Shown here in pieces: positions 1 through 64,000 of a stretch of DNA of 64,000 nt. A program made the translations under genes and the position numbers. Below the pieces are notes generated by a model that made no database searches, had not been told where the DNA came from, and saw nothing but the letters and a program-made list of their open reading frames with translations. Each line of letters starts with the position of its first letter. Position 1 is the stretch's first letter. Origin of the DNA: Neckera pumila (taxonomy: Eukaryota; Streptophyta; Bryopsida; Hypnales; Neckeraceae); assembly GCA_963969595.1 (NCBI GenBank), contig OZ018416.1, positions 374,501 to 438,500 on the forward strand. Reading direction: 5' to 3'.

Positions 1-128
1 GGCACCTCTCTCGATTTGGGGCCCAAGGTGCAGACGATTTTCGTCTTTGACACTCTGGTGTGGCTCCCATCGGTCTGAAGGGTGTCATCGAGTAACGTCG
101 CCATGTCCTTGTACTTGGTAGTCGCCAT
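1..128 (-). CDS. Pyruvate kinase, first coding exon (partial, runs off the window)
   Basis: Read on the minus strand from an ATG at 128, this gives 42 codons ending in SKTKIVCTLGPKSREV, the N-terminal signature of plant cytosolic pyruvate kinase, which converts phosphoenolpyruvate and ADP to pyruvate and ATP at the end of glycolysis. The KTKIVCTLGP stretch is the first strand of the TIM barrel. There is no transit-peptide-like extension, so a cytosolic isoform is likely. The start lies in a good Kozak context (GCAGCC ATG G). A second in-frame ATG lies at 104. The rest of the gene is beyond position 1. Only the N-terminus is visible, but the match is specific. Confidence 0.88.
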   Translation of the reverse strand, partial: MATTKYKDMATLLDDTLQTDGSHTRVSKTKIVCTLGPKSREV

Positions 129-1320
129 GGCTGCTGCACGCAAGGTTGCAAACTGACGAGGCCGCACCAAACACCTCTCGCTATCCCACGTCCTTTCCAA
201 TTACAATGCCGACTGCTTACGCCTCCTCTGTCAAAGAACCTTCAAGAAACACAACAAACAGAGTTAGAGAAAACAGTAATAGCTTCCGACCGGCCATGGC
301 CGACGACGGGGCACAGAGTCCAAGGACTTGCCTGGAGTTCAATCATCCAAACTCTCCACCAGATTCATAACTCATCCACACTGCACCTCTCAACTGCAGA
401 ACAACGAAATCGAATACCTGCGAAGATCTTGTAAACCTCACAGCTAGAAACCATTTTTGAAAGACCTACAGTGAAATACAGAGCCTGATGCAAACTTAAA
501 AGTCACGGCAGTAGTGTCTGGCGGAATACACTTACGGATTGATTGCGACGCATTCAATCTGAGGAGAACCCAATGAGCTACTCTGTGAGAAACAAAATCT
601 CTTTGAAATTTACAACTTCTCGCAGTAAATAGAGTTTGACAATTGGTAACGAGAGGCAATAATACATTCAAACGGACAGCAGCTACGAAAGTACACAGGA
701 TCCAACCTGAGGGTCAAACGACAAGCAAACCCACCAGACAGATCGAGGTCGCCGATCGATCGCCGAGAACTTACTAGCTCCCGGTGGCAGAATCCAAATC
801 AGAAGCTGACCGACGCAACCTTCGTTCGACCTCGTAAACGCTGAAGCCCTTGAAACTGGCAATCGGAAAGACCGAGGTCCGCAAGCTATTGGCTATGGCA
901 AGAAAAAAAGGGGTAGGCCACAGATTTTGAAGGTTGACTCGCGTGGCTTTTCCATCTCCGAGTCCACGCCTTTCGATAGTCGCTCGGCTTTCCGAACATG
1001 CCTTCAACATGCGACGCCGGCTCCTTCCTTTCTAGTGGGGGAGGCTGCAGGCGCCGGTCGTCTCCAAGAGACGCTCCGGATTCATTCATCCTTATCTCCC
1101 GCTCTCCGCGACCTCATCCATCCGTCCATCGAGTCAGAGATAGACACACCAGAGGATGAGAGGTTCGAGGGTCTCGGTGGTCCTCAGCCGTCAATATAGG
1201 ACCCCCGAAGATCGATGGTTGTGGATGAATGGTAAGGGAGAATAGAGAGTCGGGATCACTATGGCTCAGCTGGAGTCGACTGAAAGACTGGTGCTTAAAA
1301 ATAGAAATAAAACTAATTTA
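129..1320 (-). promoter_or_regulatory. 5' flank / 5' UTR region of the pyruvate kinase gene
   Basis: This stretch lies upstream of the pyruvate kinase start. It is clearly richer in GC than the repeats beyond 1320, especially from about 700 to 1260, as expected of a promoter and 5' UTR, possibly with a UTR intron. Several short open frames occur on both strands, but none resembles a known protein. I cannot place a TATA box or transcription start with confidence. Confidence 0.4.
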
Positions 1321-1353
1321 CTAGTGTGCCCTGAGCCGTTGCCACACTCAAAA
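1321..1353 (-). mobile_element. Isolated 3' end of a Helitron-like element
   Basis: CTAGTGTGCCCTGAGCCGTTGCC is the reverse complement of the 3' end of the Helitron-like family described at 1354-1705. Here it stands alone, so it is probably a truncated or nested remnant. Confidence 0.4.
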
Positions 1354-1705
1354 TCAATACCTTAAATGAGGCTGTTTGTTTTGTTTTGTTTTGTTTTGTT
1401 TGTAGCGTGGACGACTTCCTGACCGTGCGTCCCCCGGCCGCGTGCTTGGTACCGTCGGAAAGCTCTCGCCGAGGAGGGGTGCACCGGCTTGGTTTCGTGG
1501 CGTTTGGAGCGGTGGTGCAAAAGTTATTGAATTTCAAAGTATTTATTGATTAAAAAATTAGAAAATTACTTTTACTTTGATTTTGGTGGCGTTCTTGGTA
1601 CTGGGAGTGGAACCGGGAGTAGAACTGGGAGTAGAATCGGAAGTAGAACCAGGAGTGGAACCGGGAGTAGATGAAAATTGGGCCAATGGCACAGGGTCAC
1701 ACTAG
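1354..1705 (+). mobile_element. Helitron-like non-autonomous element, copy 1
   Basis: The element starts with TC (TCAATACCTTAA) and ends in GGCACAGGGTCACACTAG followed by T. This fits Helitrons, which begin TC, end CTRR and insert between A and T. Inside, in order, are a (GTTTT)n run, a GC-rich core of about 100 bp (including GCGTGCTTGGTACCGTCGG and GAGGAGGGGTGCAC), an AT-rich part, and a run of short GGGAGTAGAAC-type repeats at 1605-1672. It has no coding capacity. Five relatives lie within 11 kb. The Helitron assignment rests only on the termini. Confidence 0.5.
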
Positions 1706-1910
1706 TAAAAGTAAAAATAGTTTCCTAATTTTCTAATTCATAAAAACTTTGAAATTCAATAACTTCCGCACCATTGGTCCAAACGCCACGAAACCAAGCC
1801 CGTGCACCCCTTCTCGCCGAGCTCTTTCCAACGGTACCAAGCACGCGGACGGGAGACTCACGGTCCGGGAAATCTCAACGTAAAAAACAAAACAAAGCAA
1901 ACAAAACAAA
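1706..1910 (-). mobile_element. Helitron-like element, copy 2 (3' truncated)
   Basis: An inverted copy of the same family abuts copy 1. It has the AT-rich segment, the GC-rich core and the AAAAC run, but lacks the GGAGTAGAA repeats and the CTAG end. The two copies together form an imperfect inverted pair. Confidence 0.5.
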
Positions 1911-4376
1911 CAAATAGTCAAACTTAAGATATGGATTCTTAATTATGGAATGTGAAATGATATAAAGGTGTAAATACAAATCACATAACAAGTTCAAAAT
2001 TCTAAATAAATCCAAAAGCAAGGGGGATTTTGGATTGGAAAATTGGAAGCACACCTCAAAATCAAATGAAATGAGATAATTGAAATCAATACAATATATG
2101 AAGGGAATTTCTACTGCAGTAATGAACTTGAATTTAACCCCAAAAGCTTTTCATTGACCAAGTAAATAGTTTATAGTTTATGAATTTTAGTTTTTTGATA
2201 TTTCAAAATTTTAATGTTTTTGAATTGTTGATTTGTAATGCTTTAAATTTTTTTAATTCATGGAAAAATAAATGTAGACATTCTTTCAATTGCTGAAAGA
2301 GAGGAAGTAACCACAAAGACATGTGAGTATAGATTTATTTGGGTGATTTATAGATCTTTGATATGTGTATTGATAAGAAGTAGATGGAATTGAGTCTATT
2401 TGTAAATATATAAAAAGATTTGTGAGGGTTATTTGTATTTAAGAAGAGAAGGAGTCTATAGATTATAGTCATTTCCACACACAAGATATTTGGTAGTTTG
2501 GGAAGTCTAGCAAAAAGTTCAATTTTCCCATTTCAATATTGTAACTAGTGGTTTCAAGCAACCATTTGTTTGATCTATAAGGTTCTTCTCTAGGTGGGTT
2601 GAATGATTCATTTGTGTAATATAAATTTATGGAAGCGAGTATTTAAGTGTGGAGGTAATGTTGTACATTGTGTAGACAATGTCAATATTGTAGGGATGGA
2701 GGTGCTTGTGCCATTAGTACTTTTGTCAATTACTATATTGGGAGGTGTTGGGGGGTATAATTTATAGAAACGGCTTTAGTAACTGTAATTCTATATCAAA
2801 TCATTCACTGTTTGCAACTAGATTATTGCTACCCAAAGATATTGTGTTGGAGTGAATGCAAAATATACTTGTACTATTTTTTGTCACACATTCTATATTT
2901 ATTTTTTCTTACTTATAATTTTTGCTTTATGGCTCCACTAGAATCAAGAGACATATATAAGGTATTTACGATTATGAATTTTGAATATTTTTTTATTTTT
3001 CAAAAATACTGTATTATCTAAAAATAGCCACCAATTGAATTACACACTTGCCAATTTGTATGGGAGGTAGTACTATTTATTCCTTCCAAAAACAAATTTG
3101 AAATCAAATTTTGGATCTTCTAGTAGTCTAGAAGCTATTACAGTAGAACCTCTCTAAACCGGTAGGTCCTAGACCGGTATGACAAGATAAGTTATGGAGG
3201 GTCATTTGCTTATGGATGGTCATTTTTAGTCATAACCTTTATTATAGGGACAAGTTCGGGACCAGTCTGACAAGATCTTTTGTGGAAGTTTATTTGCTTA
3301 TCAAGGATTGAGTGAGGATCAACTTGGGGAGGTTCTACTGTATTCAAAAGAATTTAAAAAATATTTAATTCTATTTGTATGAAGGTTCACAAAAGTAAAC
3401 TTCTTTTTGCTTATATTTTGAAACATATAAAATATTATTTTTGTGGTTCTTTTGGTAAATGACCACCTCCATAGAGTTGTAACAAATGACTTCTTTTTTT
3501 TTCCCGTTTTTTCCTAGATTTTTTACAAATCAAAACATCAAAGTGCCTATTTTCTTGAACTTTTGCACTTTGTTAGTTCTCCTTACTACATTTGTACTTT
3601 TTAGTTCTCCTACTTCAAGAATTTTTCTATATAGGATACAATTTTCTTAAGGATTTTAACATTCATCATTTAACAAAAAAAAAATTATAGTTTTAAAGTA
3701 TTGTAGGAAAAGAGCATGAGCATTATAAAAACACAACCAAATCAATAGATGTTTTTTGCAATCATCCACCATAATGTGTTTATAGAATTTAGAATTTCTT
3801 GAAAAAAATTTTGTTTGATGTATTGTTTGTGTAGATTTTTGCATATGTAAGGGAGTTGGTGTCAAAGTAGGCCATGATGTGTGTATTACAAAATTTCATT
3901 TTAGAACAAAGAATAGTGAAGCCCTATTACAATTAGCATTGGTTTTCCTACTCTATCCATTGTTGATGATGACTAATATGTAATATAAAATTCTAAAAAG
4001 CTTCAGTTTTCAATTTTTTTCAATTTTTTTGTCAAGAATGATTGTAATTGCATCTTCTAAGATTGACTTGTTGGAACTAAAATAATTTTTAGGAGTCAAT
4101 TTTGTCTACCCTTTTATCTACATTTGGTCCTCAAATAATTATCGATAACACCAAGAATGGACACATTCAAGTTTCTATGAGCATCCGATGAAAGTTGATG
4201 AGGTTTTTTTGAGGTAAAAGTTTTCTTATAAAATTACAAAAAATTGGAAATAATTCAAATTTCAAAAATTTAATAATAATCATAATATATAATTTTTTTT
4301 AAAAAGACCTCTCTAGTGGTACAAGTTAGAAATTTTGGAAACTAAAGCTTAAATTTTTTACAATAACTAGCGGTTG
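1911..4376. other. AT-rich intergenic sequence, no gene seen
   Basis: Very AT-rich sequence with long A and T runs and only short chance open frames. Segments such as the one near 3150-3340 (aaccggtaggtcctagaccgg) look like old repeat fragments. I see no coding or RNA gene. Confidence 0.5.
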
Positions 4377-4830
4377 GCACTTGCTATGCTACGCATTCAT
4401 CATTAGAATTTTATTAGAATTTTTTTGTACTAGATAAAATACAATAAATCTTTAAATAAAATTACTAAAATCTTTGTATAACTTTGTTTATAAGTAAGCA
4501 TATATTGAAATGCACAATAGAAATTTATTGAATGATGAATGAAATATATGCAATGGTGAATACTGTAAAAGATACACATTTATTGTAATGCATTCAAAAG
4601 TTGATTCAATTGTTACGAACAATGGCCACCCCAAAACTTGGATGAGTTGAAAAGAAAAACTTGTGAATTTCAAAAACTTCATGAACAACTTAATTGTTGT
4701 GAAATCCAAAATCGCTTCAATTGAATAAATTTCTCAAATCATTTGGTAGTAGCAATAGAATTTTGAAATCATAAAAGCTTTAAAAGTGATATTACAGAGG
4801 TGATTGCAAACTACTACTCTATTTTTGTAT
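4377..4830 (-). mobile_element. Helitron-like family B, 3' end and body (fragment)
   Basis: CTAGCGGTTGGCACTTGC followed by TATGCTACGCATT matches the ends at 62572 and 63812. Read on the minus strand it ends GCCAACCGCTAG with a short hairpin just inside, as in Helitron 3' ends. The body is AT-rich and non-coding. Confidence 0.35.
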
Positions 4831-6818
4831 TATAACATTGTGTGAAAATATTGTTTTTATGTATTCATGATTGAAAATATTTTTACAAAATATTAAAATT
4901 AATTATTTCAAAGACCTATTGAAATCATTATCATGCATTCTATTCAAATATATCAAAATTTTACTAAATATGTGATACAATAAATGCATAGCCTAGTGAG
5001 CATGAGCCCATATTATTAATGGTAGCATTTGTGATATTACAGAGGGAGTTATGACTTTAGTAGTATGATTGGACTTGATTCATAAGAAGATATCCTTTCC
5101 AATTTCAAAATATACTTGAAAAATTAATAATTTTTGCTAATTTTCACATGTATAGCATTGATAAACTCTAAAGGATTGGTTGTCCCTTCAGGGGACAAAT
5201 CTGGTCCGGGTAGGTTCCTACTGCTTCAATTTTTAGTAATATTTTTTGGAATTTTTTGAGGTTGTCTATTTTTGCAAGAGCTTTGTGAATATACAATTTT
5301 TATTTTAATTGATGCCCGGGAGCAAAAGTTATGGCACAATAAGCAAAATTGAAGTTCGGCGGGCAGCCAAAAAAAAAACACAAAAAGTCAAAATAATTTT
5401 TTATTCAACTTTTTTTCTCAAAGACTATATTTTTGTCTATATGTGAAGCTTTGTTTCATTCAATTTGGACTAATTTTGAGAAAGTTATGGACAATCTTAT
5501 TTTTTCGAGCAATCTAAGCATCTTCTCAAAAAAATAACTTGTAGAATTCGTTTTTCAATGCAATTTCTAGAATTTTTCCAAAAAAATTGTTAGACAAGGT
5601 CGGATTTTCTTGCTAGAACAATCTCATTGTTGGGATTATTGTGATTCAATTCCATCTAAAAGCTATTAACAATTTATTTTTTTCTTCAATCTTGAACCCA
5701 CCTCTACTTAACAATTTTTTAATGAGTGAAAATTAAATGCTTTTTATCCTAAATTTTTTTGGAAATTTTTTGACTCTACTACTTAACATAAAGAAGTAGA
5801 AAACCAAAGTCCATAGTGCAAAAAATTTGAACTAAAAAGACTCAAAGCCAAAAAATCTAGTCAAGCAAGGTGCAAGAAACTTGTTTTCTTCACTTTAAAT
5901 ACATATATCTTGCAACCTGCATGGTCAAAGTTTCTGAAATTTCTTCCACATATTCATATACTAGTCAAGTATAAGATCTAATGGTTGGATATGCAAGAAA
6001 AAACATTTTCTTAAGCTCTTTTCTCTTTGCAATAGAAATGACAGTTTTGAATGTTTTTTGATAGAAAAATCACCTTGGTCCTTTAGGCGTTAAGACATTA
6101 AAAAAAATGTTCATTGAAGAATGGAGTTCAAAATAATTTTCTGTTCTTCTAATTTTGTAGAATCAATTTTTGAAGTCCAAAGTGAAAATGAAGCTACCTT
6201 CAATTCTTTTTAAATTAAAACAATGTTGAACAAATCTCATTATATTGAAAATGGTGTAATATATAACTTCTACTTTAATCAATTTCCTAAATTTTAAGAA
6301 TAAAGAATCAATTCTCCATTACTCATTTAATTTTATATACTCTCTACCTTTATTTTAAAAAATCATATAATAAACACCTTCAATCTACTTACAATCCCAT
6401 ACATCACTATTTGTACAAAAAACTTATATATAAGTCACCTTGTGATGAAAGGTGTATCAAATTAGAATAGAATAAAATCACCTTAATTCAAAAAAAAGTT
6501 TTCTTCAGTGATGAGCCCAATGAGAATGATCCAATGAGACTCCTTTGTTAATCCCTAAAGGACCAAATATAATTTTTTTTTGTTAGTATAGCGATTATAA
6601 GCAGTACGGCAGCTTACTGCAAATGGATTTTTTATTTTTTTTGAAATTTTTACACAATATGTGCTCAAGATTAGCTGTAAGGCGCAACAATTTTCATAAC
6701 TTTTAACTATATGGTTAAAAAATTATTGCATGATATAGAATTTGCTTTGCGGACAATCCAGGTAGCTCAAATAAATTCTTTAAAAATCACTTTTTTAAGA
6801 AATAAAATCTAAAATCGG

Positions 6819-6875
<57 letters not shown>

Positions 6876-7457
6876 AGCTTTTAATCATTCCATTTTGATT
6901 AATGAGATGAAAGTTATGAGGAGTTTTAGTTTGCAAGTAGTTATAGAATCTCTACTCTAAAATAAATTTTGAAGTTCTTTATTTAACTTGATTTTCAATA
7001 ATGTTTGAACAAAAATAAAAACATTGGATGTAGACTGTTTATTACAACATACAACCATTGGAATTGGCATTTTTCAATTACATACATTATTAAATTCTTA
7101 ATAATTTAGTATTTTAAGTCATATTCTACTTCTTTCTACTTAATATTTTTTCAAGGATAAATACAAAATATTTTTTGTTTGGAATATTTTATATAAATTT
7201 TCACTTATTTTTTCAATCATACTACTAAAATCATAACTCTCTCTGTAATATCACAAATGCTACCATTAGTAATAGGGGCTCATGCTTGCTAGGCTACGCA
7301 TTTATTGTATTACATATGATGTAGTAAAATTTTGATATATTTGAATAGAATGTATGATAATGATTTCAATAAGTCTTTGAAATAATTAATTTTAATATTT
7401 TGTAAGAATATCTTCAATCATATATACATAAAAATAATATTTTCACACAATGTTATA
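4831..7457. mobile_element. 2.6 kb element with ~242 bp terminal inverted repeats
   Basis: The segment 4831-5072 (beginning TATAACATTGTGTGAAAAT) recurs inverted at about 7215-7457. The arms share the strings GTGATATTACAGAG and TAGTAGTATGATTG. Between them is non-coding AT-rich sequence that includes a copy of the AT-rich family also found near 16500 and 61500 (around 5330-6080). The structure fits a foldback or large MITE-type element, or two oppositely oriented copies of a small repeat. A Helitron-like copy begins directly at 7458. Confidence 0.45.
6823..6875. repeat. (CT)n followed by (AT)n microsatellite
   Basis: About 17 CT units run to 6856, then about ten AT units to 6875, inside the inverted-repeat element. 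Confidence 0.9.
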
Positions 7458-8021
7458 CTAGTGTGGCCCTGTGCCGTTGGCCCAATTTTCATCTACTCCC
7501 GGTTCTACTCCTGGTTCTACTTCTGGTTCTACTTCCGATTCTACTCCTAGTTCTACTCCCGGTTCCACTCCCAGTACCAAGAACGCCACCAAAATCAAAG
7601 TAAAAGTAATTTTCTAATTTTTTAATCAATAAATACTTTGAAATTCAATAACTTTTGCACCACCGCTCCAAACACCACGAAACCAAGCCGGTGCACCCCT
7701 CCTCAACGAGAGCTTTCCGACGGTACCAAGCACGCGGCTGGCAGACGCACGATCAGGAAGTTGTCCATGCTACAAACAAAACAAAACAAAACAAAACAAA
7801 CAAACAAACAAACAAACAAACAAACAAACAAACAAACAAACAAACAAACAAACAAACAAACAAACAAACAAACAAACAAACAAACAAACAAACAAACAAA
7901 CAAACAAACAAACAAACAAACAAACAAACAAACAAACAAACAAACAAACAAACAAACAAACAAACAAACAAACAAACAAACAAACAAACAAACACAGAAA
8001 CAACCTCATTTAAGTTATTGA
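7458..8021 (-). mobile_element. Helitron-like element, copy 3, with expanded CAAA array
   Basis: This copy is inverted relative to copy 1. It starts at CTAG (7458), passes through the CCCGGTTCTACTCC repeats (7497-7570) and the GC-rich core (7660-7765), and ends near GATATGCG at 8021. Its internal (AAAAC)n run has expanded into the CAAA array annotated separately, which makes this copy about 200 bp longer than the others. Confidence 0.55.
7774..7993. repeat. (CAAAA)n then (CAAA)n microsatellite, about 50 CAAA units
   Basis: A few CAAAA units are followed by an almost perfect CAAA array from about 7796 to 7993. The array produces long low-complexity frames on both strands (Thr-Asn-Lys-Gln and Cys-Leu-Phe-Val repeats). 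These are artefacts and not genes. Confidence 0.95.
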
Positions 8022-8477
8022 TATGCGTATTGGGACAAACTTCCATGCAAAGTTGTCCAGAATTAGAATTGCTATCAATAAATTTCATAATATTTACTCT
8101 TCCATATGGGTAGGGAGAAATTATAGTTTAGGAATAACTTTGCCTTGTTGTTGTTAAATTAAAAACAAATAAAAAGTTCAAGTCTAAAGTTAAAATCAAT
8201 TTTCTAGAAGTCCAAAAAAATTGCCTTCCTAAAACAAGACTCTTGCGAAAATATTGTTGGCCAACATTCTAATTCTCTACTTGTAAATATTGCACATTTC
8301 CATGTCAAATTCTAAAACATCTTTTATTTTATTTTTTTTTGCAAATTTGGTTAATTTTTTGGTACATTGACATGTGCCCTTGCACATTTTTTCTAAAAAG
8401 TTCCTCAATCCATACATTAAGATAGCATGGTTTTTTTTACCTATAATTCGACACCTAATTTGTTTATTTTGTTACAT
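8022..8477. other. AT-rich spacer, no gene seen
   Basis: AT-rich non-coding sequence between two Helitron-like copies. Nothing recognisable. Confidence 0.5.
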
Positions 8478-8832
8478 TGAGATCTCCTAGACCGTGTGTC
8501 CCTCAGTTGCATGCTTGGTACCGTTAAAAAGCTCTCCGTGAGGAGGGGTGCACGGGCTTGGTTTCATGGCGTTTGGAGCTACGGTGTGGAAGTTATTGAA
8601 TTTGAAGTATTTATGGATCAAAAATTTAGAAAATTACTTTTACTTTGATTTTGGTCGCGTTCTTGGTACCGTTGGAAAGCCCTTGGCGAGGAGGGGTGGA
8701 CGGCTCTATTTTGTGGCCTTTGGAATGATGGTGTGAAAGATACTGAATTTTGAAGTTTTTATTATGAGTTAGAAAATTAGAAAATTATTTTTACTATGAT
8801 ATTGGTTGTGGCAACGACACAGGGCACACTAG
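8478..8832 (+). mobile_element. Helitron-like element, copy 4
   Basis: It contains the GC-rich core and the 3' end GTGGCAACGACACAGGGCACACTAG followed by T. The 5' TC end and GTTTT run are reduced or absent. The terminal string resembles known plant Helitron ends (a GGCAACG...GGGCA...CTAG pattern) and can form a short TGTG/CACA hairpin. Confidence 0.5.
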
Positions 8833-9401
8833 TTAATCTTTAAAGAACAATTTGGTGACCATGGAAATCATCCCTTTGGTTATCGTGTGAATCATTGGTT
8901 TAAGAAAATAAAATACAAAAGCACTTATTGGAAGTCAAACTATTATTGAAGACCTCATGTTTTCACATTAGAAGAGATTTAAGGGCATTGGAGGGCCATT
9001 TCAATCTTCTTCTCCAATCTAGCCAGATCTGTGAACAGCCGGTACGGGCTGTCAAAAAAAAAATTCAAGAAAAAAAAATCTAAAATATTCAAAAAAAAAA
9101 TTCTCTTCCAAATATGATTTCAAGCCAAAAAGATTTATTTTTTTATTTTATTTTTTATTTTAAATGACGTGGCACTGTCTCGACTACATCAGCCAGCGGC
9201 TTTTCTACATAGAAACGCTGCAAGAACGCTGCGGGAATGTAGGATAACTCGCGGGCTCTTGGAGGCCTCAAATCTCTTCTAATGTAACAAAATTTCAAAG
9301 GTGAATAATTGCACTTCTATCCTACATAGAAGGATTCTCTGTCATCTATTGGGAAAAAACGTTCGCCTCGGCGTTTAAAGGTTAATCCAACCATCCATCC
9401 A
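8833..9401. other. Spacer with no gene seen
   Basis: AT-rich sequence with a slightly more GC-rich patch at 9160-9290. No convincing frame or repeat. Confidence 0.4.
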
Positions 9402-9780
9402 TCTATACCTTAAGTTTGGCTGTTTGTTTTGTTTTGTTTGTTATGTTGAGATCTTCCAAACCGTGTGTCCCCCGGCCGCATTCTTGGTACCATCGGAAAG
9501 CCCTTGGTGAAGAGGGGTGCACTTGCTTGGTTTTGTTGCGTTTGGACTCACGGTGCGGAAGTCATTGAATTTCGAAATATTTATAGATTGAAAAATTAGA
9601 AAAATATTTTGATTTTGATTTTGGTTGCGTTCTTGATACTTTTGGAAAGCCCTTGATGAAGAGGGGTGGAGGGACTTTGTTTCATGGTGTTTGAATTTTG
9701 AATTTTTTATATCAATTTAAAAATTTAGAAATTGACTTTTCCTTTCGATTTGGTTGTGGCAACAACATAGGGTGCACTAA
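9402..9780 (+). mobile_element. Helitron-like element, copy 5
   Basis: It starts TCTATACCTTAAG, followed by (GTTTT)n, the GC-rich core, and the end GTGGCAACAACATAGGGTGCACTAA followed by T. The CTAA end still fits the CTRR rule. Confidence 0.5.
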
Positions 9781-10192
9781 TGTCACTGAAGTGATGGTAG
9801 TGTGCCACACTTCCACTTAGAGATAATTTTGCATTTTGCATGGGGAAAGACTTGAGGTCAACAAAATCTCTGCCACTAAACATATGCTCCACTGGGTGCT
9901 CAACTAATATAACACTCATTAGCATTCAATGAGACTGCCTTTTACTCTCCGGAGTCCTCATCCACAAATTTCATTCACATATTATTAATGTAAGCTTCAA
10001 GACCAAGACAATGGCAGTACATTTATGGTACGCTCCATTTTTTTTGGCTAATTCTAGGACAAAATATACAAACAACAAATAATTATAAAGATAAATGGTT
10101 TGTCAAAACCCAAAGAATCCATTGAGTAATATAACAATGAAATCCATTCATTTGCCATCAATAACTTATTTTGAGTATTTTGTAGAAAAGAG
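9781..10192. other. Spacer with no gene seen
   Basis: Mixed AT-rich sequence. A 66-codon minus frame at 9725-9925 overlaps the Helitron end and is not supported as a gene. Confidence 0.4.
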
Positions 10193-11045
10193 AAGCTCTT
10201 TATGTACATTTGGGGTGGTAGGAGGTAGAACAACCCATGTGGGATATGTAATTTAGAGTTTGTAATTTCTCAACCCTCATAATTAAGTCTAAAGTAAGAA
10301 ATGTATTAAAACTATAATTTTAGACCTCATTTAGGCATAGTGGAATAACTTTTTTCAAAAAAAATTTAACTAAAAGAAGTTGAGGAATCAAGTTAAGTTT
10401 CATCTACAAAAATCCGTTTGAGATTTAGATCTTCCACTCAAAAGTTATGGACAAATTTCAAAGAGGATGTATGAAAATGTCGAAAAAAAAAATCCTTTCC
10501 AACCCCTCTATGAAATTTGTCCATAGCTTTTGAGTGGAAGATTGAAATCTCAAACGGATTTTTGGAGATGAAGCTAAACTTAATTTTCAAACTTATATTA
10601 GTTCAAAATATTTTGAAAAAAGTTATTCTACTATGCCTAAATGAGGTCTAAAATTATAGTTTTAACACAATTCCTACTTTAAAGGCCATATTTGTTATAG
10701 CGAGACTTTTCGCAGTCTCATTTTTACGTTTGACTCAAAATATAAAACGTTATAATTGTTCAGTTTTAAAACTATTTGATAAGTTGAGACTATAACATAT
10801 TAATATATATAAAAACCTTTCATGGCCCAAAGGTTGTAGTCTCATCTTATCGTCGACTCGACAATAAATTACTATAACAAGTTTAGGGTTGAAGTCTCAA
10901 AATGTGCACATTGTCTCATTTTAATGAATAAGGCCTTTTTAGACTTAACTATAAGTGGCTAAGAAACTACAAATTCTAAATTACATATCCCACATGAGTT
11001 GTTCTACCTCCTACCACCCTATGTATGCATAAAGATTTGTCTTCT
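10193..11045. mobile_element. Hairpin (foldback) MITE interrupted by a second MITE
   Basis: The left arm (about 10193-10465) and the right arm (about 10510-11045) are inverted copies. Both contain GGTGGTAGGAGGTAGAACAAC, TTTTAGACCTCATTTAGGC and AATCCGTTTGAGAT or their complements. The loop is at about 10466-10509. The right arm is split at 10681 by another element, so the arms match only when that insert is removed. No coding capacity. Confidence 0.7.
10682..10938. mobile_element. Small MITE nested in the hairpin element, TTA or TA target duplication
   Basis: The ends are imperfect inverted repeats of about 26 bp (AAGGCCATATTTGTTATAG and the complement of ATGAATAAGGCCTTT). The interrupted arm reads ...ACTTTA before it and TTAGACTTA after it, while the intact left arm reads the complement of ACTTTAGACTTA. 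This shows duplication of TTA (or TA). A TTA duplication with GGCC-type ends fits PIF/Harbinger (Tourist-like) MITEs; with TA alone it could be Stowaway-like. Confidence 0.6.
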
Positions 11046-11630
11046 AATTCCAAATCAGAAAACATAAATAGCTTACAAAGCAATGTGAGGGAATTCAAAC
11101 ACTGAAATTATTGACCTCAATGAATTGATTGTCATTTTGTTTAAAGCTTTTCTTTTGTATATTGTTTAAATTGAAAGTGTTCAATTTTTCAATAACCCGA
11201 CTGTGCAATCGTGACCTTGGCACTGAGTAAAAGTCTGAAATTATTGACTCGTGGCCGTTTAGCTAATTTGGGTGTGAAATATGCCACACCATTTCAGCCC
11301 TCGGATGAAATGATGTGAAATATTCCACATCATTCCGTCCGTAGGAAGGTAGTTGCTCTAATTGCTATTGAATGTTATGTGGGGATGTTTGTAGATTCAA
11401 ATTCCAAAACTTATAATTACTTTTATTTTAATCACTTTTGTCCATTTTATTTTATTTAAATATTGGAATGTTTTTTCATTCTTAGATTGGTTATTCTTTT
11501 TCTGAAAATTAATTTACTTTTAATTGTTGAACTCTACATTTTGGATTCTTTTACTTTAAAAGTAAAAGAATATTTTATTATTGAAATTCTTTTATTTTGA
11601 GATGTGTTATGTTAAAGTAAAAGATAGGAG
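11046..11630. other. Intergenic sequence upstream of the chromodomain ORF
   Basis: AT-rich sequence containing a short repeated string, TGAAATATGCCACACCATTTC and TGAAATATTCCACATCATTCC (around 11273-11337), in which a motif occurs twice within 65 bp. No gene seen. Confidence 0.4.
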
Positions 11631-11633
11631 GAC

Positions 11634-11640
11634 TATAAAA
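11634..11640 (+). promoter_or_regulatory. TATA box candidate for the chromodomain ORF
   Basis: CTATAAAAG lies about 225 bp before the ATG at 11865, in otherwise AT-rich sequence. The spacing suits a short 5' UTR. No other promoter element is recognisable. Confidence 0.4.
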
Positions 11641-11864
11641 GACACTTCTTGGATTTTTTATTGAGTATTATTAAACATTGTACACATTGTATGCATTATA
11701 TAATCGTTTGGTTAAATTGGATTTACTATTGAGTATTTCAAAGTATTTTACATTGTATACATAAACAAATTATTTGGTTTTCAATAAGGTGTATCAATTT
11801 AATAGGTATTGAAAAGATCATCAAGAAAACTTATCAAGCAAACTATCAAACAAACTTATCAAGA

Positions 11865-12185
11865 ATGGCACAAGAATTGTGGATTGCGCCACATCCAAGG
11901 TCAAATGAAAAAACTCCAGATGGATTTAACGTTCACAACGTTTATGATCGAGAAAACAATGAATGGGAAGTGGAACGTATATTAAATGTAAGAAAATTTG
12001 TTGTTGACAAAGATACTAACAAGTCGGAAACTCAATATCTTGTGCTATGGACAGGACATTCACTTGACTACACTTCATGGGAACCGGAAGAACACCTTAC
12101 CAATTGCCAAGATAAAGTTAGAAAATTTTGGAAGTCACATGCATTCTTGCGAGAAGTTGTTAAAGAATTTTTTAGACAACATTAG
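11865..12185 (+). CDS. Free-standing chromodomain protein (106 aa)
   Basis: A single-exon frame starts at a true ATG. Residues about 30-85 form a chromodomain: it opens with EWEVERILNVRKF, carries YLVLWTGHSLDYTSWEPEE in the middle, and ends with a helix containing VRKFWKS. The aromatic-cage positions are occupied by W (of EWEVE), W (of LWTG) and W (of SWEPEE). Chromodomains bind methylated histone tails; in plants they occur in LHP1/HP1 proteins, CMTs and chromoviral integrases. Here no other domain is attached and no integrase lies upstream, so this may be a domesticated or captured retroelement chromodomain or a small chromatin reader. The frame is intact, unlike the neighbouring transposon genes. 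Confidence 0.65.
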   Translation: MAQELWIAPHPRSNEKTPDGFNVHNVYDRENNEWEVERILNVRKFVVDKDTNKSETQYLVLWTGHSLDYTSWEPEEHLTNCQDKVRKFWKSHAFLREVVKEFFRQH

Positions 12186-12340
12186 TAATTCAAGAATGAC
12201 AATTTTGTGATTTTACATTGGTTATTCAAATGTTGATGTAGGTTACAACAAAAATTTATATAAATGTCAAGTTCTTTAATTTGATAATATTCCATTACTT
12301 TGGCGGAAGACCCACGGTTTGAACCGAAAGTCTATTCATG

Positions 12341-12609
12341 TCCTAGTACCTTTAAAAGAGGTTGTTTGTTTGTTTATTTGTTTTGTTTTGTTTATTACGT
12401 TGAGATCTCTTGAACAGTGTGTCTCCCGTTGGCGTGATTGGTATCGTTGGAAAACCCTCAACGAGGAGGGGTGCACGGGCTTTGTTTGATGGCGTTTGGA
12501 CCTACGACGTGAAAGTTATTGAATTTCAAAATTTTCTATATGAATAAAGAAAATTAGAAAATGGCTTTTACTTTTCTTTTGGCTGTGGCACAGGCACATG
12601 GCACACTAG
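12341..12609 (+). mobile_element. Helitron-like element, copy 6
   Basis: It starts TCCTAGTACCTTT, followed by a GTTT run and a diverged core (GAGGAGGGGTGCACGGGC), and ends CACAGGCACATGGCACACTAG followed by T. It is the shortest full-ended copy. Confidence 0.5.
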
Positions 12610-13143
12610 TATTAAGATAGTATGTTCTTAAAGCGACCAATTAAGTCTATCTAACTGATCATTGACAGTAGAACATACTTCAAGCAACATGTCACTCCTT
12701 CCTAGATAGGGGTCGCAATTAGAGCACGGTTGATTTTAGGTGTAGTTACCTTAATTGAATGATGAAGTGCGCTTTTTAAAACCTTGATCTTAGATATATA
12801 ACTTAGTGGAGCGTTTAGGACCGAGAATTACGGGACCCACCGAGTGACAGAACCGCCCTGACCTTCAGTTCGAAGTGGCTGTCTCGCTGGCCCTTTGGAG
12901 CCGAGGGCCAACGCATGTTCGAGGGCCGCGTACTTGTTGCTGCGCAGGCTTGATTTTTGGTGCTGCTCGTGCTTTTGCCTTCTTCTTTGTTTTGGTGGTG
13001 CCTGAGGGAGAGTAGTACTGTAGTGAGGAGCAACTCGTAGGGAGGGATTGTTGGGAGAGAGAGAGAGGCCTTTGTCGTCGGGCGCCTGGACTGCGCAATT
13101 TTGCGAGTGCGGATTGTTGCGTTGGTGGCGCCGGCCAAGCGAG
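12610..13143 (+). promoter_or_regulatory. Promoter and 5' UTR region of eRF1
   Basis: GC rises sharply from about 12820 up to the eRF1 start, as in an unmethylated plant promoter and 5' UTR. A pyrimidine/purine-rich stretch (GGGAGAGAGAGAGAGG) lies at about 13049-13066. Minus-strand frames of 77-160 codons in this region are chance open frames over GC-rich UTR. Confidence 0.5.
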
Positions 13144-15634
13144 ATGGCGGACGGCGGCGGAGAAACCGATAAGAACATCGAGATATGGAAAATCAAGAAG
13201 CTCATCAAGGCGCTGGAGTCGGCTCGCGGCAACGGCACGTCCATGATTTCGCTCATCATGCCGCCCAGGTGCGTGTTCGCGTCGGGTTTGTTGTTGTTGT
13301 TTTCAGTCATTTCGCGTGATGCGGTGGGGCGGCGAGGGATGCCGGCGGCGGTCTCGAGGAACGGAGTCGGGAGACTACTCTAGGGTTTCGGAATTCGGTT
13401 TAGTATTCTTGGGTGGGTAGGATGGTTGATGTGCGCGTTTTTTGAAGATTAGGGTTGCGTCTCGGTCGTCTCAGAGCGTTTGGATTGTGTGAGATCTGGA
13501 AGTTTTCAATGAAGGCGTAGTCTTAGGTCTTGTTTGTGGTGCTATCTGTTGCTATCTGTCGTGTATTGAATTGGAGCGTGGCATGTTGCGGCGGTTCCAG
13601 GGATCAGGTTTCTCGGGTGACGAAGATGCTTGGAGACGAGTTTGGAACCGCCTCCAATATCAAGAACAGGGTGAACAGGCAATCTGTGTTGGGAGCCATA
13701 ACATCTGCACAGCAGAGGTTGAAGCTGTACAACAAAGTGCCGCCCAACGGACTCGTGTTGTACACGGGTACAATTGTCACGGATGATGGCAAGGAGAAGA
13801 AGGTAGGGTTTGTAATTCAGTTCTTTCTTCTGTTTGTGAAATCATGGGAGATCATGTGGGTCACTCCAGTTTGTGGACGAAGTCTGACTCAAGACATATT
13901 TTCTTCTGTAGGTGACAATCGATTTCGAGCCATTTAAGCCTATTAATGCTTCACTGTACCTTTGCGACAACAAATTCCACACTGAAGCGTTGAATGAGCT
14001 GTTGGAGTCCGATGACAAGTTTGGATTCATCATTATGGATGGTAATGGTACTCTGTTCGGGACGCTGAGCGGGAATACACGAGAAGTGTTGCACAAGTTT
14101 ACGGTGGATCTGCCGAAGAAGCACGGTCGAGGAGGGCAGTCCGCGCTGCGTTTTGCCCGTTTGCGAATGGAGAAGCGACACAACTACGTGAGGAAAACCG
14201 CAGAGCTGGCGACTCAATTTTACATCAATCCAGCAACAAGTCAGCCTAATGTATCAGGTATGACGTTTTGGAAGGCGGGTGTTATGGCATTTGTCCGATT
14301 GCGGTTTTTCCGTTAGAGCTGGGAAGATCTTCGATGGCATGTTATGTTGCAGTATTTGCAGGAAATCAAGGCCAGCATCCTGATGCAGTTCACTGAGTTC
14401 AATGCAGGTCTGATCCTTGCCGGTTCAGCCGATTTCAAGACGGAGCTTAGTCAGTCTGATATGTTTGACCCTCGGCTGCAAGCCAAGGTACTGAACGTGG
14501 TGGACGTATCTTACGGTGGAGATAACGGGTTTAACCAAGCCATCGAGCTGTCAGCTGAGATTCTTGCGAACGTGAAGTTCATCCAGGAGAAAAGGTTAAT
14601 AGGGAAGTACTTCGATGAGATTAGCCAGGATACCGGGAAGTACGTCTTTGGGGTCGACGACACGCTGAAGGCTCTGGAGATGGGCGCCGTGGAGACTTTG
14701 ATCGTGTGGGAGAGTCTGGAAACGAATCGATACGTTCTGAAGAACGTAGTCACTGGAGAACTCGTGATAAAGCATCTGAGCAAAGAACAAGAAGCCGACC
14801 AATCGAAGTAAGAAGATATGCTACCCCCACTGTTGTCCAAATTCGATGATTTGCTTGAGAGAAAAGATTGTATTTTTATTTTCTTGTAGTGAAGCGAGAA
14901 TAACGTGAAGTGTTTGCGATCTCGAATACCGATTATATTTAGGATACCGCTGATATGTGGTCATCAAGTTATTTTGCAATGGAGACAAGTTCGGATCCTG
15001 GCAGCTGTCTGGGTACTAGTTTGTTGGAGGGCTGTAATTTTGCTGCGCAAACGTATGCCACAAGCTAGCGTCGAAGAGAGATGTGCTTACAATCTGAACG
15101 TATGAAGTTGTTAAGTTTCTTGTTATCTCTGGTTTCATAGTTCACATCAGTAGCCTGACTGTTTTCTTGCTGAATTGCTCCAGCTTCAGGGATGCTGAAA
15201 CTCAGGCAGAGTTGGAGGTTCAGGAAAAGTTCTCCCTTCTGGAGTGGTTTGCTAACGAGTACAAGCGCTATGGCTGCACGTTAGAGTTTGTGACGAACAA
15301 GTCACAGGTGCGTTAAGGGAGTGATGTCTGGAGTGGTAGTATACCTTTGTAGATTGTTCAGGACAGCAATACTATTTTTGACAGCTTTTGCTGCTTTTAT
15401 TGAGTATTAACTTCATCACTTTGCCCTCATGAGACAAATTAAGATGGCATTAACCTGGAGGAGTGTTACATATTCAACTGTGGGAATTTTGTTTCTGTTC
15501 GTGATCTACAGGAAGGATCGCAGTTTTGCCGAGGTTTTGGAGGTATTGGAGGTATTTTGCGATACCAGCTGGATATGCGCACGTTTGACGAAGTTTCAGA
15601 TGGAGAGTACGATGATTATGATGAGGATGACTAG
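13144..15634 (+). CDS. eRF1: Eukaryotic peptide chain release factor subunit 1 (eRF1)
   Basis: eRF1 reads all three stop codons in the ribosomal A site and triggers peptide release, working with the GTPase eRF3 in the cytosol. Six coding exons join in phase with GT-AG introns: 13144-13268, 13601-13802, 13912-14257, 14408-14807, 15184-15307 and 15512-15634, giving 439 aa (the family is usually 434-437). The YLCDNKF motif is at residues 125-131 and the catalytic GGQ at 183-185, exactly at the human positions. The decoding motif at 61-64 reads NIKN instead of the near-universal NIKS (AAC at 13665-13667). The C-terminus is acidic (DDYDEDD) as expected. The gene ends in TAG. Codon use and GC differ from the AT-rich flanks, and there is no disabling change. 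Confidence 0.97.
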
Positions 15635-16480
15635 ATGAGCAGAGCGTTCCTTGTGCGCATCGACCATGTTCGTCTCTCCTTTCCATGAGAAAGGTATCCT
15701 AAATTTACATTTACTGGTTATTGAATCACTAAGGTTACTACTTTATGGGATACGCTCAACTGAACGGTTTGAGTAAAATCGTGACAGGCGTGAGAGAGTA
15801 ACTTGTGGAACTGAAGATGTTAATATGGAGGAAACTATGCATCGGTTTTTGTGTTCCGACACAGCTTTTAAGAGAAGCATTTGAGAGAGCGAAACACGCG
15901 TGTTATGCACGTTAATTTAGATCTAGGTGAGTTTTTAGAAGTTGTCAGGTGACTGTCTGGCAGGATACTCGACTTCCGGATGTTGGTTGTCCACACTTTT
16001 ATGTGTCGATTGGTGAGAGCAGTTCGTTATGTTTGAGTTATTTTAGCGGCTTAGGAACTGGAAGCGTAGAGCTTTAGAAGCAGTTTTGGGGTCCCCTATT
16101 TTCTGCAACACGGACTTCTGAGCCTTTTCTTTTTATGAGTCTTATTTTTACTGCTCGAAACATGCAGTCGAGAATGCCACTGCAGAAGGATTTTATCCTG
16201 GTTGCTGTGTCTTGATAGCTCTTCATAGTAACTTAGAGAGTTCAGAGCGGTGTCAAACCGGAGCTCTTGGGATGCTTTTTTATCAATATATAGTGCATGC
16301 ATTTGCTTGCACACATCTGTGGTAACTACTGCCAAGTCATTCAGGTACCTCATTGGACGCCAGCTTAATCGTTTTGATTCTGAGTTCATAAGGTAGGATG
16401 ACCTATTGTCGACGTTGCATGTTTACACTTATCGGATTCATTATTATTTTTCAACTGAAACCTCAAATCAGAGAATATTT
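15635..16480. other. eRF1 3' flank, no further gene seen
   Basis: Probable 3' UTR and intergenic sequence. Open frames such as 16096-16389 (-) resemble nothing known. Confidence 0.4.
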
Positions 16481-17210
16481 CATATGTATATGAGGGAAAA
16501 AAGACATTTTATAGGTGGTTTATACTTTTGTCTCTGTCTATACTTTTGATCTATATTTTCAGTAAATACTTTTGTCTATGTGAACTTTTATTCATTCCAT
16601 TTGGACATCTGATAAGAAAGTTATGGAGTCTTATTTGGGGGGCAATTAGAACATCTTTTTGGGAAAATAATTACATAGTAGCATTTTGTTCTGCATAGTT
16701 GAGTTTACTTGCTAGAACAATCTTATAGTCGGAATTAGTGTATTTCAATTACATCTTAGAACCATTAACAATTTAGTATTTTTTTCCTTGTACTTATTCT
16801 ATGGAATAATATCTTTAACATTGAAAATCAAATTGTTGTATGAAATTTTTCTCCCCTTGACTTTCAACTCAATTCTTCAACGTAAGTAATTAGAAAATCA
16901 AAATTTGTAGTTCACAAATTTTAAGTTTAGAAGATTCAAAGTCCAAAAATCTTACTGAGTAAGGTGTAAAAAATTTATTTATTTTATTTTAAACTCAATT
17001 ATCTTACAATCTATGCAATGAGAAGTTTTGAAATTTCCTCCACACATTGTTACATTGATTAAGGTAGAGCCACCTATACCTGATTGAATAAAGAATTCCA
17101 ACATGATTTGGAGCCATGAAGGCAAAACAAATATTTTTCTGAGGTACATCAATAGAAATGACAAGGACTACAAAAGAATTGGTAATTTTATCGATTAAAT
17201 TGAAATTACT
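16481..17210 (+). repeat. AT-rich repeat family copy, split by the gypsy insertion
   Basis: It shares strings with 5330-6080, 38580-39060 and 61230-62260, such as TTTGGAC...GAGAAAGTTATGGA, AGAACAATCT, GAGCTATTAACAATTTA and AATAGAAATGACA. The gypsy element is inserted at its right side, at the AGAAA of 17211-17215. Confidence 0.5.
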
Positions 17211-17215
17211 AGAAA

Positions 17216-17519
17216 TGTTACGAGCCCTGGTCCTCGTAACTATTGGACTTAGATGTGCAAGGGGGCGAGGAGGCTTGGCGTAGCGGTTACGGTAGTTACG
17301 AGGGGAGGGTGGAGTCATTGAGCTATTTAAGGCTTGTGTTTAGGATTCGTCCCTTATGCAGTATTTTGCAATGTAAAGGAATGATAGTCAATGTTATCAC
17401 GATTGCTACAAATCCTTTGTGTAATTGTCTAGTATTCCATTTGGCATTAATGCGGGATTGAAAGTTGTATTATGGGATCATGATTGGAGCATTGGCCGTT
17501 GTTTTGTCGATCCATGACA
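17216..17519 (+). repeat. 5' LTR (304 bp)
   Basis: It starts TGTTACGAGCCC and ends TCCATGACA, the canonical TG...CA. Positions about 17285-17519 match the 3' LTR with only scattered changes, for example GATTCG versus GATTTG and GGCCGTTG versus GGCCATTG. GAGCTATTTAAGGC (17319-17332) could serve as the TATA region. Confidence 0.9.
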
Positions 17520-18260
17520 TAATACCGCATCACCCAATCGGTCATTGCTCTGCTCGTGATTTGGTCAGATTTGGCAACCGGTGAACATTAGGCAATGTAG
17601 TTATTTGTTCATGAGTCGACGATAGCGTCTCACAGAGAGAGGCGGGACGCAGAAGATTGATGGACGGATTCGAGGTTGGGAGCGTGGAAGTGGGGTCCGG
17701 TCTGTAATTGATCAGTTTGGATGGGCAACCTACTTTTGGAGTTTGTTGGCTGGGGGCTGTCAAATTTGTTTTTTAAAAAGAAGGAGTGAGTAGTTATGTT
17801 TGCGGATTTGGTAGTGATGGTGGGCTAGCTCGATAGGAGGTCAAGAGAGCGTTCGGGGAGGTTCGGAGAGAAAGCGAGCGATGAGAGGTCGAGAGCGTTT
17901 AGGAAATCAGTCGACTCGCTGATTTCAGGGAAGTAGCGCAAATCTGTCATGCGGACCGGTTGCATCCAAGCAACGGCGCGAGTTGCAGTCGCGGTTCCTT
18001 CGCATGCGGGCAGGTGCGGCCAAGTAGCGGCGCGAGTTGGTCGGAGCAGTTGTTTGCATCTAACTCGAGCAGTTACAACGCTGGGGAATTAGGGTGAGCC
18101 GGTCAACTCTCCGATTTCTTCGGAGATGATCGTGTAGGGTGGTACGGTGGGCCATGTTGAGGAAGAGATCGATTGCGTTAGGGGACTGGTTAATCCAGAT
18201 TTCTCACTGTTGCGTGATTCGAAGGTAGCCAGCCTAAGCGCTTACAGCTGGTGGTGAGCA
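17520..18260 (+). other. Retrotransposon leader between 5' LTR and gag
   Basis: Untranslated leader. The bases right after the LTR (TAATACCGCATCACCC) would be the primer-binding site, but they do not match the common initiator-Met tRNA complement, so the primer is unidentified. No gene seen. Confidence 0.5.
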
Positions 18261-19358
18261 ATGGACCAAGAAAGATTGGTGGAGCTCGGGGACCTTCCAC
18301 CCTCTAAAGAAATGGGGCCGGATTGGGCAGCACAAATCCAGCAACAAGTACAGAGCGTTCTTCAAGCGGCGATTCCACACATAGTCCGGCAAATTACAGA
18401 ACAGGCGGCTGCCGGACCGCGACTGGGATTGCCTTCGAATGCACACCTGGTGAACAACAGACACGGTCAAGAGATGGGGAGGCATGGCACGCGCTTTGAG
18501 GATGAAGTTCCAAAATCCAAGGTAGCAGACCTAGAGAAATTTTTGGGAAAAAAGGGCAATGAGGTATATCGTTGGTTTGCACAACTCCGATTGGTGTTCC
18601 GCAGCAAGCCTCAAACGTATCAATCGGATGCAGACAAAGTGGCATTCGCGCTCTCGTATATGGCAGGGGCAGCACAAAACTGGGCCACGCCCCTCTTGCA
18701 GGCACTTGATGAGGGGAGGGAGCATGAATTATTAGAAGATTATACTGCTTTTAGAGAGGCGATTATTGGGGTTTACGGTGATCTTGATCGACGAGGCAAC
18801 GCTGAGGATCGCCTTGCAAAACTCCGACAAACAGGGTCCGTGGCCACGTAAATTTCTACATTTAATGAGTATGCCGCTCAAATTGATTGGAACGAGGCAA
18901 GTCTAATAGCGTGATTCTGCGGTGGACTCAAGGATGAGATTTTAGACTCAGTGGCTACGGCGGAGACCCAACCGAGCCGATTGCATGAGTGGATGGCAAT
19001 GGCTTCTCGAATCGACGAACGACTTTAGAGTCGGTGTCAGACTCGTCGGTCACCACCGGACTCCTCCACTGTGAAGACTTCATCTTTTCCTCCGCGAGAT
19101 CCGGTGGGGAGATTCCAATCGCATCCTGCAACTTCGAGGCCGGTACCCATGGAACTTGGGGCAATTCGTGGGCCTCTAGCTCTCACAAAGACGGCGGCTG
19201 AGAGACTTGAATACCAACGGCAAGGCCGTTGTTGGGGTTGTGGGGAGCTCGGTCATGTACGTGCAACATGTCCCACAAATCCATCTCGACCATTATCACT
19301 TGCCGCGACAACGGAATCGGGGATCTCAGTCTCGGGAAAAGGTGTAGCCCGGGGCTGA
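18261..19358 (+). pseudogene. gag: gag polyprotein (broken)
   Basis: The open start at 18261 runs 196 codons through a capsid-like region (WFAQLRLVFRSKP, then MAGAAQNWATPLL) typical of retrotransposon Gag. The same frame continues to a CCHC zinc knuckle (CWGCGELGHVRATC, 19228-19269) that would bind genomic RNA. Three in-frame stops interrupt it: TAA at 18849, TGA near 18913 and TAG near 19026. At least the first two look like C-to-T changes of CAA and CGA. Gag would form the virus-like particle. Confidence 0.85.
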
Positions 19359-19399
19359 GCCACATGGTTCAGTACCCGGGCACAATTCAGAGTGCAGCA

Positions 19400-19947
19400 G
19401 CTACAATATCGATACCGAGACGGGAGTTGTTCCAAGATGGGACTCTCCTTGAAATTACAAAAGCCCAAGAAGAAATGTCGGATCCTCTTTATTTGCATGC
19501 CATCGACCCAGATTCACATCTTGCGTTGGACGCCAAGATCAACTCTTTGCCAGCTCTCACCTTGATAGATTCGGGAGCCACCGGGGTATTTATGCATCCC
19601 ATATTTGCAGAGCAATGCAAGGCTATTATCCAACTCAAAGCCAAGCCGAGAGAGGTTCGAGTAATTGATGGACAAGTAATTAATTTGGGTCTGATCACCC
19701 ACCAGGCTCAAGTGGAATTCATCATTGGAAGTCATCGAGAAGTATTATTGGCTGACATTACCAACACAGGCCGATATGCTTGCATTTTAGGTACACCTTG
19801 GCTCGTCAGCCATGATCCGACGATTTGTTGGTCACGACGGGAGGTCTTGTTTGACTCCCCATATTGCTACCGTAGTCATAGTCAACCCGTGCCGGTTGTA
19901 ACAGAAAAAATAACCAAAGAACTTGGCAATCAAAGCAACATTAATCA
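19400..19947 (+). pseudogene. Retropepsin-like aspartic protease, 5' part of pol
   Basis: The frame differs from gag. ALTLIDSGATGVFM carries the DSG active-site triad (D at about 19569), and ILGTPWL is the second conserved retropepsin motif. It would cleave the polyprotein. The frame is open up to the CACTA insertion at 19948; the last residues of the open frame are CACTA sequence. Confidence 0.85.
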
Positions 19948-20830
19948 CACTATAAGAAACTGACCTTTTTTGTGATGTTTGAAAAAACGTCATATGATGT
20001 ACGGTTTGACATGTCTGTGAGTCAACGTAGATGTCACCTAAAATCGTGTCACAGAAAACAAGCAAAAAACGTCGGCTGTTTTTAGAAAACGTGCCAATTT
20101 CTGGCTTGTTTTCTTCTAACGTCCTACACAACGGGGTCTTCCAAGCTCACAAAATGAAGGCACATGGAGGCCATGTAGGCGCCATGTAGGCGCCTATTCG
20201 GCGGGCAGGGCCACATAGGCAACTTTTTCATCCATCTTGTTCTTGATGTGGGTCATGACATGGACCCTTATAAAACATGACGTGGACCCCTTTTTTTCTG
20301 ACATGGCAATGGCTGACGTGGATGTGTTCTTTGTTCTGAGATGTTGTGCGGCTTTCCCTATTGTTTTTTCAGACGTCATCTCCGATGCGAGGATGTTTTA
20401 GGGGACATCAGATTGGACTGGAACGTGTTAGGAAACTGAGGTGCACAATGAACGGCGTGTTCGTAGCAACATTTCCGACAACGAGGTCTTGTAGAGACGA
20501 ACGTCATTGTTGACACGCTTGATGTTATTGTCATTCTCCACAACCTCCGTATGTTGTTGGCAAGGACGTTCTACTGGATAGCTATTACAACTATAACTTT
20601 TACATTACGTGTTTTTTCAAGCGTTCTCGCTGACGTGGGTCCAACAAAGACGTCCAGGCAACATCAGGAATGGTGTTGACGCCAACGTCACAAACTTGTT
20701 ACTTCCTACTTCAAACATGCGCACAAACATGCAAAATGGTGGGACGATTCAGATTCGCGCTGCGGGCGACGTCATAGGCAATGGGAGCTTTACTCAAGTG
20801 GGCATCACGCGTAACATCTTCGAGCCTAGC
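19948..20830. promoter_or_regulatory. CACTA left terminal inverted repeat and subterminal repeat region
   Basis: After the 13-bp TIR the sequence carries many ACGTC/GACGT hexamer-like motifs in both orientations (e.g. near 19988, 20069, 20117, 20374, 20499, 20649, 20686, 20768). In En/Spm such subterminal repeats bind TNPA and are needed for excision. The same motif crowds the right end. Confidence 0.6.
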
Positions 20831-22143
20831 CAGTACCTTCATTCCTCACAGTGCCATACACGTTTTCCAAAACATAGGACTGTAAGGGACTGGGTGCAAT
20901 AAAACCGACAGAAAACATGGTGCGTGAAATGAATTTTGCAAGAATGAATTCCACAAAAAAAGTGGGCCAATCCTGAAAGAGTAGGTCAAACGTGGCATAT
21001 GTCATTACAAAAAGGATGGTCACACAGGAGAAGCATTCATTACAACCATAGTCGTTTGTGTGTAGGAAAGCACTTGGTTTCCTAAAGGTGAGCTTGCTCC
21101 TCTTCTGCAAAATAAAGATTGGTACATTCCATCTATCAATACTAAAAACAGAAGAAGACCAAGTACTTGTCACCTACGACACTGGTAGGTACAACAAGTG
21201 CTGTCACTGATGCTGTCATAGGCATCGTCAGAACATTTCTTCAACATCAGGAGCGGCGTCATTGAGGCGTTGTCACTTCTTCCGCGGTGCCTCCGGCTTT
21301 TTGGTGCTCCCCACCTGCCACAATTCCATACCATACCAAAATGAGCATCACGTTTCCCTAGTATAGTACAAGAGAAACTTCAAGTGCACATTTGGACTAC
21401 ATATGGCGGACTCCAATATCAATAGAAAATAAGAACAGGGTTTGGAAGATTGAGGATACAATTACGACCTTTGCGGTGGTTTGGGGGGTTTTTGGTAAAC
21501 CGGCCGGCTTTGGAGCAGCGCCTTTACCTACTGCTGCTTTAGCCGATGTCTTTGTTGACTTGGTGCCCGTGGCGCGACATGTAGCCCATCGAGGGCAGCC
21601 AGACGACTCGCTGGGGGCCTCCACCTCCTCCTGCAATACAATGAAACGCTACATCCTGGTCATATGAGACTTTTATGTCCCGACAGTCATTCAGTCGGAC
21701 GTTTGCGCACGTCCCTTGTGACATCCGCCGAGATGTCACATTTGACAAAAAGCATGGGATAGAGAACGGTGTGCAATCAGAGACGACGACCGGTTTCTTA
21801 CTTTCTCCCAAACCAGCCACTGGTATTCAGAAAACGAGCATACCTCTAAATTTGTGCCTACCATCTTCTAGTACAAACAGCAGGTCAAATATTGAAAATG
21901 AAGGGGACGGTTTGCCTTTACCTCTTCAACTGCGTCATTGTCCAGGATAGGTTCGGAGCCCTCAACCGAAGCTTCAATTGCACCGCTGCAAGCAATGGCG
22001 TAAACATCTCCTTCTTGTTCATTTCCCTCAGCTACTTCAGCGTTACCTGTACCATCTAAAGATTTGCTACGGTCTTCGTTGAGTACGTCAGGGATGTTGT
22101 CGGAAGCAACAGCGTCGACAACATTGTTGTCGGAGTTGACGTC
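20831..22143. other. CACTA internal sequence without a recognised gene
   Basis: Mixed-composition sequence with scattered GACGTC motifs. Short frames on both strands (e.g. 21392-21667) are not recognisable. It may include terminal exons or UTR of the minus-strand gene that follows. Confidence 0.4.
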
Positions 22144-24610
22144 TCATACGACGTCCATTGCGACATTGGCGTCTGCTGTGACGCCAATGCCGACATTGGA
22201 GTTCGTCAGAATTGGACTTGGAAGAAGTAAGTCTTGCTGCACAGGCAGCCACGCTTGTGTGACGTCGGACATGGGAGCCAAAGTATCAAGCAACTTATCA
22301 GATACGGGTGCTGCGATGACGTCACCTGGAGCAGCGAGTTTTTGGAGAACATGACCATCTAGAAGCTGACGCATCATTTCCTCCAAGCGTTTTGAGGATG
22401 CCTCCATGTTTTCACCAAGTCGCGTAATGCTCCCCTCCAAGTCCGAGACACGAGTGCACATCGCCTCTATTTCTGTCCCATGATCAGGCCGTGTTCTGCG
22501 CTTCTCCGCCTGTTGCCTTTGGTATTCTTTTGCAACTTCTGTGTCAATCTCTGGATCGAAAGGTGGGCGGTTCAAGCGCATGGTCTACAACACAACAGAG
22601 ACATGGTATCAATTACGCACCAACTCTATGGATGCATTGGCAAGCCGCAGAGACCAAAACGAAGAGAGAGGTTTATCAAACATGAAGGCATTTGCGATGA
22701 TGAACGCAGATGTCACTGAAAGGGATATCCGAAAACATCTGAAAAAGCACTTTTGAGCAGGTCAACGACGACGTCTTACCTGACATGCGATTTGACATCC
22801 ACATAAAAAGAGGGCAACATATCATTACGACTGTGAACATGGACATTGAGCAAACTGACCAGCTGTGGGATAACCTCTCTCTCAATCTTGGCCATTTGTG
22901 CCGCATTGGAGCTTTTGGACTTTGAAATTCTCCGCATTTACGTTGATTTGGCTTGAGCAGCTTCAAAGGCGCGCATCTCTTGGAGAGTCTTCCACACGTC
23001 CGGGTCCACATCAGCTGGTGCAGGTAAGTTTGCGTCGATGATTTGATTGTATCTCCAGCGTACATTGATGAGGACCTTTGTAATGATGGGTTGCATCCAC
23101 TTCTCACAAACGTGGTTGGATTGCCCGTACATCTGCCACTCTATAAGCCATACAATATTGTTCAGACGGTGCTGGAAACCCACACCAATAACGACGGCAA
23201 TTGCCTAGACATGGTACCCTGCTTCACATGATGTCGGACATGACGTCAGTTTGTCTCGCATGACGTCCACCACGATATCTCCCGCCAAACAGAGCTCTTG
23301 TGGCAAACGAAAGAAAAGAAACGTTTGACGGAAACAAAGAAAAATTCATAGCGGCATCCCATCCTCTGCATTTCATGAAAGTTACTCGGGCATACCCGAG
23401 TATAGTCGCTTGAACAACCGCCTCCTATCCCGCCGTGGCTGCCCTTCCCAGCCTGTTGTGGGATTGAGGTCCTTCGCATACTTCTTCAAATCGGCAGCCA
23501 GAACAAGCCTCATGGACCCATGCGGCTGTCCTTGTGCATCAAGTTCGACCGGTTTCTTCATGGCAGTACTAACCTCTTCCGTCGGCTTCTGCTCTGGCTA
23601 CAGCACTTCAATTGCTTCGTCAGTGTCACAACCCAAGTCCTCTTCGTTGGAATGTGTGTCATACCCTCGGCTGAGAAACACTTTACAAAATCAGTCTCTC
23701 CAGGAACTATGAAGGTGACATGCTTTATAGGTTAACGAGATTCTACGCGTACCAGAAACCCCCAAGCGATTGGGTTAGCAATGCACAATGTCCTCTGCAT
23801 TCGCGCCTCCTGTAAAAGTCACTGACTTCTCCAAAAACGTCTCCTCCAACGTCAACTTCGACATCAAGAATGACGTCAACAACGACATCTTCCGCTGCTT
23901 CTGACATCACTTCTGAGAACAAGGGCATCTGACTGCAATTTCTAGAACACCAACCTACCTTAAATTACCCTTCACGCAGAAAAACCAATCTGAAGGGGAT
24001 GGAATTGCCTGTCGACCTACGTGACTAGTATTACTATTAATGTCATAGTTGACGTCAACTTTGACGCCAACCTGTCCACAGAAACGTTGTTTTCGACGCC
24101 AATGACGGGACCTTGTTTCAGCGGACGTCACATGAGGCGTGCTCGTCTTGTTGAAGACGTCGCTACAAACAATATGAGGTAGGCGCGGTCGAGGAATAGA
24201 CGCGGGAGTTCATACAGATGTCAAGGAAATCCTTACCTCCAAGATTGCTCGCGATCCGCCATGCCCACGCTCTGATCCCCTTCGGCCGCCACCTCCTTGT
24301 CTTCCTCCTCCTCCTCCTCCGACTCGGACGCCACCAACATCTGTCTTCTTTTCTTTGCCGGCGGAGTCGCTTCATGGGCTACCACTCGTTGCCCGGCCGT
24401 GGACCTTCTCCGCGAGTCTTTGCGCGCCTTCAACCTGCGCTCTCCCAATGCTCGCATGCGCATCGTCGGCGACGGGGGAGGCGCTTCTTCCATTGATGGA
24501 CTGCGACGCCGCACCACGAGCTTCCGGCGGCCACTGTTCTCCCTGGACCGCGGCATCTTTGCTGCTGCTGGAAACCACCGAACGAAGAACTCCCCGTCCT
24601 GCCGCATCAC
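22144..24610 (-). pseudogene. Putative CACTA second gene (TNPA-like), several exons, decayed
   Basis: On the minus strand an exon with ATG near 24559 codes a basic then acidic region (SGRRKLVVRRR, later EATPPAKKRRQ and a Glu run) and meets a GTAAGG donor near 24237. Further exons lie at about 23183-22938 and 22581-22144. The last is preceded by a TGTTGTAG acceptor and contains a coiled-coil-like stretch (VSDLEGSITRLGENMEASSK). A TAA interrupts the middle exon after AAQAKST, probably an old CAA. Basic NLS-like and coiled-coil regions and this position fit the DNA-binding TNPA-type protein, but I see no diagnostic domain. It could also be a captured host gene. Confidence 0.4.
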
Positions 24611-26151
24611 AAAAAAAACATTGACATTAGTAACAAGTCACCCCTCTAGTGCAGCCGAATCCAAGTGCAGGTAATTCAAAGACCTATGGCAATGTTGAAG
24701 CTGATCACAGATGCGCCCAATTTGGCGCACGGAGATGGAGGCCGCCCAATTTGTGACTGAAGGACTGCAAACGAAGAAGAAGAAGGTGTCTGGAAAAACG
24801 CGGACAGCAATGTGGCGGCGTTCAAATTTAACTCCGTGTTAAAGACCCCGAGACAGGCCGGTACCCGGAGAATACCTTGCCAGGGCCGGTCCGGGGCCTA
24901 CTTACAATCCCTTGCAATGGCGCCCGTGGTGGACGGCTGTAGGGTTATGATGCCCTAATCAGATCGACTGATGCTATTGCACAACTGCTAATGGAAGACG
25001 GTTTACGACATTGCAGAGGAGATTGAAGTTCAAAATTTACCTCGTGGGTTGAAGGATTCGTAGCAGGGTCGTCCGCAGAAAAACACACCGTCGATGTCTG
25101 TGAAATTGGGCGGGGCATTCGGATTGAGCTCCGTCGAAGGACCCCAATGGGGCCTTGAATTGTTGCCTCCTTCATCGATATCGGCGCTGCTTCGTTGCCT
25201 GCACACTGTGCTCCAAGATTATTGAGAAGCGCAGCCGCCTCTACCTCATCGACGTCCACCGAATGCTGCGCACTTGATGTTTCCGCAAAATGTAGCACTC
25301 GAGACTGCTTCACCACTCTTGAGGACACGGCCATAGTGGTAAGCTCTTAACGTGATTTGTGAAATCCAATGTGGGGTGCAGAAGATAGGGTTAGCAAAAC
25401 CTGTTTCACGTGCAAAAGACTTCTGCTATAGCAGCAGTCGTCCAAGACAAGCATGGGACACGTGGGAAATCGTTGTTTAAGGGTGCTGTGACTTGGCTGA
25501 TACGGATGCGTGGTCATAGAGACGTCCTATGTGACGTCCAGTGTGATGTGTATATATTCACCACAATGTCAATTTCTGATGCCTAATGTCACATTTGGCG
25601 TCTGGCTTCTGCATATTTTTGAGAAGTCCTGCATAGGGGAAGTATACTGGAATATTGCCTACTTAAATTGTAGCAAAGGGTGAATGGCCATGGCATGATT
25701 GCAAGCACTCTCAAAGCTGCGCAGCATTAATACCTTACCTCCGTGGTCGGGTTCACTTTCTCTGTAGTACTACTGATCTAATGCATTCATTAGGGTAAGA
25801 AAAACCACTAAAAACCTTCAGTGCATTGTCAACAAGTGCGTCCTCTTTCCTTCATGTGTCATAGAGGACGTCCGTGTAGACATTGCTCATGAGAGAAGAA
25901 AACACCCAGTCATACATCAAGACTAACGTCTAATAGGACATTTTATTGGTGTTCTTTCTTATAACAAGGAATGACGGTGCACCTTCTTTAATGACTGATG
26001 TTCATTGACATGGGAAAAGGGGCCTTATGTTATACATCCAGTTTTAGAAGGTCATGACGTTGTGGAGGAGTCCTTTTGCTTATGGTGTTGCATCTTCGTT
26101 CTTTGCAGGTGGGTGAAGGTCTGCCCATACTGCGGGCCATACAGATTGAAC
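24611..26151. other. CACTA internal sequence between its two divergent genes
   Basis: Likely the promoter and UTR region shared by the minus gene and the transposase. A minus-strand frame at 25334-24945 begins with a plausible ATG and meets a GTAGAG donor-like site after DVDE, so it might be a further exon, but nothing in it is recognisable. GACGTC motifs occur near 25525 and 25865. Confidence 0.35.
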
Positions 26152-29100
26152 ATGAACATGGCTGGTCGTGCTACTGGGGATGGTAGGAGGCAAGGAGCAA
26201 CCATTCGTATAACTGATGATGGACGCACTCTTCGCCACATTCCACTTAGGGACATTATCTTGCAGACCGAGTTGCGAGTGGCAGCAGAGAAGAATGTGCG
26301 CGCATTCAGATGTCCTTGCCGAGATTGCAAGGGTGGACGTCGAAAAACCATTCAAGTAATATGGCAGCACCATGCCGCAGTGGGACGAGATCCATTTTTG
26401 AGGAAGTCACTACTTGGAGGGGACCCCCCTGAAGGGTACCCACCTCACGGGATGTGGGTTGAGGACATTGGCTTTGACAACGACATCGTTGACGGCGTCC
26501 CTGGTGACACCACAGCGGACGTTCAGGGCATTGACTTACAAAACGGATGTCCTGGATATAGTGAGGACCAGCACCCACCGGCTCTGGACGAGTACCACGA
26601 GGTCCAATGGCAAGTCATGGAGGCCTTAGATAGGGGAGATGCGTTGCATGATGAGGCTGAGGCCTTAGGGGAATTACCAGACCAGGAGGAGGTTGGTTTT
26701 GATACTGTGGATGGATTGGAGGATATGTACGCTAAAGTGGCCACTCCAGTGTTCCCTGGATCCAGAACAAGCATTGTGTTGGCCACAATCATCATCATGA
26801 ACATGTGCATGGTGTTCCGTGTTAGCAATAAGTTCACGGATGAGTTGTTTCGCTTCTTGTCGACAGACTTATTATCTGCGAGAAACAAATTGCCTAGTAC
26901 ACATTATGTGGCACGGAAAAGCATTCGACAATTAGGCTTGTACTACAATCACGTGCATGCTTGTCTCAACGGTTGTGTCCTATACGAAGAGGAGTATGCA
27001 GGACTTCACACTTGTCCAAAGTGTGCAATGTCACGGTGGGTTGACGGCACAAACAGTATTTGAGCTAAGGTAATTCGGCATTTTCCTCTGATTCCGAGGT
27101 TGAAGCGCATGTGGAGGTCGTCCGAGATAGCGCGCATGCTGACGGGCTACACAAAGCATGTCAGTGAAGACGACGTCATGCGTTCCGTCGTGGACAGTCC
27201 AGCATGGAAGCACATCGATCGTGACGTCGCATTCGGCAACTTCAGATGTGAAGTGCGGAACATGCAGCTTGCACTGGCTCTGGATGGTGTAAATCCATTC
27301 AAGCTTAGCAACACGAATTGGTCAACTTGGCCTGTGCTTATTTTTATCTACAACTTTGAGCCCTGGCTGGTGACCAAAAAGTTTTTTATTTCATTGTGCA
27401 TATTGATTTCCGGGAAGCACTCTCCAAGTTCAACGAACATTGACATCTTCATCCGTCCATTGCTGAGGGAGCTTTATGAGCTCTGGCGTGGTGTTCCAGC
27501 ACTAGATTTCTCTCAAGCGGAAGGGAGTCGTGCCTTCCGATTGCGTACCTTACTGATGTAGACGATTTCAGATTTTCCTGCATATGGCCTCATCTCTGGT
27601 CTTTGTTGCAAGGGTTACAAGGGCTGCCCTTGTTGCGGCCCAGACACAGATGCACGCATGGCTAGAACGGGTGATGTCCTTTCTAACAGGACCACAAGGG
27701 GCTCGAAGATTGTGTACGGCGGCATCTGTCGTTACCTAGCCCGGCACCACCCGTATCGCCGCAACCGGAGATTTAATGGAGTGCAAGAGAATCGGGGTAA
27801 GCCCAGAGCTCAAACAGGGGAAGATATCATCCGATATGCAGCATGGAGGCAATCATACTTGGATCTAGGTGGGAAAGAGAATGGCGCAGATGACCCTGTG
27901 CATGTCACGGGAGTGAAACGCCTCAGCACTTTCTATGAGTTGGATTACTGGAAGGTGAGACTTTTGTGACAGTGTGAGGAACAGGCCTCATGTACCGTTT
28001 GGACGTCATTGTTGACATGTTCTACTCAGTTCTGTGTTGTATTGCATGTGTTTTGCATTCTCTAGGACGTCATTGTTGACGTTAGGAAAGGCGTGTCTGG
28101 AAATGGCCTGACGTCGTCGTTGACGGGTATGGTCGTTCTGGTCCTTTCATAATGGCTGCGTGCGTGAAGGCATGTCACCAATCAGGTGCCACTTGACAAG
28201 CTCTTGCGAAGGTGGCTAGTATTGTTTGGCACAAACTTTGACTTCATTTTTAAAGAAAGTCCGTTGTGGCATGTGCAGCATTTGTTGGATTGACACATAT
28301 TGGACGCTATGCATTGTGAGAAAAATTTGTGCGAGAACATATTGAAGACGTTGATGGGTGTGAATGATAGTCCCGGAAGTTGATTGGATGCAGAGGACTT
28401 GGGCATACGTGAGGAGATATGGCTGCAACCTCTACAACGGCAGCAAGATGCATACTACATGCCGCACGCCCCGTATGTATTGAAGCCAAATGAACGCCGG
28501 GAGTTTGTCACAATTGTTTCTAATATTCGTACCCCTACAAACTACGTGGGCAGCATTCACAAGCGCTTAGTGGACGGGAAACTCCAGTACATGAAAATGC
28601 ATGATTACCATGTCCTCATGCAACAGGTGAGATAAAACCTAATTGAACGCACGCAATAAACAATAGTAGGTAGATGCGGACGCCAATGTGCAAGTGCGCA
28701 GGTGTCTGATGTGATGTTTTAGGGGACGCGTTCTTGTTGGACGGGATGTCTAGGACGACGGCTGTGTTGGGTAGTCACATTGCACATGGTGCTGTCACGA
28801 ACGCCGTCAAGATCCACATCTGCATGGCCTCTGTCCCTGCGGACGTACGCTACATAGCCGGGTCACCAGCTAAAACCATTTGTAGAAGCATTCGACATTC
28901 ATGTCTCTTCAGTTGACTGTGTCCCTTACTAATGTATGGTATCTCATGAATCATGTTCCTTAGATTCTCCCTGTGGCGGTTTGCAATGTACTAGATGAAA
29001 GTGTGCGCCTTGCAATAATTAAAATCAGCAGAGTATTTCAAAGACTGTGCGCAAAAGAGGTAAGCCTGATGGATGAATAGGACATGATGCGCGACGTGGT

Positions 29101-29520
29101 GATGGCAACATGTGTACTGGAGAAGGAATTTCCCCCAACGTTTCTAAACATTATGACGCATTTGCCCGTGCACTTGGTGGAGCAATTGTTTCGGTGCGGT
29201 CCCGTGCATTGTCGGTGGATGTATCCAATAGAGCGATATATGAAAACACTGAAGGACTATGTGAGAACTTTTGCACATCCGGAGGGTAGCATTGCGGAAG
29301 GGTATTGAATGGATGACACGCTTGGATTTTGCACGGAGTACATGCATGAATATAGAGGAACAGTGCACCGTGTATGGGATGCGGAAGAAGATGCGAACAT
29401 GAATGACAAGATTCTTCGTAACAACTGCCAACAGAGGCGGAAGATGTCAAATGAGTTCCGCGGCTATGCACATGCCTTTGTTCTAGACAATGCAGCATGC
29501 TTGGAGGGTTGGTGGCAGTG
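26152..29520 (+). pseudogene. TNP2-like CACTA transposase (Transposase_21), broken
   Basis: The protein would bind the CACTA ends and cut and join DNA. An exon-like start follows a TTTGCAG acceptor, with ATGs at 26152 and 26158. Family signatures appear in order: HACLNGCVLYEEEYAGLHTC then PKC zinc-type motif (~26950-27030), HFPLIPRLKRMW (27080), DSPAWKHI (~27200), ALALDGVNPF, DFPAYGLISG and a CPCC motif (~27570-27640), LDAMHCEKN (~28300), THLPVHLVEQ (~29157) and RWMYPIERYMKTLKDYVR (~29214). One frame is kept from 26152 to 27966 apart from TGA at 27061 and TAG at 27559. More stops lie near 28290, 28381 and 29306. Donors such as AAG|GTGAGA (27957) mark introns. It is non-functional as it stands. 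Confidence 0.9.
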
Positions 29521-29799
29521 AGTCCATGTTTCCAATCATTATGTCCTTTGTCATTGAACCATTCCAGTGAATGTTTAGGTTGTTACTGTTTTTTTGTTCA
29601 CTATCTATGTACTTTGAGTGCACTTTCCTGTGTGCAGTGTCACTTGTGACGTTGGTAGTGGACATATGATTGAGACCTTGGTCATTACAGCGTCTGTGAA
29701 GACATCCTTCTTGACGTCCGTCTACTAGTCGGCTTGTCCATGACAACATTTGCTGTGTTCCATGTCTACTGACCTTTTTGTTTTTCCATATTATTTCCA

Positions 29800-30644
29800 T
29801 GCCTGTTTTTCTTACTTGTCATTGGAATGTGGTATAGGGAGTACGAGGTGGCTAGAGCACAGAGTTGGGAGGAAAGGAAGACATTCCGTAGAGAATGTCG
29901 TCGTCGCAATGCTTCCGTGCCTGTCCGCTATCCAACGGAATTGTATGATTTGCCATCCTTTGCAACGTGGCTGAGTGCACAGGTGCAAACATTTCGGGAT
30001 GCAAGACAACACGTTGATGAAGATATTGTCCAGTACGGGCAACCTCCAAAGCGATACGCTGTCTCACATAGATAGATGTATGCCTTTGGCATAGCGCTGA
30101 AGGTGGCCTTGTCACACGCGATTCATATGTGGTAGCCTCGTTCACTCGACAACTTCGATGGGGGCTTCGCAATGGGCGTCCCATTGAGAGAACCGATGAC
30201 TACGTTGGGTACATTGAAGAGATTCTTGAATTGGACTACCGCAATCATTGCACCACTGTCCTTGTTTGCAATTGGGTTAAAGGAAGCCAAGATGCTCGCT
30301 TTCCAAATATTCAACGGGATCGGTATGGCTTTAGCATGGCTAACTTTAACCGCATGGATGGCAAGGTGCACGCCAACTCTTTTGCATTTCCATTGCATTG
30401 TCAACAAGTATTCTTCTCCGACGACCCCGAAAGAGCAGGCTGGAAAATTGTATGCCGTATGGACGTGAGGGGTAGACGCGGGCAACCACAGATCAACCAA
30501 ACCATCCCCCATGTGGGTGCAGTGGGAAACGATGAGGAATATGTAGGATTGCAACCAGAAGTGCTGGACTCAGAGCTCGCGAGAGAAGCAACAATTATAG
30601 GCGGCACGTACATACCTCCACCAATGGAGGTAGGAAGAACATGA
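29800..30644 (+). pseudogene. CACTA transposase C-terminal region, DUF4218 tail and DUF4216
   Basis: A segment at 29827-30075 (VRYPTELYDLPSFATWLSAQ) leads into a DUF4216 domain at 30129-30470. The latter has the typical DDYVGYIEEILELDY, then YGFSMANFNRM and the PERAGWKIVCRM strand. These domains follow the TNP2 catalytic region in plant CACTA transposases; their role is unknown. A TAG at 30073 separates the two parts. GACGT motifs lie in the intron-like sequence at 29650-29725. Confidence 0.8.
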
Positions 30645-31340
30645 CAAGCTACAACAGTGGCATGAAAAGTTCCATGCCCTACCGTCCCAGCAGCACTGCA
30701 ATGGAATTGCGGGGCTGTCATGACGTAGTCGACGTCGAAGCACATGTCCAGTTGGGTTCTGAGTCTCCGTCACAGGACGTCTATGTAGACGTTTAGAATG
30801 ACATTTTTAGCGTCTCCTGAACATCATTGACCTACATGATGATGATAATAAATCAAACAACATTTTCAAGAATAGTGAAGGAATGTGACTCTGAACCCAT
30901 GCATGGTTGGTTAGTATTGAATGGCCTTAGAATTGCCCGTTTGGGCCGGGGGGGGGGTAAGAAATCACAAGAGAAATCAAAAACTCGCTACACATAAAAA
31001 GTTAGCGGTTGTCAATATTGTTGAGAAGTACAATTGCAAGCTTAAGGGTTACCTTTCATATATATGTATTTCAATTTTTTACGTCAATGCATGCATGTTG
31101 CAGTTGGGAATCATTCTTTTAGCCTAGTGGTATGTTTTAGGTACTGCTTGAACACTAACAAGGAACAACGCATGGCTTCTCAATGATTTAAGGAAGACAC
31201 ATGAAATTTCATTTTCATTATCATCTATTTTGGGACTTCATGCGAACGGATAATCTTGTGTTAGTAAGCAATAATGCCATATTTAACTACTTTTGGACTA
31301 TTCAAAGTCCAAAATTAAAAATCTCCCAATGCATGGTGCT
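30645..31340. other. CACTA 3' transcript region and unresolved left edge of the palindrome cassette
   Basis: GACGTC motifs characteristic of the CACTA continue to about 30820 (e.g. TGACGTAGTCGACGTCG), then stop. A G-run of about ten lies near 30950. The first palindrome-like string is at about 31350 (CATCGGGAGATATCC). The cassette boundary should lie between 30820 and 31350, but I find no clear terminal repeat or target duplication. Confidence 0.4.
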
Positions 31341-31825
31341 AGGCATTACATCGGGAGATATCCAGATACCTTCAAGTTCATTTTCCTAAGTATGCTTTAG
31401 AAACCCCAAGAGGTCAATTGCATTCAAACTTGTATGTCAGGGACAATATAAACTCCGAATGATGCTACAAGTTCAAATGCAGGTTCCCAAGGTGGGAAGT
31501 GGAGATGAATATTGAGAACAATAAGTGGCAAGGAAAAAAATCGCTTGCAACATTATAAAAATCTCAAAGGAGATCGAATACAAGAAAAGAAAGAATAGCA
31601 AAGGACACAGAGCGTGGACATTTGCTACGACTACGACATGGGATTTGGAAGGTACCCTCAAGAAATAACAAAAAATGCACATTCTGATAAATCGTGATAA
31701 AATAACTCCATCCTACTCACATCAACTTCCACTACCACCACTAGTAACTTCCGAAAAGACATTGAGAACTACTGTAGTGACCAAAGAAAGAAATGGTGCC
31801 ATTATGAAGCCGAAACAAAGACACC

Positions 31826-31893
31826 ATCGGGAGATCTCCCGATAACCCTGCCACGGTCACATTGAACAAAAAAAAGCATCGGGAAATCTCCCG
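31826..31893. repeat. Two palindromes just downstream of gene A
   Basis: ATCGGGAGATCTCCCGAT (31826-31843, perfect) and CGGGAAATCTCCCG (31880-31893) lie 37-104 bp beyond the gene A stop. Confidence 0.9.
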
Positions 31894-31929
31894 TTTGATA
31901 GTCGTGGTGGGCGACGAGACGTTAGTCAA

Positions 31930-34900
31930 TCAGGGGTCCACCTCGTTTGCCCTATTCAAATTCGCTAGGGCAGCTTCTCTACTTTTCTTAGGAATAGTAC
32001 AAGATTTTGGGTTCACTTTCTTGGACCAATTGGCGTACAATGCACAAGATGCATCCACCCAAGTGGGAGGCCTGTTCTCCACAACCCATTTCCCATACCA
32101 ACAATTCTGGTACATCAATTCCAAGTTACTTTCGGAATTATCTAGTCTCCAATACTGAAGCATAAACTTCCCGTTGTTTTCATGCCCTTCCTCTCTGCAG
32201 ACGTCAGATAGTGCTCTTCCTCGCCAGACAGCACATATTGAGGGGTCCTCAGGTCTAAGCAGAACCCATGAACCTGGGCGAATATCAACCCAAGGATTAA
32301 AGCTTTCCCTTGGTGCTTCATTTGCGGGTCCGCAATAAGGTTCAAATTCCTCTTCTTCAGGAACCATGTCGACAGGGTTGATGGTCGGCCGCTGGCAAGA
32401 AGATTCCCGCAATCTCCAATCATACTGTGGCCAGAAGCCTTCAACCAATTCCGGAACAAAGTCGGGAAGAAGCTCCTTGAGCTCTCGCAACACACGTTTC
32501 CAATAATCAACGTATGGTGCGAAGGTGGCCGCAAATCCCTCGCATTTGGACATTCCGTTTCGCCAATACTCAATGTACTTCTCAATTCCTAACAGAATCA
32601 AGCCCTTGCTTAAGGTCGCTTTCCGTGCCGCCTCCACCGCCTTCTCTTGATTTCCCGTGGCTTCCGGAACTTCGTTACCCCACATAGGCTTGAAAGGAAC
32701 AGGCCTAGGGCAACCTCGAGGGAGTGTCACCCGACCCATGCAGTCTTTCTTCCCAAGGCATCGAGAAGGAGTATCAGATGGTAGCCACTGTGAATCAACT
32801 GCAGACTTCTTGTACTTCATAACAGGGATTCCATCACTGTCCACATAGAACCGGAAAAGGTGCATCTCCCCCAAACCAATTAGTTTAGACGTGCCACTAC
32901 ACAGGAATCCCTTCACAAAGGACTTGAAATCTGCCACCTCCTGGATGAACTCCGGCATGAATGACAATTCCTGGGACTCCATGAACGACTTCATGAGGTC
33001 GGCGACAACAAATGTATTCTTGCTCTTTAAAGCCTTCGATAGGTGGCTAAAATACGCATCAATATCTTCGTGAGTATGTCCAACTAGTAGGAAACCGACC
33101 TGAATTTCCTTGAAGACTCCACGTGCAGTAAGCAAAGACAAAAAGGCCATGACGTATTGGTTTTTATTATCCTTCGCGGAGTTGTCAAGCTGAAGATAGA
33201 GCTTGTTAGGAAGGGGACTCGATCCACGACGAAGTTCCTGTGGAATCAACTTCAAGGCGTCCATACACCGAGATTTTCCTTTGAGTAGCGCGTCGAACAT
33301 TGCATTTGCCGGCGGATAGGGAAAGAGGTCGCTCATCTCCCGAATTGGTGGACCTTCAAGTCGCCTTAACAGTCTAGCAAGCGATGAAATGGTAAAGTTC
33401 GAATCGCCCGGCCAGCACGCTGGTGCATAATGTGCATACGCACCATCGGCATGACCATGAGCCACCATTCCAGTTATACTCATAGGAAGCTGACCCAAAC
33501 CTTGTGTGGCCTTCATCGTCACGCGCATTCGTGGGAGAGCCGTCTTCCTCGTGTCCATTTTGTCGTGAATAATGCACAAAATCTCTTGAGGATTCCTTCT
33601 GGACTCCTCACGCCACGAGGCATACAGATGACGACACGATCCTTGATGATTAAGATGTTCAGTTTGCTGCTTCATAAACTCCACGAAGTCCGAGCTTCCT
33701 TTTGGTGATTTCTGAATGAACTACTGTAGGTCGTCGCACACCGTACACTTCGCAAAAGAGCTCCCAACAGGCTTAACCGCGACGTTGTTAAATAGCTCTT
33801 TCTTTATTCTACTAACAGTCGTCTAGCTCACGAGAGGAAGGCCATACTCCACATTCAACTGCAAATTACGTAAAACACAAGCTTCAGCACCGACGGCAGT
33901 ACCACTCTGAGCATTCAAAAATACACACAAGCAAAGAGACCAGGTGCAATGAGCACAGTCAAATCCGCAGAAAAACATCGGGAGATCTCCCGCTGAGTAG
34001 ATGAATGCATTCAACTCCTACAGTGAAACGCATCGGGAGATCTCCCGATGAAAGAAGCAAGAAAATAAAATCTCCATGGAGTACTGTGTCTGGAAGATTC
34101 TCCAAAGGGGGAACAAACAAACAGAAGGCCGTATAAGAGTATCAATGGGAGATTTCCCGATGACTACCGGAGTCCAAACAAAGCATCAGTGATCAAAACC
34201 AGAATACTGACGGGTTCATCGCCCTACCTCATTGGCGTCAGTGTGAACGCGCTTCCAATTATTACCAACAAGCATGAACTTAAGCGTGTCTACTCTCCCA
34301 TTTCCAATGCACCGCATTTGGTGCGACATCTGGTCAGCAGTATTTTTGATTATCGCCTTCATTGTACCAGTAACCTGCACAGTCCGAAGTCGAGGCTGCT
34401 TAACCCCTTTGTTCCCGTGTGTGGAAGAAACAATCCCTTCCTTGTACTTGTCAAGGTAATTGTGAAAGGTTGACTTTGGAATTCCATGTATAATGTACCA
34501 CGCTGTGGCACAAACTTCTGCTTCTTCAAGAGTAATGTACTTCCGCTTCCATGTCCACTCCACCGAATGCAATTGTCCACCTACTGCGATTCCATACTCC
34601 CGACGCTCTTTAAAGGATTTTGAAAAGTATCTCTGCCTGACCTTCAGCGTCGTTTCACGGTGGAAAAACTGGCAGCAATTCCTGTCGCAGCATCGCTTTG
34701 AGCTGACCTGTTGAATCTCGTCATCCGATGTCTTCCGCGTGAACTGTGCCTCCTTCTCACTGAGAGAGGGTCGACGAACTATGAAGCGATAGGGTGCCTT
34801 CTGTCTTCCACCCAAGTAGGCGAGTGGATCTGGTTCAACAACAAAAGCAGAGAAGTGGTCGACTGTATCCTTCAAGCACCGACCACTAGGGAACCAACAA

Positions 34901-35508
34901 TTTGAAATGGGCCAGCGAGCATGAATCATAATCGTATCTGGATTTCCCACGAAAACATCAAGGATAGTCACGCCTACGTGGTCCTCACCGAGGGTAGAAC
35001 TCTGAAAATAATCATCCGCCTTCCAGCAAGTAATTCGACCTGAAGATTGAAGGACACCTAATGAATCAAGGTGATGCACCTCTAGCCCGATCCAATCCTC
35101 CTGACAAACGAATGGGCTTTCATCCGCATGGGGATCCGCAATGACCTTTACCACGTCGGCTGCCCTCCACAACACGGTTCTGTTTAGAACATCTCCAAGC
35201 GTCTGCAAGCCTCTCTGGCAAGGCGATACCCTCATATGCTGAGCTTCTAGGACGACCAATGAAGGCCTTACCAGAACAAATATCCAGGGCCCGAAAGGAA
35301 TCGGAACACCCAACCACTGACCTTGAGGACGGGCCTCTACAACGCATCCCACTCCAACTTCGCCAAATCCTGGGAGATAGAGCCTCACTAAGTCACCATC
35401 GTTCAGCGCAGCACTCCGTGCAGTAGATTCCTGAGAGTCCGCATCCTTAGCAGACTCGCCAACGTAAGGCGTTATGGGATCCCGAAACGAGTCAGAGTAA
35501 GAATCCAT
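31930..35508 (-). CDS. Gene A: DUF7869-like protein, possible transposase (two exons, one in-frame TAG)
   Basis: Exon 1 is 35508-34228, with ATG in good context (ACAATGG) and first residues MDSYSDSF. The intron is 34227-33823 (GTAGGG...CTAG) and exon 2 is 33822-31930. The join is in phase, giving about 1,057 codons. N-terminal features are a Cys cluster (CCDRNCCQFF) and a helix-turn-helix-like region (GIPKSTFHNYLDKYKEG). Exon 2 has FAKCTVCDDL, then IIHDKMD, QLDNSAKDNKNQY and VGHTHEDIDAYFS, the hallmark block of DUF7869. The three acidic positions (D near 515, D near 638, then 38 residues to E) resemble a DDE/RNase H-fold triad, so a transposase is possible; this is inference. A single TAG (33723-33721, after DDLQ) interrupts the frame. 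Three palindromes sit in its intron. Confidence 0.65.
33823..34227 (-). repeat. Intron of gene A holding three palindromes
   Basis: The 405-nt intron contains CGGGAGATCTCCCG at 33979-33992, the perfect 20-mer CATCGGGAGATCTCCCGATG at 34031-34050, and ATGGGAGATTTCCCGAT at 34145-34161. The neighbouring exons (3.2 kb) contain none. Confidence 0.8.
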
Positions 35509-35763
35509 TGTCACTGACTCTCTGGAGCCAGAAGCAATAAAGCAGAACCAAGGAATGAAGAGTGATCCTAGAGACAAGAATATCAGAATATAAGTCAAAA
35601 ATGAACTACGCACACGACGCCGACAGCAAGGATTGATGTGCTCATTTATCACCTGACTCAATCATTTGGGAGGATTTCAACTCCGCTTGCGGTGGACTAA
35701 GGTTAAGGGTACCTCCTATCATGTATAATGTCCCACACTGACCAACTCAGGGCAACTCATAAA

Positions 35764-36003
35764 AACAACGGGAAATCTCCCGATGGCAACAACGGGAAAT
35801 CACCCGATGCGAACAGCGGGAAATCTCCCGATGAAAACAGCGGGATATCTCCCGATGGAAACAGCGGAAAATCTCCGGATGGAAACAGCGGGAGATCTCC
35901 CGATGAAAACAGCGGGATTTCTCCCACTAAAAACAGCGGGAAATCTCCTGATGGAAACAGCGGGAAATATCCGGATGGAAACAGCGGGAGATCTCCCGAT
36001 GAT
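35764..36003. repeat. 24-bp tandem array of the palindrome, ten units
   Basis: Ten head-to-tail 24-bp units of the form AACAGCGGGA--TCTCCCGATGAA begin about 256 bp upstream of the gene A ATG. Individual units vary mainly at the palindrome centre (GAGATC, GAAATC, GATATC, GATTTC) and in single arm bases. Because 24 is a multiple of 3, the array makes spurious frames (NSGKSPDG repeats) on both strands. There are no spacers, so it is not a CRISPR array. It may be an upstream binding-site array. Confidence 0.9.
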
Positions 36004-37056
36004 ATAAACGAGAGAAAGGAGATCATCAAATGCCGGAGCATCCTGGCGTACATATACAGTGATGACTACGTACATTTTGTATACTCGTAGTCTACGGACG
36101 CATACTATACGGGAGGATGATGTCTACACTGTCACGGTTTATAAATTTGTCTATTGGTCCATTGACGCAGTGACGAAGGCCAATCATCACATCAGAAACT
36201 ATCATTCGAAACTGCCATTGCTAGTGATTTGCGCACTGCCGCTTACAGCAGTATGCCAAGACGAAGCAAACGGTAGTACGCTGTACTACTTCAAGATGGC
36301 GCACACTAATCCAAATTCACCAAACAGTACTCATGCGATACGCTACTGTTGTTCATATATCAAACTAACAAATCCTGATTTGCGAATGGATGTAGTTAAT
36401 TGTAGAAGTCGACCTTCCGGCCCTTCGTCACTGCTGCTATCAGTTGCCGCATTACTATTACTTCACAAATTCACTACTGCCCATGAACCACTGAACTGCT
36501 CTAGATGATCTGCACCTGAGGAAGTAGGGATTCAAGCAATTCATACCTAGAGAAGAAATGAAGGACCGTGATGGATCGCCAAGCTCCCGACGACCCACAA
36601 GCGCTGTCACTTCTTAAGACCTCCGTGTCCACGCTCCTCGATTGGCACTCCTCACTCACGTGAACTCCTGCCGGCGAAACGGGAGAAAACACAACAGAGG
36701 ATTTGCAATATTGGGCTAGACGTGGGAGCTCCAATTTCCCCCTTTCACTTGGACATGATCCACCTGCACGTGCACTCTTCAAAGCCGTGCACTATTGTGT
36801 CCAGGCAGAATCTTGAGATGCGGTCATTATTTTGGAATGTTGACTGCATTCTTGTTCGTTCCGATTTATTGAATGAAGAAATGCCGCGCATGAGTGCCTC
36901 TGCACGAAATTCGAGGCCTTCGAGTTTGGCGAAAGGAAACGTGCGGTCTTTGAATTCGAATCTCATTCAAATTCAACAACTGTGCAACATTCATCGTCGC
37001 TGTAGAGGATCCGTTGAAGCTGTGGGATTGGCATTTTTTGGGATCAGGACTCCACA
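36004..37056. other. Region between the 24-bp array and an AT-rich insert, no gene recognised
   Basis: Moderately GC-rich sequence with frames of 90-150 codons on both strands (e.g. 36059-36508 +). These do not resemble known proteins, and I cannot see splice-joined exons. Confidence 0.35.
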
Positions 37057-37970
37057 TTAACTCCTAAAGGACCGGACTGCGTTTGACCGACTTATGACTT
37101 TTTTGGGCAGGTACGTGAGAGTGGAGCTTTGCATATTTTGGGCTGGAATTTTAATACAATGTGGGTACTAGAAATATCTTTCATATGCACAAATATCATG
37201 ACGTTCTAAAATATGAGTAAAAAGTTATTGCATAATATGTTACTTTTTTTTCAACTCGGGCAGTTTGGACAGACCTGAAAAAAACACTTTTAAATAAAAA
37301 TAAAATTTGAACTTTGTTCTTCAGATTTATATGTACTCAAAAAGCTTTGAATCATTGCATTTCAATAGTTGAAAAAAAAAGTTATGAGGCTTTTTAGTTT
37401 GCGGGCAGTTATGGAATTCCTACACCAAAAATAACTTTGAAGTCCTTTATTTTACTGAAATTTCAATATTTTTGGAAAAAAATAATGCTATTGGATGTAG
37501 ATTGTTTATAATAACAATTCAACCATTTGGATTGGAATTTTTTAATTTTATAACTTATTTATTAACAATTTAGTATTTTGAATGATTCTCTACTCTTTCT
37601 ACTTACTATTTTCTTCCTATATGTTGCACAACTCCAAATGATCTGAACTTTTTTATGTATGTAGCCAACTTGCCCTAATGAATGAAACCAAAGAAGCACA
37701 ACCATTTTGGACATTTTTTCATAACGATCTGACCTTGTGAAGTGCAGCTGCTCGGATTTTCGTAGTGGTCCAAAAAGGATTTTTGCCACTTCAAATTCTA
37801 TTATCGTGCAATCTACACGGTGAAAATTTCTGAAATTTTTCCCACATATTCTCAAACTAGAGTAATTCAAGATCCTACGGTTACATGTGTCAAAAAATGA
37901 TATTTTTCAAAAATTTGGTACTTGTACTAGAAATGGCAGTTTAGGGTTTTAGGGTTTAGGGTTTAGGGTT
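37057..37970 (+). mobile_element. AT-rich element starting TTAACTCCTAAAGGACC
   Basis: It is closely related in reverse orientation to about 59630-60656. Shared strings include TTTGCATATTTTGGGCTG, ATATCTTTCATATGCAC and ATTTAGTATTTTGAA. The start matches the TTAACCCCTAAAGG terminus of this family. The right end is unclear. No coding capacity. Confidence 0.5.
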
Positions 37971-37975
37971 CGGGG
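37930..37975. repeat. Short interstitial telomere-like (TTTAGGG)n tract
   Basis: About four to five TTTAGGG-like units (TTTAGGGTTTTAGGGTTTAGGG, then a degenerate one). More degenerate GGGTTT strings occur at 38435-38510. TTTAGGG is the plant-type telomere unit. Confidence 0.7.
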
Positions 37976-40433
37976 TTACAGATTTTCGTTCACTGACTTG
38001 AAAATGGAGGTTTTTTAGCTTTTTCAAAGCAACTGTAAATGTACTCGATGTGTTGCTAAGTGGATTTGCTGAACTTTATACCATAAATCCTACTAATTCA
38101 CGGTTGGTACACTGCTCGATATAATTTCTATTATATTGAAGCCTTCAGTACTCCCTTTTGATATACTTAATACAGACTTAGAGGGTGGTTGGTTGGTCCA
38201 AAAAAAAAAAAAAATTAAAAACCTTTTCTTTGTTATAAAGTTCTATAGTACCTAATAATAAGTATAGCATTGTAATCTATCTTTTCTATTATCCTTAAAG
38301 GCAAATACATATATTCGTTTATAGAGATGAACTACATGTAATTCCATTTTCGGTTTAGGATTCTTTTTCTTTTAAATAAGCTTTAATCTTTTGTTAAGGA
38401 AACTGTCTCCAATTTTTGGCTACTAAAAAAGGTTTAGGGGTTCTGGGTTTGGGTTTTGTGTTATCCAAAAGAAGGGTTTACGGCTTAGGGTTCATGGCTC
38501 AAGGTTATGTAAGAAATTGATATAAAGTGAATTTAAAAATAATTTTCTGAATTTGTTTTCTAGAAGATTACGTTTTTCTGTACATGGAAGCCTTGATGCA
38601 TTGCATTTGGATTAAATATGAGGAGGTTATAGTGTTTTTTTTGGGGGGGGGTCATCTACACATGTCTTAGAAAAAATTAACTTGTACGATTCATTTTCAA
38701 ATGCAATCCATATTACAATTTCTCAGGAAATAATTAATGACTTTGTCAGATATGCTTGGTAGAACAATCTCACCGTTGCAATTTCCTTCATTCAATTCTA
38801 TCTTAGAGTTGTTAATGAGTTATTTTTTTGTTCAATTATCTTGGACACACCTTTCATGACCCCTTCCATGGATGATAGAAATGATGTGCTTTTTCCCTAC
38901 ATTTCCAGTTCTACATTCAAAACTCAATTTCAGACCATATGAAAAGTTCTCAATGCAAAAGCTTGGATGTAAGAATATGAAGTTAAGAACATTGAAAGTG
39001 AAAAACAGTAGTCATAGAAGGTGCTGCGAAACTTGTTTTCTTCACTTTAAACCCTAGAAGACGAAGGGCGTTTTCTGTCAAAACCATTCTTAACTTGCCA
39101 TGTCTATAGCAAAGAGACCCTGAACATAAGAAATTATTTTTTTGGCACTCTAACAATAGGATCTTATACTAGACTTCTTTAACCCCTAAAAGTCCAAGGG
39201 TTTTGGACAAAATACAAATGTGTTATAAAATATAAGTTCTAAAACTTTTCTGAAGTTTGCATCAAAGAAGATAATGTGAAGCACAAAAAATAGAAAGCAT
39301 TTGTACGGTCAAAATTATAAATTGACTTTTAGATTTTTTTTAAATGAATTTTGAAGATATAACTTCAAAAATTCACCAAAAATACAATTTCTATTTTTAG
39401 CATTTGAATTTTTTTTTTATTGGTCAAAATTGTGGTTTCTATTGATTTGTGTAAAAATGCATGAGATCTAATAATGATAACACCAATACTTTCCCCAAAT
39501 AGTAAGTTTTTCAACACTAGGCAAAACTGTACACTTTGTGCTTTTTCTCTTAATATAATTTTTGTTTGATCGTAGCGATCTGAATTTTGAGTATAAATAT
39601 TGTCAAACAACCCAATCTTTTGGAGGAAAAAAAAAAAAGTTGAAAAAAAGTTTTTTTTTGGCCGAAAATTTGGCCTAAAGTCAAACAATGACCATAAAAT
39701 AGTCACTCGAGCACTTAGGGGTTAAGAATGTGTCAAAGAATTCTTTGAAACTTTGACCATATAGATTGCAAGACATGTGCATTTAGTGGGAAGAAACCAA
39801 GTACTTTTGCAATTGACTCACTTGTAATGACTAGAGTTCTTTGCTTTGAATCTCTGTAACTAAAAATGATTGGCTGCAGTTTGGATTTAGATTTTTTTAT
39901 TCTTTAAGTCAGAAATTTGAGTTGATAATTTAGGAAAAAAATTTTGAAGAGGAAAATGCTTAATTTTCATTTGCAAATTGCAGTGGACACCCTCGTACAA
40001 AATCTCAAATCAGAAAATAAAAAATATGGATTGCATTTTTCATATTAGGTTTTTGATGCTAAAAGTAGACTTCTACAAAGAATATTCAAAAAATAGAAAC
40101 TACTAAGAATAGTAGGTTTGCTAGATTTTAATTTAACTTTTGAATATTGTGGACACCCAAATTGCGTGCCTTGGGCATTTAGAGGTTAAAGGTTGTAGAA
40201 AACGTGATGACTAGAGCCCCTACCTATTTTAGGATATTTCATCCCCTCGTAGTAACTTCACTATATTACCTTTTTTTTTTGGGCAACAAAATTTCATCTA
40301 TTGGTGAACGTTTAGAACTTACTATTTAATTTTTAACTTTTTTGGGGGTAAAAAAATGACGATGTCGGTATCAAATGATAGCTAGTAATGAACAAAATTG
40401 AAATGAAATCATCAGATTTAAATGAACTCGTAG
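37971..40433. other. AT-rich repeats inside the cassette, no gene
   Basis: It includes a copy of the AT-rich family (about 38580-39060, AGAACAATCTCACCGTTG) and the TTAA-bounded element at 39179-39725. All open frames are short and low-complexity. Confidence 0.5.
39179..39725. mobile_element. TTAA-bounded AT-rich MITE-like element (547 bp)
   Basis: It starts TTAACCCCTAAAAGTCC and ends GCACTTAGGGGTTAA, short inverted ends. It is non-coding and belongs to the same family as 50953-51529 and 57716-58449. Confidence 0.5.
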
Positions 40434-40652
40434 ATGAAAACTCTTTCCATCCCCAAATGGCTACATGATTTTGCCCTGTATGAGATTACCCCCCCACCCC
40501 CTCGCAGTAATTTCAGCTTATTACCCCCCACTTACATAGTAAGTAGGATCCCATTCATGATGACCCCAGATTGCCCGAGGTCAATTCATCCCACCCTGTC
40601 AGAGCAGCCCCCCTACAGGTGGTGCGCCATCATTGCCGCGCCCCGTTGCCTT

Positions 40653-40820
40653 CTCCCGTTGCTCAGGGTCCTCCTCCCATGCTCTCCCACGAAGCGCTGT
40701 CATTGTTTCTCCCGTTGCTCAGGGTCCTCCTCCCATGCTCTCCCACGAAGCGCTGTCATTGTTTCTCCCGTTGCTCAGGGTCCTCCTCCCATGCTCTCCC
40801 ACGAAGCGGCGTCATTGTTT
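40653..40820. repeat. 56-bp tandem repeat, three copies
   Basis: Units at 40653, 40709 and 40765 read CTCCCGTTGCTCAGGGTCCT onward and are almost identical. They lie in a GC-rich island (about 40480-41000). They generate look-alike frames in three phases, none of which I take as a gene. Confidence 0.9.
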
Positions 40821-41907
40821 CTTCCGTTGCAACGTGAGCGGCTCGCGCGGTGGCAATTGTCGCAGGCACCCTGAGTCCGGCCCGCTACGCGCTACTTCTG
40901 TCTTCTGATATCGGAGTTGGGGCGCGGCCACCCTGCATTGACACCCCGCTGCCATCGTGGAGTTGGAGAGTTCCACGCGCCCGCAAGGTATGAGCACTCC
41001 ATTTATGGGTTAGGTATCTGTCCGTTGTGTGCGTTTCAAACCTGTTCGTGCTATGCTGGAACCTGTGCGTGGTGTGGGTAGCTTTGTGCGCGGTGTGTAG
41101 GGATGTGTGTGGGGTGTGTTTTGGAGGGGTTATTCAACGTGTGTTAAGCCAAACTTTGGACTAAGCAGGAAGTAGTGATCAACGGAAAACGAGGCGGGGG
41201 GGTCCTTCTCGACAAGTAGCACCATCTTCTGGCGGCACAAGGAGATCCTCATGGCAACATCATCGGTAGCCGAAGTAACCGAAGCATTCTGGAATGACTC
41301 GTAAGATTACGTTAATTGTTTAATTTGTGGTTGTCTGTAATTTGTTTGTGAGCGTTTTTGTAGTTGTTTGTTTGTTGTATTGTGGTTGTTGTTTTCGTGG
41401 TTGTTTTTGTGCCTGTTTTTATGGTTGCTTGTTGTTTCAATCTGTGGTTGTTATCGCTCTTTTTCTTTTTTCTGTGATTGCAATTTCGTAGTTGTTTGTG
41501 TTTTTGTGGTTGTTTTTGTTTGCTGGTTGTTTCTGTGGTCGATACTATGGTTGTATGTTTGTTTCATTGCGTTTTTGTGGTTGTTTTTGTTTGCTGGTTG
41601 TTTCTGTGGTCGATACTATGGTTGTATGTTTGTTTCATTGCGTTTTTGTGGTTGTTTGTTCCTCAGCGATTTTTGTATTTGCCAGCGGTGTACTGGTTGT
41701 TTAATGTTGTGGTTGTTTGTGTTTGTTGCTTGTTTGTTGCTTGTTATTGTGGTCGTTATTGTGCTTGTTTGTTTGTTTGTTTGTTTGTAATTCACTATAG
41801 TAAGCACAGTAGTCCAGAGTACACGCAGAAATTTGAAAATGCCCTATAACCGCGCAATCGAATGGGAAATCATAGAGTAGAAAGCGAAGCAACGAACCAA
41901 AAAACAG
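40821..41907. repeat. Low-complexity GTTGTTT-rich region with a 71-bp minisatellite
   Basis: A GT-rich tract at 41330-41800 includes a 71-bp unit present twice (41500-41570, 41571-41641) and a partial third. The Phe/Val/Cys-rich frames across it (41368-41849) are by-products. No gene recognised. Confidence 0.8.
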
Positions 41908-42328
41908 CGGGAGATCTACCGATAAAAAACAGCGGGATTTCTCCCGACCAATAACAGCGGGAATTCTCCCGATGATCATAGTAGATTCTAACTAAAGTGC
42001 TCAGGGAAATGAGGAAGTGGAATGACCACATTGAAGTTGAACCGCAACTCAAGGATCCTACGGTTTCTGTCGACAGTATAGTATGCACTGTAAATTGAGA
42101 GTGGTCTGTAAAAACAGGAAATCAACGGGAGATTTCCCGTTGATTTTTTGCAAAAATAATAATCAGTGCAATAGCAAAAGAGAGATCAGTGTCATAAGAA
42201 AGTTACTGATTCAGCCGTCACCCAATAACAAGAATCATCGGGAGATCTCCCGTTGAATATGGTGAACGGATGCAGTCAAGGAACGATGTAGAGTCCGACG
42301 GCAAAGACTATCAACGGGATTAATCCCG
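41908..42328. repeat. Six palindromes clustered upstream of gene B
   Basis: At 41908 (CGGGAGATCTACCG), 41933 (CGGGATTTCTCCCG), 41958 (CGGGAATTCTCCCG), 42122-42143 (TCAACGGGAGATTTCCCGTTGA), 42239 (CGGGAGATCTCCCG) and 42315 (CGGGATTAATCCCG, a perfect palindrome with a different centre). The last lies 22 bp before the gene B ATG, so a promoter-proximal role is plausible. Confidence 0.85.
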
Positions 42329-42350
42329 ATGAAAACTAACAGGTGCAAGC

Positions 42351-45300
42351 ATGAATCGGTCGCCTGACAATCATGTGGCATTGCACAGAGCGAATACATC
42401 GAACGAACTGCCTCCCGAATTGTCACCCATCAGGCTATACAAGTTCATCAACTCAGTGGTGTATGCGTTCCAGTACATCGGTGACAACATTCCCGAAGCT
42501 GTATTTCGTTGCTGCCGAAAAGTAACAGCGTGGGGCCTTGAGTGGACAGACCAAGCAGGAGCAGCAGCTATCATATGTCCTAAGCTATCTTTCGATGGCA
42601 AAGGTCACACGACAACTGGGTTAGACGTCCTGAAGCTGCAAGGACTCGACAACTGTATCGTCCTCGCCATTGTCCGGGAAATGGTGCCCAAAAAGCAGGA
42701 AGCGAGAACATACGGCTTGATCCTGGACTACGCCACTATGGATCCACAGATGTGTGAGACAATGACAGTAAAAGGTTTTCTAGACAAGCCAGACGGATCA
42801 CATTCCTGGACACCAACGGAGATAGCCAACGAGTGGGTCGTTATAGACGACAGCCGTGGCGAGTCCAATACTGCTATAGTGCCCGTAGTTGCTACAGCTT
42901 CAACGCCTTCTACTCAGAAGAAGCAGAAGAAGAGGAAAGCCATAGTGGGTGGACCAGGGGATGAGATTGTGGAGGAAGCAAACGCAAAGGGCAAGGGTAA
43001 AAAGAAGAAGAAGGCCGCCCCGCTGACTATTGCCCAGGCGGTGAACATGACAGAGGTTGAGGTCAGCAAGCTCGAGCCTGGTGAAATTAAAGAAATTAAC
43101 AAGCTCTACAATCAGGTTTTTAAACCAATGTACAAATGGGACAGGAAGCCACTAGCGAATGCGAAAGGTGAACTCCTGCGTGTGCACTACGAGTTCCTCC
43201 ACAAAGCTACTGTCGGGGATCTCGTATACAGAGCAATTGACCAGGGTCGGCTTAAAGGAATTAAGAACAAGGTTCTCGTGGATAACGATTTCCACTCGGA
43301 GAACCGATACATTACCGTTCTGCCTTTAAAGAGAGGACCATATGGACCGGAGAACTTGGTTGAGTTCTGGGCGAACTGTCCAAAGAAGGAGAGCATGACC
43401 ACCAAATCGCACTACTACATTATTGGTGGTCAGCATACTGTTGCAGCGCATAAGGATTTGGTGGAGAATAACCATATCAGTGAGGCCGATAAGGCCGACG
43501 CTTCAACGTTCAACATCATTCCCATTTGGGCGTCATATGAGACCAAAAAGAATGACATCGTTCACCTCTCGAGAGCCCTCAACCAGAACCTCGCTAGTGA
43601 GCAGAAGGAGCAGAGATTTGCACAGCAGCTTGCGCACGCTAGAGTAAAGTGGAAAGACATGGGGTCCCCTCACCCATCATATGGAGGACGAGCGCACTCA
43701 GCAGCGTACCTCGTAAGTGTTACGGAACAACAGTAGAATCCATGCTTGTATGATAGTTGTCCCTTCTTGAAAATCAGCGGGAGATCTCCCGATGAAATCA
43801 CCACCTAGAGAAGTCGCAATGTGTATAGGCTCATGGTAATCAATGCTTATATAATGGTTCTCCCTTCCCTAAAATCAGCGGGAGATCTCCCGTTGAATAC
43901 ACCACCGAGAGAACTCCTAATGTGTACAGGCTCATAGTATTCCTCCTACTAGTCGAGAGAGATCTAAATGTCCATCAACTGAATTGAGTTCTCTAAGGCT
44001 TTGAGCGAAAAATTTTCTCTTTCTTGAGAGCATAACCTCCAGTCAAAGCATCAATGGGAAATATCCCGATGATATGTAGTTTCATTAACTGCGGATTTCA
44101 CGAGAACTCCTATTAAAACCCGCAATGTCGGCGTTGTGATGCAGGGATTCTATGCTGTGATGTCTTCAATCTTCACTGGGTTCAAGAATGTAGACAACCC
44201 GGATTTAAAAATCCCGCTGCTCTTCATCGAAAAGGATGAGGACTTCAACCGCTGGATTCAAATTGACAAGGACTTTCTAAGCAGAAAGCTTCCAGACGGT
44301 AACGGACCGAAAGCAAAGGGCATCCGTAAGCCGCTGGCATACTCGGACTTCAAGCCCTTGTGGGGATTGCGAGATGAGGACTTAAACTACTTGGCTGGCC
44401 AGGTGGAAGAGGGAATTGTTTGCGTGAAGAAAACGGCTATCAATCTCGATATCATGGGAATGCCGGTCACTCCGATGGTCGTGGCAGCAGGTCGGGAGAA
44501 GAAGCTAAGGGCCATGAAGAACGAGGTCATGTGCCACTACAGGCAGCACCCCCTTCCGAGCAAGAAGCCAGAGTACTCTCCCTACACGGCACAAGAGTGG
44601 GATACATTCGCGGCTGAGAAGAAGATCACCCGGGAGCAAGTGGAGTGGTGGACGGATAAGAGCATGGCCACCGAGTTGGGGCTAGAGTGGCTGGAGGGTC
44701 GTACAAAGGCTTTGAACAAAACTCACGATCCAATGAACTGTCCAGAGGCGGTGACAAAGATGTGGCAGAATTTTATGCACGCCCATACAGAGGAGGTCGA
44801 GAAATGGGTTGCCAAGGACTTCGAAAAGGATTACCTCTGCAAAGTCATGGATGAGAAATGCTGGGACATCAACAAGATTCTATCAGAACCTTCCGTAAAG
44901 GCATGGCGAGGTGAAGTGAAGACCCACATGTACTTCTGGTTTCTCTTCGAAATGACCAGCGGCGGCGCTCGTGCAAAATTTCTGGAGAACCGGAATTTGT
45001 GCCGGGTATTCGATGCCCTCGAATACAAGGATACGGATCGACGCCTTGTGAGAGCTCGTTCCCCAGGAGTTCTAATCACGGATGGTGCTGGATTGCACGC
45101 TATTCTCGCACACCTGGAGAGGCGGTGGCAAGATATGAAAGTCCGCCTCTGGGACTGGCATGTAGTTCATTACATTCCGGACAAGGCGGATGGCTTCCCG
45201 CATCCAGTTACCGGATCAAATTACACTGTGTATCTGGTCATGCTCTTTGCCTACGACCCGGACCACGGTCCGACGAGCAGCTTCCACAATTTCTTCTCGA

Positions 45301-47765
45301 GCGTTGTCGAGATGTCTGCTGTCTATTTCTCCAGAGATTTGGACGAAGTAGACACATTGTACAGGAGGTCGAATATGCCTTGGTTCTCAATTGCCTCGGC
45401 GATCACCATTTTCCGTAACCACATGTCCGATAATATGATCATGGTCAATGTGAATGGCGGTCCGGACTTCACTTCTCTTGGACTGGTAAGCCACGTTCTA
45501 TTTTCTTCCGCATTTCTCTCCGCAATTCAGTCAATGTCCATCGCACTAAAATTTGCTTCATCAATGGTGTCAGGCGAAAGAAATCAAGGTCATCGAAGTC
45601 GTTTATGACTCCGAGGCACAGTCGAAGGCAATATTGGTCGCCCGACAGATATGGGAGCATATTCATACCAAAGGCTATGTTCCTCAGGAGGAAAACAAAG
45701 AAGAGGAAGATGAGGAAGGTGGAGGAGACGGAGACGAGGAAGATGAAGAGGGACCGGGAGACGGCGACAAAGCTGATGAGGACGATGCAGCAGACGAGCA
45801 GCCCCCCAAAACCGAGGCGGAACGGGAGGGCAACGATTCGGAGAAGGATGTTACTTCCTCTCGCACAGAGAGTGATCACGAGGAAGAGGAAGTTCAGACT
45901 CGTACTCCACGAAATACCGCAAGTACCCCTCGTGCCTCGAAAGACTTGGAGCATGTGAGCAGTGACGTGGGGACTGGTCCAAGCAGAAAGGTCAGTCATT
46001 GTACCTATTCATCGGGAGATCTCCCGCTGACTGTTCCGCATTGCGCATAATCATCTGCTGAGAACATCTTATGTGTTTTACTGGCAGGATGAGTCCGCAC
46101 AAAGAGTGGCGCGACGGTCGGCGAAGAAGATAGGCACAATCAAGCCGAGGGTGGGCTCAAGCTCTGCGGTGGTTCTGGTCCAATCAGCTCCGCGCAATGA
46201 GTTGAGATCAAAGCGGAGGCTGGATATCGTCCTATCGCGTAATCCGACGCTAGACCCTGAGCAGGATGCAGTTAAGGCGGGACCCAATATGTCCTCTCCT
46301 ACACCTTCCGAACCATAGGTTTCTGAGACGGGGACTCCTGAAGCGACCAAGGCGGCGTCCATTCTTGTTAGCTGTTTAGTAGAGGGTGGAGGTGCTCCTG
46401 CCAAGGACGTAGTCAAAGACATAGTGCCCCCCATCGTAGAGTCCTCACGTGACATACCTTCGAGGCCGGAGCGGGGCCTTGGAGCAACGCGAGATCTCCC
46501 GATCCTAGATGAACATGCTCCTACTTCTGGCCCGCAGGAGTCCAAGGGGAAGGAGCCCATTACTATTGCATCGGGAGATCTCCCGTTGCCTGAGGCACCT
46601 GATGTTGCACCGCGCGTAGATATGCCGAACAGTATTATGGAGGATACAATGGCGGACCTCACGGAAATGAGTCCTAATGCAGCTAATCCGAAGGTGAATC
46701 CATTAGTTGCTGTCCCACACCCCGGATATTCGTATGCTAACATGATTTCTATGCGGAATAGATTTGAGAAACTATTGTGTTTGTCGGATTTTCATGCTAG
46801 ACAAACGCGCCATTTGGCGAGTAGCAGGCGGTCCATGGTACCGACCGCGTGGGAAGCGCACTCATTTCTTTATCGCGACATTGTTCAGATAGCCTCTGAC
46901 CGTGGAACGCTGGAATCAGACGATGGGGCCGATGGACAGAGGGATTGTTTGACTGCGACAGTCGTGGAATCAGAAGGGACGTGGTTCGCAGAAGACATTT
47001 TGACAGGTACTTTATTTTAGACCGTGCATAGTTCTGTGCATTTGATTGATCCTGATTTATCTTCTTCATGCACTTGTTTCTAAAGGGGATTTGTCCTCAT
47101 TGACTGCAGTTTGCGGTGGACCTTCGACATCGCAGCCAAGCACATTGGAAAAGGTAGCTCAGCGGAAGTATTCTGTGGTCCTTGACTTAAATGGAGTGCT
47201 TCTTCACAGGTCATACGGCCATAATAGACTTCATGTTGAGCGTTGCCCGGGGGTCACGACGTTTTTGAATTGGCTGCGTAGTAGAGCGGATGTTGCATTC
47301 TGGAGTAGTGTTAATGCGAAGAACATGGACCATTTGTTGGACATTGTCCTGGCAGGTTGTTCCTTTAGCCGTCGAGATGTCATTTGTCTATGTCAAGGGG
47401 CATGCACGAGGTCCACATTCAGAGCCCCATTTGCACCAAATAAGCCGTTTTTCCTGAAGGATCTGACGACGTTTGCGAACATGGCTAGTTTGTCCACAGT
47501 GGATAATATTCTTCTAATTGACAACAGTCCTGAAAAGAACGTCTTAAACGATGCACATAACGCTGTTTTTCCTCAGTCCTATTGCGGTGAACTGCTCGAG
47601 AACTACCTCCTCATGCAGTTGATGCCTTGGCTTGACGGCCTCCTTCTTTCAAATGAGACGGTACCGGTGTATATGAAGGCGAATCCCCTTCCTGGCGGCC
47701 AAGTTGCAGTGGATTCCGAATCCACTTTGGGCTGGGGAATCATTACTGGAATTCAGCGTCATTGA
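42351..47765 (+). CDS. Gene B: ParB/sulfiredoxin-like, methylase-like and FCP1-like HAD protein (five exons, one in-frame TAG)
   Basis: The exons are 42351-43712, 44145-45485, 45574-45990, 46088-47006 and 47110-47765. All introns are GT-AG and all joins are in phase, about 1,564 codons. Exon 1 has a Lys-rich NLS-like stretch (GKGKKKKKAAPL) and SHYYIIGGQHTVAAHKDL, resembling the GxxR/DGQHR loop of ParB/sulfiredoxin-fold proteins. The exon 2-3 junction (FRNHMSDNMIMVNVNGG, then IKVIEVVYDSEAQSKAILVA) resembles the SAM-binding end of beta-class DNA methylases with the catalytic motifs degraded; this is inference. Exon 3 is very acidic. Exon 5 is an FCP1/NIF-type HAD domain (VVLDLNGVLLHR, CPGVTTFLNWLRS, FWSSVNAKN, ILLIDNSPEKN). 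TAG at 46316-46318 lies in an otherwise open exon. If it is a real stop, exon 5 belongs to another transcript. Confidence 0.6.
43713..44144 (+). repeat. Intron 1 of gene B holding three palindromes
   Basis: The 432-nt intron (GTAAGT...GATGCAG) contains CGGGAGATCTCCCG at 43778 and 43879 and TGGGAAATATCCCGA near 44055. Its first half holds two similar blocks of about 100 bp, each ending in a palindrome, so it grew by duplication. Confidence 0.8.
45991..46087 (+). repeat. Intron 3 of gene B holding one palindrome
   Basis: The 97-nt intron (GTCAGT...TGGCAG) contains TCATCGGGAGATCTCCCGCTGA at 46010-46031. Introns 2 (88 nt) and 4 (103 nt) contain none. Confidence 0.8.
46572..46585 (+). repeat. Palindrome inside gene B coding exon 4
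   Basis: CGGGAGATCTCCCG lies in the coding frame and contributes the residues SGDLP. A decayed copy at about 46489-46500 (GCGAGATCTCCCGATCC) contributes RDLPI. Both are in the low-complexity linker downstream of the TAG. They are the only copies I see in exons. Confidence 0.75.
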
Positions 47766-48768
47766 TTACTGTTGGCATGGGACTTCATCGGGAGATTTCC
47801 CGTTGCTGTAGACGACAGTTTATTGAATGATATTTTACAGTTGTCGAAGGATGAATTGTAGTTTTAATTGTAAATGCTGTTGTAAATTATTGTAAATTCT
47901 GGATCATTTACATTTTCCTGAACTTGTAGTTGTCGACTAGTGATAACGAGACATTATGAAACTGGATCATGAGGGAAGTGATACTTCATTACAGTTCATT
48001 GCATATGCAACTAGAGTCTATGGTTCCTTCGTGGATTCTGATTTATACCCAGTTTAATCAGAAAGTTAGCATGTTTGCTTTTCAAGTACTGTTTATGTGC
48101 GGAGTTCTTGCTGTCCCGCTGTTCTTTAGCATGGACTCGCTATCATGTACATGTAGGTTCTTGTTGTTCTTGTACTTGTTGATTTCCGTCTTCCTTACCT
48201 TATCGCATAGAATATCATAGGCAGACTTTCATGTCATTGTCCATGTCATCGATGTATAGCTTCTAGACATGATTATAAGAATGTATTTATACAGGATTGG
48301 AAGGTCTCCCACTGCGCAAGGGTTCTTCGTCTAATTCATCGTCTATTTGAACCTGATCAGACTTAGCATTTACAAGGTCTGCATTAAGTGAGTGTCTTTT
48401 TTACGGTGACCGGGAGATCTTATGTTGTTCAGCGTTTCTTAGTGAAGTGGCTGTCCTGTCGTAATTCAACGAGTGATAATATATCATCGGGATATAATAT
48501 ATCATCGGGATATCAACGAGAGATAATATATCATCGGGATATAATATATCAACAAGAGATAATATATCATCGGGATATCTCTCGTGGTTTATTGGCTTCC
48601 AATGAAATTACTGTCTGTTCTAAATTGATCGGGGTATCTCCCGTTTACTGGAAGTTCTAAATACAGTGAGTGTCCTTCGGAATATCATCGGGAAATCTCC
48701 CGTTCTTTTGGGGTTTAGTCCTCCTCTGTCTGATGAGTTGACCTCCTTGTTGTGTTCTGTTTATGCAG
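47766..48768. other. Region between the HAD exons with palindromes and a short repeat cluster
   Basis: Palindromes lie at 47789, 48630 and 48689. At 48475-48590 the palindrome half-site alternates with ATAATATATCATCGGGATAT-type units, about six times. No gene recognised; the 83-codon frame at 47969 is hydrophobic but unsupported. Confidence 0.5.
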
Positions 48769-49251
48769 AAGGGGGCTATGGTTGTTTTGACAGGTGCTTT
48801 ATGCGTTCAGGGCGATGTTTTGGATCTTCATGAAATAATCAACGTTCCTTCTGGTTTCCATGACTTCCTTAGTCAGTTGCGTGAATGGGCTCACTGTGGG
48901 TTGTATTCCTCCATGCATTTGTCTACTTTGGAGGTGCTTATGCGACGTCTTTTCCCGCGGAAGATTCGGAAGGGGTTTCAGTATCTTGCCGGGTCAAACA
49001 ACCCTGACAAGAATAATCCTTATCCACACCGTGCGGCATTCGTGAACATGATCTTAAGTAGCTCTAGACTGCGCAGCATTTTTTTAAATCAAAGTATTGT
49101 AGTTCTTCAGATAGATATTCTTCAATGGCCACATTCTCATTTGATAGGTCCCTCCATACGCGTGAGGGATGATATTGATCTCCTGAAGTTAGAAGATGCA
49201 TGGTATGTACAGAAGGAGCTACTTATAGTTGGGAATTCTGGAACACATTAG
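48769..49251 (+). CDS. Diverged FCP1-like HAD exon, catalytically degenerate
   Basis: An exon-like frame follows a TTTATGCAG acceptor. It aligns along its first 60 residues with gene B exon 5: KGAMVVLTGALCV against KYSVVLDLNGVLL, VPSGFHDFLSQLREWAHCGL against CPGVTTFLNWLRSRADVAF, and YSSMHLSTLEVL against WSSVNAKNMDHL. The nucleophile Asp of DxNG is replaced by Thr, so phosphatase activity is not expected. It looks like a tandem duplicate of the last exon, perhaps an alternative C-terminus for gene B or a pseudo-enzyme. No start codon or upstream exon of its own is evident. Confidence 0.45.
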   Translation, partial: KGAMVVLTGALCVQGDVLDLHEIINVPSGFHDFLSQLREWAHCGLYSSMHLSTLEVLMRRLFPRKIRKGFQYLAGSNNPDKNNPYPHRAAFVNMILSSSRLRSIFLNQSIVVLQIDILQWPHSHLIGPSIRVRDDIDLLKLEDAWYVQKELLIVGNSGTH

Positions 49252-50952
49252 TCAAGTTCAGTAGTTTAGATAGTATAGGGATTGCCTTTCTTTCTTTTCG
49301 TGGGCAAATTCTTCACTGTGTCATTCTTTATTGGTGTTAATAAAATGTGGTGAACCTTCTTCACCTTTTCTTTACTTTCAAGTTTCATTCCACCGAGCCA
49401 GCAGTCCTCTTGTACCGTAAGTTTATATGCGGGGATTGCATCGGGAGATCTACGGATCCTTATTCTGCAGGAAGATACTAATGGGTCAGTGCCTACTTAC
49501 TAGTCTTTGTAATACTCTAAGTTGAACAATGTTTGGTTTCTTTGGTTTCTTGCAACACTTAAGATCCCAAAGTCTGGGATCCGCACTATAGCGGCACCTC
49601 TCCCGATGAATCTTCGCTATATTCAGTACATTTATGTATAATAAATGTACTATGCGTGAAATATCTTAGTTTTTATGTTTCTTTGCCGTCTTCTTGGGTG
49701 AGAACATGGTCTACTTCAATCTAATGTTCCCACTTTCATAGCCATTGCGGTCTCAAAAACCAATACAACGGGAGCTCTCCCAATGAAATCTCCCAGGACA
49801 TAGTCTAAAATTACTCCTAAAGTCCAAAAGTAGTTAAATATGGCATAATATCTTAGGAGCACTGGTCCTTCTTTTCACAGATTGGACATTGTAGAATCCA
49901 TTCATTCACAATTTCCCCTATTTTTTTTCTTTGCAGACCCTAAGCCCTTATATTTCTTTCTCAATTATAATTAGGAAGGTGCTATATTACCTTTTTCCAT
50001 TTTTCCTTGAACGCAACATGATGGCTTCTCACTTGAAGGCGGTTCTCTCAATTTCTAGTCGTTTTAACGAGTGGAGAATCCATTTGAGGAATAATGTCGC
50101 ATTTTGTACCTTCATTTTGCCTGTCTATGATTACGGAGTACCAAGTGTCCACCGAATTGCCTTATTTTGGAGATATCTTATAATCCAAATGGTAATTCCA
50201 ATATTCCCTACTCCCAAACAGAATGGGATCATGAATAATTTGTTTTTGGTGTTTTCAAAATGAAAGTTTGAATTAAATGTTTTGGAATATTTTTGCTGGC
50301 CATAAATTTTTATTGCGTTGGGTAATCAATCTTTGAACCCTTTGGAATGTTTTAGCTATTGCCTTGTCCACAAGTGAAAGCGCAAAGAGCAGGAGGTCAA
50401 TTTCATATTCATTAATTTATTTTTTTTGGCAAGCCTCAGGGTAATTCAAGTATATTGAATTGTATTAGTAGAGTAGTAGTCCATCCTTCACGGAGTGGTC
50501 ACTTAGAGAAATGCCGCAAACAACGTGCGGCATAATATATTACGAAATATACAGAAGTTTGACCCCGAACCCATTATTTTTCCTAGTGCAAGCAATTTCA
50601 AATTGTTCCTTTACATCACATTTGTTGTGCGACCTGTTCACAATTCCTTTTTTATTTCCTTACTAAATTCTTGTTTGCTCAAGATAGGATAAGGTTTCGG
50701 TAGAGTTTTAGGTGGAATTTTTTTTTTTAATTTAGCTTGAAGAAAAAGGGAAGGAAAATCGTATTAAAATGTTTTTTAATGGAAGTCCTGAATAGCACAG
50801 ACCCTAACAACGTTTTTAAGTATTTATTTTTTTTTATTCGTGTGTTTTTCATGTTTTTTTCTATAAAAGACAACATAAGGTCAAGCCAATTATGTGTTTG
50901 CTAGTTTCATGTATTTTTTCACTTGCCTTTTTTTTGGCTCAAGGTAGCTAGT
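49252..50952. other. Right edge of the palindrome cassette and AT-rich sequence
   Basis: The last palindrome-like strings are at 49442 (CGGGAGATCTACGG), about 49600 (CCTCTCCCGATG) and 49769 (CGGGAGCTCTCCCA). Beyond 49800 the sequence is AT-rich and non-coding. No clear cassette end is visible. Confidence 0.4.
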
Positions 50953-51529
50953 TTAACCCCTAAAGGACCATGAGTGCAATTTGTGAACAATGAATGAACG
51001 GAAAAACATCCTGAACTCACCGAAATGCATTTTTTGAAGCATCAATTGTGTTTGAAGGTTCTTATATTAGGTCTTTAACATTTGTACGTTTTACATTATG
51101 AAGATTTTGCTTAGCATAAATTCTATAAATCCAAAGGTATCGAGAGGTCTAGCCTGAAAAAGTAACTTCCTCAATTTAGAAAATGACCCTTCAAAAATGA
51201 CTTGAATAAGAAAATCAAATACAGATCTTCAATAATCACTATACTTAGAACTCAATATTTTAAACTTATAGGCAAAATAAAGTTTCGGAAATCATAAATA
51301 TTCAATCTATAATTGATTTTAGAAGGAATTTTCAGTTTATGGCTTCAAATGCCCATTGCAAAATATTTCTATATATATCTGTTGATCTAACCGTGTAGAT
51401 GTAATCTATAACTAGCATTTTACAACTATTGTTTGAGAGTCATCATTACAATATTTTTGTAGGTTGCATTTTATAATAGATCTTCCCAATTATGGAAATC
51501 TGGACACCCCTTCGATCCTTTAGGGTTAA
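50953..51529. mobile_element. TTAA-bounded AT-rich MITE-like element (577 bp)
   Basis: It starts TTAACCCCTAAAGGACC and ends GATCCTTTAGGGTTAA, about 15-bp imperfect inverted ends. Non-coding. The best-defined member of the family. Confidence 0.6.
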
Positions 51530-53572
51530 GGGTTTTTTTCCTTCGGATTTCCTTAGGCTGAAGGTAGTTTACAATTTTTTTCATTTTCATTTTTTGTGGC
51601 TCAATGTAGTTCAAGGTTCTTTTCCCTTCCCATTATTTTGGACTTAAGGTAGTTTACAAAGTTTTCCCTTCCCATTTCCTTTTGCTCAAGGTAGTTTAAG
51701 GTTTTTTGTCCCACTGGTTCAGGGAGCCAGAAGGTAGTTTGTGATTTTTTTTCATTCCCATTTTTTGGATGGATTCAAATAGTTTTTTATTTTTGGGCTT
51801 CCAAATTTATTCCGTGCCATTTGTTCCTATCTGTAATCTTTGTATGTGCCTGTTTCACTGAACTTTTTTTCTTTATAGTGAAGTTAGGGTATTAAAAATT
51901 TACTTCCTTGCAAATTCAAAGTAATGATATGTGGACCTAAAATTCCAAAATTAGGTAATAATAGGGACCATTTAATTGGCCAGGGATATCTAGCTGAATA
52001 CCCCTTTAAAAAAAAAACCTGTCCGCACGTGATATCTGAAGGTCCACATAGAGTGATCCCCTTGTGCCTTCCTTTTAGTCATTTACTTGCAGCCAAATCA
52101 TCGAGTCACCAGCTTCCCTCGCTATGTTATTGCTTTAGAGGAAACATCCACATATATAATTTTTCTTTTTTTATCTCCCGTGTAAATTGTCATAATTAAT
52201 TTTTTCCGAGTTTTTCTTCCTAGCTACATGAAGCTCTTGAATGGCGTTCTCATAATTAATGTTCAACAACTTTAATGTGAAAGCATTTTTGAATGTACTA
52301 AAGCATTCCATACCTTCCGCTAAATCCTTTATGCGCTTATCCATAATTAGTGACTATTGAATCTTCTATGAATTGCCATGTTTTCAACATGAACTTCCAA
52401 TATGTAATGTCCAGGACAGATTTTGGGGTTGTCAATAATTTTAGAGAATGCAGTTTTATATGTGAGGGTTAGACTTTTTTATCCAACAGAAGCCTGCATA
52501 GGTTGGTAGGGCACTTTTAATAGGCCTGACCCTTGAACTACTCCGTGAATGTACCATGTACGGCAAAGCATTTTGTGGCTACTACGTACTTTCATTTGTC
52601 GACAAATTAAGCCAAGAACCTATAATTCCTAACATTAATGAATAAAAAGCATTCATCTGCATTTCCGATATATATAATTAAGGAAGTCTCCAAGGAAGTA
52701 TATTAAGGTGTATAGTGACTAATTGAATTGGTTGAGGAATGAATAAAAATGGCATGTGCTTCAACTAACCCATTTGTAGAGAATACAAATGGATTACAAT
52801 TGCGTGAAGATTCAAGATAAATAAATTTTCGCTAACAAGGATTTCTTGGAAATTGTTGTTCACTATATCAATAATATTAAATAAAGCACAGAAGGAGTGA
52901 TAAAATTCTGAATTCAACATTGCATGTTCATCCCGAGTCCTACTGCCAGAAGTCTCTCCCCATGTTGCCATTGAACGCAATCCACGTCAATTACCTTATT
53001 CTTTATCCCTTTTTTTTCCCGCGTCACCATCAGTGCCTTATTAATAGTGTGTATCAAATTTCAGACAATGTGGATGTTGTCACTTTGAAATCTACATTTT
53101 TTTAGCCGTGTTCTGCTTTCAATACTTGGACCCTAGAACCCTAAATCCATGAATATTCAACATTTTCCTCAAACCATTTCTTCCAAGGTTGAATACTATG
53201 AACCCTATATCCTTCAGATGCTAACATATAACACACTTAATGAGCATTACATGTACCCCACTTTGATTTATTCAGTCCATGCTTAATTAATTAACATGTG
53301 GACTAAATGAATTTATGGTAATTGTCTTAAGCTATATAGTAATTATAATAATTTAAACATACAAGAAATTGTTGAAATGACCTGCATTTGAACTTCGCGC
53401 TAATGGAATTGTGTATGAGTCCATCGTTGGTCATTTGGCCCGTCATGTAGTACTTCACCTCCCACTTCAACAATTTTTTTGCCATTCACCTAAGACAGCT
53501 GCCCATACTCAGTTTTTTCCTTCCGGTCAGCGTTTTACCTCTGCCTCCTGTAACTTCCCTGCATTTATCTGC
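51530..53572. other. AT-rich sequence inside the CACTA element, no gene seen
   Basis: A loosely repeated string (CTTAAGGTAGTTTACAA / CTCAAGGTAGTTTAAGG) occurs four to five times at 51550-51740. No coding or RNA gene recognised. The return to CACTA-type sequence is at about 53573. Confidence 0.4.
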
Positions 53573-53838
53573 AGTGAAAACTGACGCAGTGGCTGACGTG
53601 GACTTCTAACGTTCTAAATGATGTCTGAAATGGACGTCACATGTTTTACGAGACGTCGTTGCAAACATGACCGTCTGCGCTGACACCCTTGCGTTTAGAA
53701 CCTGAACAGCATACGTTTTCCAGGACATTGGACAGAATTTGCAGTTACAAACCCTGAAACCGATAGACGCAATGACGTCCGTGTTGACATCCGATGTTTT
53801 ATGGCCAACAGCACCAAAAACACCGGTTTCTTATAGTG
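53573..53838. promoter_or_regulatory. CACTA right subterminal region and terminal inverted repeat
   Basis: GACGT/ACGTC motifs (near 53597, 53633, 53652, 53774) resume and lead into the right TIR ending GTTTCTTATAGTG at 53838, followed by the TCA duplication. Confidence 0.75.
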
Positions 53839-53841
53839 TCA

Positions 53842-55654
53842 AGTGCCAATTTTGACAAGAAAAGGCAACATTGAGTTTGGGGATTGGGGCTGGGTCCCAT
53901 CAGCCAAATCGCATTGTAGTTTGAGCATCAATGGAGTAGATCACTCCATCGAGAAAATGGGAGTGGGTTCACTCCAAGGAGTCGCTGGAGCTTTAGAACC
54001 ACGACTTGGAGAGAAAGGAGAAACGTCAGGGTTAAAGCAGCCATGCTGGCTCTAGGGAGCCGCCGGGAGTCCTGAGTCACAGGCTGATCAGAAAGCGTCG
54101 CCATTGGGACAGGTCAAGTCGCCTCAAGGAATACAATTAGCAACCACCTCATCAAGATTAACGGCACCCCGGCATGCCTTCGTCTCAACTACGGCTTTTC
54201 GGTTGTTTGCAAGAGAGGCCGAAATTTATGCTTTAGATATTTCAGAATGTATTAATTTGGGTGGAGGTCCAGAGCCTTCAGACACCTCAATTCCATTTGA
54301 ATACAATGACTTGCAAGGAGCTTTTAGTGAGGAAGCTGCAAATGAATTACCAAGCCATGGCACATCAGACATGAAAATCGAATTTAAGGAGGGCCAAAAG
54401 CCACGTAACATTGGCTTGAGACCAATGTCTCCCATGGAGTTGGAAGAGCTTTGGAAATATTTAGAAGAAAATTTGGGGAAGGGATGGATCCGGAGGTCAA
54501 AATCCCCAGTTTTGGCACCAATAGTATTTGCTCGGAAAAAGGATGGTTCAATTAGGGTTTGCGTGGACTACCATAACCTTAATAAAGTCACGATAAAAAA
54601 CCGTTACCCTCTACCGTTGATCCCGGAGCTCACTGATCGTTTGGTGGGTGCAAAGATATTCACTAAGTTGGACATACGACAAGCTTATCACCGAGTTCGC
54701 ATGGCATTGGGCTATGAGTTTAAAACGGTGTTCAAGACACAATACGGTCTTTTTGAATACATGGTAATGCCTTTCAGATTAACAAATGCGCCTGCTCAAT
54801 TTCAATCACATATGCAAACTATCTTCGGTGATCTCTTAGATATTTCAGTAGTGATATATTTAGACGATATTCTTATTTTCTCAAAAAATTTGGAAGAACA
54901 TTGTCAAGTGGTTCGGGAAGTGCTAAAACGGTTACAAGAAAATGGACTTTATGCCAAGGAATCAAAATGTGAATTTCATCGTCAGTCTATTGAATTCTTG
55001 GGCATGACAGTCTCAGCAAACGGACTTGACATGTGCCGTGACAAAGTTCAAACTATTCAAGAATGGCCGATTCCAACCTCGGTAAAAGAAGTCCAAGCTT
55101 TCCTTGGATTTGCTAATTTCTACCGCAGGTTTATAAGTGACTATTCGAAGGTGGCTATGCCTCTCATAGCATTGACACGCAAGAATCAACATTTTTTATG
55201 GACCCCCCAGGTGGATCGTGCAGTCAAAGATCTTCAAGCCAAATTTATTCAAGCACCAATACTAGTTCACCCCAACTTCGACCTACCATTTATCGTTGAG
55301 ACCGATGCCTCTGACATGGCAACTGCTGTGATTCTTTCACAGTATGGGGAGGATGGCTATTTGCATCCATGTGCATATCAGAGCTCAAAGATGTCCCCTA
55401 CAGAACAAAACTACGACATTTACGATAAAGAACTTCTCAGTGTGGTTTTAGCATTTCAAGACCGGCGTGTCTATTTGGAGGGATCTCCGCATCACGTTCA
55501 AGTAATTTCCGACCATAAGAATTTGGAATATTTCCTCACTACTAAGCAATTAAATAGACGGCAAGCTCAATGGTCAGAATTTTTGTCTGCATTTAACTTT
55601 GAAATCCAACACCGGCCGGGCTCATTAAATGGAAGAGCCGATGCCCTTTCTTGA
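53842..55654 (+). CDS. pol: Gypsy pol: reverse transcriptase and RNase H
   Basis: The second half of pol resumes right after the CACTA target duplication. The long open frame (54104-55654) has the RT fingers (VLAPIVFARKKDGSIRVCVD), LDIRQAYHRVR, the catalytic YLDDILIFS (~54858) and the RNase H region (FIVETDASDMATAVIL, DKELLSVV, SDHKNLEYF). It would copy the RNA genome to DNA. One conserved RT residue is altered (PFRLTNAPAQFQ, where PFGLTNAP is usual). It has no proper start because it is part of a polyprotein. The frame ends in TGA after GRADALS, so even this part is cut from integrase. Confidence 0.92.
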
Positions 55655-55666
55655 AGAAGCGATCTC

Positions 55667-57240
55667 ATGGAGGGAAAAAATCAAGAACAACAACCTCTTT
55701 TACGCTTGGCTGCCTTGGAATCTTGTCAACTGGTTTGGGATGATGATTGTATACTTAAACGTTTAAAAGTTGCTACTGCAGAAGATGCAATGCTTCAGCC
55801 ACTCCTTGCATTTTTTAAAGAAGACACCAAAAAAATTTCGGGGGATATTCGCCGCCGACTTCAAGCATATACTTTTAATGACAGGATCCTCAAATTTCAA
55901 GATCGTATATATGTACCAGAGGATGAAGAGCTCTAGCGGCAAATTCTTCGATCCAGGCATGACGCTCCAGCTGCAGGCCATCAGGAAAGAGCAAAGACGT
56001 TAGAACTGGTCACAAGAAATTTCTATTGGCCTACCCTCCGACGTTATGTTCATCATTATGTTGACGGTTGTGATATTTGTCAACGATCTAAACTATCACA
56101 CCATGCACGACATGGTCTCATGTAGCCAATTCCAACTGCTCATGCACCATGGAAATGTATTTCGGCGGATTTCATCGTGAAGTTACCCATTAGTGGAGGA
56201 TACGACTCTGTGATGGTCGTCGTAGATAAGAATATGAAGCTTGGCCATTTCATTCCCACAAATGAGAGCATTGATTCTTAAAAGACTGCTTCGTTATATT
56301 TACACCATGTGTGGAAGCACCATGAAATTCCAGATGAAGTCATATCCAATCGCAGGCCAGTATTTGTATCAAAGTTTATGAGGAGATAATTTGAACTACT
56401 CCGCATCAAACCATCTCCAACAATTGCATTTCACCCCCAAACGGACGGTCAAACTGAGAGGGTAAACCAGATGCTCGAGCAATTTTTAAGGATGTTCACC
56501 ACTAGACACCAGGACGACTGGGCGGAGTTACTTCCTCTGGTGGAATTTGCCTATAATAATGCCTCGCATTTGGCAACGGGGCTCTCTCCATTTTATGCTA
56601 CCTATGGATATCACCCATCTTTCTCTTTCATGACACCCACTTCATCCACCGTTCCAGCTGCTGAAGATAGGATTCTTCAATTACAACGAATCCACGAAGA
56701 ATTAAAAGTTATGATCCAAATGGCAGGTGAACAAGCTAAACGACTTTATGACAGAGGTGTACAACTGCAGCCATCTTTTTGCGTAGGAGACAAAGTCCTT
56801 CTTCGGCATGAGAACATTGCCACAACAGCCCCATCAAAAAAGTTATCATCCAAGTTCTTGGGCCCTTTTCCGGTCATATCTCAACTCTCGGAGGTGGTAT
56901 ACTGTCTAAAGCTACCAAAGAATTTACGCATTCATAATGTGTTCCATGTGTCCCTCCTTGAACGATATCGCAAAGACACTATCCGCGGCCGACGTCACAT
57001 GATCCCACCACCGATTGTTAAACCTGACGGCAATCTAGAATATGAGGTCCAGTGCATTCTAGAGTCAAGATTTTTGGACGCTGGAAAAAATTGCAATACT
57101 TAGTTTCGTGGAAAGGATACGGCCCAGAGGAAAATTCGTGGGAGCCAGCTCCAAACCTTGAGAACGCATCTGAGATGGTAGCACAATTTCACATGCTTCA
57201 CCCTCAGGCGCCACAACCCAGTCAGGAAACGCGACGATGA
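55667..57240 (+). pseudogene. Gypsy pol: integrase and chromodomain (broken)
   Basis: One frame covers the zinc-binding HHCC region (HHYVDGCDICQRSK), the catalytic core with the first Asp (SADFIVKLP) and the Glu (GQTERVNQ), and the C-terminal region up to the chromodomain. It is interrupted by TAG 55934, TAG 56123, TAA 56279 and TAA 56387. The second catalytic Asp is Asn (ISNRRPVF, where SDRGPQF is usual). A frameshift in the A-run near 57085 separates [14 protein letters not shown] from the rest of the chromodomain ([19 protein letters not shown]). The chromodomain would have guided insertion to methylated histones. Confidence 0.9.
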
Positions 57241-57475
57241 GGTTACGGTAGTTACGAGAGGAGGGTGGAGTCATTGAGCTACTTAAGGCTTGTGTTTAGG
57301 ATTTGTCCCTTATGCGGTATTTTGCAATGTAAAGGAATGATAGTCAATGTTATCATGGTTGCTACAAATCCTTTGTGTAATTGTCTGGTATTCCATTTGG
57401 CATTAATGCGGGATTGAAAGTTGTATTATGGGATCATGATTGGAGCATTGGCCATTGTTTCGTCGATCCATGACA
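57241..57475 (+). repeat. 3' LTR, missing about 70 bp at its 5' end
   Basis: It matches 5' LTR positions about 17285-17519 and ends TCCATGACA followed by AGAAA. The first 70 bp of the LTR (TGTTACGAGCCC...) are absent, so the pol end runs straight into GGTTACGGTAGTTACGAG. Confidence 0.88.
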
Positions 57476-57480
57476 AGAAA

Positions 57481-57715
57481 TTTTGGAAGGTAAAAAGTGC
57501 TCCGGATTCATAGCCAACGTCTAGATACTTCCAATGTCGATCATTCAATACCTTTTCCCTAATCATATTTTCCTACTTTGTTTCTCACAACTTGGGACAT
57601 GTATCATGTATTTATTAGTTCCAACCTTGAAAAGGGAAAAAAAAACATTCTAAGTTTGGTAAAAAATACGTGCACCTATTGGTCGAGAATGGGTCACTGG
57701 TTGGCTCTACCTTAG
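57481..57715. other. Right flank of the gypsy element
   Basis: AT-rich intergenic sequence starting just after the AGAAA duplication. No gene. Confidence 0.5.
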
Positions 57716-58449
57716 TTAACTCCTAAATGACGGACCTAAGACCATTGATTTCAAACCTCACTGCCCATCACTCAATTTGCTACCATTTTGCAATTAGATA
57801 TGTATGAAAAGTTTTATATTTATTTTTCAAAGATCAAATTACATGTCTTCTATTCTTGATAAAAAATTTAGATTTTTTTTGTGGAAAATTAATTTTTTTG
57901 AAGAAAAAGTGAAGAAAAATCACATTAGATAGAAATTACTTCAAAAAATCTGAAAATTTCACCATGTGCGTATATCACAATGACAAACATCATGGTATAA
58001 ATTTATTTTCCATTTCATTCTATAATTAGAAAATAATAGACTTTGAAAATTCATCCAAAGTTCAAATTGCAATAAAATATTCAATTTTAGGAATTTTTTC
58101 AAAATTCAAATTGGAGTAGAATCTAGAGTAGATGACCTTCATATTGCTAGTTGAACTCAAATTCAAAAAATATCATTTTTGTGGAGAAATTCTAGATTTA
58201 GAGCAAGGAGCAACAACTTCCCAAAACACACTAAAATAGCGTATTCTATGATCCGTTTTTTTACTAACTTCTCATTTACGTGAAAACAAACACTTGCAAG
58301 AGTACAAATTCAAATTGAATACTCTTCATAACCCACCATGAAAGGTCAACAAGAGAATTGTGGATGAAAAAGTGCTTTTGAAGTCCTTCTATGTTACAGT
58401 ATTATCATTGGAATGCCATGGAATGATGTCCACGGCGTTCCAGGGTTAA
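57716..58449. mobile_element. TTAA-bounded AT-rich element (734 bp)
   Basis: It starts TTAACTCCTAAATGACGGACC and ends GCGTTCCAGGGTTAA, a diverged member of the TTAACCCCTAAAGG family. Non-coding. Confidence 0.4.
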
Positions 58450-59629
58450 GATTTTACAATTGGATATGCAAAATAATAGATAAATAAATAAAAGCTTTTG
58501 CTCTTTGCAATAGAAATGACAATTTTGAGTGTTCTTTAATCAAAAAAAGACCTTGGGATTTTAGGGATTAATTTTGTACGTGGTTGCAAAAGCTTCCCTG
58601 AAGACATTAAATTGTCAAATTGGTGATTATTATTGATAGATTCTACCATAGGAAGGTGTTGAATCGGGTCTTGAAATTGGGTTTTACAATTTGAGCAGGG
58701 GCAATTTTGGCCTACCCACCTTGTTGAATCTGAGACTGTATACCACAATAAAAATAGTACTTCTGTCTGTTTTGGGTCAATAGCATAAAAAAACAAAAGC
58801 TTTACAAAATTTGAGAGAATACAGAGATTTATAGTTGTATTAGATTCTTTCTAGTTGTTGATAGAAGTAGATGATAGATTAGCAATTGAAGGAATATCTA
58901 ATCTGATTCCTATCTGAAGACTATGAATGTGTACACAGTGCTCCCTACTTTTTTCAATCCCTTACAAACCATAAGGCCATCACATGGCTTATGCAATTAC
59001 ATTTGTAGGAAATATGAAATGTAGACCTCACTAGTAGTCTGTGAAACAATTAAAAGATCCTTAATGATTTTTGTAGTTGAATTTTTTGGCGCAATCCAAC
59101 CAAAAAATGATCAATTGTACAATTTTTAGTGAACTTTTTGAAAATAGAGAAGGTACTCTGGGCAGTCACTTCACATCATCATATCTTCTTTCTAAACCTC
59201 AAAATGATTTGAAAAAATTAAACATCAATATCATAGTGATATAAACCTATTGGAAAAAATTAATTCTTTTGGAAGCACTTTTGAGCATTCCGATTTCAAT
59301 ATTCCAATTTCAACACATGTACCATGTATATCCTAATTGAACATCTTTCATTGATTCTGATTTCAACACATGTACCATGTATATCCTAATTGAACATCTT
59401 TCATTGATTCTAATTTCAACACATGTACCATGTACCGCCTAATCGAACATCTTCTTAAAACTTGCGCAGTTTTGTTGATCTTTTTTTCATAGGAAAGTTA
59501 CATAAGTCTTCTTTCATTTCAATGGTGGCAATCATTAAAATTATTCTAAACAAATGAAGAATTATGCTTGTTACAAGAGCTAGTCAAGAAAACAAGAGCT
59601 ATGCTCAAACACCCCTGCTCCTTTAGGGG
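58450..59629. repeat. AT-rich sequence with a 60-bp tandem duplication
   Basis: At 59300-59455 the string CAACACATGTACCATGTA is repeated three times in roughly 65-bp units (ending TTGAACATCTTTCATTGATTC). The rest is featureless AT-rich sequence. Confidence 0.6.
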
Positions 59630-60656
59630 CTAAATCCACAAGAGAGGAGGGAGTTTTTTTAAGAGAAACTGTCAAAAACTGTCATTTTTTAGTACATTGC
59701 CAGAAAATTGAGAATAAGACATTTTTTCTTACCCTCTAAAGTTCCTTGATTATGTTTTCACCAAAAATGCTCCAAAATTGCCATTTTTAGAACAAGTACC
59801 AAATTTTTGGAAAACATCATTTTTGGACACATGTAATCATAGGATCTTGTCCAACTCTGGTTTGAGAATGTGTGGAAAATTTTTTAGAAATTTCCATCAT
59901 GTACATTGGAAGATATTAGCATTTGAAGTGGCAAAAGTCCTTTTTTTGGCCCTGCAAAAAACCAGGTAGCTGCACTTCACAAGGTCAGATTTTTATGAAA
60001 AAAATTCTAAAATGGTTGTGTTTCTTTGGATTCATTATTTAGGGCAAGTTGTCTACATGCTTGAAAATTTTCAGATTATTTGAAACTGTACAACATATAG
60101 GGAAAAAATAGTAAATAAAAAGAACTAGAAAATGGTTCAAAACACTAAATTGTTAAGAAGTTAATTATGGAATTGAAAAATGCCAATCCCAATGGTTGCA
60201 ATGTTGTAATAAATAATATACATCCAATAATTTTATTTTTTTGAAAAATATTGAAAATAAACAACTTAAAAGTTTCTTTTAGAGTAGACAATCCAGTGAA
60301 TCCATAATTGCCCCCAAACTAAGAATCCTTGTAACATTTGACTCATTGATAAAAATGGAATGATTCAAAGCTTTCCACTTATATATAAATCTAATAAACC
60401 AATTTCAAATTTTTATTTTTGGAAAAAGTGATTTTTTCTGATTAGCCCAGACTGCCCAAGTTGAGAAAACAAACAACATATTAGGCCATAACTTTTGACT
60501 CGTATTTCCAAATGTCATGAAATTTGGTGCATATGAAAGATATTCCTTGTCTCCACCTTCTATAAAATTTCAGCCCAAAATATGCAAATCTCCAATCACT
60601 TTGTACTTGCCTAAAATTTCTATGTTGCCAAAAAACGCATGTTGGTCTTTAAGGGT
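59630..60656 (-). mobile_element. AT-rich element, inverted relative of 37057-37970
   Basis: On the minus strand it starts TTAACCCTTAAAGACCAAC and shares GCATATTTTGGGCTGAAATTT and CTTTCATATGCACCAAA with the copy inside the palindrome cassette. Non-coding. This places the same family both inside and outside the nested elements. Confidence 0.5.
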
Positions 60657-62571
60657 TAACTTCAATTGTACAAGAGTATAGAAGACTACTATAACAATGT
60701 GCTGAACTAAAAATTTCAGCACATTCAACAGCATGGATTGAAAGACTATAATGATTCATGAGAAAAAAACTTTTTTCATTCCTAAGAAGTGCGGTCAACA
60801 GACTTCAAGATTTCTTGGAGCAAAATTTTTGCCCTTAATGAATTTTTGCCTCTCCATTATTGAATTCTTAATCTTTTTATGTATTCTCATAAAATATTTC
60901 AAAAGCAAATATAGAGCTTAGCTTATTCTAAATCACTGTCCAATGTAAGGTAGTTCCGTGAATTGACAATACACTAGTCAATTTTTTGATGCTTTCTTAT
61001 GCAATGAGGAATTTTTTAATTTGAAATCCAAATAATAAAAAAATCAGAGACAAATATTTGGAATATGGACGAAAAATTCAACAAACTTTGACTTCACAAA
61101 TTGCAAGATAATAGGGCTTGAATTTAGAAGAAAATGTTTTTGTTTCAAAGTTGCCATGACAGAGCTAACAAAGTTTGACTCCTCTTAGCCACTAAAGTCC
61201 TAAAGTCCCTACAAGGGACGCTTGGGATTTTGGGTAGGCTTGTCTCATCTCAATTTTTGACATAACTTTTGGAATTTTTTTTGGAAAGATAGGAAATCAG
61301 ATTAGCTTTTGGGGAATATAAATTTTATTCTAATTGGGGCTCGGGAGCAAAAGTTATGCTACATTAAGTTCAAGAAAAAGCTCAAGCGGTAGCCCAAAAA
61401 AAATCATAAGAAATAATTTTTTATTAAATTTTTTAATAAAAAATTAAATTAAATTTTTTAAATTTAATTAAATTTTTTTTTAATTTAATTAAATTTTTTT
61501 TAATTTAGTTAAATGTTTTTTTACAAAGATTGTATTTTTGTTTACATTTGCAGCTTGATTCATTCTATTTGGACTAGTGATGAGAAAGTTATGGACAATC
61601 TTGTTTTTTGGGCAATCTAAGCATCTTCTTCAAAAAATAACTTATAGAATTCATTTTTGAATGCAATTTTTACAATCTTTCAAAAAGACTTGTTACGCAC
61701 GGTTAAGTTCTCTTACTATAACAACCTTACTACTAGAATTCTTATGTTTCAATTCCACCTTAGAGCTATTAACGATTTAGTTTTCCCTTCAATCTTGAAT
61801 CTACTTCTACTTAACAAATTTCTTAATGGGTGAAATTTTTTGTTGAATTTTTTTTCCTAGATTCATAACTCTTCAACATTAAAAAATTTGAAAATCAAAA
61901 TCAATTTTACAAAATTCAAATTAAGAAGATTTAAAGCCAAAAAAACTAATAGTCGAGAAAGGTTGCAAAAAGTACTTGTTTTCTAGAATTCAAATGCAAA
62001 TATCTTGCAATCTACATGTTCAAAGTTTCTAAAAAAATTTCCCCACATTCTTATACTAGTCTAATACAAGATCCTATAGTTGGATATTCAAAAAAATTAA
62101 AAATTAAAAGTTTATTGCTCTTTGCAATAGAAATGACAATTTTGAGTGGTTTTTGATGGAAAAAAGGCCTTGGGACATTAGGGATTTGCAATAGAATGAC
62201 AGTTTTGAGTGTTTTTTGATGGAAAAAAGGCCTTGGGACATTAGGGATTAGAATATGATTTGAGAATTAAAATTCATTTTTTTTTGCCATTTTATATCAT
62301 ATTTTATTAGTTAAATATATGTCAAATTTCATTATTTGATGAGGGTTTAGCAAAAGATGCCCAAATTGCTTGAGTTGCCCAAATTTTTTGGTGCAACATA
62401 ATTTTGATTTAGGCACCCAATTAGAAAGAACATGTTCAAGCCTTTTGTCATATTTTCATGATAGAAAATCATTCCTTCTATATAGGACAAAAGTGTACGT
62501 GTTGGCATCCTCGGAATTTTGTGTAAAAAGAGGAGGTCTTACATTGTAGTTTTACCTCCAACTAGCGATTG
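60657..62571 (+). repeat. AT-rich repeats, including a copy of the family at 5330 and 16481
   Basis: About 61230-62260 shares GTTATGGACAATCTTGTTTTT, ATCTAAGCATCTTCTT and GAGCTATTAACGATTTAG with 5330-6080. A pure A/T stretch lies at 61427-61515. The string TTTTTTGATGGAAAAAAGGC and the following CTTGGGACATTAGGGATT occur twice at about 62150-62250. No gene. Confidence 0.5.
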
Positions 62572-62760
62572 GCGCTTGCTTTGCTATGCATTAAATTTAT
62601 TACTTTCATCAATTTTTATGTGATAGAATGTAGATAAACAAAGTATGTATAATCTTTAAATGAAAATACTGACATCCTCATACAATATTCTTGAAAAAAT
62701 TTATATAGTGCAATATAAAGTTTATATAGTGCAATATAAAGTAATTAAAGAAAATCTATA
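62572..62760 (-). mobile_element. Helitron-like family B, copy with CTAG end
   Basis: It begins CTAGCGATTGGCGCTTGCTT and the following ~190 bp are nearly the same as 63812-64000. A 20-bp unit (TTTATATAGTGCAATATAAA) is duplicated at about 62700-62740 in this copy only. Confidence 0.45.
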
Positions 62761-63811
62761 CATCATTGTCGAACCAAAAAGTAACACCCCGCATGGGATT
62801 GTCATTTTTATTGTAGTTTAGTGGCAAAAGTTTGTTCACAAGGAATTTTGTAACGGAATAGGAAGATAATGAATAAACACAAATTATAGAGCCAATCATT
62901 GGCTAAATCAAATCATATACAAATATGGATACAACTTCAACTTTAAGCTACAACCAAGAACTCACTTATCCAATCTTTAGGTACTCACAATTTCTTACAT
63001 TATCCAATTGCTAGGATTTTAATGATACACACACAAAGATGCCCAATCTCTAGGACTTACACACACAATTAAAAATATACGCTTAAAGTTTATTATTATT
63101 CAAAAAAAAATATTCTCAAACAAGTACACATAAAATCTTAAACTACAAACACATACACACACACCAAACCCAAAGAGAGCCCCAAAAGGAAGAGAGAGAG
63201 AGAAAGGAAAAAAAATTCTCCTTATATCTACAGTGACGACTATTAGTCTTCTAGAGTCACCTAACAAATTGTCACCTAACAAATTGTCACCTTTCAGATC
63301 TTGAGCTACTTACATCATTTTGGATCCCTAAGCAAATTATTTTCACATTCACTCACCATTAGAGGAACGAGCTGTGATCTAAGTTGTTTTCCCACTACAA
63401 AAGACAATTTGTTAAAGTAAAGAAAAACTAGGTATACTACAATCATAATTTTTACAAAATAACCTTTGCAAAGATGAAAACATTGCAATAAGAATAAATT
63501 AATCAAGTGAACAATTAGTAAATAGAATCTTCACATTTGAATATGTAGAGCAACGCTAGCGGTTGGTGCTTCCTTATTCTTTAATATCACATGTTTAAAA
63601 GACATGGAATTTATCTATAGTTTTGTTGTCTAAAAAAAAATTTGAAATTTTATTAGAAGTATCCATTTGATTTTCAAATATTTCACAAAAAGAATATATA
63701 ATATATAGTAGAAAGTATCCTATGGCTATTACAAAAGCATTTGAATTTCTATAATATTATTCAAAATTGAATTGTGATATTATAGAGGTCGTTGTGATTT
63801 TAGTAGTATGA
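62761..63811. other. AT-rich spacer, no gene seen
   Basis: It includes another CTAGCGGTTGG end-like string at 63556 and short purine-rich tracts (63184-63205). No supported gene. Confidence 0.4.
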
Positions 63812-64000
63812 CTAGTGATTGGCGCTTGCTTTGCTACGCATTAAATATATTAATTTCATCAAATTTTCATGTTATAGAATGCAGATAAACAAAGTATGTA
63901 TAATCTTTAAATGAAAATATTGACATCCTCATACAATATTCTTTGAAAAAATTTATATAGTGCAATATAAAACAATTAAAGAAAATCTTTAAATCATAAT
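63812..64000 (-). mobile_element. Helitron-like family B, second copy (runs off the window)
   Basis: Direct repeat of 62572-62760, starting CTAGTGATTGGCGCTTGC. Just inside the end GCTACGCA and TTGGCGCTTGC can form a short hairpin, as near Helitron 3' termini. Confidence 0.45.

Follow-up and report, generated by a model that had tools for sequence, protein, structure and literature searches.

A large moss transposon that probably belongs in or close to the Sola superfamily, with two genes and its own palindromic sites

The locus raises the question of why many dispersed copies of one palindrome, together with a ten-unit array of it, should surround two long multi-exon genes within 18.5 kb. An earlier note, made from the sequence alone, had described such a cluster at 31341–49800 of the window (the whole stretch of DNA analysed, 64,000 nucleotides) and had suggested, as a possibility, a transposon with dispersed binding sites. 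Here, the boundaries of the region, its copies in the genome, its sites and its two genes are described in turn, followed by a possible role for the sites.

Results

The palindromes lie within a transposon

The whole palindrome region is bracketed by a perfect 26-bp terminal inverted repeat (ATGCC...GGCAT). These ends, the 4-bp target duplications and the further copies described below define an 18,573-bp transposon at 31274–49846 (Table 1). The span in the earlier note was the same region, drawn slightly short; that note reported neither terminal repeats nor a 4-bp duplication, and it lacked the second array and the 20-bp motif described below. The AT-rich spacer between the two divergent genes can be aligned in other copies and is therefore part of the element; the idea of a nested insertion at this place was dropped, since the spacer is present in those copies. 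A 5-bp duplication, ATAAT, combined with an outer 42-bp repeat, was likewise dropped because other copies show that AT belongs to the end. Parts of the spacer (37342–39970) resemble window repeats at 5390–7149 and 61963–62095. Inside the element, a 169-codon open frame (48742–49251) lies behind an apparent 3' splice site and has no Pfam match; it is possibly a third gene or a last exon. No Rfam families or tRNAs were found within the 64-kb window.

Table 1. Coordinates in the window of the features of the element
Feature	Position	Strand	Evidence
Target site duplication, left copy: AATA	31270..31273	.	Perfect 4-bp duplications in 12/13 copies
Left terminal inverted repeat, ATGCCATATTTAACTACTTTTGGACT	31274..31299	+	Inverted-repeat search and other copies
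Left subterminal sites (31352, 31828, 31880)	31352..31893	+	Mismatch-tolerant scan
Gene A exon 2: DUF7869; putative transposase core (predicted RNase H-like, DDE/D)	31930..33858	-	
Gene A intron (GTAGGG..TTGCAG), three sites (33979, 34034, 34146)	33859..34227	-	
Gene A exon 1	34228..35508	-	
Palindrome array of ten 24-bp units, upstream of gene A	35763..36001	+	Tandem-repeat and site scan
AT-rich spacer between divergent genes, without sites	36002..41898	.	Alignable in other copies
Palindrome array of three 25-bp units, upstream of gene B	41899..41973	+	Tandem-repeat and site scan
Further sites upstream of gene B	42126, 42239, 42315	+	Site scan
Gene B exon 1: member of a conserved family; IIGGQHTVEA motif, likened by eye only to ParB/sulfiredoxin	42351..43712	+	
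Gene B intron 1, three sites (43778, 43879, 44055)	43713..44144	+	
Gene B exon 2	44145..45485	+	
Gene B exon 3, acidic	45574..45990	+	
Gene B intron 3, site 46013	45991..46087	+	
Gene B exon 4; coding sites 46488, 46572; one in-frame TAG	46088..47006	+	
Gene B exon 5: NIF (NLI-interacting-factor-like, HAD) phosphatase domain	47086..47765	+	PF03031, E 4.9e-12
3' and right subterminal sites 47789, 48411, 48571, 48630, 48689, 49442, 49592, 49769	47789..49782	+	
Right terminal inverted repeat	49821..49846	-	Inverted-repeat search and other copies
Target site duplication, right copy: AATA	49847..49850	.	Comparison with other copies

The family is mobile and abundant in this genome

Across the 339.5-Mb, 18-contig assembly, in which the window occupies positions 374501–438500 of contig C9, 957 element ends were found with at most 2 mismatches over 24 bp, and none with the reversed control. 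In the first 100 ends of the listing, 31 neighbours converge at distances of up to 40 kb, and 25 of these 31 are spaced 18.4–23.6 kb apart. Twelve copies were read besides that of the window: X, Y, Z and W, reached through palindrome clusters, and a–h, chosen as end pairs 18–21 kb apart. For four of the latter, on contig C1, the palindrome matches listed beforehand showed at most one exact site each, and the other four were chosen without prior knowledge of their sites. All 12 have the family ends, with at most 1 mismatch per 24 bp in X, Y, Z and W and at most 3 per 26 bp in a–h. A perfect 4-bp target duplication flanks 12 of the 13 copies including that of the window, copy h being the exception. 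The duplicated sequences are AATA, CTTC, TCTA, AAAT and AATT among the window copy, X, Y, Z and W, and CCAT, AGTC, CAAT, CTAA, TTTA, AAAA and ACAA among copies a–h. The earlier note had suggested aligning independent copies for ends, repeats and duplications, and asking whether the palindromes co-occur with both genes. The alignment yielded the ends and duplications given here, and every one of the eight copies picked as end pairs carries both genes together with 26–39 sites. The 13 copies form two subfamilies: the window, X, Y, Z, W and e–h, which share 95–97% identity with the window over long blocks, and a–d, whose longest blocks reach 66–85%. The transposon family is mobile and abundant in this genome.

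The sites are 20-bp palindromes, mostly in noncoding DNA

The site consensus is CANCGGGA-NNNN-TCCCGNTG. The palindrome CGGGAGATCTCCCG occurs at 10 exact places in the window and, with at most 2 mismatches, at 29 places, all within 31352–49782 (chance mean 0.10), in agreement with the cluster first noticed. With at most 3 mismatches, 35 sites lie inside the element and 2 elsewhere in the window. The 35 sites comprise 10 in the tandem array, 3 in the second array and 22 dispersed. The conserved unit is a 20-bp motif, CANCGGGANNNNTCCCGNTG, with a sharp conservation edge and symmetric free positions, as derived from 21 dispersed sites (arrays and one member of a duplicated pair excluded). No consensus pair exhibits a double change that preserves complementarity, which points to a pair of DNA half-sites and not an RNA stem; an RNA hairpin reading was accordingly dropped.

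Coding exons hold only two of the 35 sites, versus 14.9 expected (P 1.2e-6); with sites collapsed and the spacer left out, the figures are 2 of 23 versus 14.4 expected. The remaining 33 are located in introns, upstream regions and flanks, and none occurs in the 5.9-kb spacer.

Genome-wide, the 14-mer palindrome was found at 373 places, versus 91 for the reversed control. Among the first 50 of these 373 places listed, which set the scope of the motif's privacy, 46 are found no more than 22 kb inwards of an exact element end, a zone that makes up 0.74% of that DNA; 31 of the 46 come from copies X, Y, Z and W. This distribution agrees with the proposed transposon with dispersed marking sites and bears on the alternative that a host transcription factor binds the sites, which the element would have gathered as promoters or enhancers. 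The position of the arrays upstream of both start codons suits such a reading. A host factor, however, would be expected to have genomic sites of its own, whereas only 4 of the 50 exact palindromes listed (31 of the 50 being in four copies) lie away from an exact element end; we therefore consider this alternative improbable. Viral contigs yielded no relative, and one of them held a single place matching the 20-mer. A literature search with the 14-mer string returned, among the matches listed, only unrelated titles.

Gene A encodes a putative transposase

Both long multi-exon genes of the earlier note are present, and the DUF7869-like protein recognized there corresponds to gene A exon 2, for which DUF7869 is the sole Pfam match at E up to 1. 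The CACTA, hAT, Mutator, PIF and Tc1 transposase models of Pfam do not match gene A, exon 1 has no transposase match in Pfam, and a gene A profile found no PDB relative at E 10. An RNase H-like fold is predicted with moderate support among the matches listed. Asp is conserved at three places in the relatives, and the third acidic residue of the predicted RNase H-like core is ambiguous. The predicted fold and the conserved acidic residues suggest that gene A encodes a transposase with the corresponding chemistry, a likely role for DUF7869, an uncharacterized domain for which a literature search found no mention. Nineteen relatives of gene A were collected, the two named ones being from the mosses Physcomitrium patens and Ceratodon purpureus, which makes a moss host likely. 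Exon 2 contains two in-frame TAG codons at positions where the relatives carry Gln. A reassigned TAG codon was considered and dropped, since different stop codons close the other frames of the window and the gene A TAGs occupy Gln positions.

Two weak DUF7869 relatives were found on binned prokaryote contigs (L001 and L002). At 4972–5149, L001 contains a tandem repeat of 89 bp in which another palindrome pair occurs (GTGTTCGTTCGCGAACGCAC, CTTGTGTTCGTTTCCGAACACAAG). This repeat lies downstream, by a few hundred bases, of the last long reading frame that follows the transposase. This single case is possibly another private palindrome; no such repeat was seen on L002.

Gene B combines an uncharacterized protein family with a predicted phosphatase domain

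Gene B is read from the plus strand in five exons encoding 1573 residues, with one in-frame TAG. The ParB/HAD fusion proposed earlier stands in its HAD half, which is the NIF phosphatase domain listed in Table 1; for the phosphatase exon, PDB gave no relative at E 0.001. The ParB half found no significant match in Pfam, NCBIfam, PHROGs or a PDB profile search, nor did hhalign to F-plasmid SopB or a consensus query reach significance. Sub-threshold matches of single relatives fall on the IIGGQHTVEA motif (DUF6551, E 0.094; phrog_1033, E 0.04, the latter from 1 of 16 family members). At E up to 1, exons 1 and 2 have no Pfam match. The first 942 residues, searched as a protein (residues 200–900 scored), gave no match, and exon 1 has none in the phage collection. 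Exon 1 by itself defines a family of 15 relatives in public sequence data, for none of which a Pfam domain is precomputed. A PDB match of exon 1 to an INO80 subunit (E 0.0045, residues 175–247) was set aside as charged low-complexity sequence, and a fold search with exon 1 was set aside because of a poor AlphaFold model. No literature joining ParB with transposons was found. Gene B belongs to an uncharacterized family, under selection, and has a C-terminal NIF-type phosphatase domain.

Genes and site arms have been under selection, and the copies are decaying

Comparison of the window copy with copies a–d gave dN/dS values of 0.147–0.163 for gene A and 0.309–0.351 for gene B (dS 0.46–0.52), indicating that both genes were formerly under purifying selection. 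The site arms, too, were under purifying selection. Between the subfamilies, 238 of 250 arm positions agree (95%), compared with 575 of 767 flank positions (75%; Fisher 2e-14, with positions taken as independent). This comparison covered 21 noncoding window sites outside the arrays, namely 20 with at most 3 mismatches and the site at 42315, which has four; three further places with four mismatches were not included. The conservation of the 20-bp sites (0.882) exceeds that of all 1000 random sets (maximum 0.862). Site loci found in two or more copies number 43; both subfamilies share 29 of them, 9 occur in the first only and 5 in the second only.

These data can be set against neutral spread, in which the palindrome would be a functionless product of mutation or gene conversion, multiplied by array slippage and dispersal. 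The loci of the upstream array (35763–36001) do vary by copy, as in VANC target arrays, those at 35889–35961 being present in 2–4 of 9 copies, and site decay in today's copies is like that of other DNA. The conservation of the arms relative to the flanks between subfamilies, the sharing among dispersed sites of exactly 20 bp and not of flanks, and the avoidance of exons all argue against it, and neutral spread is already disfavoured as very improbable.

Within subfamily 1 (five copies), the sites vary more than their flanks (65 of 560 versus 66 of 888 columns), which is attributable to their CG content; CG decay is 0.041 at sites versus 0.050 in other noncoding DNA. Among nine copies, 70% of the changes (1439 of 2043) are C>T or G>A, and decay per site in CG and CHG is about five times that in CHH. 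Such CG/CHG-biased decay is as expected of methylated, silenced copies, which these apparently are, and CHG decay accounts for the two gene A TAGs at Gln positions. Stop-free frames for both genes were found in none of the 13 copies, and for gene A in 3 of 13, as read by the window's gene model, under which one frame shift produces many stops.

Discussion

The 4-bp duplications, large size and moss host, and perhaps the predicted RNase H-like fold of gene A, fit the description of Sola elements, which have a DDD-type transposase, 4-bp target duplications and a size sometimes above 15 kb, and occur in Physcomitrella patens (PMC10741241). The gene A relatives in P. patens and Ceratodon purpureus add to this likeness. 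The element is probably of or near the Sola superfamily, beside which it is set by description, and the undescribed element class of the earlier note was therefore too strong a claim. The available part of the Sola account (PMC10741241) makes no mention of a second gene, a phosphatase domain or private palindromes. IS3EU transposons are DDE elements of eukaryotes that are also large and in some cases carry extra genes (PMC12730594); they usually have 6-bp duplications and TA..TA ends (PMC10045372), whereas the present element has 4-bp duplications and ATGCC..GGCAT ends. A literature search on novel transposons in bryophytes found no paper. On these features, we file the element as Sola-like, distinguished by its private system of palindromic sites and by an uncharacterized second protein.

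The VANDAL elements of Arabidopsis, which encode the anti-silencing protein VANC, are of the Mutator type and have a different transposase. Their VANC motif is private to the element and lies in noncoding DNA (introns, intergenic and terminal regions) and tandem repeats, at high density only in the element (PMC5735166). The present element is similar in layout, with a private motif in noncoding parts and tandem arrays and a second element protein. Its site is 20 bp and palindromic, in contrast to the VANC21 motif of 9 bp, which is not described as palindromic in the available part of PMC5735166.

We think it likely that this is a large cut-and-paste transposon with two genes, of the Sola superfamily or near it, whose own palindromic mark is bound by a gene B-type protein in VANC-like self-recognition with an anti-silencing role. 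The gene A protein would act as the transposase, recognizing the 26-bp ends and inserting the element with a 4-bp stagger. The 20-bp mark, which stands in array form ahead of each gene and recurs within introns and towards the two ends, would be bound by an element-encoded protein, most likely that of gene B, as a dimer. It may serve as a self-recognition code, most likely against host methylation or for control of both promoters. We infer the identity of the binder and the effect of binding by analogy, and favour an anti-silencing role because the VANC-like layout is found here in an element that is decaying, is apparently methylated and encodes a second protein.

The main rival draws on a different system. 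In En/Spm (CACTA), the element-encoded DNA-binding protein TnpA binds repeated short sites in a methylation-linked manner, and the subterminal repeats serve autorepression and bring the ends together. The present sites might similarly be operators or synapsis sites of the transposition system, bound by the N-terminal part of the gene A protein or by the gene B protein as a TnpA-like helper, acting in autorepression and end pairing with no anti-silencing. Measured from the outer ends, the outermost sites are 78 and 64 bp in, or 76 and 62 bp when counted from the 24-bp core, and the arrays upstream of both genes would suit operators. However, sites also occur in introns and, as far as 2 kb inside, in the 3' region, which end synapsis would not need, and the 26-bp ends differ in sequence from the sites. 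The palindromic sites are spread through the element, and its ends do not begin with CACTA, both in contrast to En/Spm. We regard this explanation as rather unlikely.

A more specific form of the favoured self-recognition reading can be offered tentatively: a Sola-like moss transposon may have independently evolved a second anti-silencing system, in which an accessory protein, of an undescribed family joined to a NIF-type phosphatase domain, reads the 20-bp palindrome throughout the element, possibly as a ParB-like clamp, to unsilence its kin. Bacterial ParB acts on palindromic parS sites of similar size, and the IIGGQHTVEA motif of gene B bears a weak resemblance to ParB, with no significant profile match to any ParB family. 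If self-recognition by a dispersed motif is true here, it would be a general escape of plant transposons from silencing and not a peculiarity of VANDAL, and the selected, uncharacterized gene B family would be amenable to direct test in moss.

Two further features were observed elsewhere in the window. Arrays of a 12-bp unit, GGGAGTAGAACC, and its reverse complement (1600–1671 and 7492–7572) bracket about 6 kb, a stretch that looks like another transposon with inverted subterminal arrays. At 13527–14811, reading frames resemble an eRF1 gene in several exons, with the motif NIKN at the place of the usual eRF1 consensus motif NIKS.
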